A stretch of 64,000 nt of DNA from Bosea vaviloviae (GTDB taxonomy: Bacteria; Pseudomonadota; Alphaproteobacteria; Rhizobiales; Beijerinckiaceae). The DNA lies in NCBI RefSeq assembly GCF_001741865.1, contig NZ_CP017147.1, positions 5,633,001-5,697,000 on the forward strand, in the 5' to 3' direction. Shown here in pieces: positions 1-64,000 of this stretch. The notes under the pieces were generated by a model, which was given only the letters and a program-made list of their open reading frames with translations, had not been told where the DNA came from and made no database searches. The first letter of the stretch is position 1. The number at the start of each line of letters is the position of its first letter. The translations under genes were made by a program, and so were the position numbers.

Positions 1-175
1 CAATCCGCAGCACGACCTGATCATCCGCCTCGCCGGATCGCAGGACGAGCCGCTGCGCAGCGACATCGCCCATCTGCTCCTCGATGAGGCGCGCATCCTC
101 GATGGCGAGCGGCCGAGCGACGCCAAGGCCTTCTCCGATCGCCTGACCCGGCTGATCGCCAAGGGGCTGGCCTGA
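1..175 (+). CDS. htpG: Chaperone HtpG (Hsp90), C-terminal end only
   Basis: The window opens inside this gene, in the frame starting at base 2; 57 codons remain before TGA at 173-175. The residues NPQHDLIIRLA, then HLLLDEARILDGE and AFSDRLTRLIAKGLA, match the end of the Hsp90 C-terminal dimerisation domain, which in HtpG closes with an NP-H-L-I-L stretch and a D-A-L-L-D-G helix. HtpG is a cytosolic ATP-dependent chaperone. The N-terminal ATPase lies outside the window, so only the identity of the tail can be judged. Confidence 0.8.
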   Translation, partial: NPQHDLIIRLAGSQDEPLRSDIAHLLLDEARILDGERPSDAKAFSDRLTRLIAKGLA

Positions 176-289
176 ACCCGGCCCTCCAGGCGCTGTTCAG
201 GCGAAGTTGAACATCACTTGGAGGTTGTCGACCAGCATCAACTGGCGCTCGCGCGAGTCGGGCGCGATCTCCGTCAAGATCCCCCCAGC

Positions 290-1336
290 TCAGGCCGCGA
301 CGCCGAAGCGGCGGCGATAATCCGCCGGCGCGAGCCCGGTGACGCGCTGGAACAGCTTGCGGAAGGCCGAGGCATCGCCATAGCCCACCTCCCAGGCGAT
401 CTGCGCGACCGGGCGGCGGCTCTGCTCGAGCGCCTCGCGCGCTTTGGCGATCCTGACGTGCTGGGCATATTCCGTCGGGCGCAGGCCGGTCGCCTTGCGG
501 AAGCGGCGCAGGAAGGTCCGCTCCTCGAGCCCGGCGCGCGCCGCCAGCGCCGGCACGGCATGGTCCTTGGCGCCCGTCGCCTGGAGCCAGTGCTGCACCT
601 TCAGCACCGCCGCATCGCCGTGGTCGAGGCGCGGCACGAAGCGCCCATAGGGCTGCTGCATCCGCCCCGGCGGATCGATCAGCAGGAAGCGCGCGGTCTC
701 CAGCATCACGCTTGGCCCCAGCAGGCGCTCGACCAGGGTCAGGCCGAGATCGGTCCAGGCTAGGATGCCGCCGGCGGTGATGATGTCGCCCTCGTCGATC
801 ACCATGCGAGCGCTATCGACGCGGATCGCCGGGAAGCGCGCCGCCAGCGCCTCGGCGAAGGCCCAATGCGTCGTCGCTTCGCGGCCCGCGAGCAATCCGG
901 TCTCGCCGAGCAGGAAGGCGCCTGCGCAGACCGAGCACAGCGTCGCCCCCTCGCCATGGCGCTCAGTCAGCCAGGCCGCAAAGCCCGCCATTGGCTGCAT
1001 TCTGGCCGGCATCACCAGGCTCGGCGGGGCGATCAGATGGCCAAGCTTGTGCGCCGGGCCCGGATGGCTGTCGAAGACGCATTCGACTGCCGTATCGTCT
1101 TGCCTCGCATCCCCTTGCCCCGCACGGGCCTGGGCCGCGTTCTCTTGCACCGTATTCTCTTGCACTACCTGCCGCCAATGGCTGACGCGGATCGCGGGCG
1201 CCTGCGGATCGCCATGCGCCGCGCTCATGTCGCTGGCGATGCGGAACAGATCGGTCAGGCCATGGACGGCCGCCAATTGCACATCGGGATAGAGCAGCAG
1301 CCCGATTTCGGCTTTGATCCTCTGAGCAGTCGTCAT
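290..1336 (-). CDS. GlxA-type AraC family transcriptional regulator
   Basis: This 348-residue protein has an N-terminal DJ-1/PfpI-like domain (about residues 10-190, with CSVCAGAF around residues 134-141) and a C-terminal double HTH of the AraC type (about 235-345, ending in a GYGDASAFRKLF helix). Such proteins are cytosolic DNA-binding regulators whose DJ-1 domain is thought to sense a ligand. I chose the ATG at 1336; an in-frame start at 1384 would add 16 residues. A linker at about residues 74-95 contains a repeated VQEN. It diverges from the hydrolase at 1456 across 119 bp, so it may control that gene, which is inference. Confidence 0.85.
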   Translation of the reverse strand: MTTAQRIKAEIGLLLYPDVQLAAVHGLTDLFRIASDMSAAHGDPQAPAIRVSHWRQVVQENTVQENAAQARAGQGDARQDDTAVECVFDSHPGPAHKLGHLIAPPSLVMPARMQPMAGFAAWLTERHGEGATLCSVCAGAFLLGETGLLAGREATTHWAFAEALAARFPAIRVDSARMVIDEGDIITAGGILAWTDLGLTLVERLLGPSVMLETARFLLIDPPGRMQQPYGRFVPRLDHGDAAVLKVQHWLQATGAKDHAVPALAARAGLEERTFLRRFRKATGLRPTEYAQHVRIAKAREALEQSRRPVAQIAWEVGYGDASAFRKLFQRVTGLAPADYRRRFGVAA

Positions 1337-1455
1337 GCTGTCAGTTTCGCCTCGCATAATGTCGGTTCCGCCAAGCGGCAGCATGCAACGGCGCGGCTAT
1401 ACCGTCTACATCGCGGGCGGCGATCCCACTGCCCGGCAACTGAAAGGACTAGACG

Positions 1456-2286
1456 ATGAGCACGATCACCACCCGTGACGGCACGGAAATCTACTACAAG
1501 GATTGGGGTTCCAAGGACGCGCAGCCGATCGTCTTCCACCATGGCTGGCCGCTCAGCGCCGATGACTGGGACAACCAGATGCTGTTCTTCCTTGAGCAGG
1601 GCTACCGGGTGATCGCGCATGATCGCCGCGGCCACGGCCGCTCGACCCAAACCGCGACCGGCAACGAGATGGACACCTACGCCGCCGACGTCGCCGAGCT
1701 TGCCGCTGCGCTCGACCTCACGAACGCCGTCCATATTGGCCACTCCACCGGCGGTGGCGAGGTCGCCCATTATGTCGCCCGCGCCGAGCCCGGCCGCGTC
1801 GCCAAGGCGGTGCTGATCGGCGCGGTGCCGCCGGTGATGGTGAAGTCAGAGACGAACCCCGGCGGCCTGCCGATCGAGGTCTTCGACGGCTTCCGTGCTG
1901 CGCTCGTCGCCAACCGCGCGCAGTTCTACATCGATGTTCCCACCGGCCCGTTCTACGGCTTCAACCGGGCAGGCGCGAGCGTGTCCCAGGGCGCCATCGA
2001 CAACTGGTGGCGGCAGGGCATGATGGGCGGCGCCAAGGCCCATTACGATTGCATCAAGGCCTTCTCGGAGACCGATTTCACCGAGGATCTGAAGGCGATC
2101 GACGTGCCGGTCCTGATCCTGCACGGCGACGACGACCAGATCGTCCCGATCGCGGATTCGGCCCTGCTCGCGGCCAAGCTCGTGAAGCACGGCACGCTCA
2201 AGATCTATGAGGGCCTGCCGCACGGCATGTGCACGACCCATCCGGACATCATCAACCCGGACCTGCTCGCCTTCATCAAGGGCTGA
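1456..2286 (+). CDS. Alpha/beta hydrolase, non-haem chloroperoxidase type
   Basis: The 276-residue protein has the full alpha/beta-hydrolase signature. The nucleophile Ser97 sits in GHSTGGG, the acid lies in HGDDDQIVP (about D225-227), and the base is His256 in GLPHGM; the oxyanion region is HHGWPLS. The closest family is the cofactor-free haloperoxidase/arylesterase group, which hydrolyses esters and can perhydrolyse carboxylic acids; the true substrate is unknown. AAAGGA lies just upstream of the ATG. Its last 92 bases and the following hairpin recur at 7258-7391, beyond the IetAS island. This gene may therefore be a hybrid between a resident 5' part and an incoming 3' end. Confidence 0.88.
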
Positions 2287-2328
2287 TCTCTCGCAGCAAA
2301 GCAGCCCCGGCTCGTAGGGCCGGGGCTG
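2195..2328 (+). repeat. Left imperfect direct repeat (hydrolase 3' end plus terminator)
   Basis: These 134 bases, covering the last 30 codons, stop codon and hairpin of the hydrolase gene, align without gaps to 7258-7391 with about nine differences by eye. The two copies bracket the nuclease and IetAS genes. Confidence 0.9.
2303..2327 (+). terminator. Hairpin downstream of hydrolase
   Basis: AGCCCCGGC pairs with GCCGGGGCT around a 7-base loop, 16 bases after the stop codon. There is no T-run. The same hairpin, with one change that still allows a G-T pair, is in the right-hand copy near 7366-7390. Confidence 0.6.
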
Positions 2329-2428
2329 TCGCAGACCGGTGGGCCGGGCTGGAGAGCCTGAACCGTATCAAGGCAGCTACTCTTCGCCACAAAGCTCGTC
2401 GCAAAAGCGCCGATGCGCGGCACATTCT

Positions 2429-3181
2429 TCAAAAAGGTCGTCGATCCACGGTCTTGATTTCCCCAGTGGCGAGCGTCACGCGGAGTTCTGCAAAGAGACT
2501 ACCTCTTCTGTCGTGCTGAGCCGACGTCCTCCAGAACCAAGGCATCTGGCATCGGCAGCGAACTCCGACTCCGGTTAGCGCTCCCTCTGGCACGGAGAGG
2601 ATTTGGGCACAGCTCAGGCAAAGAACATGAAACTGGCCGCAGCGGTCGCATTTGCCCACATGGTGCACATAAGTGAATATCTTTGCACCGCCCTGGGCGA
2701 GACCTCCAATGGGAAGCGCTTTAACGCTGAATTCTGGGTACCCGTCCCAGAATATGCGACCGTGCAAGCATCGCGTATCGGTGCAACGGGGCCAAGCCAT
2801 AGGATCAAAATTGGGGATATGATCCAAGGGCACGAGGCAGATTGACACCGCCAGTTGCGCTCGCTTCTCGGCTGCCTTTGTATGGCCCGCAGGACAAACC
2901 AAGAAGCCGTGACTTGCCCCAACATCCTCCATCAATCCGCGGAATGCCTCAACGTCGGTAACGTCGATCTTGCGCTTCCTCTTCTTGGCATCGACAACAA
3001 CCCTGCGGGATGGATCGTTATCGTGCCGCGAGTCGATCAGCACGTCGATCTGTCGGCTCCTGCGGCTTATCTCACCAACCAAGCGGGCATTCGGAGTCAC
3101 ACAAAGTTCCGTCGTCAGCTGATCAGCCATCAGCCGAGCAATCATTCGCTCGTAAACCTCCCAGCTCTGTCGAACGGTCAT
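2429..3181 (-). CDS. Restriction-endonuclease-like (Mrr-type PD-(D/E)XK) protein with cysteine cluster
   Basis: In this 250-residue protein the segment around residues 40-110 reads as a PD-(D/E)XK nuclease core: RQIDVLID (D46), then VVVDAKKRKRK (D64-A-K66), then a helix and GFLVCPAGHTKAAEKRA. This matches the restriction-endonuclease fold of Mrr-like enzymes that cut DNA. A C-terminal cluster (C178, C181, C188, C191, C209, C211) looks like a zinc-binding module. No recognition or methyltransferase subunit is adjacent. It is transcribed away from ietA across 519 bp and lies inside the same repeat-bounded island, so I infer a defence role. The start at 3181 lacks a strong ribosome-binding site, so the N-terminus is uncertain. 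Confidence 0.7.
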   Translation of the reverse strand: MTVRQSWEVYERMIARLMADQLTTELCVTPNARLVGEISRRSRQIDVLIDSRHDNDPSRRVVVDAKKRKRKIDVTDVEAFRGLMEDVGASHGFLVCPAGHTKAAEKRAQLAVSICLVPLDHIPNFDPMAWPRCTDTRCLHGRIFWDGYPEFSVKALPIGGLAQGGAKIFTYVHHVGKCDRCGQFHVLCLSCAQILSVPEGALTGVGVRCRCQMPWFWRTSAQHDRRGSLFAELRVTLATGEIKTVDRRPF

Positions 3182-3700
3182 TACTGCTGGTCTTCCGTTC
3201 TACTGAGTCCAGGGTGGGCCCGCGCATTGCTGCCCCAAGATCGGAGGCCGCCAACCTCCGCGAACAAGCACACGTAGTTCAATTGCGCTACAGCCACCAA
3301 ATCAAGACCCTCGCAAATTCCGATCGAACTCAAGAATCAAGGAAAATTATTTCCGTTGATCCGACAACAAACAATCACCGCAGCACCACGCTTGGCGATT
3401 ATCTGTCAGGCGTACCTATAGGGATCTCTATGTCTTCCCATCAGCGATTGTCATCCGCATGGGCCAAAGTCGCTTCTGCGCGGGTTCGGTGGAGGCTGGA
3501 GAGACCCGAGCCCGGCGGAGTAGAGCGCGACCCGCCCATATCGGCGAAGACGGCAACCTACTCACTTCACCTAACGGATTGATAAATAACAGATAAATAT
3601 AATATAGCTCGGCCTCATTAAAGGGGATGGCTCAAAAACTCATGTTCGTTCCTGGGCAAATTTATAGTAAGATTCGGTAGGACTAGGAGGCCCGCCGCAA
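3182..3700. other. 519-bp divergent intergenic region between nuclease and ietA
   Basis: No coding sequence with family resemblance was found here on either strand. The stretch is richer in A+T than its surroundings, especially 3575-3625, and must hold the promoters of both divergent transcripts. AGGAGG at 3685-3690 precedes the GTG start of ietA. Confidence 0.5.
3598..3603 (+). promoter_or_regulatory. Candidate -10 element for ietAS
   Basis: A perfect TATAAT lies in the A+T-rich stretch about 98 bases upstream of the ietA start. No convincing -35 hexamer at 16-18 bases spacing was found, so this is only a candidate. Confidence 0.3.
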
Positions 3701-4702
3701 GTGTCGAGCGCAAAACAAATACTGGCTATGCTCAGAAGCCGCGCCGAGGGTGATGACGAGACGTTTTTCTCGATCGCTCTCCAGGTGGCTGCTGCCGAAG
3801 CTCGTCAGGGGCGCAGGCAAACTGCCGAAGATATGCGCGCCGAAATCGACAAGGCTCGTACAAAAAAATCGACCGGGGCGTCTGTTGCGATCTCCTTCTC
3901 GCTGCCGCGCGGCAATCTCGAAGGATTGCTCGAAATGCGCCAGGCGCGGTTCAAGCTCAAGGACGTGGTTCTCAACGAACGTCTGCTCGGACGAATCTCC
4001 GACATCCTTCGCCAGCAGCGCAAGCGGGATTGGCTCCGGGAGCACGGCAAAACGCCTGTTCGGCGCATCCTGTTCGTCGGTCCCCCGGGGTCAGGAAAAA
4101 CAATGTCGGCAGAAGCGCTGGCAGGAGAACTCAATCTGCCGCTCTTTGTTATTCGCCTCGAGACGCTCATAACGCGCTTCATGGGCGAGACGGCCGCAAA
4201 GCTGCGCCTGATCTTCGACGAAACGGCCAAGCATCGCGGCGTTTATCTGTTCGATGAGTTTGACGCCGTCGGCGGTCAGAGAACCGCGACCAACGATGTC
4301 GCGGAAATGCGCCGCGTTCTGAATTCTTTCCTCCAGTTCATGGAGGAGGGCAATTCGACCGACAGCCTGATTGTGTGCTCCACGAACCATCCGTCGTTGC
4401 TCGATCGTGCCTTGCTTCGCCGATACGATCAGGTCTTGGAGTTTGAGGCTCCATCGGATGAGCAGATCAAGGAAATCATCGGCGCAAACCTGCGTCCGAT
4501 GAAATCGCAGCGGCTCGCCTGGAAAAAAATCATCGAAGCGGCTGTGAATCTGAGCCAGTCGGAGATCGTTCGCGCTGCTGATGATGCGGTCAAAACTGCC
4601 ATTCTGGACGAGCGCAATCAGATCACGACTGACGATCTGCTTTTACGGCTTCACGAACGTCAGGAAATGCGGGTGGCATTTTTAGAAGCCGGCAGGTCCT
4701 AA
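3701..4702 (+). CDS. ietA: IetA-like AAA-ATPase (antitoxin/regulator of IetAS)
   Basis: This 333-residue AAA+ protein has Walker A GPPGSGKT (127-134), Walker B YLFDEFDAV (D185, E186), sensor-1 Asn near 229 in CSTNHPSLLDRALLRRYD, and an arginine-finger-like ALLRRYD. About 100 residues precede the ATPase core and a small lid domain follows. It starts at GTG, ten bases after AGGAGG. The next gene, a subtilisin-like protease, begins four bases after its stop. This AAA-ATPase plus subtilase order is that of IetAS, described as a stability toxin-antitoxin on the Agrobacterium Ti plasmid and later as an anti-phage system. By that precedent IetA restrains the protease partner. The family assignment rests on domains and order, not a search. 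Confidence 0.85.
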   Translation: MSSAKQILAMLRSRAEGDDETFFSIALQVAAAEARQGRRQTAEDMRAEIDKARTKKSTGASVAISFSLPRGNLEGLLEMRQARFKLKDVVLNERLLGRISDILRQQRKRDWLREHGKTPVRRILFVGPPGSGKTMSAEALAGELNLPLFVIRLETLITRFMGETAAKLRLIFDETAKHRGVYLFDEFDAVGGQRTATNDVAEMRRVLNSFLQFMEEGNSTDSLIVCSTNHPSLLDRALLRRYDQVLEFEAPSDEQIKEIIGANLRPMKSQRLAWKKIIEAAVNLSQSEIVRAADDAVKTAILDERNQITTDDLLLRLHERQEMRVAFLEAGRS

Positions 4703-4706
4703 GTTT

Positions 4707-7184
4707 ATGCCGACCCGCTTTGATCTACCTCATATCGACATCGCGGCGTTTCGATCTTCCAGCCCCTATGCTGGCTCAGGCTCTCCGAATGGCGGAAGCG
4801 CGGTTCGGATACGGGGCGAGCATGGCCGGCGCCTTCAAAATGAATTGAACGTTGCGTTCGCGGCAGCGGATGCGGCCATGCCGTCGGACGATCGGCTGGA
4901 GCCTCCCGAAGGCACGTTTCTAGAGGTCGAACTTCGCCGAGGAACGAAGGCAGACATTCTGGAACGCAAGACGGACGGCGTTCGGCCAGGAGCGGTCAAG
5001 CCGGATGACCAGAGGACCGTCGCGCTCTATGTCCCCGATCATGCACGGGGCGCATTAGAGCGGATTTTAGAAGATTACACCAACGGACCGCTGTCGGTGG
5101 TTGCGGGGCAGCCCCCGATGAAATCCTTCGTGGAGCCGATCGAAGCGTTCCGGCGCGCGAGGCTTGAGACATTCTGGACCGATGATCCCGAGGCCTTACC
5201 CAAGAATCCGCGCGACCAGATTTGGTGGGCGCTTTGGTGCTGGAAGAATAGCGAAGCGAAGATCGAGGAGGTCTGCGAACGGCTCGGAGTCCGGGCGGCG
5301 AACAGAGACAGAAGGCTCTATTTTCCCGAGGCCGTGGTTATTCCGGTTCTGGCAACGCGGGCCGATATCGAGTTGATGCTGTTTGCGACCGGCGCGATCG
5401 CAGAATTGCGCAGGGCCAGCGACTCGCCGGTGTTTTTCACGGACGAGGTGCGCGATAACCAGCATGAATGGACGGAGGACCTCGCAACGAGGGTCATCTG
5501 GCCGCCGTCGACGGCGCCTTCCGTCTGTCTGCTCGATACGGGCGTCAACAGGGCACATATGCTGATCGAGCCTGCTCTCGCGAATGCCGACATGCATGTG
5601 ATTGATCGGGACTGGGGAACGGACGATCACGACGGAATGGGTCACGGGACTGCGATGGCCGGCCTCGCCTTGCACGGTGATCTCACCGCCCAACTGGGCG
5701 ATCAGTCCGAGCGGGTGCTTCAGCATCGCCTGGAATCGGTCAAGATCCTGCCCCCTGACGGATTCGAAGCCAATGATCCGCACAGCTACGGCGTGCTCAC
5801 ACAAACAGCCATATCGCTGCCGGAAATCACTGCGCCCGAGCGAGCCCGTGTGTTCTGCATGGCCGTCACGAACAAGGATGTGTCCGGTTCGATGGCTACG
5901 ACCTGGAGCGCCGCCGTCGATCAAGCGGCGGCCGGAACGATGATCGGCGACGATGCCAGCTCTCCAAGACGGCTTTTCGTCGTCTCGACCGGAAACATCG
6001 CCCCAGAGATCGAATTTCGGCGTATCCGATCGCAGGATTTCTATCCCGTCGAAGATCCCGCACAAGCGTGGAACGCGCTGACGGTCGGCGGGTACACTGA
6101 CCTGATTGATGTAAACGACGCCGGGTATGAGGATTGGCAGCCTTTCTGCGCCGCCGGGCAACTAAGCCCGTATAGCCGGACGTCAGTCGCGTGGCCGCAG
6201 GGCCGTGCCCCGTTCAAGCCGGAGATAGTGCTGGAAGCGGGCAATCGCGCGGTGAGCCCTTCCGGAACAGAAGTGCTGACCGTCGACTCATTATCGCTGC
6301 TGTCGACGGGAAGAGATGTCGACAAGCAGCCGTTGGTGCCGTTTCAGGCGACGAGCGCCGCCACGGCGCAAGCGGGACGGTTGGCAGCGCAACTGAGCGC
6401 CGCACACCTCGACTATTGGCCAGAAACCATTCGCGCGCTCATCATTCACAGCGCCGAGTGGACGCAGCCGATGCTTGCGGCTTTCGCAACCGCCGCCGGG
6501 AAGAAAAACAACTACGAGCTGGTTCGGCGCTTCGGCTATGGCGTACCGAGCCTTGAACGCGCGGCGGCATCCTCGCGAAACCATTTGGCGCTGATATCGC
6601 AAAGCCCGATTCAGCCCTTCCGGCTTCAAGGGGGCCGGAAATTCAACGAGTGTCATTATTACGATCTCCCTCTCCCCCGCCGGACGCTTGAAGAATTGGG
6701 CAATGAGCCGGTCGAGATGAAGGTCACGTTGTCGTATTTCATTGATCCGAATCCGGGCCTTTCCGCCAATGTCGATCCACAGCGCTATCAGTCGCATGGG
6801 CTACGCTTCGATCTTCGCCGTAAGAACGAGTCGATCTCGAATTTTCAGAAGCGAGTAAACGCTTCGGAGCGCGAAGATCCTCGCGTGGCGCCGCGTGCCG
6901 AGCCCGATGACAATCGCTGGCTACTCGGTCCGCAGAGCATCTCAGCGGGGTCTTTGCATTGCGATGTCTGGAGCGGCCCCGCGATCGAATTGCTCGGGCG
7001 GGACAAGCTCTGCATCAAGCCGGTGAACGGCTGGTGGCGCACCAGGGCATCTGCCGAATATTGCAACAAGGCGACCCGCTACGCGCTCATCATCACCATG
7101 AAGACGCGCAATGTGGACATCGATCTGTACACCCCGATCGCGGCAAGCGTCGATATCCGGACTGCCGTTCCGATTGAGGTTTGA
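4707..7184 (+). CDS. ietS: IetS-like subtilisin-family serine protease (S8)
   Basis: This 825-residue protein carries the three subtilase motifs in order: Asp277 in CLLDTGVN, His313 in GHGTAMAGLA and Ser550 in TSAATAQAGR, so the triad appears intact. A roughly 270-residue N-terminal region precedes the catalytic domain and a roughly 240-residue beta-rich C-terminal region follows. There is no signal peptide, so it should act in the cytosol, unlike secreted subtilisins. In the IetAS precedent the protease is the toxic component and the upstream ATPase neutralises it. It is translationally linked to ietA by a four-base gap. It ends 73 bp before the right-hand copy of the hydrolase 3' end, at the island edge. 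Confidence 0.87.
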   Translation: MPTRFDLPHIDIAAFRSSSPYAGSGSPNGGSAVRIRGEHGRRLQNELNVAFAAADAAMPSDDRLEPPEGTFLEVELRRGTKADILERKTDGVRPGAVKPDDQRTVALYVPDHARGALERILEDYTNGPLSVVAGQPPMKSFVEPIEAFRRARLETFWTDDPEALPKNPRDQIWWALWCWKNSEAKIEEVCERLGVRAANRDRRLYFPEAVVIPVLATRADIELMLFATGAIAELRRASDSPVFFTDEVRDNQHEWTEDLATRVIWPPSTAPSVCLLDTGVNRAHMLIEPALANADMHVIDRDWGTDDHDGMGHGTAMAGLALHGDLTAQLGDQSERVLQHRLESVKILPPDGFEANDPHSYGVLTQTAISLPEITAPERARVFCMAVTNKDVSGSMATTWSAAVDQAAAGTMIGDDASSPRRLFVVSTGNIAPEIEFRRIRSQDFYPVEDPAQAWNALTVGGYTDLIDVNDAGYEDWQPFCAAGQLSPYSRTSVAWPQGRAPFKPEIVLEAGNRAVSPSGTEVLTVDSLSLLSTGRDVDKQPLVPFQATSAATAQAGRLAAQLSAAHLDYWPETIRALIIHSAEWTQPMLAAFATAAGKKNNYELVRRFGYGVPSLERAAASSRNHLALISQSPIQPFRLQGGRKFNECHYYDLPLPRRTLEELGNEPVEMKVTLSYFIDPNPGLSANVDPQRYQSHGLRFDLRRKNESISNFQKRVNASEREDPRVAPRAEPDDNRWLLGPQSISAGSLHCDVWSGPAIELLGRDKLCIKPVNGWWRTRASAEYCNKATRYALIITMKTRNVDIDLYTPIAASVDIRTAVPIEV

Positions 7185-7257
7185 TCGGGGGCCTTCGGTG
7201 GGTTCCGAGGGAGAGCATCATCTCCTTCGGTCATGGGATCCTCAGGGGCAGATGGAG

Positions 7258-7349
7258 CGCTCAAGATCTATGAAGGCCTGCCGCACGGCATGTGCACGAC
7301 GCATCCGGACATCATCAATCCGGACCTGCTCGCCTTCATCAACGGCTGA
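7258..7349 (+). pseudogene. 3' fragment of alpha/beta hydrolase gene
   Basis: Read in the hydrolase frame it gives [18 protein letters not shown] and continues to AFING before TGA, matching the last 30 residues of the intact gene at 1456-2286, including the catalytic-His motif. No 5' part or start site is present. It is most simply the displaced 3' end left when cargo was inserted within or beside the hydrolase gene. Confidence 0.85.
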
Positions 7350-7391
7350 TCTCTGGGAGCGAGGCAGCCTCGGCTCGTAGGGCCGGGGCTG
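7258..7391 (+). repeat. Right imperfect direct repeat
   Basis: This is an ungapped copy of 2195-2328, including the hairpin, on the far side of the nuclease-ietAS cargo. Differences are scattered through both coding and non-coding parts, as expected of diverged alleles rather than a fresh duplication. Confidence 0.9.
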
Positions 7392-7437
7392 CTGGGCGCA
7401 AGCTGGGAGGGGACTGGCACGGAAAGGCCAGGTTTCC

Positions 7438-9129
7438 TCATGCTTGCCGCGCCGCCTCCAAGGCGCGTCCGACGTTCCGTGCCAGGACGGAATGAATCTG
7501 TGCGATGACGGCGGCACCTTCGCCGACGGCGGCTGCGACCCGCTTTGTCGAGCCGGCACGCACGTCTCCGACGGCAAAGATGCCTGGGCAACTGGTTTCG
7601 AGCGGCAGCCGCTCGCCGTCGCCGGCGCGCTCGCCCGTGAGGACGAAGCCGGTTGCGTCGAGCGCCACACAGCCGTCGAGCCAGTGCGTATTGGGGTCGG
7701 CACCGATGAACAGGAAGAGGTGGCGCGAGGTGCACTCCCGGATCGCACCTGTCCGGCGGTCCCGAAACGTCGTCCCGGTCAGGCCTGTCGCCCGGTCGCC
7801 GTGCAAATCGACGATCTCGCTGTCCACATGCAGTTCGACATTGGGCAGCGCCGCGATCCGATCGATCAGGTACCGGGACATGGTCTGCTCGAGGGGGCGG
7901 CGCACCACCAGGTGCAGATGCCTGACCTGCGGTGCGAGATAGGCAACCGCCTGGCCCGCCGAGTTGCCTCCGCCGACCAGGACGACGTCCTCGCCGGCAC
8001 ATAATCGCGCCTCGACGGGCGATGCCCAGTAGGAAACGCCGGCCCCTTCCAGCGCTTCGATGTTGGGAATGTCGGGCTGCCGGTAGCGCGCTCCCGAAGC
8101 GATCACGATGGCGCGCGACCGCGCAGTGCCACCGTTGCTGAGTTCGAGGGTGAACGGGGCTTCCGCATCCGCTCCGTGACAGCGGAGCAATCCGACGGTC
8201 AGCGGAATGGCGAGTTCGGCGCCGAACTTCGCCGCCTGATTGAAGGCCCGCCCCGCGAGGGCTTGTCCGGAGATGCCGGTGGGAAAGCCGAGATAATTTT
8301 CGATCCGGGCGGATGCGCCCGCCTGGCCGCCGAAGGCGCGGCTGTCCAGGACCAGGACGGACAACCCTTCGGACGCGCCATAGACGGCAGTGGCAAGCCC
8401 AGCCGGCCCGGCCCCGATGACCGCCACGTCATGGATAGTCTTCGGATCGAGATCCGGTGTGATGCCGAGACAGGACGCGGCATCGGCATTGCTCGGGCTT
8501 CTGAGCAATGTGCCGTTCGGGCAGATCATCAGCGGCAGATCTTCGGGGGCGACGCCGAGCCGTTCGACGAGCTCGCGCCCCTCCGGCTCGCACGCGGCAA
8601 TGACGGTGTGGGGGTAACCGTTGCGGGTGAGAAATCCCGACAACTCGACGATGCCCGGATCATCGCGGCGTCCGACCAGGATCGACCCTGCGCCGCCGGT
8701 CTGCCCCTCCTCGATCAGCATGACGCGCCGGAGGATGAAGGCGCGCATGATCGTTTCACCGACATCCGCCGATCCGATGACAAGCGCACGCAGATGCGGC
8801 GCATCAAAGGGGATCGCGACCGCGCCAGTGTCACCCGACACGACCGACATCAGGGATGGACGGCCCGAGAGCTGATTGGTCTCGCCGGTGAACTGGCCGG
8901 GACCATAGGTCGTGACCAGCGACGACCGGCCGGCTGCGCCGCGCCGGATCGCGTCAGCCGAGCCATCGAGGATCAGCCAGCAAGGGGCGTCGCGGACGCC
9001 GATCTCGTAGACGACCTCACGAGGACCAAAGCGGCGCGGTGCGCCGCTCGCGAAGCGATGCGCCATCGCGATCTGAAGGGCGGAGAGTGTCGGAAAGATC
9101 TGCTCTCGCCGAGCATCGCCGATTGCCAT
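7438..9129 (-). CDS. Cyclic-nucleotide-binding, thioredoxin-reductase-like FAD oxidoreductase
   Basis: In this 563-residue protein residues 15-140 form a cNMP-binding beta-barrel (with GETNQLSGRP in the position of the phosphate-binding cassette). A linker contains a thioredoxin-like stretch (about 150-220), and residues 235-555 are a pyridine-nucleotide FAD oxidoreductase (VIGAGPAGLA, then VLVGGGNSAGQ for NAD(P)H, then GIFAVGDVRAG for FAD). The redox CxxC of true thioredoxin reductases is absent: the matching segment reads SYWASPVEA. It is therefore probably a regulatory or other reductase rather than TrxB. GGAGGT lies upstream of the ATG. An MFS remnant lies upstream; no operon partner is evident. 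Confidence 0.85.
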   Translation of the reverse strand: MAIGDARREQIFPTLSALQIAMAHRFASGAPRRFGPREVVYEIGVRDAPCWLILDGSADAIRRGAAGRSSLVTTYGPGQFTGETNQLSGRPSLMSVVSGDTGAVAIPFDAPHLRALVIGSADVGETIMRAFILRRVMLIEEGQTGGAGSILVGRRDDPGIVELSGFLTRNGYPHTVIAACEPEGRELVERLGVAPEDLPLMICPNGTLLRSPSNADAASCLGITPDLDPKTIHDVAVIGAGPAGLATAVYGASEGLSVLVLDSRAFGGQAGASARIENYLGFPTGISGQALAGRAFNQAAKFGAELAIPLTVGLLRCHGADAEAPFTLELSNGGTARSRAIVIASGARYRQPDIPNIEALEGAGVSYWASPVEARLCAGEDVVLVGGGNSAGQAVAYLAPQVRHLHLVVRRPLEQTMSRYLIDRIAALPNVELHVDSEIVDLHGDRATGLTGTTFRDRRTGAIRECTSRHLFLFIGADPNTHWLDGCVALDATGFVLTGERAGDGERLPLETSCPGIFAVGDVRAGSTKRVAAAVGEGAAVIAQIHSVLARNVGRALEAARQA

Positions 9130-9220
9130 GGGGTGACCTCCGTATCGGGCCTATGTCACGTCTCGTGCGCGACACCATCCGACCAGATGAGGAGCTTGAC
9201 CGCAATCACGCGGGCGCGAG

Positions 9221-9405
9221 CTAGCGCGCCTTCGGCAAGGTGAGCGCGAAGACGAGAAGGCCCAGGAGCTTCAGCCCGAAGCCCGCCCATACGGCGGACA
9301 GCAGGCCGTAGCCGGCCGCAATCGTCGTGCTGCCCGCCCAGGCGCCGATGGCGTTGGCGACATTGAGCGCCGCGAGGTTCATGGCGCCCATCAGCGTGGG
9401 CGGAG
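9221..9405 (-). pseudogene. C-terminal remnant of an MFS transporter gene
   Basis: On the minus strand a 60-codon stretch ending in TAG reads LMGAMNLAALNVANAIGAWA and later ends GLLVFALTLPKAR. This is the typical last two membrane segments of a sugar/drug-efflux MFS protein. There is no start or upstream part; the preceding bases belong to the 3' end of the PLP-lyase locus. I read it as the residue of a deletion or replacement next to the lyase operon. Confidence 0.6.
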
Positions 9406-9489
9406 AGCGCGCAGGTGACCTGCATCGGCCTTGAAATTTACCACACGCATGCAGCCCGACATGCGGAGAATGCGTCAGCTGTTGTCGGC

Positions 9490-10707
9490 TTATGCGCCTT
9501 CAAGGGCCTGGGCGAGATCATCCCATATGTCGGCCTCGTCCTCGAGACCGACGGAAAAACGGATGAGGTCGTCGCCTACTCCCTCAACAGGCTTGGCTTC
9601 CGGCCTGACCGTCTGACGGGCGCGCAGGATGCTCGCCGGATGCATGACCAAGGTCTCGACATCGCCAAGGCTAACGCCCCGGCTGGCAAGCTCCAGGCGA
9701 TCCAACACCCTACGGGCGCCGTCGAAGCCATTCTTGAGACCGAAGGAAAGCATCCCCGAGCCACCGCTCATCTGCTTCCTGGCGATCTCGTAGCCCGGCG
9801 ATCCTTCCAGGTAGGGATAGCGCACCCAGGCGACCGCGCGATGATCAGCCAACTTTTCCGCGATCGTCAATGCGGACCGGCTATGGCGCTCCATGCGGAG
9901 CGGCAGAGTCTTCAAGCCCCGCATGATGAGGCCCGCAGTCATCGGCGATAGCGTCGCCCCTGTCAGGTACCGCAGACCATGACTGTGGAGGTGGGCGATC
10001 GTGCCCCGATCACCCAGCAGCACCCCGCCCAGCACGTCGCCGTGGCCGTTGATGTATTTGGTCAGCGAATGAAGGACGATATGGGCCCCGTGCTCCAGCG
10101 GCCGCTGAAGCGCCGGCGAAGCGAAGGTGCTGTCTACGACGACCTTCGCGCCGACCTTCGCCGCGCGAGCTGAGATGGCTGCGATGTCGAGTATTTCGGA
10201 GGTCGGGTTAACCGGCGTCTCGAAATACACGAGCTTCGTCTTCGGCGTCAGGGCCGCGTCCAGATTGGCAGGATCCGACAGGTCGACCGGGATCACCTTG
10301 ATGCCGAAGCGCGGGATGCCGTCCCGTGTCAGGGCCACGGTGTTCGAGTATAGCGTCTGATGGACGATGATCTCGTCGCCCTGCGAAAGCAGCCCGAGCA
10401 TCAAGGTCCCGGCAGCCGCCATGCCGGTGGCGACGGTGAGAGCGGCTTCGGCGCCCTCCAAATTCGCGAGGCGGGCCTCGAGGATCTCAGTGGTGGGGTT
10501 ATGTTCTCGTGCGTAAAGCTTGCCGCCCAAGGACGCCGCAGCATCCATCTCTCCCATGCTCTCGAAACCGTAGGTCGACGTGAAGAACACCGGAGGCGCG
10601 ACCGCGCCGCCGTATAGGGTCGGGTCATAGCCAAAATGGATCGCCCGTGTCGCGAAGCCGTCAACGCGTTCGTTCGAGCCGGCGGCAGTACTGTTGGGAT
10701 GCGGCAT
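9490..10707 (-). CDS. PLP-dependent Cys/Met metabolism enzyme (methionine gamma-lyase / cystathionine lyase family)
   Basis: This 405-residue fold-type I PLP enzyme has the cofactor lysine K217 in HSLTKYINGHGD, the phosphate-binding GMAAAGT segment (about 95-101) and the YSNT tyrosine near 120. The family includes cystathionine gamma-synthase, beta- and gamma-lyases and methionine gamma-lyase. The SLTKYINGHGDV context and an N-terminal GYDP-YGGAV favour a gamma-lyase releasing thiol, ammonia and keto acid, but substrate is not decided by sequence. It is the last gene of a minus-strand operon after the MOSC and 2Fe-2S reductase genes (33 bp gap). Confidence 0.87.
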   Translation of the reverse strand: MPHPNSTAAGSNERVDGFATRAIHFGYDPTLYGGAVAPPVFFTSTYGFESMGEMDAAASLGGKLYAREHNPTTEILEARLANLEGAEAALTVATGMAAAGTLMLGLLSQGDEIIVHQTLYSNTVALTRDGIPRFGIKVIPVDLSDPANLDAALTPKTKLVYFETPVNPTSEILDIAAISARAAKVGAKVVVDSTFASPALQRPLEHGAHIVLHSLTKYINGHGDVLGGVLLGDRGTIAHLHSHGLRYLTGATLSPMTAGLIMRGLKTLPLRMERHSRSALTIAEKLADHRAVAWVRYPYLEGSPGYEIARKQMSGGSGMLSFGLKNGFDGARRVLDRLELASRGVSLGDVETLVMHPASILRARQTVRPEAKPVEGVGDDLIRFSVGLEDEADIWDDLAQALEGA

Positions 10708-10740
10708 GGCAAGCTCCAGGGGAGAAAGAACAGCGGCGGC

Positions 10741-11694
10741 TCACAGATCCAGGACGATCTGACCGGTGGCTCGGGACACGCAAGGTACGAACCTGTGGCT
10801 TTTGGCCTCCGGGGTCAGCACGGCGTCGCGGTGGATGGGCTCTCCGCTGACAAAGCCGCACTCGCAACTTCCGCAGACGCCATTCTCGCAGGACGAAAGA
10901 AGGGGAACGCCTGCGGCGCGCAGCACGGTCAGAGCCGAAACATTGGCAGGAACCTCCAAGTCGCGCCCGCTTGAGCGCAACTTCATCGTGAACGCCGTCG
11001 GCACGAAATCGGGGTCAGTGTCGGGCTGAAAGGCCTCGAAATGGACCGTATTGGCTTGCCAATGAGCCGCGCTGGCCTTCGTCCAAGCCATGAAGCCCGG
11101 CGGACCACAGTAGTAGAGGTGCATCCCGTTTGGCTGATCCTTCAGCAGGTCCGCCATGTTGATGACGGTATTGGGGTCGTCGTCAAAATGAAGCTTGAGC
11201 GAGCAGCTGGGTATCTCGGCTTCGAGTTCCGCCAACAAGGGAGCGGAGGAGCGACTTCTGGCGAAGAAGTGAAGAACAAAAGCTCGTCCGTCCCATTTCA
11301 GCGCTCGCGCCATAGATATCATCGGCGTGACACCGATACCTCCTGCCAGCAGGAGATGGGACTTGGCTGCGTCGTGCAGTTTGAAATGATTGCGTGGCGT
11401 CGAGACAGCGACGACGTCACCGACATTCAAATTCGCGTGAATCCAGGCGGAGCCGCCTCGACCACCATCTTCTCGTTTTACCCCGATCACGTATTTTGAC
11501 AGGTCCGCGGGGTTGCCCATCAGCGAATACTGTCGAACTCTCCCGTCAGGCAGGTGCACGTCGACATGCGACCCAGCGTCGAAAGCGGGCAGCAGGGGGC
11601 GCCTCGGGTGGCGGAACTCGACGACGTTCACGTCACCGGGCCCGCGGTGAAGGTCTACAACCTCCATCTTCATGATGAGACGCGGGGCAGCCAT
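10741..11694 (-). CDS. PDR/VanB-type oxidoreductase with C-terminal 2Fe-2S ferredoxin domain
   Basis: The 317-residue protein follows phthalate dioxygenase reductase architecture. The flavin-binding barrel has RQYSLMG (55-61), the NAD(P)H domain has GGIGVTPM (118-125) and YYCGPPG (194-200), and the plant-type ferredoxin domain has C269, C274, C277 and C305. It passes electrons from NAD(P)H via FMN to an iron-sulfur centre and then to an oxygenase or other acceptor. No Rieske oxygenase is nearby. The partner here may be the MOSC protein whose gene ends four bases upstream, as MOSC proteins often pair with ferredoxin-like modules. Confidence 0.88.
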   Translation of the reverse strand: MAAPRLIMKMEVVDLHRGPGDVNVVEFRHPRRPLLPAFDAGSHVDVHLPDGRVRQYSLMGNPADLSKYVIGVKREDGGRGGSAWIHANLNVGDVVAVSTPRNHFKLHDAAKSHLLLAGGIGVTPMISMARALKWDGRAFVLHFFARSRSSAPLLAELEAEIPSCSLKLHFDDDPNTVINMADLLKDQPNGMHLYYCGPPGFMAWTKASAAHWQANTVHFEAFQPDTDPDFVPTAFTMKLRSSGRDLEVPANVSALTVLRAAGVPLLSSCENGVCGSCECGFVSGEPIHRDAVLTPEAKSHRFVPCVSRATGQIVLDL

Positions 11695-11698
11695 TACT

Positions 11699-12199
11699 CT
11701 AACTCTCCAGGGGAACGATGCGATCGCCGGGGCGAATGACGCCCCCGACCTCGATCGCGCAGTTGAGGCCTGACCGGTTCAACAGCGACTCGAACAGCCT
11801 CGGTATTCCGAGCAGCTCCTCGATATACTTGCAGGGGAAGTTCAGCCGCGCGCCCCGAAGCACCACGTCCCCGACCTTGAAACGCTTACCGACGAGGTGG
11901 TTCAGCGGGACGCCCCTCGTCGTCAGATTGCGGCGATGATCGGCGGGGGCGAGTTTCAGCTTTATGCCGGGAACCTGCGGCTCCCCGACCTCCAGATGAT
12001 CGAGCACCTCGGCCTCGATCAGAGTCACCTCGCGCACCGCCGGCCTCGCGGAATACGTCCCGGTGCCGACATAATACCGATCGCCTTCGATCCCCTTCCC
12101 GGCGATCAAATTTGCCTGGGACAGCTCTTCCATCTCGTAGGAAGCGGCGGGAGCGATGTGGATATGACGAAGCTCCCCAGACCAGCCTTGCGCGATCAT
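11699..12199 (-). CDS. MOSC domain protein
   Basis: This 166-residue single MOSC domain has KGIEGDRY at 35-42 and two conserved cysteines, C123 in NFPCKYIE and C147 in LNCAIE; the first is the usual molybdenum-cofactor sulfur ligand position. MOSC proteins bind molybdopterin and reduce N-hydroxylated or N-oxide compounds or transfer sulfur. It is first in the operon with the 2Fe-2S reductase (4 bp gap) and the Cys/Met lyase. Its start lies just downstream of a CAAC-TT-GTTG dyad shared with a second promoter region, so it is probably controlled by the divergent XRE-cupin regulator. Confidence 0.85.
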   Translation of the reverse strand: MIAQGWSGELRHIHIAPAASYEMEELSQANLIAGKGIEGDRYYVGTGTYSARPAVREVTLIEAEVLDHLEVGEPQVPGIKLKLAPADHRRNLTTRGVPLNHLVGKRFKVGDVVLRGARLNFPCKYIEELLGIPRLFESLLNRSGLNCAIEVGGVIRPGDRIVPLES

Positions 12200-12219
12200 T
12201 CCTGCCTCTTAGATACATC

Positions 12220-12234
12220 AGACAACTTGTTGCC
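12220..12234. promoter_or_regulatory. Candidate XRE-cupin operator 1 (AGACAACTTGTTGCC)
   Basis: CAAC and GTTG form a dyad with a two-base spacer, 20 bases or so ahead of the MOSC start on the minus strand and about 150 bases ahead of the divergent regulator. The same 15-base motif with one change occurs at 13094-13108 before a second amino-acid-related gene, which supports a shared operator. Confidence 0.5.
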
Positions 12235-12381
12235 CCACTGGCTAGCAGACTTTTCTTGACGCTGCAATTGGAGAGATTCAGGCACCGCCGGCTCGATTGC
12301 GCGCGTGCCCCGAGACCTAGTCACCGGCCAGTAGGTGACATACTGATAGGCTGCACCTGCGCAGTGGAACTGGAGCGGAAA

Positions 12382-12975
12382 TTGCCTCCCAGGGTTAAAT
12401 CGATCGAAGACGTCGCGGTGTCGACCAACCGCGACGCAGCGCGCTCATTTGGCCTTCACATGGCCGCGATGAGACGCTCTCGCAAAATGACGCTTGATCA
12501 TCTCGCGGGCATGACGGGTCTCAACAAAGGATACCTGTCGCGTGTCGAGAGGGGAGAGAAGACGCCATCGATTGCGACGGCGTTGAAGCTCTCCCAGGCG
12601 TTCGCCGTCTCGGTTTCCGCTCTCTTCGGGGAGGCTGTCGACGAAACGACGATACATATTGTCAGGTCGCATGACCGCGCCGCTCCCGCAAACCAGCCCG
12701 CTGAGGCATATTTTGAGCCGTTGAGCCAAGCAGCCGGTGGAGTCGAAGCCTTCCTGCTCTACCCGAGCCGCGACTTCGGACCGGACGGCAGGGTCGACCA
12801 TGGCGGAACTGAAATTATCTTTGTCGTTTCGGGCAAGATCGAGATTCAGTTTTCAGATCGCTCGGTGACGCTTGGCACTGGCGATTTCCTCCAGTTTCCC
12901 GGCCATCTCGCGCACCAGCTCAGGGCTTTGGACGGCGGCAGCAGCGCACTCGTCGCGGTCACCAGGGAGAAGTAG
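12382..12975 (+). CDS. XRE-family regulator with C-terminal cupin domain
   Basis: The product has an N-terminal lambda-repressor-like HTH (LHMAAMRRSRKMTLDHLAG, then GYLSRVERGEKTPSIATALK) and a C-terminal cupin-2 barrel (DHGGTEIIFVVSGKIEIQF, then LGTGDFLQFPGHLAHQL). Such proteins sense small metabolites in the cupin pocket and often control amino-acid or sulfur metabolism. I chose the TTG at 12382, six bases after GGAG; a GTG at 12418 is the alternative. It diverges from the MOSC-reductase-lyase operon. A GTCACC/GGTGAC inverted repeat around 12319-12340 in its leader could be an autoregulatory site. Confidence 0.82.
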   Translation: MPPRVKSIEDVAVSTNRDAARSFGLHMAAMRRSRKMTLDHLAGMTGLNKGYLSRVERGEKTPSIATALKLSQAFAVSVSALFGEAVDETTIHIVRSHDRAAPANQPAEAYFEPLSQAAGGVEAFLLYPSRDFGPDGRVDHGGTEIIFVVSGKIEIQFSDRSVTLGTGDFLQFPGHLAHQLRALDGGSSALVAVTREK

Positions 12976-13093
12976 AAGCCCCTCCGCTTCAGGCTCCTCG
13001 AACCCGCCACACGTTGTCTTGCTGCGGGCTATCAGACCTCTGCCCTCGCTAGGCCGGGCCTCGCTTGACCAGGCGCGTTCGCGATGATGTCTT

Positions 13094-13118
13094 AGACAAC
13101 CTGTTGCCTAACAGGTTC
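13094..13118. promoter_or_regulatory. Candidate XRE-cupin operator 2 with overlapping dyads
   Basis: AGACAACCTGTTGCC (13094-13108) repeats the motif at 12220 with one change. It overlaps a second dyad, AACCTGTT pairing with AACAGGTT (13099-13118). It lies about 40 bases ahead of the truncated ABC ATPase reading frame. Confidence 0.5.
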
Positions 13119-13159
13119 CTGGAGGCGGAACTCATGATAGTGGGGAGATAAATCCTTGG

Positions 13160-13508
13160 GTGCGCCGAAACCAACCTCATTGGAACACGCCTACGGCGGT
13201 TCAGATGATCAGCGCCAACACGTGGTCCGGCGAGGTTCACGTGTTGCGCGACATCAATCTGAAGGTGTCCCGCGGTGAGAAGCTCGTGATCGGCGGGCTA
13301 TCGGGCTCAGGCAAGTCGACGATGATCCGCTGCATCAACCGCGTGGCAGAACACCAGAAGGGCCAGATCATGGTCGACGGCACGGAGTTCACCAACGATC
13401 TCCGGAAGATCCACGAGATCAGCCGCGACGTCGGAACGGTCTTCCAGCATTTCAACCTGTTCCCGCATCTGGCGATTCCCGAGAACCTGAGGCTGGCACC
13501 GATCTGGG
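13160..13508 (+). pseudogene. Truncated polar-amino-acid ABC transporter ATPase
   Basis: The frame matches the AapP/GlnQ group: EVHVLRDINLKVSRGEKLVI, Walker A GLSGSGKST, IRCINRVAEHQKGQI, and the Q-loop VFQHFNLFPHL, then NLRLAPIW. Family members continue for about 130 more residues with the ABC signature, Walker B and H-loop. Here the similarity stops near 13508 and unrelated sequence runs into the tRNA. Family-typical residues are also altered (GLSGSG for GPSGSG, NTWSG for NKWYG). I read it as the 5' part of an amino-acid importer gene lost by deletion. No permease or binding-protein genes remain. Confidence 0.8.
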
Positions 13509-13621
13509 CCATCTTGGTCGAGCCCGAAAAAATCCGCCTCATCGGTAGAAACGACAACTTCGACAGGAACTTGCGGAGCCATGCCGCCGGCCGCGGGCCG
13601 GTTCGCAATTCTGATCGGAAA

Positions 13622-13697
13622 TGGTGGGCCGGGCCGGACTCGAACCGGCACCGGCGCTGTTATGAGCAGCGAGCTCTAACCATTGAGCTACCGGCCC
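13622..13697 (-). tRNA. tRNA with CAT anticodon (Ile2/lysidine type or elongator Met)
   Basis: On the minus strand the 76 bases fold into a complete cloverleaf. The acceptor is GGGCCGG/CCGGCCC, the D arm GCTC/GAGC, the anticodon stem CGCTG/CAGCG around loop CTCATAA, the five-base variable loop is CCGGT, and the T arm is GCCGG-TTCGAGT-CCGGC. The encoded 3' CCA follows the discriminator A. The anticodon is CAT. The GGGCC acceptor and GGTTAGAGC D-loop resemble tRNA-Ile2, whose CAT is converted to lysidine-AT by TilS, more than elongator tRNA-Met. A truncated gene abuts its 3' side. Confidence 0.9.
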
Positions 13698-13822
13698 ACA
13701 CCCCGCGTAACATCGCAGCCGCGCTTCGGGCAAGGCCGGTCTGAGCGCAAAGGCCAGTTTGACGATATGCGCAAAACCATTGGGGCTAACGTCTGACGAT
13801 TTAAGCGGGAACCAATCCGTCA

Positions 13823-13855
13823 TTCCAGGCTCAGGCCGAAGGCCTGAGCCTGGAA
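13823..13855. repeat. Perfect 15-bp-stem hairpin
   Basis: TTCCAGGCTCAGGCC and its exact complement flank a GAA loop. It lies in the 433-bp stretch without genes between the tRNA and the chemotaxis gene, which otherwise holds the repeat at 13872-13947 and no recognisable gene. Confidence 0.75.
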
Positions 13856-13871
13856 CCCATTAACACGAGGA

Positions 13872-13947
13872 GTCATTCTCGGGCGCAGCGGAGTGGAGAC
13901 CCGAGAATCTCGGGCAAGAGATGCTCGGGTCAAGCCCGAGCATGACG
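13872..13947. repeat. Dispersed intergenic repeat with GTCAT...ATGAC ends
   Basis: The element begins GTCATTCTCGGG and ends CCCGAGCATGAC. It contains several complementary CTCGGG/CCCGAG segments, so it can form nested hairpins. It resembles, but is not identical to, the elements at 18164-18278 and 33586-33692 in having complementary outer ends. Confidence 0.55.
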
Positions 13948-14130
13948 TTGCTCCAGCGGCTCTGGGTTCCGGGCTCGATCCTGCGGATCGCCCCGGAATG
14001 ACGGCGGTGGTTCCAAATCAGATCGTCGCGCTCCAGCGCAAAACGCAAGTTCCAGCGCAAAACGAATGCCCCCGCCGCCTTGCGGCAGCGGGGGCGTGAA
14101 GGGCTTCGCCTTGGGGTTAGGCCGCCGGTC

Positions 14131-16542
14131 TCAGGCGGCTTCCGCGATCCGGGGATCCTCGCCATGGTCGGCGATATGGCCCTCGCGGAACTTGAAGCGG
14201 CCGATATGCTCGGTCAGCGCGCGGGTCTGCTCGTCGGTCAGGGCCAGCGCCGCATTGGTCTCCTCGACCAGCGCCGCATTCTGATGAGCCATGGTGCCGA
14301 TGCCGTCGATCTCATTGTTGATCGCCGAGACGTCGGTGGCCTGGCTCCTGGCGGTCTGCGAGATGCCGTTCATCAGCCCGGTCAGATCGTTGACCGAGGC
14401 GACGATGGCCTCGAACATCGCCGAGGTCTCCTCGACCAGGCCGACGCCGACCTTGACGTCGCCATGGGCGGCCTCGACCAGCTTCTTGACGTCGTTGGAG
14501 GCGTCGGCCGAGCGCTTGGCCAGGCTGCGCACCTCGGTCGCGACGACGGCGAAGCCGCGGCCGCTATCGCCGGCGCGGGCTGCCTCCACCGCCGCATTGA
14601 GCGCCAGCAGATTGGTCTGGAAGGCAATCTCGTCGATCATCGCGATGACCTCGGAGATCTTGTTCGAGGAAGAGCGGATGCGGTGCATCGCCTCCAGCGC
14701 GGAGGCCACGACCTTCTCGCCCTGCTGGGCCTGGCTCTCGGCGCCCTCGGCCATGCCGGTCGCCTGAGCGGCCTCGGCAGCGGTCTTCTTGACGGTGCCG
14801 GCGAAGGCGGTGAGCTGGTTCGTCGCCATCGAGACGGCGTTGCTCTCCTCGCTGGTGCGCTCGGCGAGGTCGGTGACGCCGTCGAGAATCTCGCTGGTGG
14901 CGCTGCGCACGGCCGCGACCGTGTTGGAGAGCCGCGCCAGCGTGCTCTCGAACTCTTCGGCCAGGCTGTTGGTGCCGTTCTTGAGCTCGGCGAAGGCGCC
15001 CTGATAGCGCCCCTCGACGCGGGTCGAGAGATGACCGACCGAGAGCTCGGCCAGCACGTCGCAGGTTTCCGACAGGCCGGCCTGGACGGTCTCGAGCAGC
15101 GCATTGACCGAATCGGCCAGCGCGTTGAGCTCGGCATCGGCGAAGGTCGCGGCGACACGCGGGTTGAAATCGCCGGCGGCGGCGGCGGCGACGACCTCGC
15201 CGAAGGCCGCGCCGAGCTCGGCCATCATCTCGCGGCGCTGCTGCTGGGCCTTTGCCTCGTCCTCGATCTTGGCCGCTTCCGCCGCGCGCAGCGCGACCGC
15301 ATTGTCGCGGAACAGCAGCACGCTCTTGGAGATGTCGGCAATCTCGTCATTGCCCTTGGTCTGCACGACCGTCTCGAGCTGGCCATCGGCGATCGCGCGC
15401 GTCGCGGCCCAGAGCCGGTTCAGGCGGCCGACGATCATCGGGCGGACATAGAGCAGCGACAAAGCCAGCGCGACGAGGAGCGAGCCGATGCCGACCGCGC
15501 CGAGCCAGAGCTTGCTCTGCTCGATCAGCGTGCGGGTCGAGGTGCTGGAGGCGACGGCCTCGCCGCGCGCGCTCTTGACGAGCTTGTCGACCTGCCCGCG
15601 CAGCGCCTCGGCCGCGCTGCCCACGCCGCGCAGGCTCGCAGTGATTCCCTCCTGCGTGGAAAGGTCACGCTGGCGCACGCTGAGGACGCCTTCGCTGCCC
15701 TCGCCGACATCGATGACCGTGTTGATGGCGCCGACGCGCACCTTGTTGGGGACGATCTTCTCGATCGCCGACAGATCCTTGCGGATGCGCGCCACGATGG
15801 CAGTGAAGCGGTCGCGCGCTGCGCTCAGCTTTGCCTTGTCGTCGATCTGCGCGATCTCGCGCAGCAGGCCGATCAATTCATTGACCTGTGCCTCCAGCTT
15901 CCGCGCCAGGTCGAAAGCCTGGAAATCGCGCTCGATCAGCCCCTGGATCGAGGCATTGAGATCGTCTCCGGTCAGGCCCTTGACGCTTTCCATCCCCATC
16001 AGGATGTTGAACCGGGCCTCATCCGCCTCGGCCCCGACCACTCCGACGAAAACGCCCCGCGCCTTCGACAATTGTTCGAGCGAGGCCTGCATCGCCGCCG
16101 CATTGCGCAGCCGCTCTCCAGTCAGGTCGTTGATGTCGTTGATCTGGCGCGACAATTCATCGACGCCGGTCTGGATCGGCTTCATGTCGATGGCGTCGAG
16201 CGTGGCGATGCGGCGGATGAGATCGAACTGGCGGGCCTCGATGGTGTCGAGCTCGCCGGTCAGCTTCGCGCGCTGCTGCACCGTGGTGACATCCATGAAG
16301 CGGGGCGCCAGCGCCGTCGACTGCGTCGCTGCCTGCGAAAGCTCGAGCGAAAGCTCCACCGTCGGCATCTTGCGCTCGACCGTCTCGGAGACGGTCTGGT
16401 TGACGCGATCATAGGAGAACCATGCCACCAGCGAGGCCACGATCGTCAGCACCGTGAGCAGGCCGAGCGCTGCATAGATGCGCGCAGCGATGCCGATGCG
16501 AAGCGGCGTGCGCTGGCGCGCGGGCTTCGTAGCCTTGGTCAT
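14131..16542 (-). CDS. Methyl-accepting chemotaxis protein
   Basis: This 803-residue protein has a first membrane segment (IYAALGLLTVLTIVASLVAW, about 18-40), a long periplasmic helical sensor of roughly 280 residues, and a second membrane segment (GAVGIGSLLVALALSLLYV). A HAMP region and a cytoplasmic signalling domain follow. The conserved hairpin tip reads DEIAFQTNLLALNAAVEAAR and FAVVATEVRSLAKRS. It should sense a ligand in the periplasm and control CheA. I chose the ATG at 16542 because GGAGAG lies eight bases upstream; an open frame extends a further 46 codons. It lies alone, without che genes. The C-terminal tail lacks a CheR-binding pentapeptide. Confidence 0.93.
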   Translation of the reverse strand: MTKATKPARQRTPLRIGIAARIYAALGLLTVLTIVASLVAWFSYDRVNQTVSETVERKMPTVELSLELSQAATQSTALAPRFMDVTTVQQRAKLTGELDTIEARQFDLIRRIATLDAIDMKPIQTGVDELSRQINDINDLTGERLRNAAAMQASLEQLSKARGVFVGVVGAEADEARFNILMGMESVKGLTGDDLNASIQGLIERDFQAFDLARKLEAQVNELIGLLREIAQIDDKAKLSAARDRFTAIVARIRKDLSAIEKIVPNKVRVGAINTVIDVGEGSEGVLSVRQRDLSTQEGITASLRGVGSAAEALRGQVDKLVKSARGEAVASSTSTRTLIEQSKLWLGAVGIGSLLVALALSLLYVRPMIVGRLNRLWAATRAIADGQLETVVQTKGNDEIADISKSVLLFRDNAVALRAAEAAKIEDEAKAQQQRREMMAELGAAFGEVVAAAAAGDFNPRVAATFADAELNALADSVNALLETVQAGLSETCDVLAELSVGHLSTRVEGRYQGAFAELKNGTNSLAEEFESTLARLSNTVAAVRSATSEILDGVTDLAERTSEESNAVSMATNQLTAFAGTVKKTAAEAAQATGMAEGAESQAQQGEKVVASALEAMHRIRSSSNKISEVIAMIDEIAFQTNLLALNAAVEAARAGDSGRGFAVVATEVRSLAKRSADASNDVKKLVEAAHGDVKVGVGLVEETSAMFEAIVASVNDLTGLMNGISQTARSQATDVSAINNEIDGIGTMAHQNAALVEETNAALALTDEQTRALTEHIGRFKFREGHIADHGEDPRIAEAA

Positions 16543-16754
16543 GAATCGCTCTCCGAAATGCTGACGCAACGCGTGGAAAGAATCAGGAAATATGGACGGA
16601 AAGCGGCAGACCGCGCCGCCGGCCACCAGGCGCAGGTTCGCGCAGAGCGAGAACCTCGCGACGATCGCGCATGCGTGCACAGCCCCGATTTCAGAAGGCA
16701 GGACAAGGCCTTCCGAAGCTGAAGATCGCGGATATGCACTTAAGGAACGTTTAA

Positions 16755-16785
16755 GCGGGCGGATTCTTCTGAATCACTCGCCCGC
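16755..16785 (-). terminator. Hairpin in the 307-bp gap downstream of the thioesterase
   Basis: GCGGGCG-GATTC and GAATC-ACT-CGCCCGC form a stem with a small bulge and a TTCT loop, about 65 bases beyond the thioesterase stop on the minus strand. There is no T-run, so terminator function is tentative. The rest of 16543-16849 shows nothing else except the chemotaxis gene leader. Confidence 0.4.
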
Positions 16786-16849
16786 ACCAACGCTTCAGCA
16801 TTCGTTAGGCTGTGCGGCGGAAGCGAGGCGGCGGGCGCGAGGCCTGGCC

Positions 16850-17260
16850 TCACGCCTCCGGCGGCTTCGGCACCGGGCGCGGCCGGCCCTCCTCGTCGAT
16901 CGCCACGAAGGTGAAGGTCGCGTCGGTGACCTTCTCGTGCAGCGTCGTGCGGAAGCGGCGCGCCCAGGCCTCGACATGGATCTTCATCGAGGTCCGACCG
17001 ACCGACTCGACCTCGGTATAGACGCTGAGCACATCGCCGACCTTGACCGGCCTGATGAAGGTCATCGCATCGACCGCGATCGTGACCACGCGCCCTTGCG
17101 CCCGGTCCACCCCGGCGATGCCGCCGGCGGCGTCCATCCGCGACATCACCCAGCCGCCGAAGATGTCGCCATTGGCGTTGGTGTCGGCCGGCATGGCGTT
17201 GACGCGCACGGTGAGACTACCGCGCGGTGCTTCATCTGGCGTCAGGCCCGGCTCAATCAT
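16850..17260 (-). CDS. Acyl-CoA thioesterase (YciA-like hotdog fold)
   Basis: This 136-residue single hotdog domain has NANGDIFGGWVMSRMD (the loop and helix carrying the catalytic Asp), then VTIAVDAMTFIRPVKVGD and a final FTFVAIDEEGRPRPVP. YciA-type enzymes hydrolyse a broad range of acyl-CoAs in the cytosol. I chose the ATG at 17260 because AGGGGAAGAG lies just upstream. The start overlaps the end of the small membrane-protein gene by eight bases, so the two are translationally coupled. Confidence 0.9.
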   Translation of the reverse strand: MIEPGLTPDEAPRGSLTVRVNAMPADTNANGDIFGGWVMSRMDAAGGIAGVDRAQGRVVTIAVDAMTFIRPVKVGDVLSVYTEVESVGRTSMKIHVEAWARRFRTTLHEKVTDATFTFVAIDEEGRPRPVPKPPEA

Positions 17261-17612
17261 CGCTGCTCTTCCCCTGTTCGACATGGAAGGAATGGAGCAC
17301 ACGATGCAGCACCGGCGCCAGCACGAAACCGGTCGCGATCACCACGAACAATCCCGAGAACAAGGCATAGGCGCCGGCGAAGAGCTTGCCGCCATCGGTC
17401 TTGAGCTGGTCGACGGGCCCCATGCCCGACAGGATCATCGCCGCGTTGACGAAGGCGTCGACGGCGCTCATGCCCTCGGTCGCCATGTAGCCCGCCATGC
17501 CGACCGTGGCCAGCCCCACATAGGTCAGCATGGCGCGCCCCATGCGCCAGGCGAAGCGGTGCGCGGGGATCACCGTCTGGGTGCGATGCTCGAACTGCGT
17601 CACGCCCTTCAT
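17253..17612 (-). CDS. Small two-TM membrane protein, ion-channel-like topology
   Basis: This 119-residue protein has two strong membrane segments (RAMLTYVGLATVGMAGYMAT and LFSGLFVVIATGFVLAPVL). They flank an amphipathic helix followed by ILSGMGPVDQL, where two-TM potassium channels carry the pore helix and selectivity filter. The canonical TVGYGD is absent, so channel function is only a topological inference. Start at 17612 follows AAGGGAG. It is co-transcribed with, and overlaps, the thioesterase gene. Confidence 0.75.
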   Translation of the reverse strand: MKGVTQFEHRTQTVIPAHRFAWRMGRAMLTYVGLATVGMAGYMATEGMSAVDAFVNAAMILSGMGPVDQLKTDGGKLFAGAYALFSGLFVVIATGFVLAPVLHRVLHSFHVEQGKSSDD

Positions 17613-17714
17613 CGCCGCTCCCTTCAGGCCTTGCCGGTTGAGCCGACATTGAGGACGCGGCATGCTGCGTCAAGCGCGGCGAAGACCGCAAAACCCCGTG
17701 GGAGGACAAGCGCC

Positions 17715-18137
17715 ATGACTGCATCGCCCGCCATGATCTGCGTCTCGCTACGCTATGCCGATGCGCCCAGAATGTACGACTGGCTGATCGAGGCCCTGGG
17801 CTTCGAGAAACACGCCGCCTACTACTCGCCGGACGGCAAAACCCTGCTGCATGGCGAGCTACGCATGGGCGAGAGCTTCGTCATGCTGGGCTCGGCCGAG
17901 AACAACGAATTCGGCAAGCTGGTCGCAAGGCCCGCCGAACTCGGCGGCACCACCGCCTCGCCCTATATCGCCACCGACGACATCGATGCCCGTTGCGAGC
18001 GCGCCCGCGCGGCCGGAGCCGAAATCTGCATGGAGCCGACCGACCAGCCCTATGGCAGCCGCGACTTCATCTGCAAGGACCCGGAAGGGCATATCTGGTG
18101 CTTTGGGACGTACCGGCCGGGAGACAAGCCGGCGTGA
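17715..18137 (+). CDS. VOC (glyoxalase/bleomycin resistance) superfamily protein
   Basis: This 140-residue protein has two beta-alpha-beta-beta-beta modules: an N-terminal MICVSLRYADAPRMYDWLIE, a middle SPYIATDDIDARCERARAAG, and the closing YGSRDFICKDPEGHIWCFG typical of PhnB-like VOC proteins. Metal-ligand positions are partly changed, so catalysis cannot be assigned. GGGAGG precedes the ATG at 17715. It diverges from the small membrane-protein/thioesterase pair; the downstream repeat separates it from the MFS gene. Confidence 0.85.
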   Translation: MTASPAMICVSLRYADAPRMYDWLIEALGFEKHAAYYSPDGKTLLHGELRMGESFVMLGSAENNEFGKLVARPAELGGTTASPYIATDDIDARCERARAAGAEICMEPTDQPYGSRDFICKDPEGHIWCFGTYRPGDKPA

Positions 18138-18163
18138 GGCGCAAACCAGCGACATACCCTCAC

Positions 18164-18278
18164 CGTCATTGCGAGCACCCGGGTCTTGCCTTCGGCAAGC
18201 CCGAGTACAGGCTCCGCGAAGCAATCTAGGGGGCGTAGCGCGAGACGCTGGATTGCTTCGCTGCGCTCGCAATGACGG
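18164..18278. repeat. Dispersed repeat with CGTCATTGCGAG / CTCGCAATGACG ends
   Basis: Perfectly complementary 12-base ends enclose further complementary pieces (GAAGCAATC and GATTGCTTC; CTTGCC and GGCAAG), giving a long composite hairpin. It fills most of the gap between the convergent VOC and MFS genes. Confidence 0.7.
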
Positions 18279-18410
18279 GTGGCGCGTCACGCCACCACCG
18301 GCCCGGAATTCGATTTGGAACTCGCTCCGGCGAGTCGACTGGCGTGGCTTTCGAGAACCGGCGCGGAGCGGACTTTTCGTCCGTGAGCACCGGAAGCGCA
18401 GAAAGCCGTG

Positions 18411-19655
18411 TCAGACAGCCGCCGGAGTAGAGTGTCCAAGCGAATTCCGCGGTCGCGCCCGCATCATCAGCCAGCACACCAGCCCGAGATTGACGAGGTT
18501 CCAGGCCAGTCCGTTGAGGAAGGCGACGCGGTAGGAGGCGAAATAGTCGAAGATCGCGCCCGAGACATAACCGCCGAAGGCCATCCCTAAGACCGTCGCC
18601 GACATCACGATGCCGATGCGCACGCCCGCCTCCTTGGCCGGCAGGTATTCGCGGATGATGACCGCATACATCGGCACGATGCCGCCCTGGAACAGGCCGA
18701 AGATGGCGGTGACGATGTAGAGCGAGGTCAGACCGTCGAACCAGAGATAGAGGAAAAGCGCCGCGCCCTGCATCGCCGAGCCCAATGCCAGCGTCGCCGT
18801 TCCGCCGATGCGGTCGGCGACGAAGCCTGAGCCGATGCGGCTGATGATGCCCAGCAGCAGCATGAGCGAGAGCATTTCCGCGCCGCGCGCCACGCCGTAA
18901 CCGAGATCGCCACAATAGGCGACGATATGGACCTGCGGCATCGCCATGGCGACGCAGCAACAGAAGCCGGCGGTCGCGAGCAGCCATTGCAATTGGTTCG
19001 CCGAGAGGCCGAGATCGCCGCGCGCGCTGCTGCTCGCCGCATCGTCGGCAGCCATGTGCTCGACCGAGGGACGCCGCCGGAAGAACAGCGACATCGGCAG
19101 CATGATGATGAGCACCGTCAGCCCGATGGCGACATGCGTCGTCCGCCAGCCATGATGCGCCACGCCCCAGGTGATGAGCTGCGGCCAGATCACCCCGGCG
19201 AGATAGCTTCCCGATGCGCCGAACACCACGGCAAGCCCGCGATGCCTGCGGAACCAATGCGACAGATCGGCGATCAGCGGGGAGAAGCCGGCTCCGCCGC
19301 CGATGCCGATCAGGACGAGATGGACGAGCGCGAACTGCCAGAGCGATTGCGCCAGCGCCGCCAGCAGATAGCCGCTGCCGAGCAGGAGCGCGCCCATCAC
19401 CACCGGCACGACGATGCCGTAGCGATCGGCGATGCGGCCCATGGCGATGTTGCCGAAGCCGAAGCCGATCATCACGCAGGTATAGGGCAGCGCAGCACCT
19501 GCCCTGAGCGTGCCGAACTCGGCCTGCACCGAAGGCAGCACGACCACGACCGACCAGGTGCCGACGCAAGCGACAGTGCCGAGCAGCAGCGACATCGCCA
19601 GCCTGAGCCAGGCATAGGAGGAATCCGGCGCATAACGCGCATCCAGGGAAGCCAT
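18411..19655 (-). CDS. MFS transporter
   Basis: This 414-residue protein has about twelve membrane segments, the loop 2-3 motif GNIAMGRIADRYGI, a GLAVVFGASGSYLAG segment and a central cytoplasmic loop. It resembles the oxalate/formate-antiporter-like and YbfB-like MFS branches that export or import small organic anions; the substrate is unknown. AGGA lies six bases before the ATG at 19655. A longer open frame upstream has no family similarity and runs into the repeat at 19793. It is monocistronic. Confidence 0.88.
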   Translation of the reverse strand: MASLDARYAPDSSYAWLRLAMSLLLGTVACVGTWSVVVVLPSVQAEFGTLRAGAALPYTCVMIGFGFGNIAMGRIADRYGIVVPVVMGALLLGSGYLLAALAQSLWQFALVHLVLIGIGGGAGFSPLIADLSHWFRRHRGLAVVFGASGSYLAGVIWPQLITWGVAHHGWRTTHVAIGLTVLIIMLPMSLFFRRRPSVEHMAADDAASSSARGDLGLSANQLQWLLATAGFCCCVAMAMPQVHIVAYCGDLGYGVARGAEMLSLMLLLGIISRIGSGFVADRIGGTATLALGSAMQGAALFLYLWFDGLTSLYIVTAIFGLFQGGIVPMYAVIIREYLPAKEAGVRIGIVMSATVLGMAFGGYVSGAIFDYFASYRVAFLNGLAWNLVNLGLVCWLMMRARPRNSLGHSTPAAV

Positions 19656-19792
19656 GTTTCCTCGCGCCGTCGTTTTCAGAGAACGACTTTTCCAGGAGCG
19701 AGGATTAGGCGGGGACGCCTCGAGCGACAAGCGCACGCCCCGCAGGGCGGGACGGCGTTGGCGGAAGAGATGTGCCTGGCCATAACGGAAAG

Positions 19793-19958
19793 GCGCGGGG
19801 AACCCCTCTCCTGTAAGGAGAGGGGCAGGGGTGAGGTGTAGGCCCCTGGACCAGTTGAGTGGAAACCCCACAGCGAAGCAGCGGTGAGGTTACGGCCACA
19901 GCGTCAAACGGCCGACCCCTCACCCTGCCCTCTCCCTACGGGAGAGGGTTCCCCGCGC
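19793..19958. repeat. MITE-like element with long complementary arms
   Basis: The left arm (from GCGCGGGGAACCCCTCTCC to GGCAGGGGTGAGG) and right arm (CCCCTCACCCTGCCCTCTCC to GGTTCCCCGCGC) are near-perfect complements of about 45 bases around a roughly 75-base centre. Each arm contains its own CCCTCTCC/GGAGAGGG hairpin. It accounts for most of the 328-bp gap 19656-19983. Confidence 0.75.
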
Positions 19959-19983
19959 GTACTGGACTTCGAGCAGAGCCCTC

Positions 19984-21792
19984 TCAGGCGCCCGTCACAT
20001 GCGCGTAGGCGCTGGCGTCCAGCGGGCGGCCGAGCAGGAAGCCTTGCGTCAGGTCGCAGCCTTCCTGGATCAGGAAGTCGAGCTGCTCGGGCGTCTCGAC
20101 GCCTTCGGCCACCACCTCGATGCCGAGCGCATGGCCGAGCTGGATGACGGCGCGCGTGATCGCAACCGATTCCAGCGTCACGCCGAGCTTGGCGATGAAG
20201 CTGCGGTCGATCTTCAGCGTCGTCAGCGGGAAGCGATGCAGATAGGAGAGCGAGGAATAGCCGGTGCCGAAATCATCGAGCGCGATGCGCACGCCGAGCG
20301 CGCGCAATTTGCCGAAGGTCGCCATGGCGCGGTCGGCATCGGTGACCATGACGCCCTCGGTGATCTCGAGCTCGAGCCGCTCGGGGTCGAGGCCGGTTTC
20401 GGCCAGCACCGCCGCCACACGGCCGGGCAGGTCGCCGGACTGGAACTCCAGCGCCGAGATGTTGACGGAAATCCGCAAGGGCTGTGTCCAGCGCGCCGCC
20501 TCGATGCAGGCGCTGCGCAGCACATAGGCGTCGAGCTTGGCGATGAGACCGCCCTCCTCCGCCGCCGGAATGAAGCTCGCCGGCGCGACGATGCCGCGCA
20601 CCGGATCCTTCCAGCGCGCCAGCGCCTCGAAGCCCGCAATCGCGCCATCGGCCCGGAACAGCGGCTGGTAATGCGGATGGATCTCGTTGCGCTCGATCGC
20701 CTGGCGCAGATGCCGGCTGAAGGTAAGGCGCTCCTGTTCGCGCGCCTGCTCGGCGAGATCGAACATGCGCATCGCGCCCGGCCCCTCGGATTTGGCGAGG
20801 TTCAAGGCGGCGTTGGCGGCAGCGATCAGGCGGATCTGATCCTCGCCATCCCCCGGAAAGCGCGCACAGCCGGCGCTGACGCTGATCTTGAAGGAATGGT
20901 CGCCTGTGAAGAACTCTTGCGCAAAGGCACAGCGCACACGCTCGGCCTGCGCCCGCGCCTCGCCCTCGGTCTGCAGCGCGCCCGAGACCAGCATGAACTC
21001 GTCGCCGCCGATCCGCGCCAGGAAAGCATCACCGGCGCTGGTCCGCAGACGCTGCGCCGCCTCGACCAGGATGGCATCGCCCACTGCATGGCCATGCTCG
21101 TCGTTCAGCGCCTTGAAGCCGTCGAGGTCCATGCGCATCACGACCAGCCCCTCGCCGGCGAGCCGCGCCTGGATCAGCCTCCGGTCGAGATGGGCGCTCA
21201 GTGCCGGGCGGTTGTGCAGCCCGGTCAGCCCGTCGTGATGCAGCGTGTCCGCCAGCTTCTGCTCGGCCTGCTTGCGCTTGCTGATGTCGACCAGCAGGTT
21301 GAAACCGCCGGTCAGCGCGCCGTCATCCCCGAACAGCGGCGTCGGATAGGTCAGGACGGGCGTCCGCGTCCCGTCCGGGCGTTCGAGCATGGCCTCGACG
21401 CCGCGCACCGGCCGGCTTTCGCGCAGCGCGACCGCCATCGGGCCGTCCTGGGGCGCGAGCGGCGCGCCCTCGATGGTGAAGAGCTTGTGCGTGACGCACC
21501 AGCGATCCGCGCCGATGCGCGGCTCGCGCCCGACAAAGGCGCCGGCGGCGCGGTTGACATAGGTGACCCGCCCCTCGGCATCGGTCATATAGACGCAGAT
21601 CGGCAGTTGATCGAGCACGCCCTCGAACCAGGCGTCGCGATGGGCCGGCTTGTCGTTCTTCGCCGCCGCTGGCGCGATCTGGGAGAGATCGACACCACCT
21701 TCCCTCAGCGCCGCGAAGCCCGACGCGATCTGACGATCGGCGGAGAACCGGCGATAGGCAGCTGCGTCGGGGCTGGTGACAGCCTTGGACAT
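19984..21792 (-). CDS. PAS-GGDEF-EAL cyclic-di-GMP protein
   Basis: In this 602-residue cytosolic protein a PAS domain (about 55-172, [20 protein letters not shown]) is followed by a GGDEF domain with intact GGDEF at 262-266 and by an EAL domain with EAL at 389-391 and DDFGTG at 506-511. Both cyclase and phosphodiesterase motifs look complete, so either activity is possible. The RxxD product-inhibition site expected just before GGDEF is not seen (SAGD instead). There is no membrane segment or signal peptide. It is monocistronic, between a repeat and an A+T-rich gap. Confidence 0.92.
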
Positions 21793-22056
21793 TGGGGCAA
21801 TCCGCTGAACATTCTTGAAACTCTGCGCTTTCGATAGAAGCCGTAGAGATCACAACAAATGCTTAAAGCAGCAGCCCAGCGGGCCACTTCAGCGGGATTG
21901 CCTCTCATTCTAAAGGATGAAGCAAGGATATCAATAAAAAATGAAAATCTCAAAAAATTAAAGAAACGGTCCAGAAATTATCTTCTATGCCGCAGAGCAG
22001 TACGCCGGTATGCCTTAACGTAATCGGCATCACCCTGCAGCAGCGCCGCAGCCGAT

Positions 22057-22344
22057 TTATTTGAAGAGCGCGTCGCCTTGCTCATCGACGAGCTGCTTGC
22101 CCTTCACCAGCGCGAAATCCGCGGCCTCCTCGGCGCCGGGAAAGCGGTCGGCCCGCACGAAGCGATGCTGGCGGAGCTCCCCGTCGATCTCCTTCTCGAC
22201 CACGCCGCAGAGCTGGTGCTGCCCGCCCTCCTGATAGGGCGTCGCATGGATGGTGAAACCATTATGCTCGATGCTCTTGAGCGGGCCGGCCGGCGTCTCG
22301 CTGGCCTTGCCGCCCAGCCCGAACAGGGATTTCAAAAACGACAT
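22057..22344 (-). CDS. HlyU-family small protein
   Basis: The 95-residue product begins MSFLKSLFGLGG and has the HlyU core: IEHNGFTIHATPYQEGGQ, then GVVEKEIDGELRQHRFVRAD, then AADFALVKGKQLVDEQGDAL. The family is often labelled a transcriptional activator after Vibrio HlyU, but these short alphaproteobacterial members lack an HTH and their function is unknown. GGAGG lies directly upstream of the ATG at 22344. Confidence 0.8.
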   Translation of the reverse strand: MSFLKSLFGLGGKASETPAGPLKSIEHNGFTIHATPYQEGGQHQLCGVVEKEIDGELRQHRFVRADRFPGAEEAADFALVKGKQLVDEQGDALFK

Positions 22345-22373
22345 GGAGCCTCCGCATTCATTGCGACTTGATA

Positions 22374-22488
22374 TAGAGCATTGCGCGAAAAAATGGGCAC
22401 CGGTTTTTCGCGGGAGCAATGCTCTAAACTTTAGTGTCGATCACGTTTTTCGCATTCGGACGGAACCGTCCGAATGCGACGTGATCGA
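22374..22488. repeat. Two adjacent hairpin repeats (family B)
   Basis: First, AGAGCATTGC and GCAATGCTCT enclose GCGAAAAA and TTTTTCGC (22374-22428). Second, TCGATCACGT and ACGTGATCGA enclose a perfect CGCATTCGGACGG/CCGTCCGAATGCG stem (22437-22488). The GCGAAAAA...CCGGTTTTTCGC core recurs near 51049, 54040 and 63682. These elements fill much of the 329-bp gap 22345-22673. Confidence 0.7.
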
Positions 22489-22673
22489 GAGCAGGATCGA
22501 CGCCAAGGGGAGCCCAGTTTGCACTCGTCCACGATCGGAGCGCCCGACCCGAGATACACCGCAGGACTTGAAGAACAGCGGCAAAATCCCCAGATTCAGG
22601 GTGTTCAGGGCGACCGCACGGCCCCTTTACGCCCAACCTGCTCCCGCGGCCACCCCTGAATAGGGAGGTGGTC

Positions 22674-23012
22674 ATGAGACTCATCAAATCTCTGTCGTTC
22701 GCAAAATCTCTGTCGTTCGCGGGACTCGGCCTGATCGCGCTCAGCCTGTCCAGCGCCGCGCAACCCCAGGCGCCGCGCGGCCCGCCTTGCATCGATCGCA
22801 CCCAATTGATCGCGCAATTGCACAATTCCTTCGGCGAGATGGTCATCGGCCGCGGCCTCGCCAATGGCGGTTTCGTCTTCGAGATCCTCGCCGGCCGGTC
22901 CGGCTCCTGGACCCTCATCGCCACCACGCCGCAAGGCATGAGCTGCTTCATCGCAGCCGGCGAGGCCTGGGAACCGGTGCCAAAGCCCGACATCTTCGCC
23001 GGGCGCGAATGA
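22674..23012 (+). CDS. Small exported hypothetical protein
   Basis: The 112-residue product has an N-terminal signal peptide: basic start, hydrophobic LSFAGLGLIALSLSSA, and likely cleavage after SAAQ. The mature part has two cysteines and reads LIAQLHNSFGEMVIGRGLAN and WTLIATTPQGMSCF, resembling small periplasmic proteins of unknown function common in this order. The signal peptide contains an in-frame 18-base duplication giving KSLSFA twice. The ATG at 22674 follows GGGAGG by five bases; a GTG two codons earlier is less likely. Confidence 0.7.
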   Translation: MRLIKSLSFAKSLSFAGLGLIALSLSSAAQPQAPRGPPCIDRTQLIAQLHNSFGEMVIGRGLANGGFVFEILAGRSGSWTLIATTPQGMSCFIAAGEAWEPVPKPDIFAGRE

Positions 23013-23035
23013 AGAGGCGAAGCGCGGCAAGGCAG

Positions 23036-23102
23036 GACTTGGCGAGTAAGGAAAGACTTGGCGAGTAAGGAAAGACTTGGCGAGTAAGGAAAGGCTTGGC
23101 GA
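23036..23102. repeat. 19-bp tandem repeat, 3.5 copies
   Basis: The unit GACTTGGCGAGTAAGGAAA occurs three times head to tail followed by a partial GGCTTGGCGA. It lies in the gap between two small-protein genes. A complementary-looking CTTGCCA motif is repeated three times nearby at 23201-23234. Confidence 0.9.
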
Positions 23103-23276
23103 CAGGCCCGGCAGCCGCTAGAAGGCGGCATCGGCCTGATAGGCCGGTCGTAAGCGTCTCACGTCAGACAACGCATCCAACCCGGCTGTCGCCGTCAGGA
23201 TGCCTTGCCAAGATGTCTTGCCAAAGTGCCTTGCAATCCCCCACGGCACGGCCCGCTTACGAAAGCTTATCGTCCC

Positions 23277-23531
23277 ATGTCCAACCTATCGTCCCGTCGC
23301 CGGCTTCCGGCGCGCTACGGCACTGTCGTGCTGCCCTTCCTGCTGTCGATCGTGATGACCTTCGTCGTCTCGGCCATCGCGACGCTGCGGGCGCTCGGCC
23401 CCTCCCCGGACTTCCTCTCGACCTGGCCGGTCTCCTGGGGCCTGTCCTGGCTGGTCGCCTTCCCGACGCTGCTTCTGATCCTGCCGCTGGTGCGGCGGAT
23501 CATGGCGCTGATCGTGGCGCCGCCCGGCTGA
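23277..23531 (+). CDS. DUF2798-type small membrane protein
   Basis: The 84-residue product has two membrane segments (VVLPFLLSIVMTFVVSAIAT and GLSWLVAFPTLLLILPLV) and ends RRIMALIVAPP, the pattern of the DUF2798 family of short inner-membrane proteins with unknown role. I chose the ATG at 23277; an upstream in-frame codon at 23205 would add an unrelated stretch encoded in the CTTGCCA repeats. Confidence 0.75.
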   Translation: MSNLSSRRRLPARYGTVVLPFLLSIVMTFVVSAIATLRALGPSPDFLSTWPVSWGLSWLVAFPTLLLILPLVRRIMALIVAPPG

Positions 23532-23552
23532 CGGCAGAGCCCCTAACAACCT

Positions 23553-23978
23553 CTAACCGCCCAGATGCAGCACGACCTCGCGCCGATGTGGCCTGCGGCG
23601 ATGCTCGAACAGATAGACGCCTTGCCAGGTTCCCAGCGCAAGGCGTCCGTCCATGACCGGAATCGAGAGGGAGACCGGCATCAAGGCCGCCTTGATATGG
23701 GCCGGCATGTCGTCGGGCCCCTCCGCCCGATGCGTCAGATAGGCCATCGCCGGATCATCGGCTTGTGGCACCAAACGACGGAAGAACGCGTCGAGATCGC
23801 GCCGCACATCGGGATCGGCATTTTCCTGGATCAGCAGCGAGCAGGAGGTATGGCGCAGGAACAGCGTCAGCAGCCCGCTTTCGATACGCGCCGAGCGGAT
23901 GAAGACCATGACGCGGTCCGTGAACTCATAGAGCCCTGCGCCATGCGTCTCGATGGTGACGACCGATTGCGAGCTCAT
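23553..23978 (-). CDS. YjbQ/UPF0047 family (secondary thiamine-phosphate synthase)
   Basis: The 141-residue product is a full-length YjbQ protein: GLYEFTDRVMVFIRSA, then FLRHTSCSLLIQENADPDV with the conserved HTSCSL motif, then an HIKAALMPVSLSIPV stretch and LGTWQGVYLFEHRRRPHRR. The family is a small trimeric beta-barrel with weak thiamine-phosphate-synthase activity when overproduced; its native role is unclear. It is followed 14 bases upstream on the same strand by the LysE gene, so they may be co-transcribed. Confidence 0.9.
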   Translation of the reverse strand: MSSQSVVTIETHGAGLYEFTDRVMVFIRSARIESGLLTLFLRHTSCSLLIQENADPDVRRDLDAFFRRLVPQADDPAMAYLTHRAEGPDDMPAHIKAALMPVSLSIPVMDGRLALGTWQGVYLFEHRRRPHRREVVLHLGG

Positions 23979-23992
23979 TCCCGCCGCGGCCG

Positions 23993-24604
23993 TCAGCGCT
24001 CGGTCAACGCGAGCTTGGCGCCCAGCGCGACAAAGGCGGCGGCAAAGCTGCGGCGCAGCCAGGCCATCACGGCTGGACGGCTGACGACCTTGTCGCGCAT
24101 CGCAGCAGCGAAGAGGCCGTAGAGCGCGAAGACCACGAAGGTCATCGCCATGAAGACGCCGGAGAGTTCCAGCATGCGCGCGAGCGGCGCGGCCTCGTCG
24201 GCGGCGATGAACTGCGGCAGGAAGGCGACGAAGAAGATCGAAAGCTTCGGATTGAGCACGTTGATCGCGATGCCGTCGGTCAGCACGCGCAGCCCTGAGC
24301 GCGGATCGGCCTGGGTCTCGACCTTGAGCGCGCCCTGCTCACGCAATGTCTGCCAGGCCATCCAGAGCAGATAGGCGACGCCGGCATATTTCACGATCTC
24401 GAAGGCCAGCGCACTCGCATGCAGCAGCGCCGCCAGCCCCATCATCGCAGCGATGAGATGCGGCACGATGCCGAGCGTGCAGGCGAAGGCCGCCAACACG
24501 CTGGCGCGGGAGCCGCGCGTGAGGCCCGCCGCGATCGTATAGATCGCGCCCGTGCCGGGCGAAGCGACGATGATCAGCGAGGTCAGAAGGAATTCGGGGG
24601 ACAT
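23993..24604 (-). CDS. LysE/RhtB family amino-acid exporter
   Basis: This 203-residue protein has six hydrophobic segments, the family start ASPGTGAIYTIAAGLTRGSR and NVLNPKLSIFFVAFLPQFI, the signature region of RhtB-type exporters. It should export an amino acid or homoserine lactone across the inner membrane; the substrate is not predictable. It is upstream of and probably co-transcribed with the YjbQ gene. Confidence 0.9.
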   Translation of the reverse strand: MSPEFLLTSLIIVASPGTGAIYTIAAGLTRGSRASVLAAFACTLGIVPHLIAAMMGLAALLHASALAFEIVKYAGVAYLLWMAWQTLREQGALKVETQADPRSGLRVLTDGIAINVLNPKLSIFFVAFLPQFIAADEAAPLARMLELSGVFMAMTFVVFALYGLFAAAMRDKVVSRPAVMAWLRRSFAAAFVALGAKLALTER

Positions 24605-24942
24605 GGCGGCTCCGGCTGCTGCGGTCGAGATCGCCCGCGCGAAGGTCAGCCCTCATTCAAATGCCAAGCGGCCTTCCCTGCAACTGCTGATAGGATGTGG
24701 CTGCCTCGCCGATCAATTGCGGGCGGCTCCGACGGTTGATCGAGGAACCCCGCGCTGATGCACAGGCAGCCCAGGACGACACCAAACGAGACCTCGAGAG
24801 ACGTCGAAGCGCCCCGGTCTGACGCTTCGATATCGCGTCAGCCGGGGTGTGATTGTCGAACCTTACTTCACTCTGACGACGACTTTACCCTTCGCGCGCC
24901 CCCGTGGTGAGCCGGCAGCACCGGCTATGCAGCGGTGACGGC
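24605..24942. other. 338-bp gap with only a short gene remnant
   Basis: Apart from the minus-strand codons at 24864-24917 I see no gene, repeat or clear promoter. It contains the leader of the LysE gene and the end of the short-chain dehydrogenase region. Confidence 0.45.
24864..24917 (-). pseudogene. Possible 3' remnant of an NADP-dependent alcohol dehydrogenase gene
   Basis: On the minus strand, in frame to TAA, the codons read AGSPRGRAKGKVVVRVK. A GK-(V/I)-V-(L/V)-R-(V/P) tail closes many zinc-type alcohol dehydrogenases and quinone oxidoreductases. Only about 17 codons look meaningful, so this may be chance. Confidence 0.3.
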
Positions 24943-25758
24943 TCAAGCGGGAAGCCCGTTGAATTTCCGAAGGTTCTTGTCGACGAAGGCTTCAGGCAGG
25001 AAGCGGCGCATGAAGCGAATCTGCCCTGCGGCTTTTCCGGCCGTGTAGCGTCTCCTGGGCGAGGCCGCATTGGCGGCCCTGACGACGGCGGCGGCAACCA
25101 CCTCGGGGGCATCGCCTTTTGCCACGATCGCGCGCATCAGCTTCTCCGCCTCGGTGCGAGCCGTATCGTAGACGGCCAGCGGCCGGTCCGGCCGTGTGAT
25201 GTTCTCCTCAAAGGATGTGCGGGTCACGCCGGGCTCGACGAGCACGACGCGGATGCCTTGCGTTCGCACTTCGTGGTCGAGCGATTCCGAGTAGCCTTCG
25301 ATGGCGTGCTTGGTCGATGCGTAGAGCGCGTTATAGGGCGCAGGGATCAGCCCGAGTATGGAGCTGAGGTTGACGATCCGGCCGCCACGCTGCCGCCTCA
25401 TCACGGGCAGAACCGCATTCGTCATGCGCATGGTGCCGAAGACGTTCACGTCGAACACCGCTTTCGCCTGTGCCGTCGTGGATTCCTCGGCGCCGCCCAG
25501 CAAGCCGATGCCGGCATTGTTGACGAGAAGATCGATCCGCCCTGCCCGGCTCAGCACCTCGTCGACGGCGCCCTGCACGGATGCATCGTCGATCACGTCG
25601 CAGATCAGCATCGTGACCCCGTCCGCGGTATCGGGTGCCGGCTTCCGGCTGGTGCCGAAGACACGATAGCCATCGCGCCGCAGCGCTTGTGCCGTCACCA
25701 GCCCGATGCCGGAGGACGCCCCCGTGACCAGGGCAATGCCGCGTTCTGTCTTGCTCAT
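24943..25758 (-). CDS. Short-chain dehydrogenase/reductase (SDR)
   Basis: This 271-residue classical SDR has the cofactor motif TGASSGIG (about 14-21), NNAGIG (about 85-90), and a catalytic Ser-Tyr-Lys arrangement with NLSSILGLIPAPYNALYASTKHA (Y and K in YASTK). The extended C-terminus resembles the retinol-dehydrogenase-like 'oxidoreductase' subgroup. It would use NAD(P)H on an unknown alcohol or ketone. It diverges from the HxlR regulator at 25842 across 83 bp with repeated ACTATCAAA motifs, so it is the likely target of that regulator. Confidence 0.92.
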   Translation of the reverse strand: MSKTERGIALVTGASSGIGLVTAQALRRDGYRVFGTSRKPAPDTADGVTMLICDVIDDASVQGAVDEVLSRAGRIDLLVNNAGIGLLGGAEESTTAQAKAVFDVNVFGTMRMTNAVLPVMRRQRGGRIVNLSSILGLIPAPYNALYASTKHAIEGYSESLDHEVRTQGIRVVLVEPGVTRTSFEENITRPDRPLAVYDTARTEAEKLMRAIVAKGDAPEVVAAAVVRAANAASPRRRYTAGKAAGQIRFMRRFLPEAFVDKNLRKFNGLPA

Positions 25759-25803
25759 CGGATTTCGCTTTCATTTTTCCGTGGAATTGCGATGGGCGCC
25801 CTG

Positions 25804-25838
25804 TTACTATCAAATCAGTACTAAGTCACTATCAAAAA
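25804..25838. promoter_or_regulatory. Candidate HxlR operator, two ACTATCAAA repeats
   Basis: TTACTATCAAA (25804-25814) and CACTATCAAAA (25828-25838) repeat with a 24-base step in the space between the divergent SDR and HxlR genes. That spacing is close to two helical turns, fitting cooperative dimer binding by a winged-helix regulator. Confidence 0.45.
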
Positions 25839-25841
25839 GAT

Positions 25842-26279
25842 ATGGACATGAAGAATCTTTCGAACCAGCCATGCCTGATCGCCCGGAGCCTGGCACTCGT
25901 GGGGGACGCGTGGAGCATGCTGATCATGCGAGACGCCCATGCGGGGCTGACCCGCTTCGATGATTTCCGCAAAAGCCTCGGCATCGCGCCAACGATGCTG
26001 ACGGTGCGACTTTCGGCCCTGACCGAAGAGGGGATGCTGGAGAAACGCCGCTATTCCGAGCGTCCGCCGCGGGACGAATATGTGCTGACGGAAGCCGGCC
26101 GCGACTTTCTGCCGGTGCTGTTTGCGATCGGCGCCTGGGGACGCAAGCATCGCGGCGGGGGCAAGGTGACACGGTTCTTCGACGCAGAGACCGGAACCGA
26201 GATCGATGCCGTCACCATCGACCGGGAGACCGGCGCTCCGATCGGAACACGCCACATTCGCATCGCTGCAGCCGAATGA
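25842..26279 (+). CDS. HxlR-family transcriptional regulator
   Basis: This 145-residue winged-helix protein has the HxlR start NQPCLIARSLALVGDAWSML, a recognition helix in LTRFDDFRKSLGIAPTMLTVRL, and the wing YSERPPRDEYVLTEAGRDF. HxlR/DUF24 regulators usually respond to electrophiles, quinones or aldehydes through a conserved N-terminal Cys, here Cys in NQPCLI. The C-terminal extension to 145 residues contains FFDAETGTEIDAV, seen in longer members. It diverges from the SDR gene, its probable target. An ATG two codons downstream is an alternative start. Confidence 0.9.
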   Translation: MDMKNLSNQPCLIARSLALVGDAWSMLIMRDAHAGLTRFDDFRKSLGIAPTMLTVRLSALTEEGMLEKRRYSERPPRDEYVLTEAGRDFLPVLFAIGAWGRKHRGGGKVTRFFDAETGTEIDAVTIDRETGAPIGTRHIRIAAAE

Positions 26280-26315
26280 ATCGCCCCACGGCAGATCAAG
26301 CCAGGGCGCGGCGGA

Positions 26316-26444
26316 TCAGACGATCGGCTGTCCCGGCAGGTGGAGATAAGGTGCGAACAGCGCCTTGAGATAGGGGATGTTGCGCGCACCGATGGTCTGC
26401 CCGGCACGGCGCCAAGCGTCCAAACGTGCGAGCCGCAGGTCAGA
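26316..26444 (-). pseudogene. Unassigned open stretch in frame after a stop codon
   Basis: Immediately after the stop of the 81-residue gene at 26445, and in the same frame, 42 more codons are open: SDLRLARLDAWRR, then RNIPYLKALFAPYLHLPGQP, then IV and stop. This looks protein-like but has no start of its own. It may be the tail of a lost gene or of an originally longer product. I do not recognise the family. Confidence 0.35.
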
Positions 26445-26690
26445 TCAGGAGCCCAGGCCTTCGAAGATGCCGCCGATCACCGAAGCGGCGGCTTCGCCGG
26501 CGCTGGAGAGTACGCTGCCGACGGTTTCGAGCGTGCCGTCAAGGACGGCGCTGACGACGTCGCCGACGCCATCGCTCGCCGTGCTGCCCGTATCGCTCGC
26601 CGCGGCGGGCTGCTTCCGCTGCGCTTCGGCTTGCACTTGGGCGGCCTGCACCGCCGCTTCGATCTCCGTCAGATCAGGCTTGTCGGTCAT
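26445..26690 (-). CDS. Hypothetical Ala/Gly/Ser-rich small protein
   Basis: The 81-residue product begins MTDKPDLTEIEAAVQAAQVQ, forms a charged amphipathic helix, then a low-complexity linker and a Gly/Ser/Val-rich tail (VLSSAGEAAASVIGGIFEGLGS). I do not recognise it. The codon bias matches the genome. It lies directly beyond the rpoD terminator on the same strand. It could be a small membrane-associated or heat-stable linker protein, but no function can be assigned. Confidence 0.5.
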   Translation of the reverse strand: MTDKPDLTEIEAAVQAAQVQAEAQRKQPAAASDTGSTASDGVGDVVSAVLDGTLETVGSVLSSAGEAAASVIGGIFEGLGS

Positions 26691-26745
26691 AGCTGCCCCC
26701 CTGAAGCCGCCATCTTGGCACCGTCCCGGCCTAGAAAAAAGGCCA

Positions 26746-26774
26746 AGAAAAAAGGCGGGTCTCTCGACCCGCCT
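26746..26774 (-). terminator. Intrinsic terminator of rpoD
   Basis: On the minus strand AGGCGGGTC and GACCCGCCT pair around a GAGA loop, followed by a run of six T, eight bases beyond the rpoD stop codon. This is a textbook rho-independent terminator. Confidence 0.88.
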
Positions 26775-26782
26775 TGATCACC

Positions 26783-28810
<2,028 letters not shown>

Positions 28811-29013
28811 CAATCAGCGCTCCGCACTCGCGCGTCGCCACGGCTCGGAAGAAGCCACATGCAGACGCATAAAAGGGCGGCGCGGCCGCTGGTCCGGCGC
28901 GCTCACCCCACCCAAATCACTTCGGCCAGATGGCGCCGATCATCGTTGATGAATCGTAAACCACCTGCAATCGGCACGCACAGCATGACGGCGGAAGCCG
29001 GAGCAGCTAGCCC

Positions 29014-30918
29014 TCAATCTCCGGACATGGCCTCCGTGCCCTCGATCGTCTCGAGGCGGGCCTTGACGTCCTTGATCCAGGCAAAATTGGCTTCGGTCGC
29101 TTCGTCAGCCAATGCGCGCTCGGCTGCCTTCAGCTCGCTATGTAACGTTCGCGCGCGATGATGCAAGACGATAGCCTGTCGAATTGAGTCGAAAACCGAT
29201 TCTGGATCAGCCGCTTGCGTCAATTTTTGGCGCTCCGCCGGCCCGGTGATCGCCAATAGCGCGCTTTGGGCCTCCTGCACACGCGGTTGGAGCAGGCGAT
29301 CGGCAAGCGCATTCTCGTCGAGGCTGTCATCCATGGCAGCCTCGAGCAGCACCTGGCGGAAGCGCTCGGCGGCGGGGCCATCGAGCGCGAGCTCGGCAAT
29401 CTCGTCGGCGCAGCGCAAGATCAGATCGGGATGGCTCGCCAGCGCCAGCAAAATGAAGGCCTCGCGCACATCCTCGCCACGGCGGCCCGCCATCATCCGC
29501 GACTGCGTCAACTGGCTGCTCGCCTTGAGCGGACCGACAGCCCAGGGCGCCACGGCCTGCCGGAAACCGCCGCGCCCGGCACCGCCGCCTTGAGGGCGGC
29601 CGCGCTGAAAGCCGCCGTCACGGCCACGCTCGGCCCGCGCGGGAGCGGCGCTGGCGAAAAGCTGGCTCAGGCGCTCATCCATCTCGCGGCGGTAATGCCG
29701 GCGCGTCGCCTCGTCCTTGATCTGGCCGAGCGGCTCCTTCAGCCGGCGCTCGAAGGCGGCGCGACGCTCGGGCGTGTCGAGAGGGCCGGCCTCGACCTCG
29801 CGCGTCCAGAGCATGTCGACCAGCGGGCGCGCCGCCTGCAGCACCTCGGCGACCGCCATCTTGCCGCCCGAACGCGCCAGATCGTCGGGATCCTGCCCGT
29901 CAGGCAAGGTCGCGAAAGCGAGCGACTTGCCCGGCTCCAACATGGGTAGCGCGAGGTCGATCGCGCGGCTCGCCGCCTTGCGCCCGGCCTTGTCGCCGTC
30001 GAGGCAGATCACCGGCTCGTCGGCCATGCGCCAGAGCAGGCCGAGCTGATCCTCGGTCAGCGCCGTGCCCAGCGGCGCGACCGTCTGCGGAAAGCCCGCC
30101 AGCGTCATCGCGATCACGTCGACATAGCCCTCGACGACGATCACCTGGCCGGTGTCATGCGAGCCCTTGCGCGCATTGTGGTGGTTGAACAGCAGCGAGC
30201 CCTTGTGGAAGAGCGGCGTCTCCGGCGAGTTCAGATATTTCGCCGAGACCTCGGCGCTCATCGCCCGGCCGCCGAAAGCGATCACCCGGCCGCGCGCATC
30301 ATGGATCGGGAACATGATGCGGTCACGGAAACGGTCATAGGGCACGGCGATCTCGTCGCCATGCACGAGCAGCCCCGTCTCCATCATCAGCGCGGCGTCG
30401 ACGCCCTTGGCTGCGAGGTGATCGCGCAGGGCGAAGCGGTCCGGCGGACCATAGCCCATGCGGAAGAGCTTGCGCGCCTCGCCCTCCAGCCCCCGGCCCG
30501 AGAGATAGCGCCGCGCGCCTGAACCGCGATCGCCCATGAGCTCGGCCTCGAAGAAACGCGCCGCGAGCTCGACGACCTCATGCAAGCCCTTGCGCTTCTC
30601 TTCCTGGACCTGCGCCTCATGCGTGATCTTGGGCAGCGTCACGCCGGCTTCGGAAGCGAGCTTCTCGACGGCTTCCGGGAAGGAAAGCCCTTCCGTCTCC
30701 ATCACGAATTTGAAGATGTCGCCGTTCTTGCCCGAGGAGAAATCGAAGAATGAGCCCTTCTGGTCATTGACGAAGAAGGAGGGCGTCTTCTCCGCGTTGA
30801 AGGGCGACAGGCCCTTCCATTCGCGGCCTGATTTGGCCAGGCGCACGCGCTTGCCCACGACCGCCGAGACCGGCAGCCGCGCCTTGATCTCTTCCAGGAT
30901 GGAGGGCGGGAACTTCAT
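29014..30918 (-). CDS. dnaG: DNA primase DnaG
   Basis: In this 634-residue protein the N-terminal domain (1-100) has the primase zinc-ribbon fold, but the usual C-H-C-C ligands are replaced: GLSPFNAEKTPSF has Ser38 and Asn41, and FFDFSSGKNGD has no cysteines. The Toprim core contains VVEGYVDVIAM and LDGDKAGRKAA with the metal-binding acids. A Gly/Arg-rich linker (about 430-455) precedes the C-terminal helicase-interacting domain. It synthesises RNA primers at the fork. It is followed by rpoD after 203 bp. The ligand loss appears to be a lineage trait rather than decay, since the fold is otherwise conserved. Confidence 0.97.
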   Translation of the reverse strand: MKFPPSILEEIKARLPVSAVVGKRVRLAKSGREWKGLSPFNAEKTPSFFVNDQKGSFFDFSSGKNGDIFKFVMETEGLSFPEAVEKLASEAGVTLPKITHEAQVQEEKRKGLHEVVELAARFFEAELMGDRGSGARRYLSGRGLEGEARKLFRMGYGPPDRFALRDHLAAKGVDAALMMETGLLVHGDEIAVPYDRFRDRIMFPIHDARGRVIAFGGRAMSAEVSAKYLNSPETPLFHKGSLLFNHHNARKGSHDTGQVIVVEGYVDVIAMTLAGFPQTVAPLGTALTEDQLGLLWRMADEPVICLDGDKAGRKAASRAIDLALPMLEPGKSLAFATLPDGQDPDDLARSGGKMAVAEVLQAARPLVDMLWTREVEAGPLDTPERRAAFERRLKEPLGQIKDEATRRHYRREMDERLSQLFASAAPARAERGRDGGFQRGRPQGGGAGRGGFRQAVAPWAVGPLKASSQLTQSRMMAGRRGEDVREAFILLALASHPDLILRCADEIAELALDGPAAERFRQVLLEAAMDDSLDENALADRLLQPRVQEAQSALLAITGPAERQKLTQAADPESVFDSIRQAIVLHHRARTLHSELKAAERALADEATEANFAWIKDVKARLETIEGTEAMSGD

Positions 30919-31035
30919 GATCTTCTATGTGGGCGTGTGCGCGGCGGAAGCCAATCATGGATGTAGCCGCCGACCGCATTATTGGCGCAATCCACAGCGC
31001 CATGATAAAGAAAGAGCGGCAAAAGGAAGAAAGCT

Positions 31036-31311
31036 GTGGCCCTCAACATCAAGGATCCGGAGACGGAGCGGTTCGTGCGTACCCTTGCGCGCCGGCGCGG
31101 CCTGACACTGACGGAAGCCGTGCGCCAGGCTGTTGGCAACGAGCTTGAGAAGGATGCGATGTCCGAGGAGGAGAAAGCGCACAGGATTGCCGAGGGACGC
31201 CGCAAACTTGCCGCCCTGTATAGGAAATACAATATCACGCCGACCGACCACAGCATGACCAAGCAGGAGATGGACGACGCCATCGGCTATGACGAGAACG
31301 GCTTCTGGTGA
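31036..31311 (+). CDS. vapB: VapB-type antitoxin (Rv0623/PSK family)
   Basis: The 91-residue product begins MALNIKDPETERFVRTLARR and GLTLTEAVRQAVGNEL, the ribbon-helix-helix N-terminus of the Rv0623-like VapB family; the rest is a charged, probably disordered toxin-binding tail ending NGFW. It starts at GTG after AAGGAAG. Its stop overlaps the start of vapC by four bases. It should neutralise VapC and repress its own promoter. The pair diverges from dnaG across 117 bp. Confidence 0.9.
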   Translation: MALNIKDPETERFVRTLARRRGLTLTEAVRQAVGNELEKDAMSEEEKAHRIAEGRRKLAALYRKYNITPTDHSMTKQEMDDAIGYDENGFW

Positions 31312-31697
31312 AGCTCGTCGTCGACACGTCAGCGATCGTCGCGTGCCTGACCGGCGAAGCCGAGCGAACGATTTTCGTCGACCGCCTGCAGTTGGCCAAC
31401 GAGCGGGTCGTCTCGGCGGTCAATCTGCTGGAAGCACGCCTCGTTATCGCCTTCGCGAAGGCGCTGCCCGTCTCGTTGATCGACGACTTCCTCGCAGACT
31501 ATGACGTCGCCGTTGTCCCGTTCGACTCAGCCCTCTCCGATCTCGCCTTCGACGCCTATCGCCGCTTCGGCAAGGGCAGACATCCCGCCAAGCTCAACAT
31601 GGGCGATTGCGCCGCCTACGCGCTGGCAAAAGCGCGTGGCTGGCCGCTTCTGTTCAAGGGCGAGGATTTTTCGCTGACGGATATCGAGCGGGCCTGA
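31308..31697 (+). CDS. vapC: VapC PIN-domain ribonuclease toxin
   Basis: This 129-residue PIN domain has the conserved acids in place: VVDTSAIVACL (D6), VNLLEARLV (Glu about 42), NMGDCAAYALAKA (Asp about 99) and FKGEDFSLTDI (Asp near 118). VapC toxins cleave specific tRNAs or rRNA in a Mg-dependent way. GTG start inside a GTGA overlap with vapB shows translational coupling. The cassette sits between dnaG and yqeY-carA with normal base composition. Confidence 0.92.
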   Translation: MKLVVDTSAIVACLTGEAERTIFVDRLQLANERVVSAVNLLEARLVIAFAKALPVSLIDDFLADYDVAVVPFDSALSDLAFDAYRRFGKGRHPAKLNMGDCAAYALAKARGWPLLFKGEDFSLTDIERA

Positions 31698-31711
31698 GCC
31701 CGCCCCCGTAA

Positions 31712-32173
31712 TCAGTCGCCCAGCGCCGCCTTCACCAGCCCGCTCGCTTTGGCGAAATCCATCTGGCCGGCGAATTTCGCGCGCAGGATCGCGATGACCT
31801 TGCCCATGTCCTTGACGGACGCTGCGCCGCTCTCGGTCACGGCCGCCGCGATCACGGCCTTGACCTCGTCCTCCGACATCTGCTTGGGCAGATAGGCGTT
31901 GATGACCTCGACCTCGGCGCGCTCGCCTGCGGCGAGCTCGGGGCGGCCATTGGCGTCGTAGATCGCGATCGATTCCTGGCGCTGCTTGATCATCTTCTGC
32001 AGCAAGGCGAGGATTTCGTCGGGCGTCGTCTCCGGCTTGCCCAGGCCGCGCGCCTCGATGTCCTTGTCCTTCAGTGCCGAGGTGATCAGCCGGATGGTCG
32101 AGACCTTGCCCTTCTCGCCGGCCTTCATCGCCTCCTTGAGATCGGCCGTGAAGCGCTCGCGCAGGCTTGTCAT
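31712..32173 (-). CDS. yqeY: GatB/YqeY domain protein
   Basis: The 153-residue product matches YqeY throughout: LRERFTADLKEAMKAGEKGK, RLITSALKDKDIEARG, IYDANGRPELAAGERAEVEV, LPKQMSEDEVKAVI and MGKVIAILRAKFAGQMDF. It shares the tail domain of the tRNA amidotransferase GatB; its exact role is unknown. In alphaproteobacteria it usually neighbours carA, dnaG and rpoD, as here. AGGGAA lies eight bases before the ATG. It diverges from carA across 175 bp. Confidence 0.92.
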   Translation of the reverse strand: MTSLRERFTADLKEAMKAGEKGKVSTIRLITSALKDKDIEARGLGKPETTPDEILALLQKMIKQRQESIAIYDANGRPELAAGERAEVEVINAYLPKQMSEDEVKAVIAAAVTESGAASVKDMGKVIAILRAKFAGQMDFAKASGLVKAALGD

Positions 32174-32348
32174 GGTGATATTCCCTTTTTGTGCCGCAGG
32201 CTCGTTTTGCAGAGACTCTGCGCCTGCTTCGATTGACGGGGCGGAACCACGTCTTTAAGGCTCGCGCTCCAGACATGGGCGCAAGCGCAGAACCGCTGTC
32301 CCGCCTGAAACATCGCCGCGCTTTCGCGGCCTGGACCGAGACATAGAC

Positions 32349-33557
32349 ATGACCGCTCCCGAAGGAAACCCCGCGACCGGCGGCTGGATCGAGCCGCGCG
32401 CGACCGCGCTCCTGGTGCTGGCCAACGGCATGGTGCTCGAGGGCTTCGGCCTGGGCGCGACCGGCCAGGCGCCCGGCGAACTCTGCTTCAACACGGCGAT
32501 GACCGGCTATCAGGAGATCCTGACCGACCCGTCCTATGCCGGGCAGATCATCACCTTCACCTTCCCCCATATCGGCAATGTCGGCGTCAACGAGGACGAC
32601 GTCGAGACGGTCAACGCCGCCGCCTCCTCGGGCGTTCGCGGCCTCGTGCTGCATGCCGCGATCACCGAGCCCTCGAACTGGCGCGCCAACCGGCATTTCG
32701 ACGCCTGGCTGAAGGCCCGCAACATCGTCGGCATCAGCGGCATCGACACCCGCGCGCTGACCGCCCTGATCCGCGACAACGGCATGCCCAACGCGATCAT
32801 CGCCCACAGCCCCGACGGCGTCTTCGATATCGAGCGGCTCAAGCGCGAGGCCGCGGCCCTGCCCGACATGGCCGGGCTCGACCTCGTGCCGCTGGTCACC
32901 GCCGCCCAGCGCTATAGCTGGGACGAGACGCCCTGGGTCTGGCCCGTGGGCTATGGCAAGCGCGAGAGCGTGGTCCACAAGGTCGTCGCGATCGACTACG
33001 GCGTGAAGCGCAACATCCTGCGCCTGCTCTCCAAGGCCGGCTGCGAGGTCACCGTCGTGCCCTCGACCGCCAGCGCCGAGGACATCCTGGCGCTGCAGCC
33101 CGATGGCATCTTCCTCTCGAACGGACCGGGCGACCCGGCCGCAACAGGCGAATATGCCGTGCCGGTGATCAAGGCGCTGCTCGACAAGAAGATCCCGACC
33201 TTCGGCATCTGCCTCGGCCACCAGATGATGGCGCTCGCCATCGGCGGCCAGACCATGAAGATGAAGCAGGGCCACCACGGCGCCAACCACCCTGTGCAGG
33301 ACAAGACCACGGGCAAGGTCGAGATCGTCTCGATGAATCACGGCTTCGCGGTCGATCCGGCCTCTTTGCCGGCGCATGCGGTCGAGACCCATGTCTCGCT
33401 CTTCGACGGTTCCAACAGCGGCATCGCGCTGACCGACCGCCCGGCCTTCAGCGTGCAGCATCACCCCGAGGCCTCGCCGGGCCCGCAGGACAGCCACTAT
33501 CTGTTCACCCGCTTCGTTGAGATGATGGCGGCGAAGAAGGCCAAAACTGCCGCCTGA
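32349..33557 (+). CDS. carA: Carbamoyl-phosphate synthase small subunit
   Basis: This 402-residue protein has an N-terminal CPSase small-chain domain (GFGLGATGQAPGELCFNTAM, GYQEILTDPSYAGQ) and a C-terminal class-I glutamine amidotransferase. The nucleophile Cys is in FGICLGHQMMALA and His/Glu in QHHPEASPGP. It hydrolyses glutamine and feeds ammonia to CarB for arginine and pyrimidine synthesis. carB is 24 kb away at 57275, so the two subunits are not in one operon here. The 175-bp leader contains a possible -35 TTGACG near 32233. Confidence 0.97.
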   Translation: MTAPEGNPATGGWIEPRATALLVLANGMVLEGFGLGATGQAPGELCFNTAMTGYQEILTDPSYAGQIITFTFPHIGNVGVNEDDVETVNAAASSGVRGLVLHAAITEPSNWRANRHFDAWLKARNIVGISGIDTRALTALIRDNGMPNAIIAHSPDGVFDIERLKREAAALPDMAGLDLVPLVTAAQRYSWDETPWVWPVGYGKRESVVHKVVAIDYGVKRNILRLLSKAGCEVTVVPSTASAEDILALQPDGIFLSNGPGDPAATGEYAVPVIKALLDKKIPTFGICLGHQMMALAIGGQTMKMKQGHHGANHPVQDKTTGKVEIVSMNHGFAVDPASLPAHAVETHVSLFDGSNSGIALTDRPAFSVQHHPEASPGPQDSHYLFTRFVEMMAAKKAKTAA

Positions 33558-33585
33558 GCAAGACGGCGGCCTGAGCGCGGCATTC

Positions 33586-33692
33586 AGCCCTCATCCTGGG
33601 GAGTGGACGAAGTCCACGTCTCGAAGGATGCTCCAGCAGGCTCTCAACCATCCCTTGAGACGCCGCTTTCGCGGCGCCTCAGGATGAGGGCT
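33586..33692. repeat. Dispersed repeat with AGCCCTCATCCTG / CAGGATGAGGGCT ends
   Basis: Perfectly complementary 13-base ends enclose smaller hairpins (GTGGAC-GTCCAC, CGCCGC-GCGGCG), filling the gap between carA and the NIPSNAP gene. Confidence 0.75.
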
Positions 33693-33717
33693 GCGGATGT
33701 CGACAAAGGAGCCGGGC

Positions 33718-34056
33718 ATGATCCACCAACTGCGCATCTACGAGATCTTCGAGCGCAACAAGGGCGCCTTCCACGCCCGCTTCCGCGACCATGCGATGCG
33801 GATCATGGCTCGGCACGGCTTCCAGATCGTGGCGATGTGGGAGACCGCAAGCGCCGGCCGCACCGAATTCGCCTATATCCTCGCCTGGCCCGACAACGAG
33901 ACCCGGACGGCGCACTGGACGACGTTCCTCGCCGACCCGGAATGGATCGAGATCAAGCGCGTCACCTCGATCGAATATGGCAATCTCGTCGGCATAGTCG
34001 AGGACCGGATCATGACGCTGACGGATTATTCGCCGACCGGCGCTATTTCCGCTTGA
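33718..34056 (+). CDS. NIPSNAP family protein
   Basis: This 112-residue dimeric alpha-beta barrel protein has MIHQLRIYEIFERNKGAF, ARHGFQIVAMWETAS and EFAYILAWPDNETRTAHW, the typical NIPSNAP layout. Bacterial members are small cytosolic proteins of unknown function. The ATG at 33718 follows AAGGAG by eight bases; an ATG at 33697 lies ahead of this ribosome-binding site and is less likely. Confidence 0.87.
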   Translation: MIHQLRIYEIFERNKGAFHARFRDHAMRIMARHGFQIVAMWETASAGRTEFAYILAWPDNETRTAHWTTFLADPEWIEIKRVTSIEYGNLVGIVEDRIMTLTDYSPTGAISA

Positions 34057-34177
34057 GCGCAGGTGCCGAGCCCGCATTGGGCGACGCCGACGGAGCTGCG
34101 ACATGGAGGCCTCGGTCCGGCTGACCGAGCGTCCGAAGGGCGCCCCGGGATGACGATTCTTGTCTGGTCCAAAGCCG

Positions 34178-34615
34178 TCAGCTCTGGCTCAGCAGGTCCC
34201 GCATCGCGATCAGCGCGGTAGCGTAGCCGCGCGCGCCGAGGCCGGCCATCACCGCCGTTGCGACCGGCGAGATCAGGGATTTGTGGTAGATCGCCTCGCG
34301 CTTGTGGACGTTCGAGATGTGGAACTCGATGATCGGCCCCTCGAACATCTTGAGAGCGTCCATGATCGCGACGGAAGTGAAGGTGAAGCCGGCCGGGTTG
34401 ATGACGATGCCGGCCCCCTCGTCGATCGCCTCATGGATCCATTCGATCAGCTCGTATTCCCGGTTGGACTGGTGGAAGACGATCTCGCGCTCAGGGACCG
34501 CAGCCCGGCAGAGCCCCTCGACCTCGGCCAGCGTGGTATGGCCGTAGATCTCGGGCTGGCGGCGGCCGAGGCGGTTCAGATTGGGTCCGTTCAGGACATA
34601 GATCGGCTTCTTCAT
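34178..34615 (-). CDS. aroQ: Type II 3-dehydroquinate dehydratase-like protein
   Basis: This 145-residue protein has the AroQ fold: [18 protein letters not shown] (with the catalytic Tyr), [32 protein letters not shown], and [17 protein letters not shown] with the catalytic His. The family reaction is 3-dehydroquinate to 3-dehydroshikimate. Several usually conserved positions differ: THTS is TFTS and the RHHSY-type segment is YHKSL. This may be a diverged paralogue used in quinate catabolism or acting on a different substrate. It lies downstream of a periplasmic binding-protein gene with a repeat between them. GGAGCC precedes the ATG. Confidence 0.82.
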
Positions 34616-34651
34616 GGACAGGCTCCGCAGCGACCGCCGCTGGCTGGCTCA

Positions 34652-34752
34652 AGCGTTTTCGCGCGAAGTGGATACCGGCTCGCGTGAAGAAAACGCGTTA
34701 AAACAAGAATCTAGAGTAGTTGAACGATCCAATCGGATCGGAAATTGCTCTA
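34652..34752. repeat. Family A repeat, copy 1
   Basis: The roughly 100-base element starts AGCGTTTTCGCGCGAAGTGG, continues through AAAACGCGTTAAAACAAGAA and ends in a GATCCAATCGGATC hairpin and TTGCTC. Near-identical elements occur in opposite orientation at 52614-52712 and 62576-62678. Confidence 0.85.
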
Positions 34753-34764
34753 GGATCGAATCCA

Positions 34765-34789
34765 CCGCGCCGCCGGAATGACGGCGCGG
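34765..34789 (-). terminator. GC hairpin downstream of binding-protein gene
   Basis: CCGCGCCG and CGGCGCGG pair around a nine-base loop, 14 bases beyond the stop of the minus-strand binding-protein gene. There is no T-run. Confidence 0.45.
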
Positions 34790-34802
34790 CGGCAAGCCAC
34801 GA

Positions 34803-35636
34803 TCAGCTGACGGTGAAGGGGATATTCTCGAGGCTGTCCGGGAATTTATGCACCGGCACTTTCATCCACTTGTCGTAGACCTTCTGAAGCTCGCCATTGG
34901 CCTTGATCTTGTCGATGAAGCCGTTGAGCGCGGCATTGATCTCCTTCTCTCCCAAACGCGTGCAGGCGCCGTTGTAGAGGTTTTGGAATTCGAGCTTGTT
35001 CTCGAAGATGCCGGGCCGCGCCTGCTCGATCCGCTGGAGGTAGAAGATGTTGCCGCCCAGCGCCTGGACCTGGCCCGAGACCAGCGCCTGGATGCTGGGC
35101 GCATCGCCGTCATAGCGGCGGATCGTGGTGTTGGCCGGCGCGTTCTTGGTCACCTGCGTGTCCTGGGCCGCGCCCTTCGCCACGCCGATGGTGTAGCGGC
35201 CCATATCCGCATTGGTCTTGATGCTTTCCGCCTTCGGGCCGATCAGGACGATGGTGTTGGCGACATAGGGCTTGCTGAACTGCACCGCCTTGGCCCGCTC
35301 CGGCAGCATCGCCATCGTGGCGAAGAGCAGGTCGACGCGACCGGTCGTCAGCGCGGGAATGCGGTTGTTGACCTCCAGCGCCACGAATTCGATCGTGACG
35401 CCGAGCTCCTTGCCGAAGAGCTCGGCGATATCGGCGTCCAGCCCCTCCTGCTTGCCGGCGCTGTTGACGAAGCCCCAGGGCGGGTTGTCGCCCTGAATCC
35501 CGACCACCAGCTTGCCCCGGCTCTTGATCTCGGCCGGCGTGATCGCCAGCGCGGGCCGCGTCGCAATCGCCGGCGCGGCGAGAAGCGCAGCGCCTCCCAG
35601 CAGGATGTCGCGTCGCAAAAATTTCGGTCCAGACAT
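34803..35636 (-). CDS. Periplasmic amino-acid-type ABC substrate-binding protein (SBP family 3)
   Basis: The 277-residue product has a twin-arginine-like signal (LRRDILLGGAALLAAPAIA) and the family-3 solute-binding fold: GKLVVGIQGDNPPWGFVN, GLDADIAELFGKELGVTIEF, RVDLLFATMAMLPERAKAVQFS, then an interdomain return at TIRRYDGDAPSIQALVSGQV. It should capture a polar amino acid or similar ligand for an ABC importer, but no permease or ATPase is adjacent. GGGAGG lies before the ATG. It diverges from the GntR regulator; palindromes between them suggest repression by it. Confidence 0.9.
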   Translation of the reverse strand: MSGPKFLRRDILLGGAALLAAPAIATRPALAITPAEIKSRGKLVVGIQGDNPPWGFVNSAGKQEGLDADIAELFGKELGVTIEFVALEVNNRIPALTTGRVDLLFATMAMLPERAKAVQFSKPYVANTIVLIGPKAESIKTNADMGRYTIGVAKGAAQDTQVTKNAPANTTIRRYDGDAPSIQALVSGQVQALGGNIFYLQRIEQARPGIFENKLEFQNLYNGACTRLGEKEINAALNGFIDKIKANGELQKVYDKWMKVPVHKFPDSLENIPFTVS

Positions 35637-35740
35637 CGTTGTTCCCTCCCCAGGGTACAGGTCGCACGGTGCTTTACGGGCATGATCGGCCCTCGCTCCC
35701 GTTTGGCCACGGGTAGCTCGATCGCCAATCTTTCATCTGC

Positions 35741-35777
35741 TGAAATTAATTTCAACTGATGAATCATGAAACATCAG
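35741..35777. promoter_or_regulatory. Candidate GntR operators (two dyads)
   Basis: TGAAATTAATTTCA (35741-35754) is a perfect 14-base palindrome. CTGATG and CATCAG (35756-35777) flank a ten-base centre directly beside it. Both are in the 252-bp space between the divergent binding-protein and GntR genes. Confidence 0.55.
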
Positions 35778-35888
35778 ATATAATAGGAGCTGGCATTGAC
35801 CGTCATGCCCCGGCTGGCCTCCTTTCCAGCCCCGGTCTATGCGGGAATGCGGGGTCCGGAGACGAGCCTGCGAATGCGAGCACTGTGA

Positions 35889-36581
35889 ATGAACGAGCTT
35901 CCAGTCCAGATCCTGCGCGACGAATCGGAAGCCGGAACAGCCGGCGAGCAAGCCTATGAGCGGCTGCGCGCCGACATCGTCTTCGGCCGCCTGCAGCCCG
36001 GGCAACGGCTCAAGCTGGAAAGGCTGCGCCTGGATTACGGCGTCGGCATCAGCACCTTGCGCGAAATTCTCAATCGCCTGGTGCCGGAAGGCCTGGTCGT
36101 CGCCGAGGGGCAGCGCGGTTTCCAGGTCGCGCCCTGTTCGGCAGCCGACCTCAAGGAGATCGCCGCGCTGCGCCTCCTGCTTGAGTGCCATGCGATGGAG
36201 CAATCCTTCCAGGCCGGCGACATGGAATGGGAAGGCCGCGTCGTCGCCGCCCATCACAAGCTCGCCCGGATGGAGACCCAGCTGCTCGCCGGCGACCGCT
36301 CCAATGCCGAGCCCTGGAAACGCTATGACTGGGAGTTTCATCAGGCGCTGGTCTCGGCCTGCGGCTCGCGCGCGCTGCTGGCCCTGCATTCGGGCGTCTA
36401 TGACCGCTATCTGCGCTACCAGATGGTCTTCGTCATCTTCCGCGGCGAGATCGCCGCCGACGAGCACCGGGCCTTGCTCGACGCCGCCTTGAAGCGCGAA
36501 GCCGCCAGGGCGCAGGAGATCCTGTCCGCCCATATCTGGGGCTGCGTCGACTTCGCGCTCGGCCGGGGCCTGTCGAGCTGA
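35889..36581 (+). CDS. GntR-family regulator, FCD subgroup
   Basis: This 230-residue protein has an N-terminal winged helix (QAYERLRADIVFGRLQPGQR, GVGISTLREILNRLVPEGLV) and a C-terminal all-helical FCD ligand domain with the metal-binding Asp and His residues (YDWEFHQALVSAC, EHRALLDAALKR). FadR-type regulators respond to carboxylates or amino acids. Its gene diverges from the binding-protein gene, which is its likely target along with itself. Confidence 0.92.
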   Translation: MNELPVQILRDESEAGTAGEQAYERLRADIVFGRLQPGQRLKLERLRLDYGVGISTLREILNRLVPEGLVVAEGQRGFQVAPCSAADLKEIAALRLLLECHAMEQSFQAGDMEWEGRVVAAHHKLARMETQLLAGDRSNAEPWKRYDWEFHQALVSACGSRALLALHSGVYDRYLRYQMVFVIFRGEIAADEHRALLDAALKREAARAQEILSAHIWGCVDFALGRGLSS

Positions 36582-36673
36582 GGCCAGCCCTTTGCCGGTT
36601 GACAGTCCCGCCGGCGCGGGATTTAAGCGGCGTATGACCAGCCTCGCCCTGCTCCGCACCCAACAGTATTACG

Positions 36674-36692
36674 CGCTCTTTTCATAAGAGCG
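36674..36692 (+). terminator. Hairpin between GntR and prephenate dehydrogenase genes
   Basis: CGCTCTT and AAGAGCG pair around TTCAT, about 95 bases after the GntR stop codon, followed by a short T-containing stretch. It could also be a leader structure for the next gene. Confidence 0.4.
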
Positions 36693-36777
36693 GGCGCATT
36701 TTCATGTTCAACCGCTGCGCTTGGCGGATGAACTAAAGGCAGTCACCCGGCATCGCGGCCTCCGAGAGGACCAGACG

Positions 36778-37611
36778 ATGCCTACCCAGCGACATACATT
36801 CTCCTCCATCGGCCTGATGGGCTTTGGCGCCTTCGGCCGATTGATGGCGCGGCACCTCCAGCCGCATCTGCCGCTTGTCGTCTTCGATCCGGCGCGGGCG
36901 CCTGAAGCCGACGGATCGGGCAAGGGCCTGGCTCCCGGCGGCATCGCGCAGGTTGCCGCCTGCGACATCGTCATTCTCGCCGTCCCGGTCGACCAGCTGC
37001 CCGAGGCCATAGCGAGCCTGCGCCCGCATCTGCGCACCGGTGCGATCGTGCTCGATGTCGGCTCGGTGAAGATCGAACCGGCGCGCCTGCTGCTCGCGGG
37101 CCTGCCCGACACTGTCGAGATCATCGGCACCCACCCGCTCTTCGGCCCGCAAAGCGCGCGCCACGGCATAGCGGGACTGAAGATCGCGCTCTGCCCGATC
37201 CGCGGCGACAGCTTTCGCCGGATCGCCGCCTTCCTGCGCCATGTCCTGAAGCTCGACGTCATCCTGACCACGCCGGACGCGCATGACCGCGACATGGCCA
37301 TGGTGCAGGGACTGACCCATCTCGTGGCAAAGATCCTCGTGCGCATGGAGCCGATGCCGCGCCGCATGACGACCAGGAGCTTCGAGCTGTTGATGCAGGC
37401 GACCGAAATGGTGCGCCATGACGCGCCCGGCGTCTTCCTCGCGATCGAACGCGCCAACCCGCATGCGCGGGCCGTGCGCGAGCGGTTTTTCAGCTATGCG
37501 GAGGAGCTGACCGAGACATTGGAGCTCGGGCATCGAATCTCGCCAACAAGCGCGCTAAACGCGCCAATCGTGTCGGATTCCGCCATTGGCGAATGTCTTC
37601 GCATCGACTAA
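36778..37611 (+). CDS. Prephenate dehydrogenase family protein (TyrA/TyrC-like)
   Basis: This 277-residue protein has an N-terminal NAD(P)-binding fold (IGLMGFGAFGRLMARHL), VILAVPVDQLPEAIASLRPH, DVGSVKIEPARLLLAGLP and GTHPLFGPQSAR, the conserved prephenate-dehydrogenase HPLFGP motif, then a helical dimerisation domain. It should oxidatively decarboxylate prephenate or arogenate in tyrosine synthesis. The ATG at 36778 follows AGAGGA by eight bases. It is followed by a strong terminator before metG, so it is probably monocistronic. Confidence 0.87.
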   Translation: MPTQRHTFSSIGLMGFGAFGRLMARHLQPHLPLVVFDPARAPEADGSGKGLAPGGIAQVAACDIVILAVPVDQLPEAIASLRPHLRTGAIVLDVGSVKIEPARLLLAGLPDTVEIIGTHPLFGPQSARHGIAGLKIALCPIRGDSFRRIAAFLRHVLKLDVILTTPDAHDRDMAMVQGLTHLVAKILVRMEPMPRRMTTRSFELLMQATEMVRHDAPGVFLAIERANPHARAVRERFFSYAEELTETLELGHRISPTSALNAPIVSDSAIGECLRID

Positions 37612-37727
37612 GCTCGCTCCATGATCAATTCCGCGCCGTTCATCGCGTCCGCTATGATGATGCCGCCCTGCAAACCGGGAGCGGTCCCCTTCGGCATGTG
37701 ACTTGATCAAAACGTCCGACACGCCTG

Positions 37728-37755
37728 AGCCGCTTCCACCCGAAGCGGCTTTTTT
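37728..37755 (+). terminator. Intrinsic terminator upstream of metG
   Basis: AGCCGCTTC pairs with GAAGCGGCT around a five-base loop and is followed by TTTTTATTT. It lies 117 bases after the prephenate dehydrogenase gene and 42 before the metG start. It may end the upstream transcript or act as an attenuator in the metG leader. Confidence 0.85.
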
Positions 37756-37761
37756 ATTTCC

Positions 37762-37793
37762 GGAATCGCCGCCTCATCTCGAGCGAGGATTCC
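37762..37793 (+). promoter_or_regulatory. GGAATC/GATTCC hairpin overlapping the metG ribosome-binding site
   Basis: GGAATC (37762-37767) pairs with GATTCC (37788-37793); the AGGA that serves metG lies inside the 3' arm, five bases before the ATG. Folding would hide the site, suggesting translational control. No SAM or T-box sequence signature was recognised. Confidence 0.35.
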
Positions 37794-37797
37794 AGAA

Positions 37798-39396
37798 ATG
37801 CCGATCGAAACTCCTGATCCAGACGCAAGCCCTCACCGCTACATCACCACCGCCATCCCTTATGTGAACGCCGCGCCTCATGTCGGTTTCGCGCTGGAGA
37901 TGGTGCAGGCAGATGCCTTGGCCCGCTTCTATCGGCAATCGGGCGATGAGGTGCGCTTCCAGGCGGGGACCGACGAGAACAGCATCAAGAACGTCCAGGC
38001 CGCCAACCTCGCGGGCATCCCGGTCGCGGAACTCGTCCAACGCAACGCCCTGCGTTTCCTCGCCCTGAAGGACAGCCTCGACCTTTCCTTCGACGATTTC
38101 GTCCGCACCAGCGCCGACGCTCGACACAAGGCGGGCACCGAACATCTATGGAAAGCCTGCTGCGACAATGGCGACATCTACAAGAGCGCCTATCGCGGCC
38201 TCTATTGCACGGGGTGCGAGCAGTTCTACGGGGTGGACGACCTTCACGACGGACGCTGCCCCGAGCACGGCACGATCCCCGAAACGGTCGAGGAAGAGAA
38301 TTGGTTCTTCCGGCTGTCGCGCTACCGAGATCGCCTCCGCAGCCTCTATGCACGCGGCGAAATCGAGATCGTCCCGGAAAGCCGCCGCAACGAGGTTCTC
38401 GCCTGGATCGAGCAGGGGCTCACGGATTTCAGCATCTCACGCAGCGCAGCGCGAGCCGGTGGATGGGGCATTTCCGTGCCCGGCGACCCCGAACAGGTGA
38501 TCTATGTCTGGTTCGACGCGCTCGGCAGCTATGTCACGGGGCTGGGCTACGGAAGCGATGAGGCTCTTCTCTCCCGCTACTGGACAGGTTCTGCCTCCCG
38601 CGAGCATGTCATTGGAAAGGGCATCACCCGCTTCCACGCCGTCTATTGGCCGGCCATGCTGCTCTCCGCCGGCCTACCCGTTCCGACGCGCATTCTCGTC
38701 CATGGCTATGTCACGCTCGAAGGTCGCAAGATCGGCAAATCCGCCGGCAACGCGATCGATCCGGTTCCGCTCGCGGCGGAGCTCGGCACGGATGCGCTGC
38801 GCTACTACCTGCTGCGCCATATCCGCTCGACCGGCGACGGCGACTTCTCGCACGAACGCTTCCGGCAAGCCTATGAATCCGAACTCGCGGGACAGCTCGG
38901 CAACCTGGCGCATCGCGTCCTCAGCATGATCGAACGCTATTGCGGCGGGATCCTGCCAGCGCCGCCGGACGGGTTCGCGGCAACCGACAGGCTCTTGAAG
39001 GCAGGCCAGGGCCTGAACGCCACGGTCACCGGGCATCTGCAGGCCTTCGCCTTCGACCATGCGCTCGACGCACTCTGGCTCTTCATCGCCGAGGCCAATC
39101 GCTATGTATCCGAGGAAGAGCCCTGGGTCCTGGCAAGGAAAGCGACTTCAGGGCAGGATTCCGGCCAGAATTCCGGCGATGCCACTGCTAACCTCGCCAA
39201 GCTCCATCGCTGCCTGTTCAGCCTTGCCGGCGCGCTCCAGACGATAGCGGAATGCATCGTCCCGCTGCTCCCGGCAGCCAGCCGAAGGCTGAGCAAGAAA
39301 CTCGGCAAAGATGGGGGCTATTCAGCGCCGGCCTCCCCCGACGCCTTGATCGGAACCAGGGTTGCAGCCGGCGCGCCGCTTTTCCCGATGCGCTGA
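37798..39396 (+). CDS. metG: Methionine--tRNA ligase, atypical paralogue
   Basis: This 532-residue class-I synthetase has the HIGH-like PHVGF at 27-31, a zinc-knuckle insertion (YCTGCEQFYG, DGRCPEHG), the MetRS WFDALGSYV region and an anticodon-binding helical domain. The KMSKS loop reads KIGKS (311-315, GRKIGKSAGN), a departure from most bacterial MetRS. No C-terminal dimerisation/tRNA-binding domain is present. The genomic neighbourhood (tyrosine gene, KaiC operon) is not that of the housekeeping metG, which in related bacteria sits with tmk and holB. I infer a second copy, perhaps for resistance or stress. The hairpin leader supports regulated expression. Confidence 0.88.
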   Translation: MPIETPDPDASPHRYITTAIPYVNAAPHVGFALEMVQADALARFYRQSGDEVRFQAGTDENSIKNVQAANLAGIPVAELVQRNALRFLALKDSLDLSFDDFVRTSADARHKAGTEHLWKACCDNGDIYKSAYRGLYCTGCEQFYGVDDLHDGRCPEHGTIPETVEEENWFFRLSRYRDRLRSLYARGEIEIVPESRRNEVLAWIEQGLTDFSISRSAARAGGWGISVPGDPEQVIYVWFDALGSYVTGLGYGSDEALLSRYWTGSASREHVIGKGITRFHAVYWPAMLLSAGLPVPTRILVHGYVTLEGRKIGKSAGNAIDPVPLAAELGTDALRYYLLRHIRSTGDGDFSHERFRQAYESELAGQLGNLAHRVLSMIERYCGGILPAPPDGFAATDRLLKAGQGLNATVTGHLQAFAFDHALDALWLFIAEANRYVSEEEPWVLARKATSGQDSGQNSGDATANLAKLHRCLFSLAGALQTIAECIVPLLPAASRRLSKKLGKDGGYSAPASPDALIGTRVAAGAPLFPMR

Positions 39397-39761
39397 CGGG
39401 CACAGCCAGCCTCGCACCAGATGGCGTGCATCATGCGCCACACCTGCCAAGCGCAGCCGCTATTGCGCGAAATAGGCCGAAATCCGCCGGTTCGCATGCA
39501 CGACAGAATGCTCATCGCCGATGACCAATTCATGTCGCTGTCGCGTTGTCTCGGCTACGGGCGGGTTCCAGGCTCCTCGCTGCGCGTCGTAGGAACAAAA
39601 AACGGACGCCGTTCCCGCGAACATGTCAAAAGACATAGGCGAGAATCGTGTTTGATGCTGTGAGGCTGCAAGCGACCCCGGAATGACCATACGCACCCCG
39701 AGATTATTCTTGCTTCGGCATCGCGCGGCGTCGGCTCTCTCCAAAACGCGAAAAGGCGGTC
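39397..39761. other. 365-bp gap upstream of the KaiC operon
   Basis: An 80-codon open frame at 39421-39663 has no recognisable family and no ribosome-binding site, so I do not call it. No EcfG-type GGAAC-N18/19-CGTT promoter could be found by eye. AAAAGGCGG precedes the KaiC start. Confidence 0.45.
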
Positions 39762-41201
39762 ATGGCAAAACGGAAAAAGCAGCTCGTCGTAAGTTCCGGT
39801 ATTGTCGGTCTTGACGAAATCCTTCGCGGCGGTCTCCCCGCTTCTAATCTTTATATCATGCAAGGCGCTCCAGGAGCGGGCAAGACAACCGCGGCCCTGC
39901 AGTTTTTGCGCGCCGGCGTCGATGCGGGAGAGCGCTGCATCTATGTCAGCCTTTCGCAGACTGCCTCGGAACTCCAATCGATCGCCCTTTCGCATGGCTG
40001 GACGCTCGATGGCATCCGCGTTGAGGAACTCTCAGCCTCCGAAGCGGTCAACGGCACCGCGGACCAAACTATTTTCCAGACGGCTGAACTTCGGCTGGAC
40101 GAAACGCGAATGGCGATCGAGCGCGCAATCGAGGAACATAAACCCGAGCGGCTCGTGTACGATTCCCTGCTCGAAATCCGGCTGATTACCGGGGACACCC
40201 CGCGTTTTCGGCGTGAACTCATCGGCTTCAAGGCGTTTTTGGCCAAGAAGGGCATCGTCGCCCTGCTGCTGGATACCCAGACCAATGGCGGGGAGCGGAG
40301 CGGCGAAGAAATCGAGGGCATTGCGCACGGCGTGATCCGTTTTGACAAGTCGCTCGAAGAGTACGGAGCGGTGCGGCGGCGCATCGAGGTCAGCAAGATG
40401 CGGGGCGTGGCTTTCGCGGACGGCTACCATGACATGGCCATTCGCGAGGGCGAGGGCGTCGTGGTGTTTCCCAGGATTGTTCCGGGTTCGGCGGTCGAGG
40501 TCGTCAAGCCGCAGCTCATCAAATCGGGGGTCGAAGCGCTTGATGAAATGTTCGGCGGCGGGCAGGAATCGGGAACGATCACGCTCGTCATCGGTCAGTC
40601 CGGCACTGGCAAATCCACGATGTCATCGCTTTACGCGACAGCCGCCCTACAGCGAGGCGAAAGCGTCGCTCTCTTCTTGTTTGAGGAGCGGCTCGAAACC
40701 TTCTTTCGGCGCTCGGAAGGTCTCGGCATGGACCTTCGCCAGTTTCACAAGGATGGCCAACTCGTCATTTGCGATTTTAGTCCCAACGAAATTTCGCCGG
40801 GCGAGTTCGGTCAAATTGTTCAGCGGGTTGTCGCTGAAAACAAGACGCGTGTCGTCGTAATCGATAGCTTCACCGGGTATCTCAACTCGTTGCCGCATCG
40901 CGACAAGGCCGTGCGAGATATCCAGTCACTTCTGAAACATCTCGCGCGCGCGAATGTCTTGACGATGCTCATCGTCGCACAGCACGGGCTGCTGGGGCAA
41001 AATATCGGAATCGATGTCGACGTCAGCTTTCTCGGCGATACGGTGCTTCTGCTTCGTATCAGTGAGCATGAAGGCCGGCTCAGGCGGAGCATCACGGTTG
41101 TCAAAAAGCGACACGGCCCGCACGATCTCGATGTCCGGGAGCTCCTTATCGCAAGCAGCGGCATCTCGGTTGTTTCCTATAATCCCCTACCCGACGCGTG
41201 A
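39762..41201 (+). CDS. KaiC-like double-RecA ATPase
   Basis: This 479-residue protein consists of two KaiC domains: Walker A GAPGAGKT (35-42) and GQSGTGKS (278-285). The KaiC catalytic Glu pair is present in the second domain (LFLFEERLET) but not in the first, where YVSLSQTASEL replaces it. At the KaiC autophosphorylation site the aligned segment DVSFLGDTV keeps Ser and has Phe where cyanobacterial KaiC has Thr, by eye. No kaiA or kaiB is in the window. The next gene, an HWE kinase, overlaps it by four bases, suggesting a KaiC-linked two-component pathway, as in other non-cyanobacterial KaiC operons. Confidence 0.9.
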   Translation: MAKRKKQLVVSSGIVGLDEILRGGLPASNLYIMQGAPGAGKTTAALQFLRAGVDAGERCIYVSLSQTASELQSIALSHGWTLDGIRVEELSASEAVNGTADQTIFQTAELRLDETRMAIERAIEEHKPERLVYDSLLEIRLITGDTPRFRRELIGFKAFLAKKGIVALLLDTQTNGGERSGEEIEGIAHGVIRFDKSLEEYGAVRRRIEVSKMRGVAFADGYHDMAIREGEGVVVFPRIVPGSAVEVVKPQLIKSGVEALDEMFGGGQESGTITLVIGQSGTGKSTMSSLYATAALQRGESVALFLFEERLETFFRRSEGLGMDLRQFHKDGQLVICDFSPNEISPGEFGQIVQRVVAENKTRVVVIDSFTGYLNSLPHRDKAVRDIQSLLKHLARANVLTMLIVAQHGLLGQNIGIDVDVSFLGDTVLLLRISEHEGRLRRSITVVKKRHGPHDLDVRELLIASSGISVVSYNPLPDA

Positions 41202-42244
41202 GCGTCTTTGCGCAAAATAGTATTGGAATGCTCGACTGGGTGCTAATCTTGGCGCCCTATCGCAAAGACGCCTCGTACATGGCGTCGCTACTGCTTGAGC
41301 ATGGGATCCGTGCCCAGGCAGTGACCGCGACCGAACTGCCAGATCGCCTCGCGGAGTTTCCAGGCGTCCTCGTCGTCACGCACGAGGCGCTCAATCCGGT
41401 CGCGATCAAGGTGATCGCACAATTCCTGCAGGACCAGCCGAACTGGTCGGAAATTCCGATTGTCATCCTGCTCGACCGCGCGGCGCCTCAATCCCGTATC
41501 CAATCAGCGCTCGCCAGCGCCTGGCCTCGTTCGCGCCAGACGTTTTACCAACGCCCCGTAGCCGCGCTTGAACTGGTGAGCGGTATCCAGTCTGCGCTCC
41601 TGACCCGGTTCCGGCAGCGTGAGGTTCGGGACTATCTCGAGCGAGAAACGGAACTGCGGCTCGAGCTCAATCATCGCGTAAAGAACATTCTCGCGAGCGT
41701 GATTTCGATTTTCCAGATGACGCGTCGTGGCGCGAGTTCGGTCGATGGCTTGGCGGGAGATTTTGCCGGTCGTCTGACGGCGCTATCGAACGTCCATTCC
41801 GTTGTTTTCAACGCAGGTGGAGAAGAGGCACAATTGAAGGACATCATAGGCGCGACGGTCGCGCCTTACCGGGCTGAAGGGCACTCCGGAATTCACACGA
41901 GCGGTCCCGACATTTTGGTGCCCCGCGGAGTGGGCACAACATTAGCTCTTTGCCTGCATGAGCTTGCCACAAACGCGATAAAATACGGAGCCTTGTCCAA
42001 TCCCGAGGGCCAGATTGCGTTGACCTGGGATCTCTCCTCCGACCCCGATCCCGTCCTGACGATCACCTGGAGCGAACACGGGGGGCCACCCGTCGTCGAG
42101 CCATCACGCGTGGGCTACGGAACTCGCTATATGCGCTCGGCGTTGACGAGCGTGTTCGGAGAGCGCCCCGAATTCATGTTCGCTCCCGAAGGTTTTCGCT
42201 TCGTCGTGCGCGGGCCACTTTCACGCCTGGCGCAGAAACCATGA
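41198..42244 (+). CDS. HWE-family sensor histidine kinase with N-terminal receiver-like domain
   Basis: In this 348-residue cytosolic kinase residues 15-135 form a receiver-like fold (VLILAPYRKDASYMASLLL and later TFYQRPVAALELVSGI) that lacks an obvious phosphoacceptor Asp. The HisKA_2/HWE H-box is LELNHRVKNILASV with phospho-His159, and the ATPase has HELATNAIKYGALS and the W-x-E motif TITWSEHGGPP. Start is GTG in a GTGA overlap with kaiC. HWE kinases often feed single-domain receivers, and one follows after six bases. There is no membrane segment, so the signal likely comes from the KaiC partner, which is inference. Confidence 0.9.
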   Translation: MSVFAQNSIGMLDWVLILAPYRKDASYMASLLLEHGIRAQAVTATELPDRLAEFPGVLVVTHEALNPVAIKVIAQFLQDQPNWSEIPIVILLDRAAPQSRIQSALASAWPRSRQTFYQRPVAALELVSGIQSALLTRFRQREVRDYLERETELRLELNHRVKNILASVISIFQMTRRGASSVDGLAGDFAGRLTALSNVHSVVFNAGGEEAQLKDIIGATVAPYRAEGHSGIHTSGPDILVPRGVGTTLALCLHELATNAIKYGALSNPEGQIALTWDLSSDPDPVLTITWSEHGGPPVVEPSRVGYGTRYMRSALTSVFGERPEFMFAPEGFRFVVRGPLSRLAQKP

Positions 42245-42250
42245 GGGACC

Positions 42251-42631
42251 ATGACTGCAATTGTGCCCCTTCGGCTGTTTTATCTGGAGGATAATCCCCT
42301 CATCGCTTTTCATGTCGAAGCCATGATCGAAGACCTCGGTCATGTCTTCGCCGGCTCGTTGAGCAGCTTTGCGGAACTCAAAGCTTCGTTCAGCAAAATT
42401 GTAATGGACGGCGCATTGATCGATATCGATCTCGCCGACGGTGCCACAGGTCCTGAGGCGGCAAAATGGCTGTTGAACAAGGGAGTCCCGTCGATTTTTG
42501 TCACCGGCCAAACCGAGGTTGCCGCCAAACACGCGAGTATATCGTTGGGTATGATCGCAAAACCCGTTGCGATTGAAGACATGGCCGCCAAATTGGAACT
42601 GTTCAGGTCAGCTATCGGTTCGAAAGGCTGA
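42251..42631 (+). CDS. Single-domain response regulator
   Basis: The 126-residue CheY-like receiver has LFYLEDNPLIAF (acidic pocket), GALIDIDLADG with probable phosphoacceptor Asp58, SIFVTGQTE (Thr) and GMIAKPV (conserved Lys). There is no output domain, so it either relays phosphate to another protein or acts by binding a partner. It starts six bases after the HWE kinase gene and is surely co-transcribed with it and the KaiC gene. The following 187 bases to the LysR gene hold nothing recognisable. Confidence 0.92.
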   Translation: MTAIVPLRLFYLEDNPLIAFHVEAMIEDLGHVFAGSLSSFAELKASFSKIVMDGALIDIDLADGATGPEAAKWLLNKGVPSIFVTGQTEVAAKHASISLGMIAKPVAIEDMAAKLELFRSAIGSKG

Positions 42632-42818
42632 GGTTCACGAATCTGGCCTTGGATGGCTTCTCAGCTGACATACGGTCTTGGCCTTACATCTGACGTCGCA
42701 GGATTTCCGGCAGATCGGCGCGGCGCGCCGTTGGCCAACGAGCAACCCGAAAACAAGCCTTCGCAAGGTCCGCTATGGGGCGAAAGCGGCAGTCAGAGCC
42801 GCAGCAAGGCGTCGCCCC

Positions 42819-43757
42819 TCACGCCGCCTTCGCCTCCATCTTCAGGAACCCTGCGAGCTTGCCGGCAGACAGCCCCGCCTCATTCGCGATCCGCAGCGCC
42901 AGCGCCAGTGCGGCCGGGCGCGGCTGGCCGAGCGGGCGGTCGAGCCAGTAGGAGACCGGGTTCAGTGCGGTGCGGGGGTCGACCATCGCGACCCGCCCCG
43001 CCTCGACCTGGGCATGCGCCAGAGGCGGGCGGGCAAGAGCCAGCCCAAGCCCGCAGGCGGCAGCGTCGAGCACGAGATTATAGTCCTCGAACCTTCGATC
43101 CTGCGGGCGGGGGCGATAATCCAGCCCATGGCTCGCAAACCAGGCACGCCAGCCGGCTGCATCCGAATCATGGATCAGCGGATGTGCCAGCAGGCGCTCC
43201 GGCCGGCCCTGCCCGATCGCCCGGGCGAGCTCCGGCGAGGCGATCGGATAGCACCATTCCTCGAAAAGCTGCACCGAGATGCGGCCGGGCGCGCCGCCGC
43301 GCCCGCAGCGAATGGCGAGGTCGATGCCCTCATCGTCGAGATCGACACGACGGTGGTCGACCTGCAGCACGATGCGCAGGGCCGGATTGCCGCTCTCGAG
43401 CTGGCGCATGCGCGGCATCAGCCAGAGGCTGCAGACGGAGGGCGTCGCGCTGAAGCGCACCACGGCCGCGCCACGCGCTTCGGTCCAGCGATCCGAGGTG
43501 TCGGCGATCAGCGAGAAGGCCTCCTGCGTGCGCTGGAGCAGGCGCTGGCCCTCCGGCGTCAGCGCCACGCCGCGCGCCTGCCGCTCGAAGACGCGCAGGC
43601 CCAGCCAATGCTCCAGCTTGGCCACCTGCCGGCTGACCGCACCATGGGTCAGGTTCAGCGCCTCCGCTGCAGCCGAGAAGCTGCCGGTGCGCGCCGCGGT
43701 CTCGAAAGCGCGCAGCGTATCGAGCGGAGGAAGGTTCGAGCTGTGATCCATTCTCAC
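42819..43757 (-). CDS. LysR-family regulator (GcvA-like)
   Basis: This 312-residue protein has an N-terminal winged helix (LPPLDTLRAFETAARTGSFS, LNLTHGAVSRQVAKLEHWLG) and a periplasmic-binding-like effector domain with VVRFSATPSVCSLWLMPRM, then DEGIDLAIRCGRGG. This matches the GcvA/AmpR-like subgroup. It diverges from a DMT-family transporter gene across 48 bp, so that exporter is the likely target. Confidence 0.93.
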   Translation of the reverse strand: MRMDHSSNLPPLDTLRAFETAARTGSFSAAAEALNLTHGAVSRQVAKLEHWLGLRVFERQARGVALTPEGQRLLQRTQEAFSLIADTSDRWTEARGAAVVRFSATPSVCSLWLMPRMRQLESGNPALRIVLQVDHRRVDLDDEGIDLAIRCGRGGAPGRISVQLFEEWCYPIASPELARAIGQGRPERLLAHPLIHDSDAAGWRAWFASHGLDYRPRPQDRRFEDYNLVLDAAACGLGLALARPPLAHAQVEAGRVAMVDPRTALNPVSYWLDRPLGQPRPAALALALRIANEAGLSAGKLAGFLKMEAKAA

Positions 43758-43805
43758 AGCTCGCCCTCGAATTCATCGTTTGTCAATCAGCTGGGGCAGG
43801 TATCT

Positions 43806-44744
43806 ATGGCGGGTCATGCTCTCTCCTCGATGAGGTTCGCCATGACCGTTGCCTGCGCCGCAGCGCCGATCCCCGCCAAGTCCGCCTTCGACTCGACGAC
43901 GCTGGGGCTGGCGATCTTCACGATCATCGCCTGGGCCTCGGCCTTCCCCGCGATCCGCGCCGCGCTTGGCGGCTTCGGGGCGCTCGAACTCGGCGCCGTG
44001 CGCTTCGCCATCGCCGCCGTGCCGGCCGCGCTGTTCCTTGCCGTCACCAGGCCAAAGCTGCCGGAATGGCGCGACGCCTGGCGCTTCGGCTTCGGCGGGC
44101 TCGTCTTCGTCGCGGGCTATACCGTGCTGCTCAATCTCGGCCAGCAGACTGTCTCGGCAGGCGCAGCAAGCTTCATCATCAACATCAACCCGATCATCAC
44201 GGCAGCGCTCGCCATGCTGGTGCTGGGTGAGCGTTTCACCGGCAGCCAATGGCTCGGCAGCGCGATCTCGCTCGCCGGCGTCGGGGTGATTGCCTTCGGA
44301 CAGAACGGCGCGGCGCTCGATCTCGGCATCGGCGTGCTGCTCGTGCTCGGCGCGGCTTTGTGCAACTCGCTCACCACCATCGTGCAGAAGCCGCTCTTCG
44401 CTCAGCACAAGCCGCTGACGGTGACGGCCTGGAACATGGTGGTCGGCGGCCTCCTGCTCTCGCCCTTCCTGCCCAGCGGCATCGCCCAGGCGCAGACGGC
44501 CTCGACAGCCAGCCTCTACGCCATGTTCTATCTCGCCATCGTGCCGAGCCTGATCACCTACGCGACCTGGACGACGCTGCTCTCGCGCCTGCCGGCGGGC
44601 CGCGCCTCGAACCTGCTCTATGCCGCCCCGCCGGTCTCGCTCCTGATCAGCTATCTCTGGCTCGGCGAAGTGCCCAGCCTGCTCGGCATTCTCGGCGGTG
44701 CGATGGCGCTGGGCGGCGTCGTCATCGTCAATCTGAAGCGCTGA
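43806..44744 (+). CDS. DMT-family (EamA) transporter
   Basis: The 312-residue product has ten membrane segments in two EamA repeats: TLGLAIFTIIAWASAFPAIR opens the first and LGIGVLLVLGAALCNSLTTI the second. The family exports amino acids, metabolites or drugs. I chose the ATG at 43806, with in-frame ATGs at 43830 and 43842 as alternatives; the last would remove a poorly conserved leader. An open frame reaching far upstream is antisense to the LysR gene and not part of this protein. Confidence 0.87.
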   Translation: MAGHALSSMRFAMTVACAAAPIPAKSAFDSTTLGLAIFTIIAWASAFPAIRAALGGFGALELGAVRFAIAAVPAALFLAVTRPKLPEWRDAWRFGFGGLVFVAGYTVLLNLGQQTVSAGAASFIININPIITAALAMLVLGERFTGSQWLGSAISLAGVGVIAFGQNGAALDLGIGVLLVLGAALCNSLTTIVQKPLFAQHKPLTVTAWNMVVGGLLLSPFLPSGIAQAQTASTASLYAMFYLAIVPSLITYATWTTLLSRLPAGRASNLLYAAPPVSLLISYLWLGEVPSLLGILGGAMALGGVVIVNLKR

Positions 44745-44789
44745 CGCCGCGCTTCCAACCCGGCGGCGGGGCTGCGATACTGCCCCGCC

Positions 44790-45344
44790 ATGCCTGTGAC
44801 GATATTCCTCCTGCGCGCCGTCAATCTCGGCGGCGCCAGCACCATCAAGATGGCGGCCCTGCGCGCGCTCTGCCCGCCGCTGGGCCTTCGCCATGCCGCG
44901 ACCCTGCTGCAGAGCGGCAACCTCGTCGCCTCCCATGACGGCGAGGCGCGCGACACAATCGCCCTGAAGCTGGAAGAGGCGATCGCTGCCACGCATCCGA
45001 TGCGCCCGCGCGTGATTGCCCGCAGCGAGGCCGAGCTGCAGGACATCCTGACGCATTCTCCGCTGCGGGCCGCAGAGCGCCAACCGAACTGGCTTCTGGT
45101 GATGCCGCTCGACGCGGCCCCGGCCAAAGGCGCAATCGACCACCTGCGCGCCTGGCATAAGGGGCCCGAGGAGATCGGCCTGCGCGGCCGTGACCTCTAT
45201 CTGCACTACAGCGAGGGCATCGGCCGCTCGAAACTGACCAATGCCGTGATCGAAGGGCATCTCGGCGTGCAGGGCGCGGCGCGAAACTGGACGACACTGA
45301 CGAAGCTCGCGGCGCTGGCCCAGGAGGTCGCCGGCCATGGCTGA
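44790..45344 (+). CDS. DUF1697 protein
   Basis: The 184-residue product matches the DUF1697 family throughout: IFLLRAVNLGGASTIKMAAL near the start, AATLLQSGNLVASHD, and GIGRSKLTNAVIEGHLGVQG with ARNWTTLTKLAALA at the end. The function is unknown; the family is a two-domain ferredoxin-like fold. Its last codons overlap the next gene, an acetyltransferase, by eight bases, so they are coupled. Confidence 0.9.
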   Translation: MPVTIFLLRAVNLGGASTIKMAALRALCPPLGLRHAATLLQSGNLVASHDGEARDTIALKLEEAIAATHPMRPRVIARSEAELQDILTHSPLRAAERQPNWLLVMPLDAAPAKGAIDHLRAWHKGPEEIGLRGRDLYLHYSEGIGRSKLTNAVIEGHLGVQGAARNWTTLTKLAALAQEVAGHG

Positions 45345-45876
45345 GACTGAAGGCGACGTCACGATCAGGCAGGTCAGTGCCACTGACGCGGAAGCCTATC
45401 GGGCCTTGCGCCTCCAGGCGTTGCTTCAGGCGCCCGAGGCCTTTGGCGCGAGCCATGCCGACGAGGCGGCGCGCCCGCTCGCAGCCTTCATCGCGCGCAT
45501 CACGCCTGCCCCGCCGAGCCTCGTCTTCGGGGCATTCGCGAAGGCGGAGCTGGTCGGCATGGCGGGTTTCCTCGCTGGGAACTCCGAGAAGAACCGGCAT
45601 CGCGGCACGCTCTGGGGCGTCTATCTCGCACCGGACTGGCGCGGCCGCGGTATCGCCCGTGCTCTGGTCGAGGCGGTGAGAGCCCATGCGGCGCAGCATG
45701 TGCTGGTGCTGCAGGCGCGCGCCGTGACGACCAACAGCGTCGCACTGCGCCTCTATGAACAGCTTGGCTTCAAACCCTACGGCATCGAATCGAAGGCGCT
45801 ACGCATCGACGGCGCGCTTTTCGACGAGGCGCTGCTGGCGCTGGATTTTTCGGAGGCCGAGCAGGTGGATGGCTGA
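45337..45876 (+). CDS. GNAT-family N-acetyltransferase
   Basis: This 179-residue GNAT fold has the acetyl-CoA pyrophosphate-binding loop in YLAPDWRGRGIARALVEAV and the closing ALRLYEQLGFKPYGIESKAL. It would transfer acetyl from acetyl-CoA to an amine; the substrate is unknown. It overlaps the DUF1697 gene. Its last 120 bases, from VALRLYE onward, are repeated with about ten differences at 48826-48946, beyond the phospholipase-like cargo. As with the hydrolase at 1456, this may be a hybrid gene whose 3' end arrived with the island. Confidence 0.9.
   Translation: MAETEGDVTIRQVSATDAEAYRALRLQALLQAPEAFGASHADEAARPLAAFIARITPAPPSLVFGAFAKAELVGMAGFLAGNSEKNRHRGTLWGVYLAPDWRGRGIARALVEAVRAHAAQHVLVLQARAVTTNSVALRLYEQLGFKPYGIESKALRIDGALFDEALLALDFSEAEQVDG
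45737..45857 (+). repeat. Left imperfect direct repeat of island 2
   Basis: These 121 bases of the GNAT gene 3' region align without gaps to 48826-48946 with about ten mismatches by eye. The copies bracket the PI-PLC-like gene and its paralogous partner. Confidence 0.9.
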
Positions 45877-46247
45877 TCGAACGCTCAGCCCCATCCTGCC
45901 GCTTGGCAAAAACGGTACCGACTTTTGATGTTTACGGAAGATCTAATCCGTAAGGTTCATACTCACGACATCGTCAACTTCAAGCGGAAGGCGAGCCTCG
46001 ACGAGAGTGGCTGTTCCAGCGGAGCTGGTCGGGATTGCTCAGCCAGAGCTGCTACGAATTGAGTGCGCTCTCGGAACAAATTGACCCGCCTGCACCTGCG
46101 CTCTCACCCAGCCTGCAGTGCCGCGAGTTGCAGCGCCTGTTCGCTGACGGCGAGACGATGGTCGGGAGGAAGTCCCGGATCCCAGGTGGGCTTCGGGAAG
46201 ACCGCGCGCCGTTGCGCCGATCATGCGTGTCCCAGGCGCGCGAATGC
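45877..46247. other. 371-bp gap at the left side of island 2, with a 22-bp dyad
   Basis: No gene is recognised. TTACGG and CCGTAA (45932-45953) flank a centre with AGATCT, about 55 bases after the GNAT stop codon. The dyad might be a recombination or regulator site at the island boundary. Confidence 0.45.
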
Positions 46248-47807
46248 TCATCCTTCGTTGTCGGATACGCTGAACTCGTCGGGAAACTCGAAATAGCGGA
46301 AATTGGACGCGATCATGAGCTGCGTGATGGTCATCGGCCCATAGGTGCTCGTCAGATAAGCCGTGTCCTCGAAATCGAACAACGACCAGCCGAGGCTACG
46401 CGGGCGCTTTTCGCCGGACTGCTGCCCGAAATAGCTGAGGATGAAACCGATGGTCTGGACCTTGAAAACAGCCGCCTGCGCGGCGGTGGCGAAGTTCACG
46501 AGAAGCTCACCGGATTCCGCATGGCCCATCGCCGCGAGCCAGATGCGAAACTTTTCCGCATCGTGGCTCGGGTACGGAAGAACCCACTGATACTGGTCCT
46601 GGATGTAGAGCGGAAACAGCCGCGTTGGCGGCCGCTCATCGAAATGCTGGCCGCTGGGATCCAGCTTAGGCGCCGGAATGGTTGGGCCAAAGCGCTCGTC
46701 GTCCAGCTCCGTCTCTTCGAGGCGATTCAGGAAATAGATCTTTCCGCGGACCTCCTTCAGCGTCGGCAATCCGCTGCTGATCAGTTTGGGAACGTCGTCG
46801 ATCTGCGCGGCGAGAGCGTCATAAACCAGCCCTTTTTGCTTTTCGAAGCCGCCCCAATCCTCGATCTTGAGCATGGCGGCAACAAATTCGTCCGGATGTT
46901 CATCGAGGAACCGCATGATTTCGCCGAGCACGCTGGCGAAGAGATCGAAGTCTCCCCTGACGGGCCCCTTCCCGTGTGCCGTGCCGAAATAGAAGCCGCC
47001 AGCGTCCTGGAACACGGATAGGCGGATGTCGAGCAGGCGAATGCCGCTCATGAGCTGCTGGTAGATCGTGCGCTCATGACATGACCATGGATCCCAGAAC
47101 CCGCCCGCGCCGACGGCGGCGCTGTCATGCGTGCCGGGAAGGTTGATGTCCGAGATGAGGATGCTCGGGGCCAGCCCACTCAGCCAGTCCGGCTGATCCG
47201 GTATGCGATAGGTCGTGCCGAACCATGGCTGCAGCCCGAAGGCATTCTTGTTGGAGTGGGTGATATTGAACATCTCGCGAATCGTTGCCGCTTCGGTCGT
47301 CACCGGAATGATCGGCGCGCCCGAACCGCGATATGCGATCGCCGGGCTTCCGACCCACCAGTTATTGCCGTCCGAGTTGCTGCCCTGGCCCGTATACAGG
47401 AGGATCGTATAGGGCGTCCTGTCATCGAAGTCGGGCGTCGCCGCAGCGCCGATATCGATGGTCACATAGAGACCGAAGAAGAAATTGAGCTCCCGCGGCA
47501 CCCGGTCGCCAGCCGAGGGGTTGTACATATGGTCCTCGCCTTCGCATTCCGCGATGAACGCCTGGGCGATCGGGCTGGTCTTGTGGCGCCCGCAGACGAC
47601 CGTGATCTCCCATGTGTAGCCGTTCTGGTTGATCTTGAGCGGCTGGCCGTCGGGGTCGGGGCCGGGCTGGCCGGCGCTGATCTGGAAGCTGTTGTTGACA
47701 TATTGGACATTGAGGATCTTTGGGCTCGTCAGCGACACCATGTTGTCATGGGGCTCGACGCCTCCGACCGCTTCCGGATGCGATGCGCTCAAGACCTGTT
47801 CAGGCAT
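46248..47807 (-). CDS. PI-PLC-like phosphodiesterase with an unrecognised N-terminal domain
   Basis: In this 519-residue protein residues 205-480 show PI-PLC X-domain features: INLPGTHDSA with His227 and Asp228, SGIRLLDIRL, FGTAHG with the second catalytic His278, then FLDEHPDEFVAAMLKIED. Such enzymes cleave phosphatidylinositol or related lipids without calcium in the bacterial type. Residues 20-197 form a separate domain of unknown family, paralogous to the neighbouring 185-residue protein. There is no signal peptide. AAGGAG lies seven bases before the ATG. The position between duplicated GNAT 3' ends marks it as accessory cargo. Toxin, effector or lipid-modifying roles are all possible; I cannot choose from sequence. 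Confidence 0.8.
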   Translation of the reverse strand: MPEQVLSASHPEAVGGVEPHDNMVSLTSPKILNVQYVNNSFQISAGQPGPDPDGQPLKINQNGYTWEITVVCGRHKTSPIAQAFIAECEGEDHMYNPSAGDRVPRELNFFFGLYVTIDIGAAATPDFDDRTPYTILLYTGQGSNSDGNNWWVGSPAIAYRGSGAPIIPVTTEAATIREMFNITHSNKNAFGLQPWFGTTYRIPDQPDWLSGLAPSILISDINLPGTHDSAAVGAGGFWDPWSCHERTIYQQLMSGIRLLDIRLSVFQDAGGFYFGTAHGKGPVRGDFDLFASVLGEIMRFLDEHPDEFVAAMLKIEDWGGFEKQKGLVYDALAAQIDDVPKLISSGLPTLKEVRGKIYFLNRLEETELDDERFGPTIPAPKLDPSGQHFDERPPTRLFPLYIQDQYQWVLPYPSHDAEKFRIWLAAMGHAESGELLVNFATAAQAAVFKVQTIGFILSYFGQQSGEKRPRSLGWSLFDFEDTAYLTSTYGPMTITQLMIASNFRYFEFPDEFSVSDNEG

Positions 47808-47844
47808 GGGGGTGTCTCCTTCACTCGAAGGGAATAGTCGAAGG

Positions 47845-48402
47845 TCAGAACCAAGCGTTCAGTGCGAACCCGCTGTCGGTGTGCCATCCGAGCTCGAACA
47901 CCTGGGCTGTCAGTCCGCTCGGCGAGATGAGCGGGAGCACCGCGCTTTTCCCGTCCGGCGCGGCGATCGCGCCGCCGCCGATCCACCAGTTGTTGGCGAG
48001 AAGCCAGCTACCCTGGCCGAGATAGATGTTGGTGTTGAACGTCTCGTCGCCAATCAGGAAGGTGACGACCACGCCGAAATAGAAATTGAGCTCCTCCGGC
48101 GATCGATCGCCGATTTTCTCCAGCTTGTAGAGATGATCCTCGCCGCCGCAGATATTCTTGAAGGACTGCGCGACCGGCCTGGTCTTCACCCGGGCGCCGG
48201 GCATGTTGAGCTTCCACGTGCCGCCTTCCGTGGGCTTTGGAATCTCAGGTTCCAGATCGTGTGGCATGCCGTCGGAAAAGACGAGCGACCCCTTGATGTA
48301 GACGATGTTCTGTATCGCTTCTGAGGAGAGCAGCACAATATTGTCGGGCAACGCGTCCGGCACGCTCGCATCTCCGCCCTGACGATGGTCGACATCGGTC
48401 AT
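47845..48402 (-). CDS. Stand-alone copy of the unrecognised domain
   Basis: This 185-residue protein aligns over most of its length to residues 20-197 of the downstream PI-PLC-like protein. Shared blocks are TRPVAQSF/TSPIAQAF, CGGEDHLY/CEGEDHMY, GDRSPEELNFYFG/GDRVPRELNFFFG, NNWWIGGGAIA/NNWWVGSPAIA and a final FALNAWF/FGLQPWF. I do not recognise the family. It seems beta-rich, without signal peptide or membrane segment. I chose the ATG at 48402 because GGGAGGG lies just upstream. It is 37 bases before the PI-PLC gene on the same strand, so they form an operon. It could be an immunity partner, a subunit or a binding module. Confidence 0.75.
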   Translation of the reverse strand: MTDVDHRQGGDASVPDALPDNIVLLSSEAIQNIVYIKGSLVFSDGMPHDLEPEIPKPTEGGTWKLNMPGARVKTRPVAQSFKNICGGEDHLYKLEKIGDRSPEELNFYFGVVVTFLIGDETFNTNIYLGQGSWLLANNWWIGGGAIAAPDGKSAVLPLISPSGLTAQVFELGWHTDSGFALNAWF

Positions 48403-48825
48403 CGAGCCCTCCCACGACTTGAAAGAGGCATGCTGCGGCGCACACAACAGCCTTGGTTGCGGTTCCTCAGAGCGATAGCAAAGAAATCGGGAACGCCAGA
48501 ATACAACAGGTCGCAAAGCACAAATCAAGCATAGAACATGGGCTTTTGGCCTTGTTTGCGGGCAATTGTGTTTTGAACATTTGTCCGGCTCAGGAAGATC
48601 CCTCTATGCCGAGTTTCCTCCCCTAGGGCGGACGCAGCAGTCCCGACGGCCTGCAGCCGCTCCACTGGCAGTAGGAGCAAAACAGGTTCCTCCATGGCCC
48701 CCGACAGGGCTTCGAGAGATCCTCTATGATCGAGGCCGTTCTTTCGACGGACGACGCAAAGCGGGTAGCAGAGTCACTACGTCGTCTGAGGCAAATCGGC
48801 CTAAGCGACGCTGCAAATACTGACG
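48403..48825. other. 423-bp gap at the right side of island 2
   Basis: No gene is recognised before the GNAT fragment. The region must hold the promoter of the minus-strand two-gene operon. An open frame starts at 48726 and runs into the GNAT fragment, but its first 33 codons have no family resemblance. Confidence 0.45.
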
Positions 48826-48959
48826 GCGTCGCGCTGCGCCTCTATGAACGCCTCGGCTTCAAGCCCTATGGCATCGAATCGAAGGCGCTGCGCATCGATG
48901 GCACGTTTTTCGACGAGGCGCTGCTGGCGCTGGATTTTTCGGAGGCGGCGCCCGACTGA
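48826..48959 (+). pseudogene. 3' fragment of GNAT acetyltransferase gene (right repeat of island 2)
   Basis: The frame reads GVALRLYERLGFKPYGIESK and continues to FDEALLALDFSEAAPD before TGA, matching the tail of the intact GNAT protein at 45337-45876. Only the last third of the acetyl-CoA-binding half is present. The downstream flank then continues with ordinary chromosomal genes. It is most simply the resident gene's 3' end displaced by cargo. Confidence 0.85.
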
Positions 48960-48979
48960 GCGCCGCGTCGCCGTATCGA

Positions 48980-49240
48980 TCAGCGCGTTCGACGCTCCAG
49001 CGCTTCGGCAAGCCAGACCACGGCCTTGCGCGCCGCGAGCAGGGCCTCGTCCTTGGTCTTGTAGCTCAGGCCGGAATAGTGCTGCACCGGCGTCCAGGCG
49101 CCGCCATCCTCGACGTCGCGCCGGAATTCCTCGAAGCCGAGGCTGCCATCCGGACGCGAGAAGCAATCGACGCAACGATCATGCTCGGCGTTCTCGACGC
49201 TGTCGAAGACGAGCCAGGACGGGTCGATGCGCCCAGACAT
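48980..49240 (-). CDS. Conserved hypothetical small protein
   Basis: The 86-residue product begins MSGRIDPSWLVFDSVENAEH, has two cysteines in RCVDCFSRPDGSLGFEEFRR, then GGAWTPVQHYSGLSYKTKDE and a helical tail. I do not recognise a named family. GAAGGAT lies directly before the ATG. It begins eight bases after the CFA-type methyltransferase stop codon on the same strand, so it is the distal gene of that operon. Confidence 0.7.
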   Translation of the reverse strand: MSGRIDPSWLVFDSVENAEHDRCVDCFSRPDGSLGFEEFRRDVEDGGAWTPVQHYSGLSYKTKDEALLAARKAVVWLAEALERRTR

Positions 49241-49248
49241 ATCCTTCT

Positions 49249-50508
49249 TCAGAATCCCCGCGCTTCTAGCGCCTTCTCGGCATCCGTGATGTAGTCGCGC
49301 ACCACCGGCACCGCGCTCTTATGCGGGCCGAGCAGGAGCTGGAAGACCATGTCGCCGCCAATGTCGAAGGAGATCTCGCAGGCCGAGAGATAGAACTCCC
49401 ACATCCGCGCGAAGCGCTCGCCCATCATCGTCACGACCTCCGGCCGATGGGCCATGAAGCGCTCGCGCCAGGCATGGAGCGTCCAGTGGTAGTGCCGCCG
49501 CCAGAACTCGCAATCCGACGACCACAGGCCTGTCTGCTCGACCGCAGCGAAGACCTCCGACATCGCCGGCGCGTAGCCGCCCGGGAAGATGTATTTGTCG
49601 AAGAACGGCCCGGTGAAGCCCGGCGGCCCGACGCGGCCGATGCAGTGCACCAGCGCAATGCCGTCCGGCGTCAGCAGGTCACGAATGGCCTCGAAATATT
49701 CAAGGTAATGCGCGACGCCGACATGCTCCATCATGCCGACCGAGACGACACGGTCGAAACTGCCCTTGAGTTCGCGATAGTCCTTGTTGATGAAAGTCAC
49801 GGCATCACCGACGCCCGCCGCCTCGGCACGCTTCTGCGCGGCGGCCATCTGGTCGGGCGAGACGTTGAGCCCCGTCACCTTCGCGCCGCAGGCCTTGGCG
49901 AGATAGATCGCGAGCTCGCCCCAGCCCGAGCCGATATCGAGCACGGTCATGCCCGGCTCGATCTTCAGCTTGGCCGCGAGGTGGCGCAGCTTGGCCTTCT
50001 GTGCAGCTTCCAGCCCGACCTCGGGGCTGTGCCAATAGGCACAGGAATAGGTCATCGTCTCGTCGAGCCAGAGCTTATAGAACTCGGTCGGGATGTCGTA
50101 GTGGTGCTTGACCTTCTTGCCGGCGAGCCCGAGCGGATTGTGCATGCGCAAGCGCCGGATGCGGAAGCGGATATTGCGGACGACCTTCTGGATCGGGTGC
50201 TTGCGCAACTCCTTGCGCTGCATCCAGAACAGCGACAGCAGATCGTGGATCGACGAGCCGTCCTCGAAATCAATCCGGCCGTCCATATAGCCTTCGGCCA
50301 GCGCCATCTCCGGATTGAGGAAGATCTCGCGTTCGATCTTGTCGTCATGGAAGCGAACGGTGACGGCCGGCGCCGTCTTCATCTGGCCCGCGAACAGGAT
50401 CTCGGCCGGCCCGGAGCCGAAGACATGGCGCTGGTTGTCAGGGGTTATCACGGTCAGCCGGCCGTGCCGGACGAAGCGCTTCAACAGCTTGGGTAGCAAA
50501 AACATCAT
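49249..50508 (-). CDS. Cyclopropane-fatty-acyl-phospholipid synthase family methyltransferase
   Basis: The 419-residue product has the CFA synthase layout: an N-terminal lipid-binding domain with ALAEGYMDGRIDF, then HYDIPTEFYKLWLDETMTYS, the SAM motif VLDIGSGWGELAIYLAKACG, GMMEHVGVAHYLEYF and a C-terminal FYLSACEISFDIGGDMVFQL. It would use SAM to methylenate or methylate unsaturated acyl chains of membrane phospholipids. An ATG at 50508 fits the N-terminus; a much longer open frame upstream lacks similarity. A small gene follows after eight bases. Confidence 0.92.
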   Translation of the reverse strand: MMFLLPKLLKRFVRHGRLTVITPDNQRHVFGSGPAEILFAGQMKTAPAVTVRFHDDKIEREIFLNPEMALAEGYMDGRIDFEDGSSIHDLLSLFWMQRKELRKHPIQKVVRNIRFRIRRLRMHNPLGLAGKKVKHHYDIPTEFYKLWLDETMTYSCAYWHSPEVGLEAAQKAKLRHLAAKLKIEPGMTVLDIGSGWGELAIYLAKACGAKVTGLNVSPDQMAAAQKRAEAAGVGDAVTFINKDYRELKGSFDRVVSVGMMEHVGVAHYLEYFEAIRDLLTPDGIALVHCIGRVGPPGFTGPFFDKYIFPGGYAPAMSEVFAAVEQTGLWSSDCEFWRRHYHWTLHAWRERFMAHRPEVVTMMGERFARMWEFYLSACEISFDIGGDMVFQLLLGPHKSAVPVVRDYITDAEKALEARGF

Positions 50509-50658
50509 CGCCCTCGGATTCGCTCGAAGCTTAGAGCCGGCGCCGCGCTTGGCAAGCCGCGCGCCCTCGCCGCCTCGCGGAGGCGCTGCCTCCAGCCTCG
50601 CGCAACCCCACTGGATCAGGTTCTCGGGCCGAAGCGCAACGGCAAGAAGGCAACGCGC

Positions 50659-51021
50659 ATGGAAAAACGAAGCTCGAAGCGCTCGCGCTCGCGCCTGCGC
50701 TCGGCGAAGCTGTTCGACGCCTCGCAGCGTTTCCTCGTCGAGTGTCGCATCATCGACCTGTCGCCGAGCGGTGCCCGGTTGAAGCCGGAGAGCGACCGGC
50801 CGTTGCCGCTTGAGCTTTTCTATCACGACGACGACAAAATCTTCGCGCCGGCCGCCCTCATCTGGATCAAGAAGCGCGAGATCGGCATCCGCTTTCTCGA
50901 CGAGGTCACAGCCGAGGACAAGGCGGAGGCCCCCGAGACTCCCGAAGCGGAGTTGCGAAACGCTTCGCCATCGGCCGAGAGCCGGATGATGTCAGATGGA
51001 ACACGAAGTGATCCCATCTGA
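50659..51021 (+). CDS. PilZ-domain protein
   Basis: This 120-residue single PilZ domain has a basic N-terminus (MEKRSSKRSRSRLRSAK) supplying the R-x-x-x-R motif region and IIDLSPSGARLKPE, the D-x-S-x-x-G motif. PilZ domains bind c-di-GMP, so this may be an effector for cyclases such as the PAS-GGDEF-EAL protein in this window. The C-terminal 35 residues are low-complexity and acidic. AAGG precedes the ATG. It diverges from the CFA-type gene. Confidence 0.87.
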   Translation: MEKRSSKRSRSRLRSAKLFDASQRFLVECRIIDLSPSGARLKPESDRPLPLELFYHDDDKIFAPAALIWIKKREIGIRFLDEVTAEDKAEAPETPEAELRNASPSAESRMMSDGTRSDPI

Positions 51022-51048
51022 CATCTGAATCCGTCTCTCATCCCGGAG

Positions 51049-51103
51049 TGAGAGCGGGATCAATGCGAAAAACCGGTTTCCACTTTTCCGCATCCTGCTC
51101 TAG
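51049..51103. repeat. Family B repeat copy
   Basis: AGAGCGGGATCAATGCGAAA is followed by AACCGG and TTTCCACTTTTCCGCATCC with GCTCT at the end, so it can form an imperfect hairpin. It resembles 63682-63732 most closely. Confidence 0.65.
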
Positions 51104-51156
51104 TCGTGGCGGGACCGGCCGCAGGAGGCTGCCGGCAAGCGGCGAACGGCGAGACC

Positions 51157-51849
51157 ATGTCCTGGCGCGATTTCTGGAACGGCGAGCATTCCATCTACGT
51201 TTCGCCGCGCCACAAGGCGCTGCATTACCGGCAGATCGCCAGGGATCTGGTCGGGCAGATCCCGGCCTCCGACGCCGTCGTGCTCGACCATGGCTGTGGC
51301 GAGGCCTTGAGCGCCGACCTTGTCGCCGCCGCCTGCGGCAAGCTCTATCTCTGCGAGGCGGCGCCGAACGTCCGCGAACGGCTGCGCGCGATGTTTGGAC
51401 GCATCGGTCATCTCGCCGTGGTCTCGCCGGAGGAGGTCGAGGCGCTGCCGGAGGCAACGCTCGACCTCGTCGTGGCGAATTCGCTGATCCAGTATCTCAG
51501 CCGCGAGGAGCTCGTTGCCCTGCTGCGCACCTGGCTCGCCAAGCTCAAGCCGGGCGGCAAGCTCGTCATCGCCGATGTGATCCCGCCCGATGTCAGCCCG
51601 CTCACCGACGCCTCGCAACTCCTGGCCTTCGCCTGGCGCGGCGGGTTTCTGGCGGCAGCGCTGGCCGGCCTCGTGCGCACCGCCTTTTCCGACTACCGCA
51701 AGCTCAGGGCGCAATACGGGCTCTCGACCTATGCGGCGGAGCAGATCACGGCGCTGATCGCGCAGGCCGGTTTCGAGGCCATCGCGCCGGCCAGGAATTT
51801 CGGCCACAATCCACACCGTATGACCTTCGAGGCGAGGCGTCCCGGCTGA
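51157..51849 (+). CDS. Class I SAM-dependent methyltransferase
   Basis: This 230-residue protein has motif I VVLDHGCGEALSADLV, motif II region GHLAVVSPEEVEALPE, the VANSLIQYLSREEL segment and LKPGGKLVIADVIPPD (motif III). It belongs to the broad methyltransferase-11/25 group; the substrate is unknown. I chose the ATG at 51157 (MSWRDFWNGEHSIYVS) because this N-terminus is family-like; the earlier frame overlaps the repeat. It is followed after 101 bp by a DsbA-like gene. Confidence 0.88.
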   Translation: MSWRDFWNGEHSIYVSPRHKALHYRQIARDLVGQIPASDAVVLDHGCGEALSADLVAAACGKLYLCEAAPNVRERLRAMFGRIGHLAVVSPEEVEALPEATLDLVVANSLIQYLSREELVALLRTWLAKLKPGGKLVIADVIPPDVSPLTDASQLLAFAWRGGFLAAALAGLVRTAFSDYRKLRAQYGLSTYAAEQITALIAQAGFEAIAPARNFGHNPHRMTFEARRPG

Positions 51850-51950
51850 TAGGTTCGTACAAAACGATCCGTCGTTTTCGGCCGCGTTAAACGAATGCAG
51901 CCGACATGCCATCTGAACGGCATGGCGGTTCCGACAGAGGCGAACCTGCG

Positions 51951-52607
51951 ATGATCCAGCTCGACTACCTATTCGATCCGCTCTGCGGCTGGTGCTACGG
52001 GGCCACGCCGATGATCGCGACGCTGGCGGACCATGGCGAGATCGCCCTGCGACTGGTGCCGACCGGGCTGTTCGCCGGTTCGGGCGTGCGACGCATGGAC
52101 GAGGCCTTCGCGGCCTATGCCTGGTCGAGCGACCAGCGCATCGCGCAAATGACCGGGCAGAGCTTCACCGAGGCCTATCGCAGGCAAGTGCTCACTGTAG
52201 CGGACCATCTCCTCGATTCAGGCCCGGCCTCGCTGGCGCTGACAACGGTTGCGCGGCATGCACCCGAGCGCGAGCGGGAGACGCTCCGGGCGATCCAGGA
52301 GGCACGCTATGTCGAGGGGCAGGACATCACAGCCCTGCCGGTTCTCCTCGGCATCCTGGAGCGGCTCGACCTGCCCGCTGCTGCGGCCGAACTCGCCGAC
52401 CCCAGCGACGAACTGCTCGCGGCCGACGAGGCGCGCATGACGGAGGGCCGCACCCTGATGGCCGCGCATCACGCCAGCGGCGTCCCGGCGCTCATTCGGC
52501 ACGATGGCGATGAAACGAAGCTGCTGCGCCTGGACGCACTCTTTGGAGACTTCACCGCCTTCCTCGGCCAGCTCGGCCTGGCCCAGCCGGATAAAGCGAC
52601 CTCCTGA
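51951..52607 (+). CDS. DsbA-family (FrnE/2-hydroxychromene isomerase-like) protein
   Basis: This 218-residue protein has a thioredoxin fold with the active-site CGWC in LFDPLCGWCYGATP, a helical insertion (about 60-150) and a closing SGVPALIRHDGDE cis-Pro region. There is no signal peptide, so it is cytosolic, like FrnE-type DsbA proteins, and probably works on thiol-disulfide exchange. I chose the ATG at 51951 for the family-like start MIQLDYLFDPLC. Confidence 0.88.
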   Translation: MIQLDYLFDPLCGWCYGATPMIATLADHGEIALRLVPTGLFAGSGVRRMDEAFAAYAWSSDQRIAQMTGQSFTEAYRRQVLTVADHLLDSGPASLALTTVARHAPERERETLRAIQEARYVEGQDITALPVLLGILERLDLPAAAAELADPSDELLAADEARMTEGRTLMAAHHASGVPALIRHDGDETKLLRLDALFGDFTAFLGQLGLAQPDKATS

Positions 52608-52613
52608 GCACTG

Positions 52614-52712
52614 GAGCAGTTTCCGATCCCATTGGATCGTTCACTGCTCTAGATCCTTGTTTTAACGCGTTTTCTTCGCGCGAACCGGTATCCACTTCGC
52701 TCGAAAACGCTC
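52614..52712. repeat. Family A repeat, copy 2 (inverted)
   Basis: GAGCAGTTTCCGATCCCATT, then GGATCG, TTGTTTTAACGCGTTTTCTT and GCTCGAAAACGCTC. It is the reverse complement of copy 1 at 34652-34752 with a few changes, and it follows the DsbA-like gene. Confidence 0.88.
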
Positions 52713-52767
52713 TGGCTCGCCGCCGCAGGAAACGCGCCCCAGGATTTGGACATTAAGGACATATCCC

Positions 52768-53463
52768 ATGCATATCGGTTTGATCGGGGGCATCGGCGTT
52801 GCGGCGACGGTGGTCTACTACCAGCGCCTGACGGCTGCCGCCGCGGCGCTCGGCGTCGCAAAGCTTGAGCTTACGATCGCCCATGGCGAGATTCAGGAAC
52901 TGATCCGCAACAATCTCGCCGACCGCAGGGCCGAGCAGGCACAGGCGTTCCTTCCGCTTGTCACACGCTTGAAGGACGCAGGCTGCGATTGCGTCGCTCT
53001 GTCATCGCTGGGGGCGCATTTCTGTCTGGATGAGCTGGCAGCCTTGTCGCCCTTGCCGATCGTCTCCGCCGTCGCTCCGCTCGACGCCTATTTCGTTGAA
53101 CAGGGCATCAAGCGGATCGGCCTTCTCGGAACGCGGGTCGTCATGCGCACACGCCTTTACGGCCAGCTCGCTCGCACGGACGCCATGGCATTGGACGACG
53201 AGATCGAGCGTCTCGGGCAAACCTACCAGGACGTTGCGGTCGCCGGCACATGCTCAACCTCGCAGCGCGAGCTGTTCCTCGACGCAGGCAGGCGCATGAC
53301 CGCGGCCGGAGCTGACGCGATCGTTCTCGCCGGAACCGACCTCAATCTGGCTTTCGATGGGCAGAACCCGGGGTATACGGTCATCGACGCGCTGAATATC
53401 CACGTCGCGCTGCTCGCGAATCTGGCTTCGGGACGTCAGTCCTTGAGCGATATCCCATCATAG
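52768..53463 (+). CDS. Aspartate/glutamate racemase-family protein lacking both catalytic cysteines
   Basis: The 231-residue product has the family fold: MHIGLIGGIGVAATVVYYQR start, SPLPIVSAVAPLDAYFVEQG and IKRIGLLGTRVVMRT. In active members one Cys occurs in a CNTxH motif after the first half and another in a GCTE motif. Here the corresponding segments read SSLGAH (about 79-84) and LAGTDL (about 194-199), so both cysteines are absent. It is therefore probably not a racemase by the usual two-Cys mechanism. It could be an isomerase with another chemistry, a hydrolase or a binding protein. It follows a family A repeat with 55 bp spacing. Confidence 0.8.
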   Translation: MHIGLIGGIGVAATVVYYQRLTAAAAALGVAKLELTIAHGEIQELIRNNLADRRAEQAQAFLPLVTRLKDAGCDCVALSSLGAHFCLDELAALSPLPIVSAVAPLDAYFVEQGIKRIGLLGTRVVMRTRLYGQLARTDAMALDDEIERLGQTYQDVAVAGTCSTSQRELFLDAGRRMTAAGADAIVLAGTDLNLAFDGQNPGYTVIDALNIHVALLANLASGRQSLSDIPS

Positions 53464-53504
53464 TGCCGAGGGCATTCGCGCTTTCGAACACAACCAACCG
53501 TGAC

Positions 53505-53558
53505 GGACTTGCCAGCCGTGCAGGACTTGCCAGCCGTGCAGGACTTGCCAGCCGTGAC
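53505..53558. repeat. 18-bp tandem repeat, three copies
   Basis: The unit GGACTTGCCAGCCGTGCA is repeated three times (the third ends GAC) and followed by AGGCTTGG. The GACTTG core recalls the 19-bp repeat at 23036-23102. Confidence 0.9.
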
Positions 53559-53606
53559 AGGCTTGGCGGTTCGTAGGCCAAGATGCGTTGACGCGCCTTT
53601 CGCCCC

Positions 53607-54029
53607 CTACTCCGCCCGGTCGGCGAAGCTGAAGAACTTGTGCCCGAGGAACGAGAACACCATCACGATCCCCGTGGTGACAAGCTGCATCGGCAGATAG
53701 GGCAAGCCGAGCTTGCCGACGAAGAGCTGCATCAGCACGCCGGTCAGGACGAAGCCTCCGGCTGCGATCAATGCGAAACGCCAGGTCGCCTGGGCGTGGC
53801 TGTGGGTCGCGTCAAAGGTCAGCCAACGATTCAGCGTGTAGGAGACGATGGCGCCGAGCACGAAGCCCGCCAGCGTCGCCGGCACCGGATCGACATGGCC
53901 GAGCTCGACCAGGCCGATCAATAGCGCGTAATGCGCCACGGCCGTGATACCGCCGGCGAAGACATAAGCGATGAGCTGGCGGGACCGGCGCGGGTACTGC
54001 TTGAAAGGCGGGTACTGCTTGAAAGACAT
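53607..54029 (-). CDS. GtrA-family membrane protein
   Basis: The 140-residue product has four membrane segments (RQLIAYVFAGGITAVAHYAL, ATLAGFVLGAIVSYTLNRWL, FALIAAGGFVLTGVLMQLFV, LPMQLVTTGIVMVFSFLGHK), the GtrA pattern. GtrA-type proteins are thought to help move lipid-linked sugars across the inner membrane. The N-terminus contains a tandem FKQYP duplication, so the exact start is unsure. No glycosyltransferase gene is adjacent. Confidence 0.88.
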   Translation of the reverse strand: MSFKQYPPFKQYPRRSRQLIAYVFAGGITAVAHYALLIGLVELGHVDPVPATLAGFVLGAIVSYTLNRWLTFDATHSHAQATWRFALIAAGGFVLTGVLMQLFVGKLGLPYLPMQLVTTGIVMVFSFLGHKFFSFADRAE

Positions 54030-54039
54030 GCCGGGCCTT

Positions 54040-54142
54040 TAAAGCATCGGCCCGAAAAGTGGGATGCGGTTTTCGAAAAAAGCCGCCGCATCATCGAGGA
54101 GCAACCGCATCGGGCCAGATGGTCTATCTGATCCGATGCGGT
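54040..54142. repeat. Family B-like repeat
   Basis: AAGCATCGGCCCGAAAAGTG and GGATGCGG are complementary to later pieces (CGCATCGGGCC, CCGCATC), and two further GATCAGATAG-type dyads follow. It separates GtrA from the methyltransferase gene. Confidence 0.55.
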
Positions 54143-54198
54143 TACCCGGCATGCCGAAGACGAGTTTACGAGCCCGCCGCGTGTTTGGCCTCACGCGC

Positions 54199-55260
54199 TC
54201 AGGCGCGGACCTCGAAGACCATGTTGAACGGCGTCTCGGTCGCGCGGCGGAAGCGGGTGAAGCCGGCGTCGAGCGCCACCCTCCGCAGCCGCATCTCGCC
54301 GGCCTGGGCGCCGAGCCCGAGGCCGACCTCCTGCGACAGCGAAGCCGGCGTGCAGATCATCGTCGATGCCCCGTAGAAGATCCGCCCGACCGGATTGAGG
54401 TTGTCCTTGAGCTGGTCATGGGCGAAAGGCTCGACGATCATCCAGGTGCCATCATCGGCAAGCGTTTCCTTGACGTGACGGCCAGCCCCAGCGGGGTCAC
54501 CCATGTCGTGCAGGCAATCGAACATCGCGACGAGATCGTAGCCCCGCGCCGGATAGGTCTTGGCCGAGGCCTGCTCGAAGACGACCCGGTCCTCGACCCC
54601 CGCCTTGGTCGCAGCCTCCCGTGCCCGGTCGATCGACGGACCGTGGTAATCGAAGCCGAAGAAATACGAATTCGGGTAGGCCTGCGCCATCAGCACGGTC
54701 GAAGCGCCATGGCCGCAGCCGACATCGGCGACGCGGGCACCCTTTTCGAGCTTGGCTTTGACCCCGTCGAGCGCCGGGATCCAGCTGTTGTTGAGGTTGC
54801 TGTTGTAGCCGGGCCGGAAAAAGCGCTCCGTGCCGCGGAACAGGCATTTGCTGTGCTCGTGCCAGCCCACGCCGGCGCCGGTCCGAAAGGCATCGGCGAT
54901 TTTTGGCTCGTCGAGCCACATCGCCCGAACGATCTCGAAGGCGCCGGCGAAGAAGGCGGGGCTGCCCTCCTCCGCAAACGCCATCGCCTGTTCGGCGGAG
55001 AGGCTGAAACTGTCGGTGTCGGCGTCGTAGTCGATATATTCGGCAGCCGCCTGCGCCGAGAGCCACTCCCGGACATAGCGCTCCTTGAAGCCGGTCTTGG
55101 CGGCGAGGTCCTCGGCGGTCATCGGCTTGCCGTCCGCCATCGCCTTGTAGAGGCCGAGCTGGTCGCCGAGGACGACGAGCGCGCCGGTTACCGACGCTCC
55201 GACATCACCAACCAGACGTCCGACAAGCGCATCGAGTTTCTGAGGGTCGGCTTCACGCAT
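54199..55260 (-). CDS. Methyltransferase with N-terminal winged-helix-like domain
   Basis: This 353-residue protein has residues 1-90 as a helical domain (MREADPQKLDALVGRLVGDV, LYKAMADGKPMTAEDLAAKT), as in O-methyltransferases and UbiE-like proteins with a dimerisation/HTH-like start. It then has the SAM domain with VADVGCGHGASTVLMAQAYP, DLVAMFDCLHDMGDPAGA and a C-terminal FDPF-like region. The substrate is unknown. I chose the ATG at 55260, seven bases after GAGGAG; an ATG at 55266 is one base from it and less likely. Confidence 0.87.
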   Translation of the reverse strand: MREADPQKLDALVGRLVGDVGASVTGALVVLGDQLGLYKAMADGKPMTAEDLAAKTGFKERYVREWLSAQAAAEYIDYDADTDSFSLSAEQAMAFAEEGSPAFFAGAFEIVRAMWLDEPKIADAFRTGAGVGWHEHSKCLFRGTERFFRPGYNSNLNNSWIPALDGVKAKLEKGARVADVGCGHGASTVLMAQAYPNSYFFGFDYHGPSIDRAREAATKAGVEDRVVFEQASAKTYPARGYDLVAMFDCLHDMGDPAGAGRHVKETLADDGTWMIVEPFAHDQLKDNLNPVGRIFYGASTMICTPASLSQEVGLGLGAQAGEMRLRRVALDAGFTRFRRATETPFNMVFEVRA

Positions 55261-55417
55261 GGCCATGCTCCTCTGGATAGGGCGTAGCCGGCTCTGACGC
55301 GAACCGGCTCGACGCCATCGCGGAAGCAGCGACGCTATACCCCCCATAGACCGAGTCAATGAACCGGAATGGGTACCGGAAAGCGCAGCGCTCCGGCTGA
55401 GCCCGGACCGCGTCTGC

Positions 55418-55774
55418 TCAGGAAACCGTCAGCGGGCCGGACAAGCGCGGCAGGTTGGGGTCGCGCCGCGCCGTCTCCAGCACACTGTCGAGCAGGCCCG
55501 GGAAGCGGCGGTCGAGGTCCTCGCGCCTGATCGAAAGATAGCGCGAGGTGCCTTCGACGCGGAACCGCGTGATGCCGGCCTCGCGCAGCTTGGCGAAGTG
55601 ATAGGACAAGAGCGACGGCGAGGCGAATTCGGTGAAGCTGTTGCAGCGCGCCTTGTCGACCTCGGGCACGTCGGCAAGCGCGACCAGGATGCCGAGCCTG
55701 ATCGGATCGGCCAGGGCCGCGAAGACATCGGCCGCGGCGATATCGTCGATATCGGGATGGAACACCGGTTTCAT
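55418..55774 (-). CDS. ArsR-family winged-helix regulator
   Basis: The 118-residue product has DVFAALADPIRLGILVALAD, CNSFTEFASPSLLSYHFAKLREAGI (recognition helix) and a wing region VEGTSRYLSI. There is no ArsR metal motif ELCVCDL; the Cys in RCNSF is alone, so it may sense another signal. I prefer the ATG at 55774: the alternative start at 55822 lies inside one of two TTCAA...TTGAA operators. It diverges from an MFS gene, which is its probable target. Confidence 0.87.
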   Translation of the reverse strand: MKPVFHPDIDDIAAADVFAALADPIRLGILVALADVPEVDKARCNSFTEFASPSLLSYHFAKLREAGITRFRVEGTSRYLSIRREDLDRRFPGLLDSVLETARRDPNLPRLSGPLTVS

Positions 55775-55816
55775 GACCCTGCCGAGATAGGAGATCGCAG
55801 CGCTCCTGACAATATT

Positions 55817-55881
55817 CAACATTCATTGAAATTACCCTTGCGATCTCGCATCTGCGAACGTAAGTTCAATGATCATTGAAT
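55817..55881. promoter_or_regulatory. Two ArsR-type operators (TTCAATGATCATTGAA and a variant)
   Basis: A perfect 16-base palindrome TTCAATGATCATTGAA lies at 55866-55881, and TTCAACATTCATTGAA at 55817-55832 keeps both half-sites. They stand 49 bases apart in the space between the divergent ArsR and MFS genes. Confidence 0.65.
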
Positions 55882-55913
55882 TTCCGGGAAACCGGATATG
55901 GAAGGACTGCCCG

Positions 55914-57131
55914 ATGGACGCACGTCTTCTCTGGCTGGCCGGCGGCGCTTTCGCCATCGGCACCGGCAGCCTCATCGTCACCGGAATCCTGCCCAACCTG
56001 GCGGCCGGCTTCGGAATCTCAGTCGACTCCGCCGGCCTGTTGCTGACTGCTTTCGCCATCGCCTATGCGATCGGGTCGCCTGTGCTCTCGACGCTTCTCG
56101 GCAATATCGAGCGCAAATTCGTCCTCGCCGGCTCGCTCGTTGTTTTCGCAGCCGCCAACCTGGCCGGGGCCTTTGCCACGGACTTTTCGCATCTGATACT
56201 GGCGCGAATCGTCATGGCGCTGGCCGCCGGCGTCTACATGCCTGCCGCCAATGCGGTGGCGGTGACGCTGGTGCCGCCGGAGCGGCGGGCGCGGGCGATC
56301 GCGCTCGTCACGGGCGGCATGACGGTCGCGCTCATCCTCGGCGTCCCGTTGGGTACGGCAGCCGCGGCAGCTGGCGGCTGGCACCTCGCCTTCCTGCTGG
56401 TCGCACTGTTCGGTACGCTGGCGCTGATCGGTATCCTCTGGAAATTGCCCATCGGCCTGCCGCGCGGTGCCAGCACCATGGCCGCACGGCTCGCCGTGGC
56501 GCGTCGCGGCGACATCCTGCTGGCGCTGGCGACGACCATGCTGTGGACCACCGGGGCCTTCACGCTCTACGGCTATATCGCGCCGTTCCTGGCCAACCAT
56601 GGCGGGATTACCGGGCTCTGGCTCGGAGCGGCCCTCGTCGTGTCGGGCATCGGATCCGCGCTGGGCAACCAGTTCGGCGGCATCGCCAGCGACCGCTTCG
56701 GACCCGAACGCACTCTCACCATCGTGTTGACCGTCCTGGCTGGAGCGCTTGCCGCCTTCTCGCTCGTCGCGGTGACGCTGCCGCCGACCACTGCGATCTT
56801 CATACTCCCGGTCATTTTGGTGGTCTGGAGCGCGGCGGGCTGGGCTGGGCATCCCTCTCAGATGTCACGGCTCGCCGCGATGGCGCCCGACAGCGTGGTA
56901 ATCGCGCTCTCGCTCAACGCATCCGCTATGTATATCGGCATCGCAGCGGGCTCGGTGCTGGGACAGCAGAGCATTCGCCTGGGCAATACGAGTTGGCTCG
57001 GTTTTGTTGGCGCGGCCTGCGAGGTCGCAGCACTCGCCGTGCTCTGGCTCGCGCTGCGCCGCAAGCGCGCCGCCAAGCGCAGCGACAGCGACATCACCGA
57101 GATCGTGATCACCGCACCATCTGTGCGCTAG
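55914..57131 (+). CDS. MFS transporter (arabinose/drug-efflux type)
   Basis: The 405-residue product has twelve membrane segments, and loop 2-3 reads SPVLSTLLGNIERKFVLAGS. MAARLAVARRGDILLALATT opens the second half. It belongs to the efflux-type YdhP/AraJ branch of MFS. GGAAGGA lies seven bases before the ATG at 55914. It diverges from the ArsR gene, with two operator-like palindromes between, so it is probably de-repressed by the regulator's signal. Confidence 0.9.
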   Translation: MDARLLWLAGGAFAIGTGSLIVTGILPNLAAGFGISVDSAGLLLTAFAIAYAIGSPVLSTLLGNIERKFVLAGSLVVFAAANLAGAFATDFSHLILARIVMALAAGVYMPAANAVAVTLVPPERRARAIALVTGGMTVALILGVPLGTAAAAAGGWHLAFLLVALFGTLALIGILWKLPIGLPRGASTMAARLAVARRGDILLALATTMLWTTGAFTLYGYIAPFLANHGGITGLWLGAALVVSGIGSALGNQFGGIASDRFGPERTLTIVLTVLAGALAAFSLVAVTLPPTTAIFILPVILVVWSAAGWAGHPSQMSRLAAMAPDSVVIALSLNASAMYIGIAAGSVLGQQSIRLGNTSWLGFVGAACEVAALAVLWLALRRKRAAKRSDSDITEIVITAPSVR

Positions 57132-57138
57132 CAGCCTT

Positions 57139-57159
57139 GGGAAGCGCTTTCCGCTTCCC
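57139..57159 (+). terminator. Hairpin after the MFS gene
   Basis: GGGAAGCG and CGCTTCCC pair around CTTTC, seven bases after the stop codon; a short C run follows instead of T. Confidence 0.5.
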
Positions 57160-57274
57160 CCAACGGCTCCTCACCTCTATAGCGAGCGCCTAGCATTCAT
57201 TCAGGCGCTCGCTTGGTCTCCGCTCGCTCGATCGGACCGGGGCTGCGCGCGCCCGCGAACATTGGCCAGAGACC

Positions 57275-60637
<3,363 letters not shown>

Positions 60638-60752
60638 CGGCAGCGCGCGGGACATAGAGTTCGGCAGTTTTAAAAAATGAACGAATGCCACGGACGCAGG
60701 CCGCAAAACAGGCGGCCGGCGGCTTCTGGCTTTCGCAATTCGGGATGAGACT

Positions 60753-61229
60753 ATGGAAAAGGTTCCTATGACCGCGGGCGGCTTCGCTGCCCTCGAGGCG
60801 GAGTTGAAGGATCGCCAGCAGGTGCAGCGTCAGCGCATCATCCAGGCGATCTCGGAGGCCCGCGCCCATGGCGATCTCTCGGAGAACGCCGAATATCATG
60901 CGGCCAAGGAATCGCAGGCTCTCAATGAAGGCCGCGTCCAGGAGCTCGAATCGCTGATCGGCCGCGCCGACATCATCGACGTCGCCAAGCTCGCCGGCGG
61001 CGACACGATCAAATTCGGCGCGACCGTGCAATTGATCGACGACGATACCGAGGAAAAGAAGGTCTACCAGATCGTCGGCGAGCCGGAATCGGATGTGAAG
61101 TCCGGCAAGGTCTCGATCGGCTCGCCGATCGCGCGCGCGCTGATCGGCAAGAAGGTCGGCGATTCCGTGCAGGTCAACACGCCCGGCGGCGGCAAGTCCT
61201 ACGAAGTCGTCAGCATCCAGTACCGCTAG
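60753..61229 (+). CDS. greA: Transcription elongation factor GreA
   Basis: The 158-residue product has the N-terminal coiled coil with [20 protein letters not shown] and the basic/acidic tip region ([20 protein letters not shown]), the tip acids for transcript cleavage, and a C-terminal FKBP-like domain ([19 protein letters not shown]). It rescues backtracked RNA polymerase. It follows carB at a typical alphaproteobacterial position. Confidence 0.97.
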
Positions 61230-61422
61230 AGGGGCACCCCAACCTCATACGGCGCGGTGTGCCGCGGCCGGTGCGCCCCTTCGATTTGAACTTGTGCGCG
61301 CGCCCCGCGTTCATACCGGGGGCGTGCCAATGTTTCTGTGAAAAGTGACGCAGACACCATCCGGGGATGGGAATCGGCGGATCGGCACGCTATCCTCCCG
61401 CCCAGTAGCTGGAGACAGGCTC

Positions 61423-61938
61423 ATGACCACCCGCCGCACCGTCCTTGCCGCCTCTTTGGCGGCGCCTGCCCTGGTTCTGGCGTCCCTGCGCGGCGCCGAG
61501 GCCCAGGCACAGGTTCCGTCGATCGGCGCGATTCATGTCGATGTCTCCAGGCTGGCGGCGCAGGGCTGGGGCTCCAACGCGCTCGCGATCAAGATCGGGC
61601 TGGAGCAGGAGCTGACCGCAGCGCTCGGACCGACCTTGCGACGCGGCGCCGGCCCGACCCTGAACGTCGCCGTGCGCGGCGTCTTCCTGAACAGCTATGC
61701 CGGCGGCGGCGGTGGCGGCGGACATGTCGGCAGCGGCGCGAGCCAGAGCTCCGATTCCTTTGACAGCGAGGCCACGCTGGTCGGGCGCGGAAACCGGATC
61801 ATCGCAACCTATCCGGTGCTCACCACCGTGCCCGCGAGCGCGGCCGGCCCCTGGTATCTGCCCGATATCGACCAGCGCCGCCTGACCGGGCTGATCCAGA
61901 CCAACGCCGCCTGGATCAAGCGCTACGTCTCCGGCTGA
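61423..61938 (+). CDS. Exported hypothetical protein, paralogue 1
   Basis: This 171-residue protein has a Tat-like signal (MTTRRTVLAASLAAPALVLA) and a mature domain of unknown family: IHVDVSRLAAQGWGSNALAI, a Gly/Ser-rich loop, FDSEATLVGRGNRIIATYPV and WIKRYVSG at the end. A paralogue begins 159 bp downstream. The ATG at 61423 follows GGAGACAGG. Possibly a periplasmic or surface protein; the function is unknown. Confidence 0.75.
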   Translation: MTTRRTVLAASLAAPALVLASLRGAEAQAQVPSIGAIHVDVSRLAAQGWGSNALAIKIGLEQELTAALGPTLRRGAGPTLNVAVRGVFLNSYAGGGGGGGHVGSGASQSSDSFDSEATLVGRGNRIIATYPVLTTVPASAAGPWYLPDIDQRRLTGLIQTNAAWIKRYVSG

Positions 61939-62097
61939 AGCCGTTCCAAGCTCGATCACGACCCAAGTCCGCTCACAACCAAGCCCGATCACGACCGCGC
62001 TAGCGCCATGGCGAGGCACTTGCGCCTGATCTAAGGTCTTCGCAGCCGGCATCGCTGTCGCGTCGCGACGGGAATGCCGGGATGACAGGAGCAGATC

Positions 62098-62577
62098 ATG
62101 CTGAACCGTCGCGCCCTTCTCTCTGCCGCCCTTGCCGCGCCGATTGTCCTGGCCATGACCGGACGCTCCGCCCTTGCCGCCAGCGCCGTCCAGGTCGATG
62201 TCTCGCGCCTCACCACGCAAGGGCTCGGCCCCAATGCGGCGCGCATCAAGCTCGCGATGGAGCGTGAGCTCGCAGGCGCGCTCGGGCCCAGCCTGCAAGG
62301 CCGCGGCGCTTCGCTCGTGGTCAGGGTGCTGGGCATCAGCATGCCGAGCTATTCCGGCGGAGCGACCGGCTTTGGCGGGGCAGGAGCCGATGACGGCATG
62401 GAATCGGAAGCGACAGTGATCGGCCCCGACGGACGCGTCATCGCGACCTATCCGGTGCTGTCCTCTTCCTCGGCCGGCATGGCCGGGAACTGGTACACGC
62501 CTGGCATCGACACGGCGCGCATCGACAGCATGGTGCGCACCAATGCGGGCTGGATCAGGCGCTATGTCGGCGGCTAG
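62098..62577 (+). CDS. Exported hypothetical protein, paralogue 2
   Basis: The 159-residue product has a signal (MLNRRALLSAALAAPIVLAM) and aligns throughout to the preceding gene's product: VQVDVSRLTTQGLGPNAARI, ELAGALGPSLQGRGASLVV, MESEATVIGPDGRVIATYPV and WIRRYVGG. The two probably arose by tandem duplication. The function is unknown. Its stop codon coincides with the start of a family A repeat. Confidence 0.75.
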   Translation: MLNRRALLSAALAAPIVLAMTGRSALAASAVQVDVSRLTTQGLGPNAARIKLAMERELAGALGPSLQGRGASLVVRVLGISMPSYSGGATGFGGAGADDGMESEATVIGPDGRVIATYPVLSSSSAGMAGNWYTPGIDTARIDSMVRTNAGWIRRYVGG

Positions 62578-62678
62578 AGCAGTTTCCGATCCGATTGGAT
62601 CGTTCAACGGCTCCTGCTCTTTGTTTTAACGCGTTTTCTTCACGCGAACCGGTAACCACTTCGCTCGAAAACGCTCTA
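62576..62678. repeat. Family A repeat, copy 3
   Basis: This is the same element as 52614-52712 in the same orientation (AGAGCAGTTTCCGATCCGAT, then TTGTTTTAACGCGTTTTCTT, then CGAAAACGCTCTA). It fills the gap between the convergent paralogue 2 and GNAT genes, and its ends overlap both stop codons. Confidence 0.88.
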
Positions 62679-63125
62679 ATCGAGAGGCCGCCTGATCTGG
62701 AAGGCGGTCTTGCCGCGCACGAAGCCGCAGGATTCGTAGAAGGCCAGGACGGCGGGGTCCGAGCGCCCGGTCATCAGCATGACCTTGTAGCAGCCGGCGG
62801 CCCAGGCTTGGGCAAAAGCCGCCTGGATGACGCGCTTGCCCAGACCATGTCCGCGCATCGTAGCCAGTGTCACCACGTTCTCGATCATGGCGAAGGGGCT
62901 CTGGTTGCGCGTCAGATTGGGCACGATCACCAGGACGCAAGTCGCGACCGCGCGCCCATCGACTTCGGCGACATGGACGGTGACCATCTCGTTGGCAAGA
63001 ATCGCAGCCCAGGTCTCCGCGGCGTCCTCCGGCCGCGGCAGCTCGTCATCGGCGCTGAGCTCGGCATAGAGCGCCAGGAGCGTCGGAAGATCGTCCGGAA
63101 CGGCCTTGCGGAGGATGAGCTGCAT
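62676..63125 (-). CDS. GNAT-family N-acetyltransferase
   Basis: The 149-residue product has the acetyl-CoA motif A (VTLATMRGHGLGKRVIQAAF) and motif B (YKVMLMTGRSDPAVLAFYESC) of GNAT enzymes. The substrate is unknown. The ATG at 63125 follows the Lrp gene stop by 13 bases, so the two form an operon in which Lrp may also control it. Confidence 0.9.
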   Translation of the reverse strand: MQLILRKAVPDDLPTLLALYAELSADDELPRPEDAAETWAAILANEMVTVHVAEVDGRAVATCVLVIVPNLTRNQSPFAMIENVVTLATMRGHGLGKRVIQAAFAQAWAAGCYKVMLMTGRSDPAVLAFYESCGFVRGKTAFQIRRPLD

Positions 63126-63138
63126 CACACCTCTGGCT

Positions 63139-63603
63139 TCAGCCGAAGGGCACGATTGGCTCGTCCTTGACCCGGTCGAAGGCGAGCGCGGTGCGGACAT
63201 TGCGGACATTGGGCAGCGCCGTCAGATCGCCGACGAAATCCTGGAAGGCCTTGAGGTCGGGCGCGACGCATTTCAGCATGAAATCGATGTCGCCCGAGAG
63301 CTTCCAGCATTCGCGCACCGCATCCCAGGCCCGGATGCGAACCTGGAAGGCTTCGAGATCGGGCTCCGCCTGGCTGGCGAGATGCACGAAGGCGAAACAG
63401 ACCACATCCAGCCCAAGCTTGCGCTCGTCGAGCAGGGCGCGATAGCCGGTGATCAGCCCCGCCTCCTCCAGCGCCCGGACGCGGCGCAGGCAAGGCGGCG
63501 GCGAGATGCCGACGCGGCTCGCCAGCTCGACATTGGTCATGCGCCCATCGGCCTGGAGCTCGCGCAGGATGCGCAGGTCGATGTCGTCGAGTTTTGAACG
63601 CAC
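63139..63603 (-). CDS. Lrp/AsnC family regulator
   Basis: The 154-residue product has an HTH (RILRELQADGRMTNVELASRVGISPPPCLRRVRALEEAGLI) and a RAM domain (VCFAFVHLASQAEPDLEAF, CVAPDLKAFQDFVGDLTALP). Lrp-type proteins sense amino acids and regulate their metabolism. I chose the GTG at 63603 to give the usual family length; an ATG at 63663 would add 20 residues without similarity. Confidence 0.88.
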   Translation of the reverse strand: MRSKLDDIDLRILRELQADGRMTNVELASRVGISPPPCLRRVRALEEAGLITGYRALLDERKLGLDVVCFAFVHLASQAEPDLEAFQVRIRAWDAVRECWKLSGDIDFMLKCVAPDLKAFQDFVGDLTALPNVRNVRTALAFDRVKDEPIVPFG

Positions 63604-63681
63604 GAAAGGCCCCGAAAGAAGGTCGCGCTGGTGTAGACGCAGCACAGACGCGATACAAGGCATCGACCGTGCCAGCCGAGA

Positions 63682-63732
63682 GCCGGATCAATGCGAAAAA
63701 CCGGTTCCCATTTTTTAGCATCCTGCCCTAGG
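63682..63732. repeat. Family B repeat copy
   Basis: AGCCGGATCAATGCGAAAAA, then CCGGTTCCCATTTTTTAGCA and TCCTGCCC. It resembles 51049-51103 in sequence and orientation. Confidence 0.7.
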
Positions 63733-63744
63733 AGCGCGCCCGCC

Positions 63745-64000
63745 TTGCCTGTCCACCCGCTCCCGACAATCTGGATCCTGACCGATGGCAAGGCCGGCGA
63801 CGAGGTGCAGTGCCTCGGCGTGGCCGAACGACTCGGCGTCGTGCCCGAGATCAGACGCGTCGCGCCGCGCGCGCCTTTCGTCTGGTTGATGCCGCGCGGG
63901 CCGATCGACCCCCGCGAAGGGCCGGACCGGGAAGGCAGCCCGATTCGCCCGCCCTTCCCCGATATCGTCATCGCCTCGGGCCGGCGTGCGGTCGCCTATC
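63745..64000 (+). CDS. Mitochondrial-fission-ELM1-like family protein, 5' part only
   Basis: The frame starts at TTG 63745, ten bases after AGGAG, and runs off the window. It reads WILTDGKAGDEVQCLGVAER, then a middle stretch and PFPDIVIASGRRAVAY, which matches the start of the ELM1/DUF1022 family, whose members resemble glycosyltransferase-B folds and are thought to take part in lipid or surface metabolism. Only about 85 residues are visible. Confidence 0.7.
   Translation, partial: MPVHPLPTIWILTDGKAGDEVQCLGVAERLGVVPEIRRVAPRAPFVWLMPRGPIDPREGPDREGSPIRPPFPDIVIASGRRAVAY

Follow-up and report, generated by a model that had tools for sequence, protein, structure and literature searches.

A PI-PLC gene pair lying between copies of a GNAT gene 3' end in Bosea vaviloviae, and its possible entry by homologous insertion

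The stretch of the Bosea vaviloviae chromosome analysed here (the window, 64 kb) includes an intact GNAT acetyltransferase gene, a cargo segment of lower GC content and a second, headless copy of the tail of that gene (Table 1). The locus raises the question of how the cargo came to lie between two copies of one gene end. The first-pass annotation had described these copies as ungapped and 121 bp long (45737-45857 and 48826-48946), with about ten mismatches. Alignment confirmed an ungapped direct repeat, now measured at 129 nt and 90% identity, with 11 mismatches across the first 120 bp. This repeat and that of a locus designated island 1 are the two longest in the window, and a chance origin of the GNAT copies is excluded by blastn (E value of 8e-43 within 1.2 Mb). 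The left border of the cargo lies within GNAT homology, and the right border is abrupt at 48823.

Table 1. Features of the bracketed PI-PLC locus, its flanks and island 1.
Feature	Position	Strand	Remarks
Island 1	2195..7391		Hydrolase-gene tail copies around Mrr-like, IetA-like and IetS-like genes
Intact GNAT acetyltransferase gene, 179 aa	45337..45876	+	PF00583, E 6.4e-16; 3' end is the left bracket
Left bracket (GNAT 3' end)	45734..45862	+	Joins cargo ~14 bp upstream of stop codon
Cargo, 2.96 kb	45863..48822		Lower GC; DNA not found in congeners
519-aa protein, N-terminal domain and predicted PI-PLC domain	46248..47807	-	1aod, E 2.8e-9; fold match 3v16, E 3e-16
Companion, 184 aa from ATG	47845..48399	-	Corresponds to the N-terminal domain alone
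77-aa chimeric ORF	48726..48959	+	~32 non-GNAT codons, then in-frame GNAT tail
Right bracket (headless GNAT tail)	48823..48951	+	Runs on into ancestral right flank
86-residue hypothetical gene, ancestral right flank	48980..49240	-	Region also in G032 and G008
CFA-type gene (PF02353)	49249..50508	-	Ancestral downstream neighbour of GNAT

The arrangement before the cargo arrived was judged from relatives. The order GNAT then CFA is kept in all 18 congeners fetched, and in the three nearest species (G032, G008 and G001), with GNAT orthologues 85-90% identical to the gene studied here, the site is empty and carries a single GNAT tail. In G032 the region of the 86-residue gene comes immediately after this tail, with CFA next, and homology to the source genome is unbroken from 48823 to 51835, across the right bracket and its flank. 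The same order is seen in G008, with the 86-residue gene region split by a 127-bp element, while in G001 the spacing from GNAT to CFA is ~36 bp. The ancestral order is GNAT then CFA, and the source genome is longer by 2.96 kb. Thus, the empty sites with GNAT, the 86-residue gene and CFA that the first-pass annotation had proposed to look for were found in G032 and G008, and as GNAT-CFA only in G001.

The same annotation had held that a relative carrying a full second GNAT gene with the same cargo would speak for a tandem GNAT paralogue, on the far side of the cargo, that had simply decayed. The right copy is a mere gene fragment, as had been claimed, and to that extent agrees with decay. However, it comprises only the last 129 bp, the GNAT 5' part is absent and the sequence upstream is not GNAT. 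Nor was a second GNAT copy or the cargo found at the locus in any of the 18 congeners, out of 66, that were fetched, and the cargo DNA was absent from all 66 in a DNA search. Decay of a paralogue is hence very improbable.

The GC content in 600-base windows spans 0.57-0.62 for the cargo, 0.66-0.71 for the left flank and 0.62-0.69 for the right. The expected two-gene operon lacking a recombinase is present, both genes lying on the minus strand. Given its sequence and fold similarity, the 519-aa product is a predicted PI-PLC with a TIM-barrel X-domain, and H226 and H277, which we take to be the two catalytic histidines of bacterial PI-PLC, are invariant in 13 sequences. Solved bacterial PI-PLC structures (3v16 and 1aod) share the PI-PLC domain by sequence and fold; the protein studied here differs from them in its extra N-terminal domain, and no hit to a Pfam or NCBIfam model passed 0.01/0.1. 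Structure comparison assigned the N-terminal domain neither clearly to the fungal fruit-body lectin/actinoporin-like fold nor clearly outside it. The companion is 39% identical to this N-terminal domain, and an upstream TTG at 48528 would lengthen it to 227 aa. A protein search returned 45 proteins, the nearest outside the own genome being 42% identical. In Agrobacterium vitis and Allorhizobium taibaishanense (L092, L093 and L095), a two-gene PI-PLC module likewise places a stand-alone N-domain protein beside an N-domain and PI-PLC protein, the latter about 31-33% identical to the protein studied here. The surroundings of this module differ; judged by eye, the ORFs on either side of it in L093 resemble an aldo/keto reductase and an ATPase/helicase.

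Integrase-borne islands typically insert at the 3' end of a gene and restore that end. In these and in their integrase-less derivatives, as here, the gene 3' end is intact and a copy stands at the far border. The locus might be what is left of a site-specific integrative element with its attachment site at the gene 3' end, which it restored, and with an integrase that has been lost or acts in trans. However, Pfam analysis of the two cargo genes and of ten short frames from the non-coding ends detected no integrase, integrase remnant or transposase between the brackets. No RNA gene was detected in the cargo by Rfam (positions 44500-50500) or ARAGORN, and the sole tRNA reported by ARAGORN lies far off, at 13622.

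Across 1.2 Mb of the chromosome, low-copy repeats formed eight direct-repeat loci, and no inverted pairs were found. Six of the eight lie no more than 60 bp from a called stop, at the 3' end of a gene, or seven if one frame read by eye is included; a rough binomial estimate for six or more of eight by random placement is P = 0.0019. At the 3'-end loci the order is always intact gene, cargo and tail fragment, with the fragment downstream, a pattern counted in favour of homologous insertion. The target genes are unrelated, and no 11-mer is common to the eight left copies. The differing targets, the lack of a common core and the lack of an integrase argue against site-specific integration, which we regard as quite improbable. 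Together with several like inserts in the same chromosome, the absence of a mobility enzyme points to ordinary homologous recombination, and not a dedicated mobile element, as the route by which the inserts entered.

For seven of the eight loci, a relative has an empty or near-empty counterpart. Island 1, with IetAS defence genes between tail copies at 2195-2328 and 7258-7391 (93% identical), has a clean empty site in G032. The suggestion that both islands in the window follow the same bracket logic is borne out by this empty site and by the further loci. At locus F, the right copy and the bases that follow it match three relatives, and the left copy diverges from them shortly ahead of the stop. 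Loci A, B and C are not clean, which counts against homologous insertion: ~640 bp separate the fragment from the ancestral flank at A, B is complex, and the counterpart of C in G032 lies within a locus with other losses and gains. Comparison genome G055, from another family, also has one repeat in the 3' region of a gene, which suggests that such brackets may be a general phenomenon and nothing special. Literature searches on islands and crossover returned nothing, or PMC3240628 only, and the pattern is not claimed here as unreported.

Comparison site by site singled out neither of the two copies as native. Per 120 bp, the copies differ from each other at 11 sites, the left copy from G032 at 8 and the right copy from G032 at 5. 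A resident tail may have been duplicated at insertion, as a long target duplication or a small tandem duplication, the headless copy then decaying; both tails would in that case be native. The right copies at loci A (with indels), C and H look decayed, and the three-way distances place the separation of the copies near the split from G032. In divergence from G032, moreover, the left tail (8 of 120) does not exceed the remainder of the GNAT gene (32 of 397), and so gives no sign of a foreign origin. On the other hand, the difference between the copies exceeds that of either copy from G032. Furthermore, no base is common to both copies yet absent from G032, G008 and G001, whereas the 11 private sites in the 397 upstream bases predict ~3.3 per 120 for a recent duplication (P about 0.04, calculated by hand). 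Duplication of a resident tail is accordingly considered improbable. Private changes along the two copies form no clean mosaic of native and donor sequence; those in the left copy cluster at 45744-45774, though numbers are small.

The best explanation, to which we assign a probability of roughly 0.5, is that a foreign segment without its own recombinase entered at the GNAT 3' end by a single-crossover (Campbell-like) or one-sided homologous insertion. On this view, the cargo would have arrived behind a GNAT 3' end on the incoming DNA, which a single crossover between the homologous tails would have linked to the chromosome. The simplest substrate would be a circular or re-circularised molecule, and integration would then yield, in order, the whole gene, the cargo, the truncated stretch by which the circle had been closed, and the native tail. 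Such insertions would persist at gene 3' ends because the gene is rebuilt whole, and the cargo would then provide a PI-PLC that has an additional N-terminal domain, together with a free-standing version of the same domain. As expected of a Campbell-type event, a direct repeat flanks the insert (129 bp, 90%) and G032, G008 and G001 have a single-copy empty site. No donor or circular form was found among congeners, plasmids (by DNA), viral contigs (by protein pattern) or GTDB contigs, the last yielding distant PI-PLC relatives only. The gene transfer agent marker PF13547 was not found in the source genome when such an agent was considered as a vehicle.

A laboratory parallel is provided by E. 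coli conjugation, for which the available text of PMC3240628 describes single-crossover integrants. A PCR product diagnostic for a duplicated homologous gene end was obtained from 56 of 60 clones, the duplications in 14 sequenced clones were 109-950 bp, and the products were explained by single crossover of a trimmed, re-circularised plasmid. In both cases foreign DNA lies beside a partial duplication of the homologous gene end, with no site-specific recombinase. The E. coli integrants, however, arose from a laboratory plasmid under selection, whereas the present locus is natural, its copies have diverged (90%) and a circle is only inferred.

A linear fragment could also have entered by homology-facilitated illegitimate recombination (HFIR), with a homologous anchor in GNAT and an illegitimate join in the displaced GNAT tail, perhaps between sister chromatids, so that a circle would be unnecessary. 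One homologous and one abrupt border are as HFIR would leave them. In the portion of PMC5361080 available, HFIR is proposed for the displaced effector 3' ends of T6SS clusters with their orphan immunity genes, alongside which orphaned 3' regions of Rhs loci are cited. There, as here, an old 3' end is pushed downstream of a newcomer, but the effector end is swapped for a different one, whereas here the same protein tail is rebuilt and the targets are unrelated ordinary genes. Inter-chromatid joining by transformation is described for pneumococcus in the accessible part of PMC3784515, and the source genome has a ComEC-type gene (PF03772). ComEC is widespread, however, being found in 10 of 14 control genomes, and its presence alone is no sign of competence. 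Moreover, HFIR products generally show a recipient deletion rather than a duplication, according to the available text of PMC3240628, while here the flank is complete down to 48823 and the tail is duplicated. HFIR is therefore possible but unlikely.

A bolder idea, to which we give little credence, is that the brackets formed by the tails serve as a mobility device that perpetuates itself without a recombinase. If so, RecA recombination between the tails would free a circle of tail and cargo and leave an intact gene, and the circle could re-enter the same gene in a related cell by one crossover, recreating the bracket. Small cargoes, among them the IetAS-like defence genes and the PI-PLC pair, would then move as gene-addressed cassettes, and clean excision would account for some of the empty sites in relatives.

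How small integrase-less islands enter chromosomes is often left open. The scar of intact gene, cargo and orphan tail, which recurs at six or seven loci within 1.2 Mb and has empty counterparts in sister species, makes the question of entry countable in any set of related genomes and open to testing in a laboratory strain that carries a reporter. The scar also allows cargo, including defence genes, to be called with exact borders.

The 3' end of the GNAT gene in the window (G000:C1:5633001-5697000 of the 6.71 Mb B. vaviloviae genome, G000) and a second, headless tail of the same gene form a 129-bp direct repeat, with 90% identity and no gaps. Approximately 32 non-GNAT codons precede the headless tail and read in frame into it. 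Two minus-strand genes, one encoding a PI-PLC protein, lie between the copies, on a stretch of lower GC. Searches between the copies for a recombinase, a tRNA or an Rfam family were negative. The bracketing by copies of the GNAT 3' end noted in the first-pass annotation is real, and the inference drawn there is supported.

The empty site expected from that inference was found in all three of the nearest species (G032, G008 and G001). In G032, left-flank homology reaches 45860 and right-flank homology begins at 48823, and hence a single G032 tail matches both copies. G008 gives the same picture, its right flank being interrupted near 49088 by 127 additional bases; in G001 homology stops at 45852 and is picked up again at 49251. 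Among 67 congeners searched by DNA, the locus was fetched from the 18 best besides G000, and GNAT adjoins the CFA-type gene in 18/18. The matching GNAT and CFA stretches are separated by at most 585 bp in 13 of these, and in G032 and G008 only by the region of the 86-residue gene. Three of the 18 carry other inserts (3.75 kb in G036, 7.0 kb in G013 and 1.3 kb in G011), which makes the gap a recurrent insertion site. The 86-residue gene region of G008 is split by a palindrome-like repeat of ~127 bp, 84% like one in the window, where short palindrome-like repeats are dispersed.

Table. Coordinates and content of features in the window, the G000 chromosome and comparison genomes
Feature	Coordinates	Content
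GNAT repeat, left copy	45734-45862	3' end of intact 179-aa GNAT gene
GNAT repeat, right copy	48823-48951	headless GNAT tail
Island 1	2195-7391	IetAS-like defence cargo, Mrr-like nuclease gene
Palindrome-like repeats, window	51050-51103; 52643-52713; 62607-62677; 63678-63731	short, dispersed
Palindrome-like repeat, G008	L065 9065-9193	resembles window 50978-51104
G036 insert, GNAT-CFA gap	L069 4397-7829	DUF2169 and DUF4280 genes (Pfam)
G013 insert, GNAT-CFA gap	L073 about 8500-15477	ORFs similar-looking to those of G036
G011 insert, GNAT-CFA gap		HD-domain gene
Island 1 site, G008	L219 8700-13690	oxidoreductase-like and ABC-transporter-like ORFs (by eye)
Island 1 site, G001	L220 4089-8848	as for G008
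Locus A		tail of 839-aa ORF, helicase-like (by eye)
Locus B		tail of 476-aa ORF, murD-like (by eye)
Locus C		tail of 410-aa ORF, transporter-like (by eye)
Locus F		tail of 485-aa ORF, kinase-like (by eye)
Five gene-tail brackets outside window	G000:C1 5433570-5435350; 5472353-5475451; 5492779-5494606; 5795874-5797135; 5987698-5989724
G055 direct row		1193-bp exact repeat
G055 direct row		likely paralogue pair
G055 direct row		3' region of 721-aa ORF, 177 bp before stop

The right copy runs on into the ancestral flank. Over 120 bp, left and right copies differ at 11 positions, left and G032 at 8, and right and G032 at 5. The left copy has five changes private to G000, clustered at 45744-45774, with none further along; overall it is not more diverged from G032 than the remaining gene (8/120 versus 32/397). 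At no site over the 120 bp do both copies have in common a base that G032, G008 and G001 all lack, against ~3.3 such sites expected after a very recent self-duplication (calculated by hand from 11/397 private sites upstream). As judged by these substitutions, therefore, either the duplication is old or one of the tails was imported.

The cargo DNA is absent from 66/66 congeners searched; matches of 26-70 bp in six of the 66 are taken as chance. At the protein level, PI-PLC-domain relatives occur in two congeners, G007 and G014 (41 and 38%), neither of which gives a GNAT match by DNA. In several metagenomic relatives (P0002, P0005, P0008, P0009 and P0014) the C-terminal tetrapeptide is KDEL-, HDEL- or HEEL-like and so resembles eukaryotic ER-retention signals; the hosts of these relatives may be eukaryotes. 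The window's protein has no such terminus.

In 1.2 Mb of chromosome, the window included, a scan for low-copy repeats with a spacing of 0.8-60 kb yielded nine direct rows, representing eight loci (D, island 1, and E, the GNAT repeat, in the window; A, B, C, F, G and H elsewhere), and no inverted ones. In A-F the 3' boundary of the repeat lies at most 60 bp from the called stop; H follows this pattern provided that the gene there is an 89-residue frame picked out by eye, and G falls outside it. The tail fragment is always downstream of the intact gene in A-F and H. Random segments satisfy the 60-bp rule with probability 0.108, giving P = 0.0019 for at least six of eight loci by a rough two-copy binomial. 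The samples of 0.4 Mb from G012 (no direct row, one inverted) and from G055, of another family (three direct rows), are too small to call G000 special.

Loci E and F are empty in 3/3 relatives, H in 2/2, A in G032 and G008, D in G032 and G in G001; B is complex and was not counted as empty. At F, agreement with the three relatives covers the right copy and continues into the bases that follow, whereas the left copy diverges just before the stop. A is present in G001, and in G000 ~640 bp separate its fragment from the ancestral flank. C has a single tail in G032, where the locus has undergone further losses and gains; both G008 and G001 carry C. At the D site, different inserts of ~5 kb are present in these two genomes, with no match to the bracket. 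The brackets of island 1 are hydrolase gene tail copies extending 42 bp past the stop, across a terminator-like inverted repeat.

The target genes are unrelated, no 11-mer is common to the left copies of the eight loci, and no integrase was found, which together argue against site-specific insertion. The closest published product found is in PMC3240628, where 56/60 clones gave a PCR product diagnostic for homologous-gene-end duplication; duplications of 109-950 bp in 14 sequenced clones were explained by a single crossover of a trimmed, re-circularised plasmid, and HFIR is described as generally yielding deletions. In two further papers, an HFIR-like step was proposed where insertions push old effector 3' ends downstream (PMC5361080), and inter-chromatid integration in transformation was described (PMC3784515). 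Single-crossover or one-sided homologous insertion is the most likely mechanism; in this picture a circle, a donor and RecA dependence are inferences. The brackets at 5433570 and 5492779 are common to G000 and sister species, and such inserts can thus persist. Most likely the structure is a scar left by ordinary recombination and not an element of a new kind, and it is the recurrence of the bracket pattern that is the interesting part of the finding.
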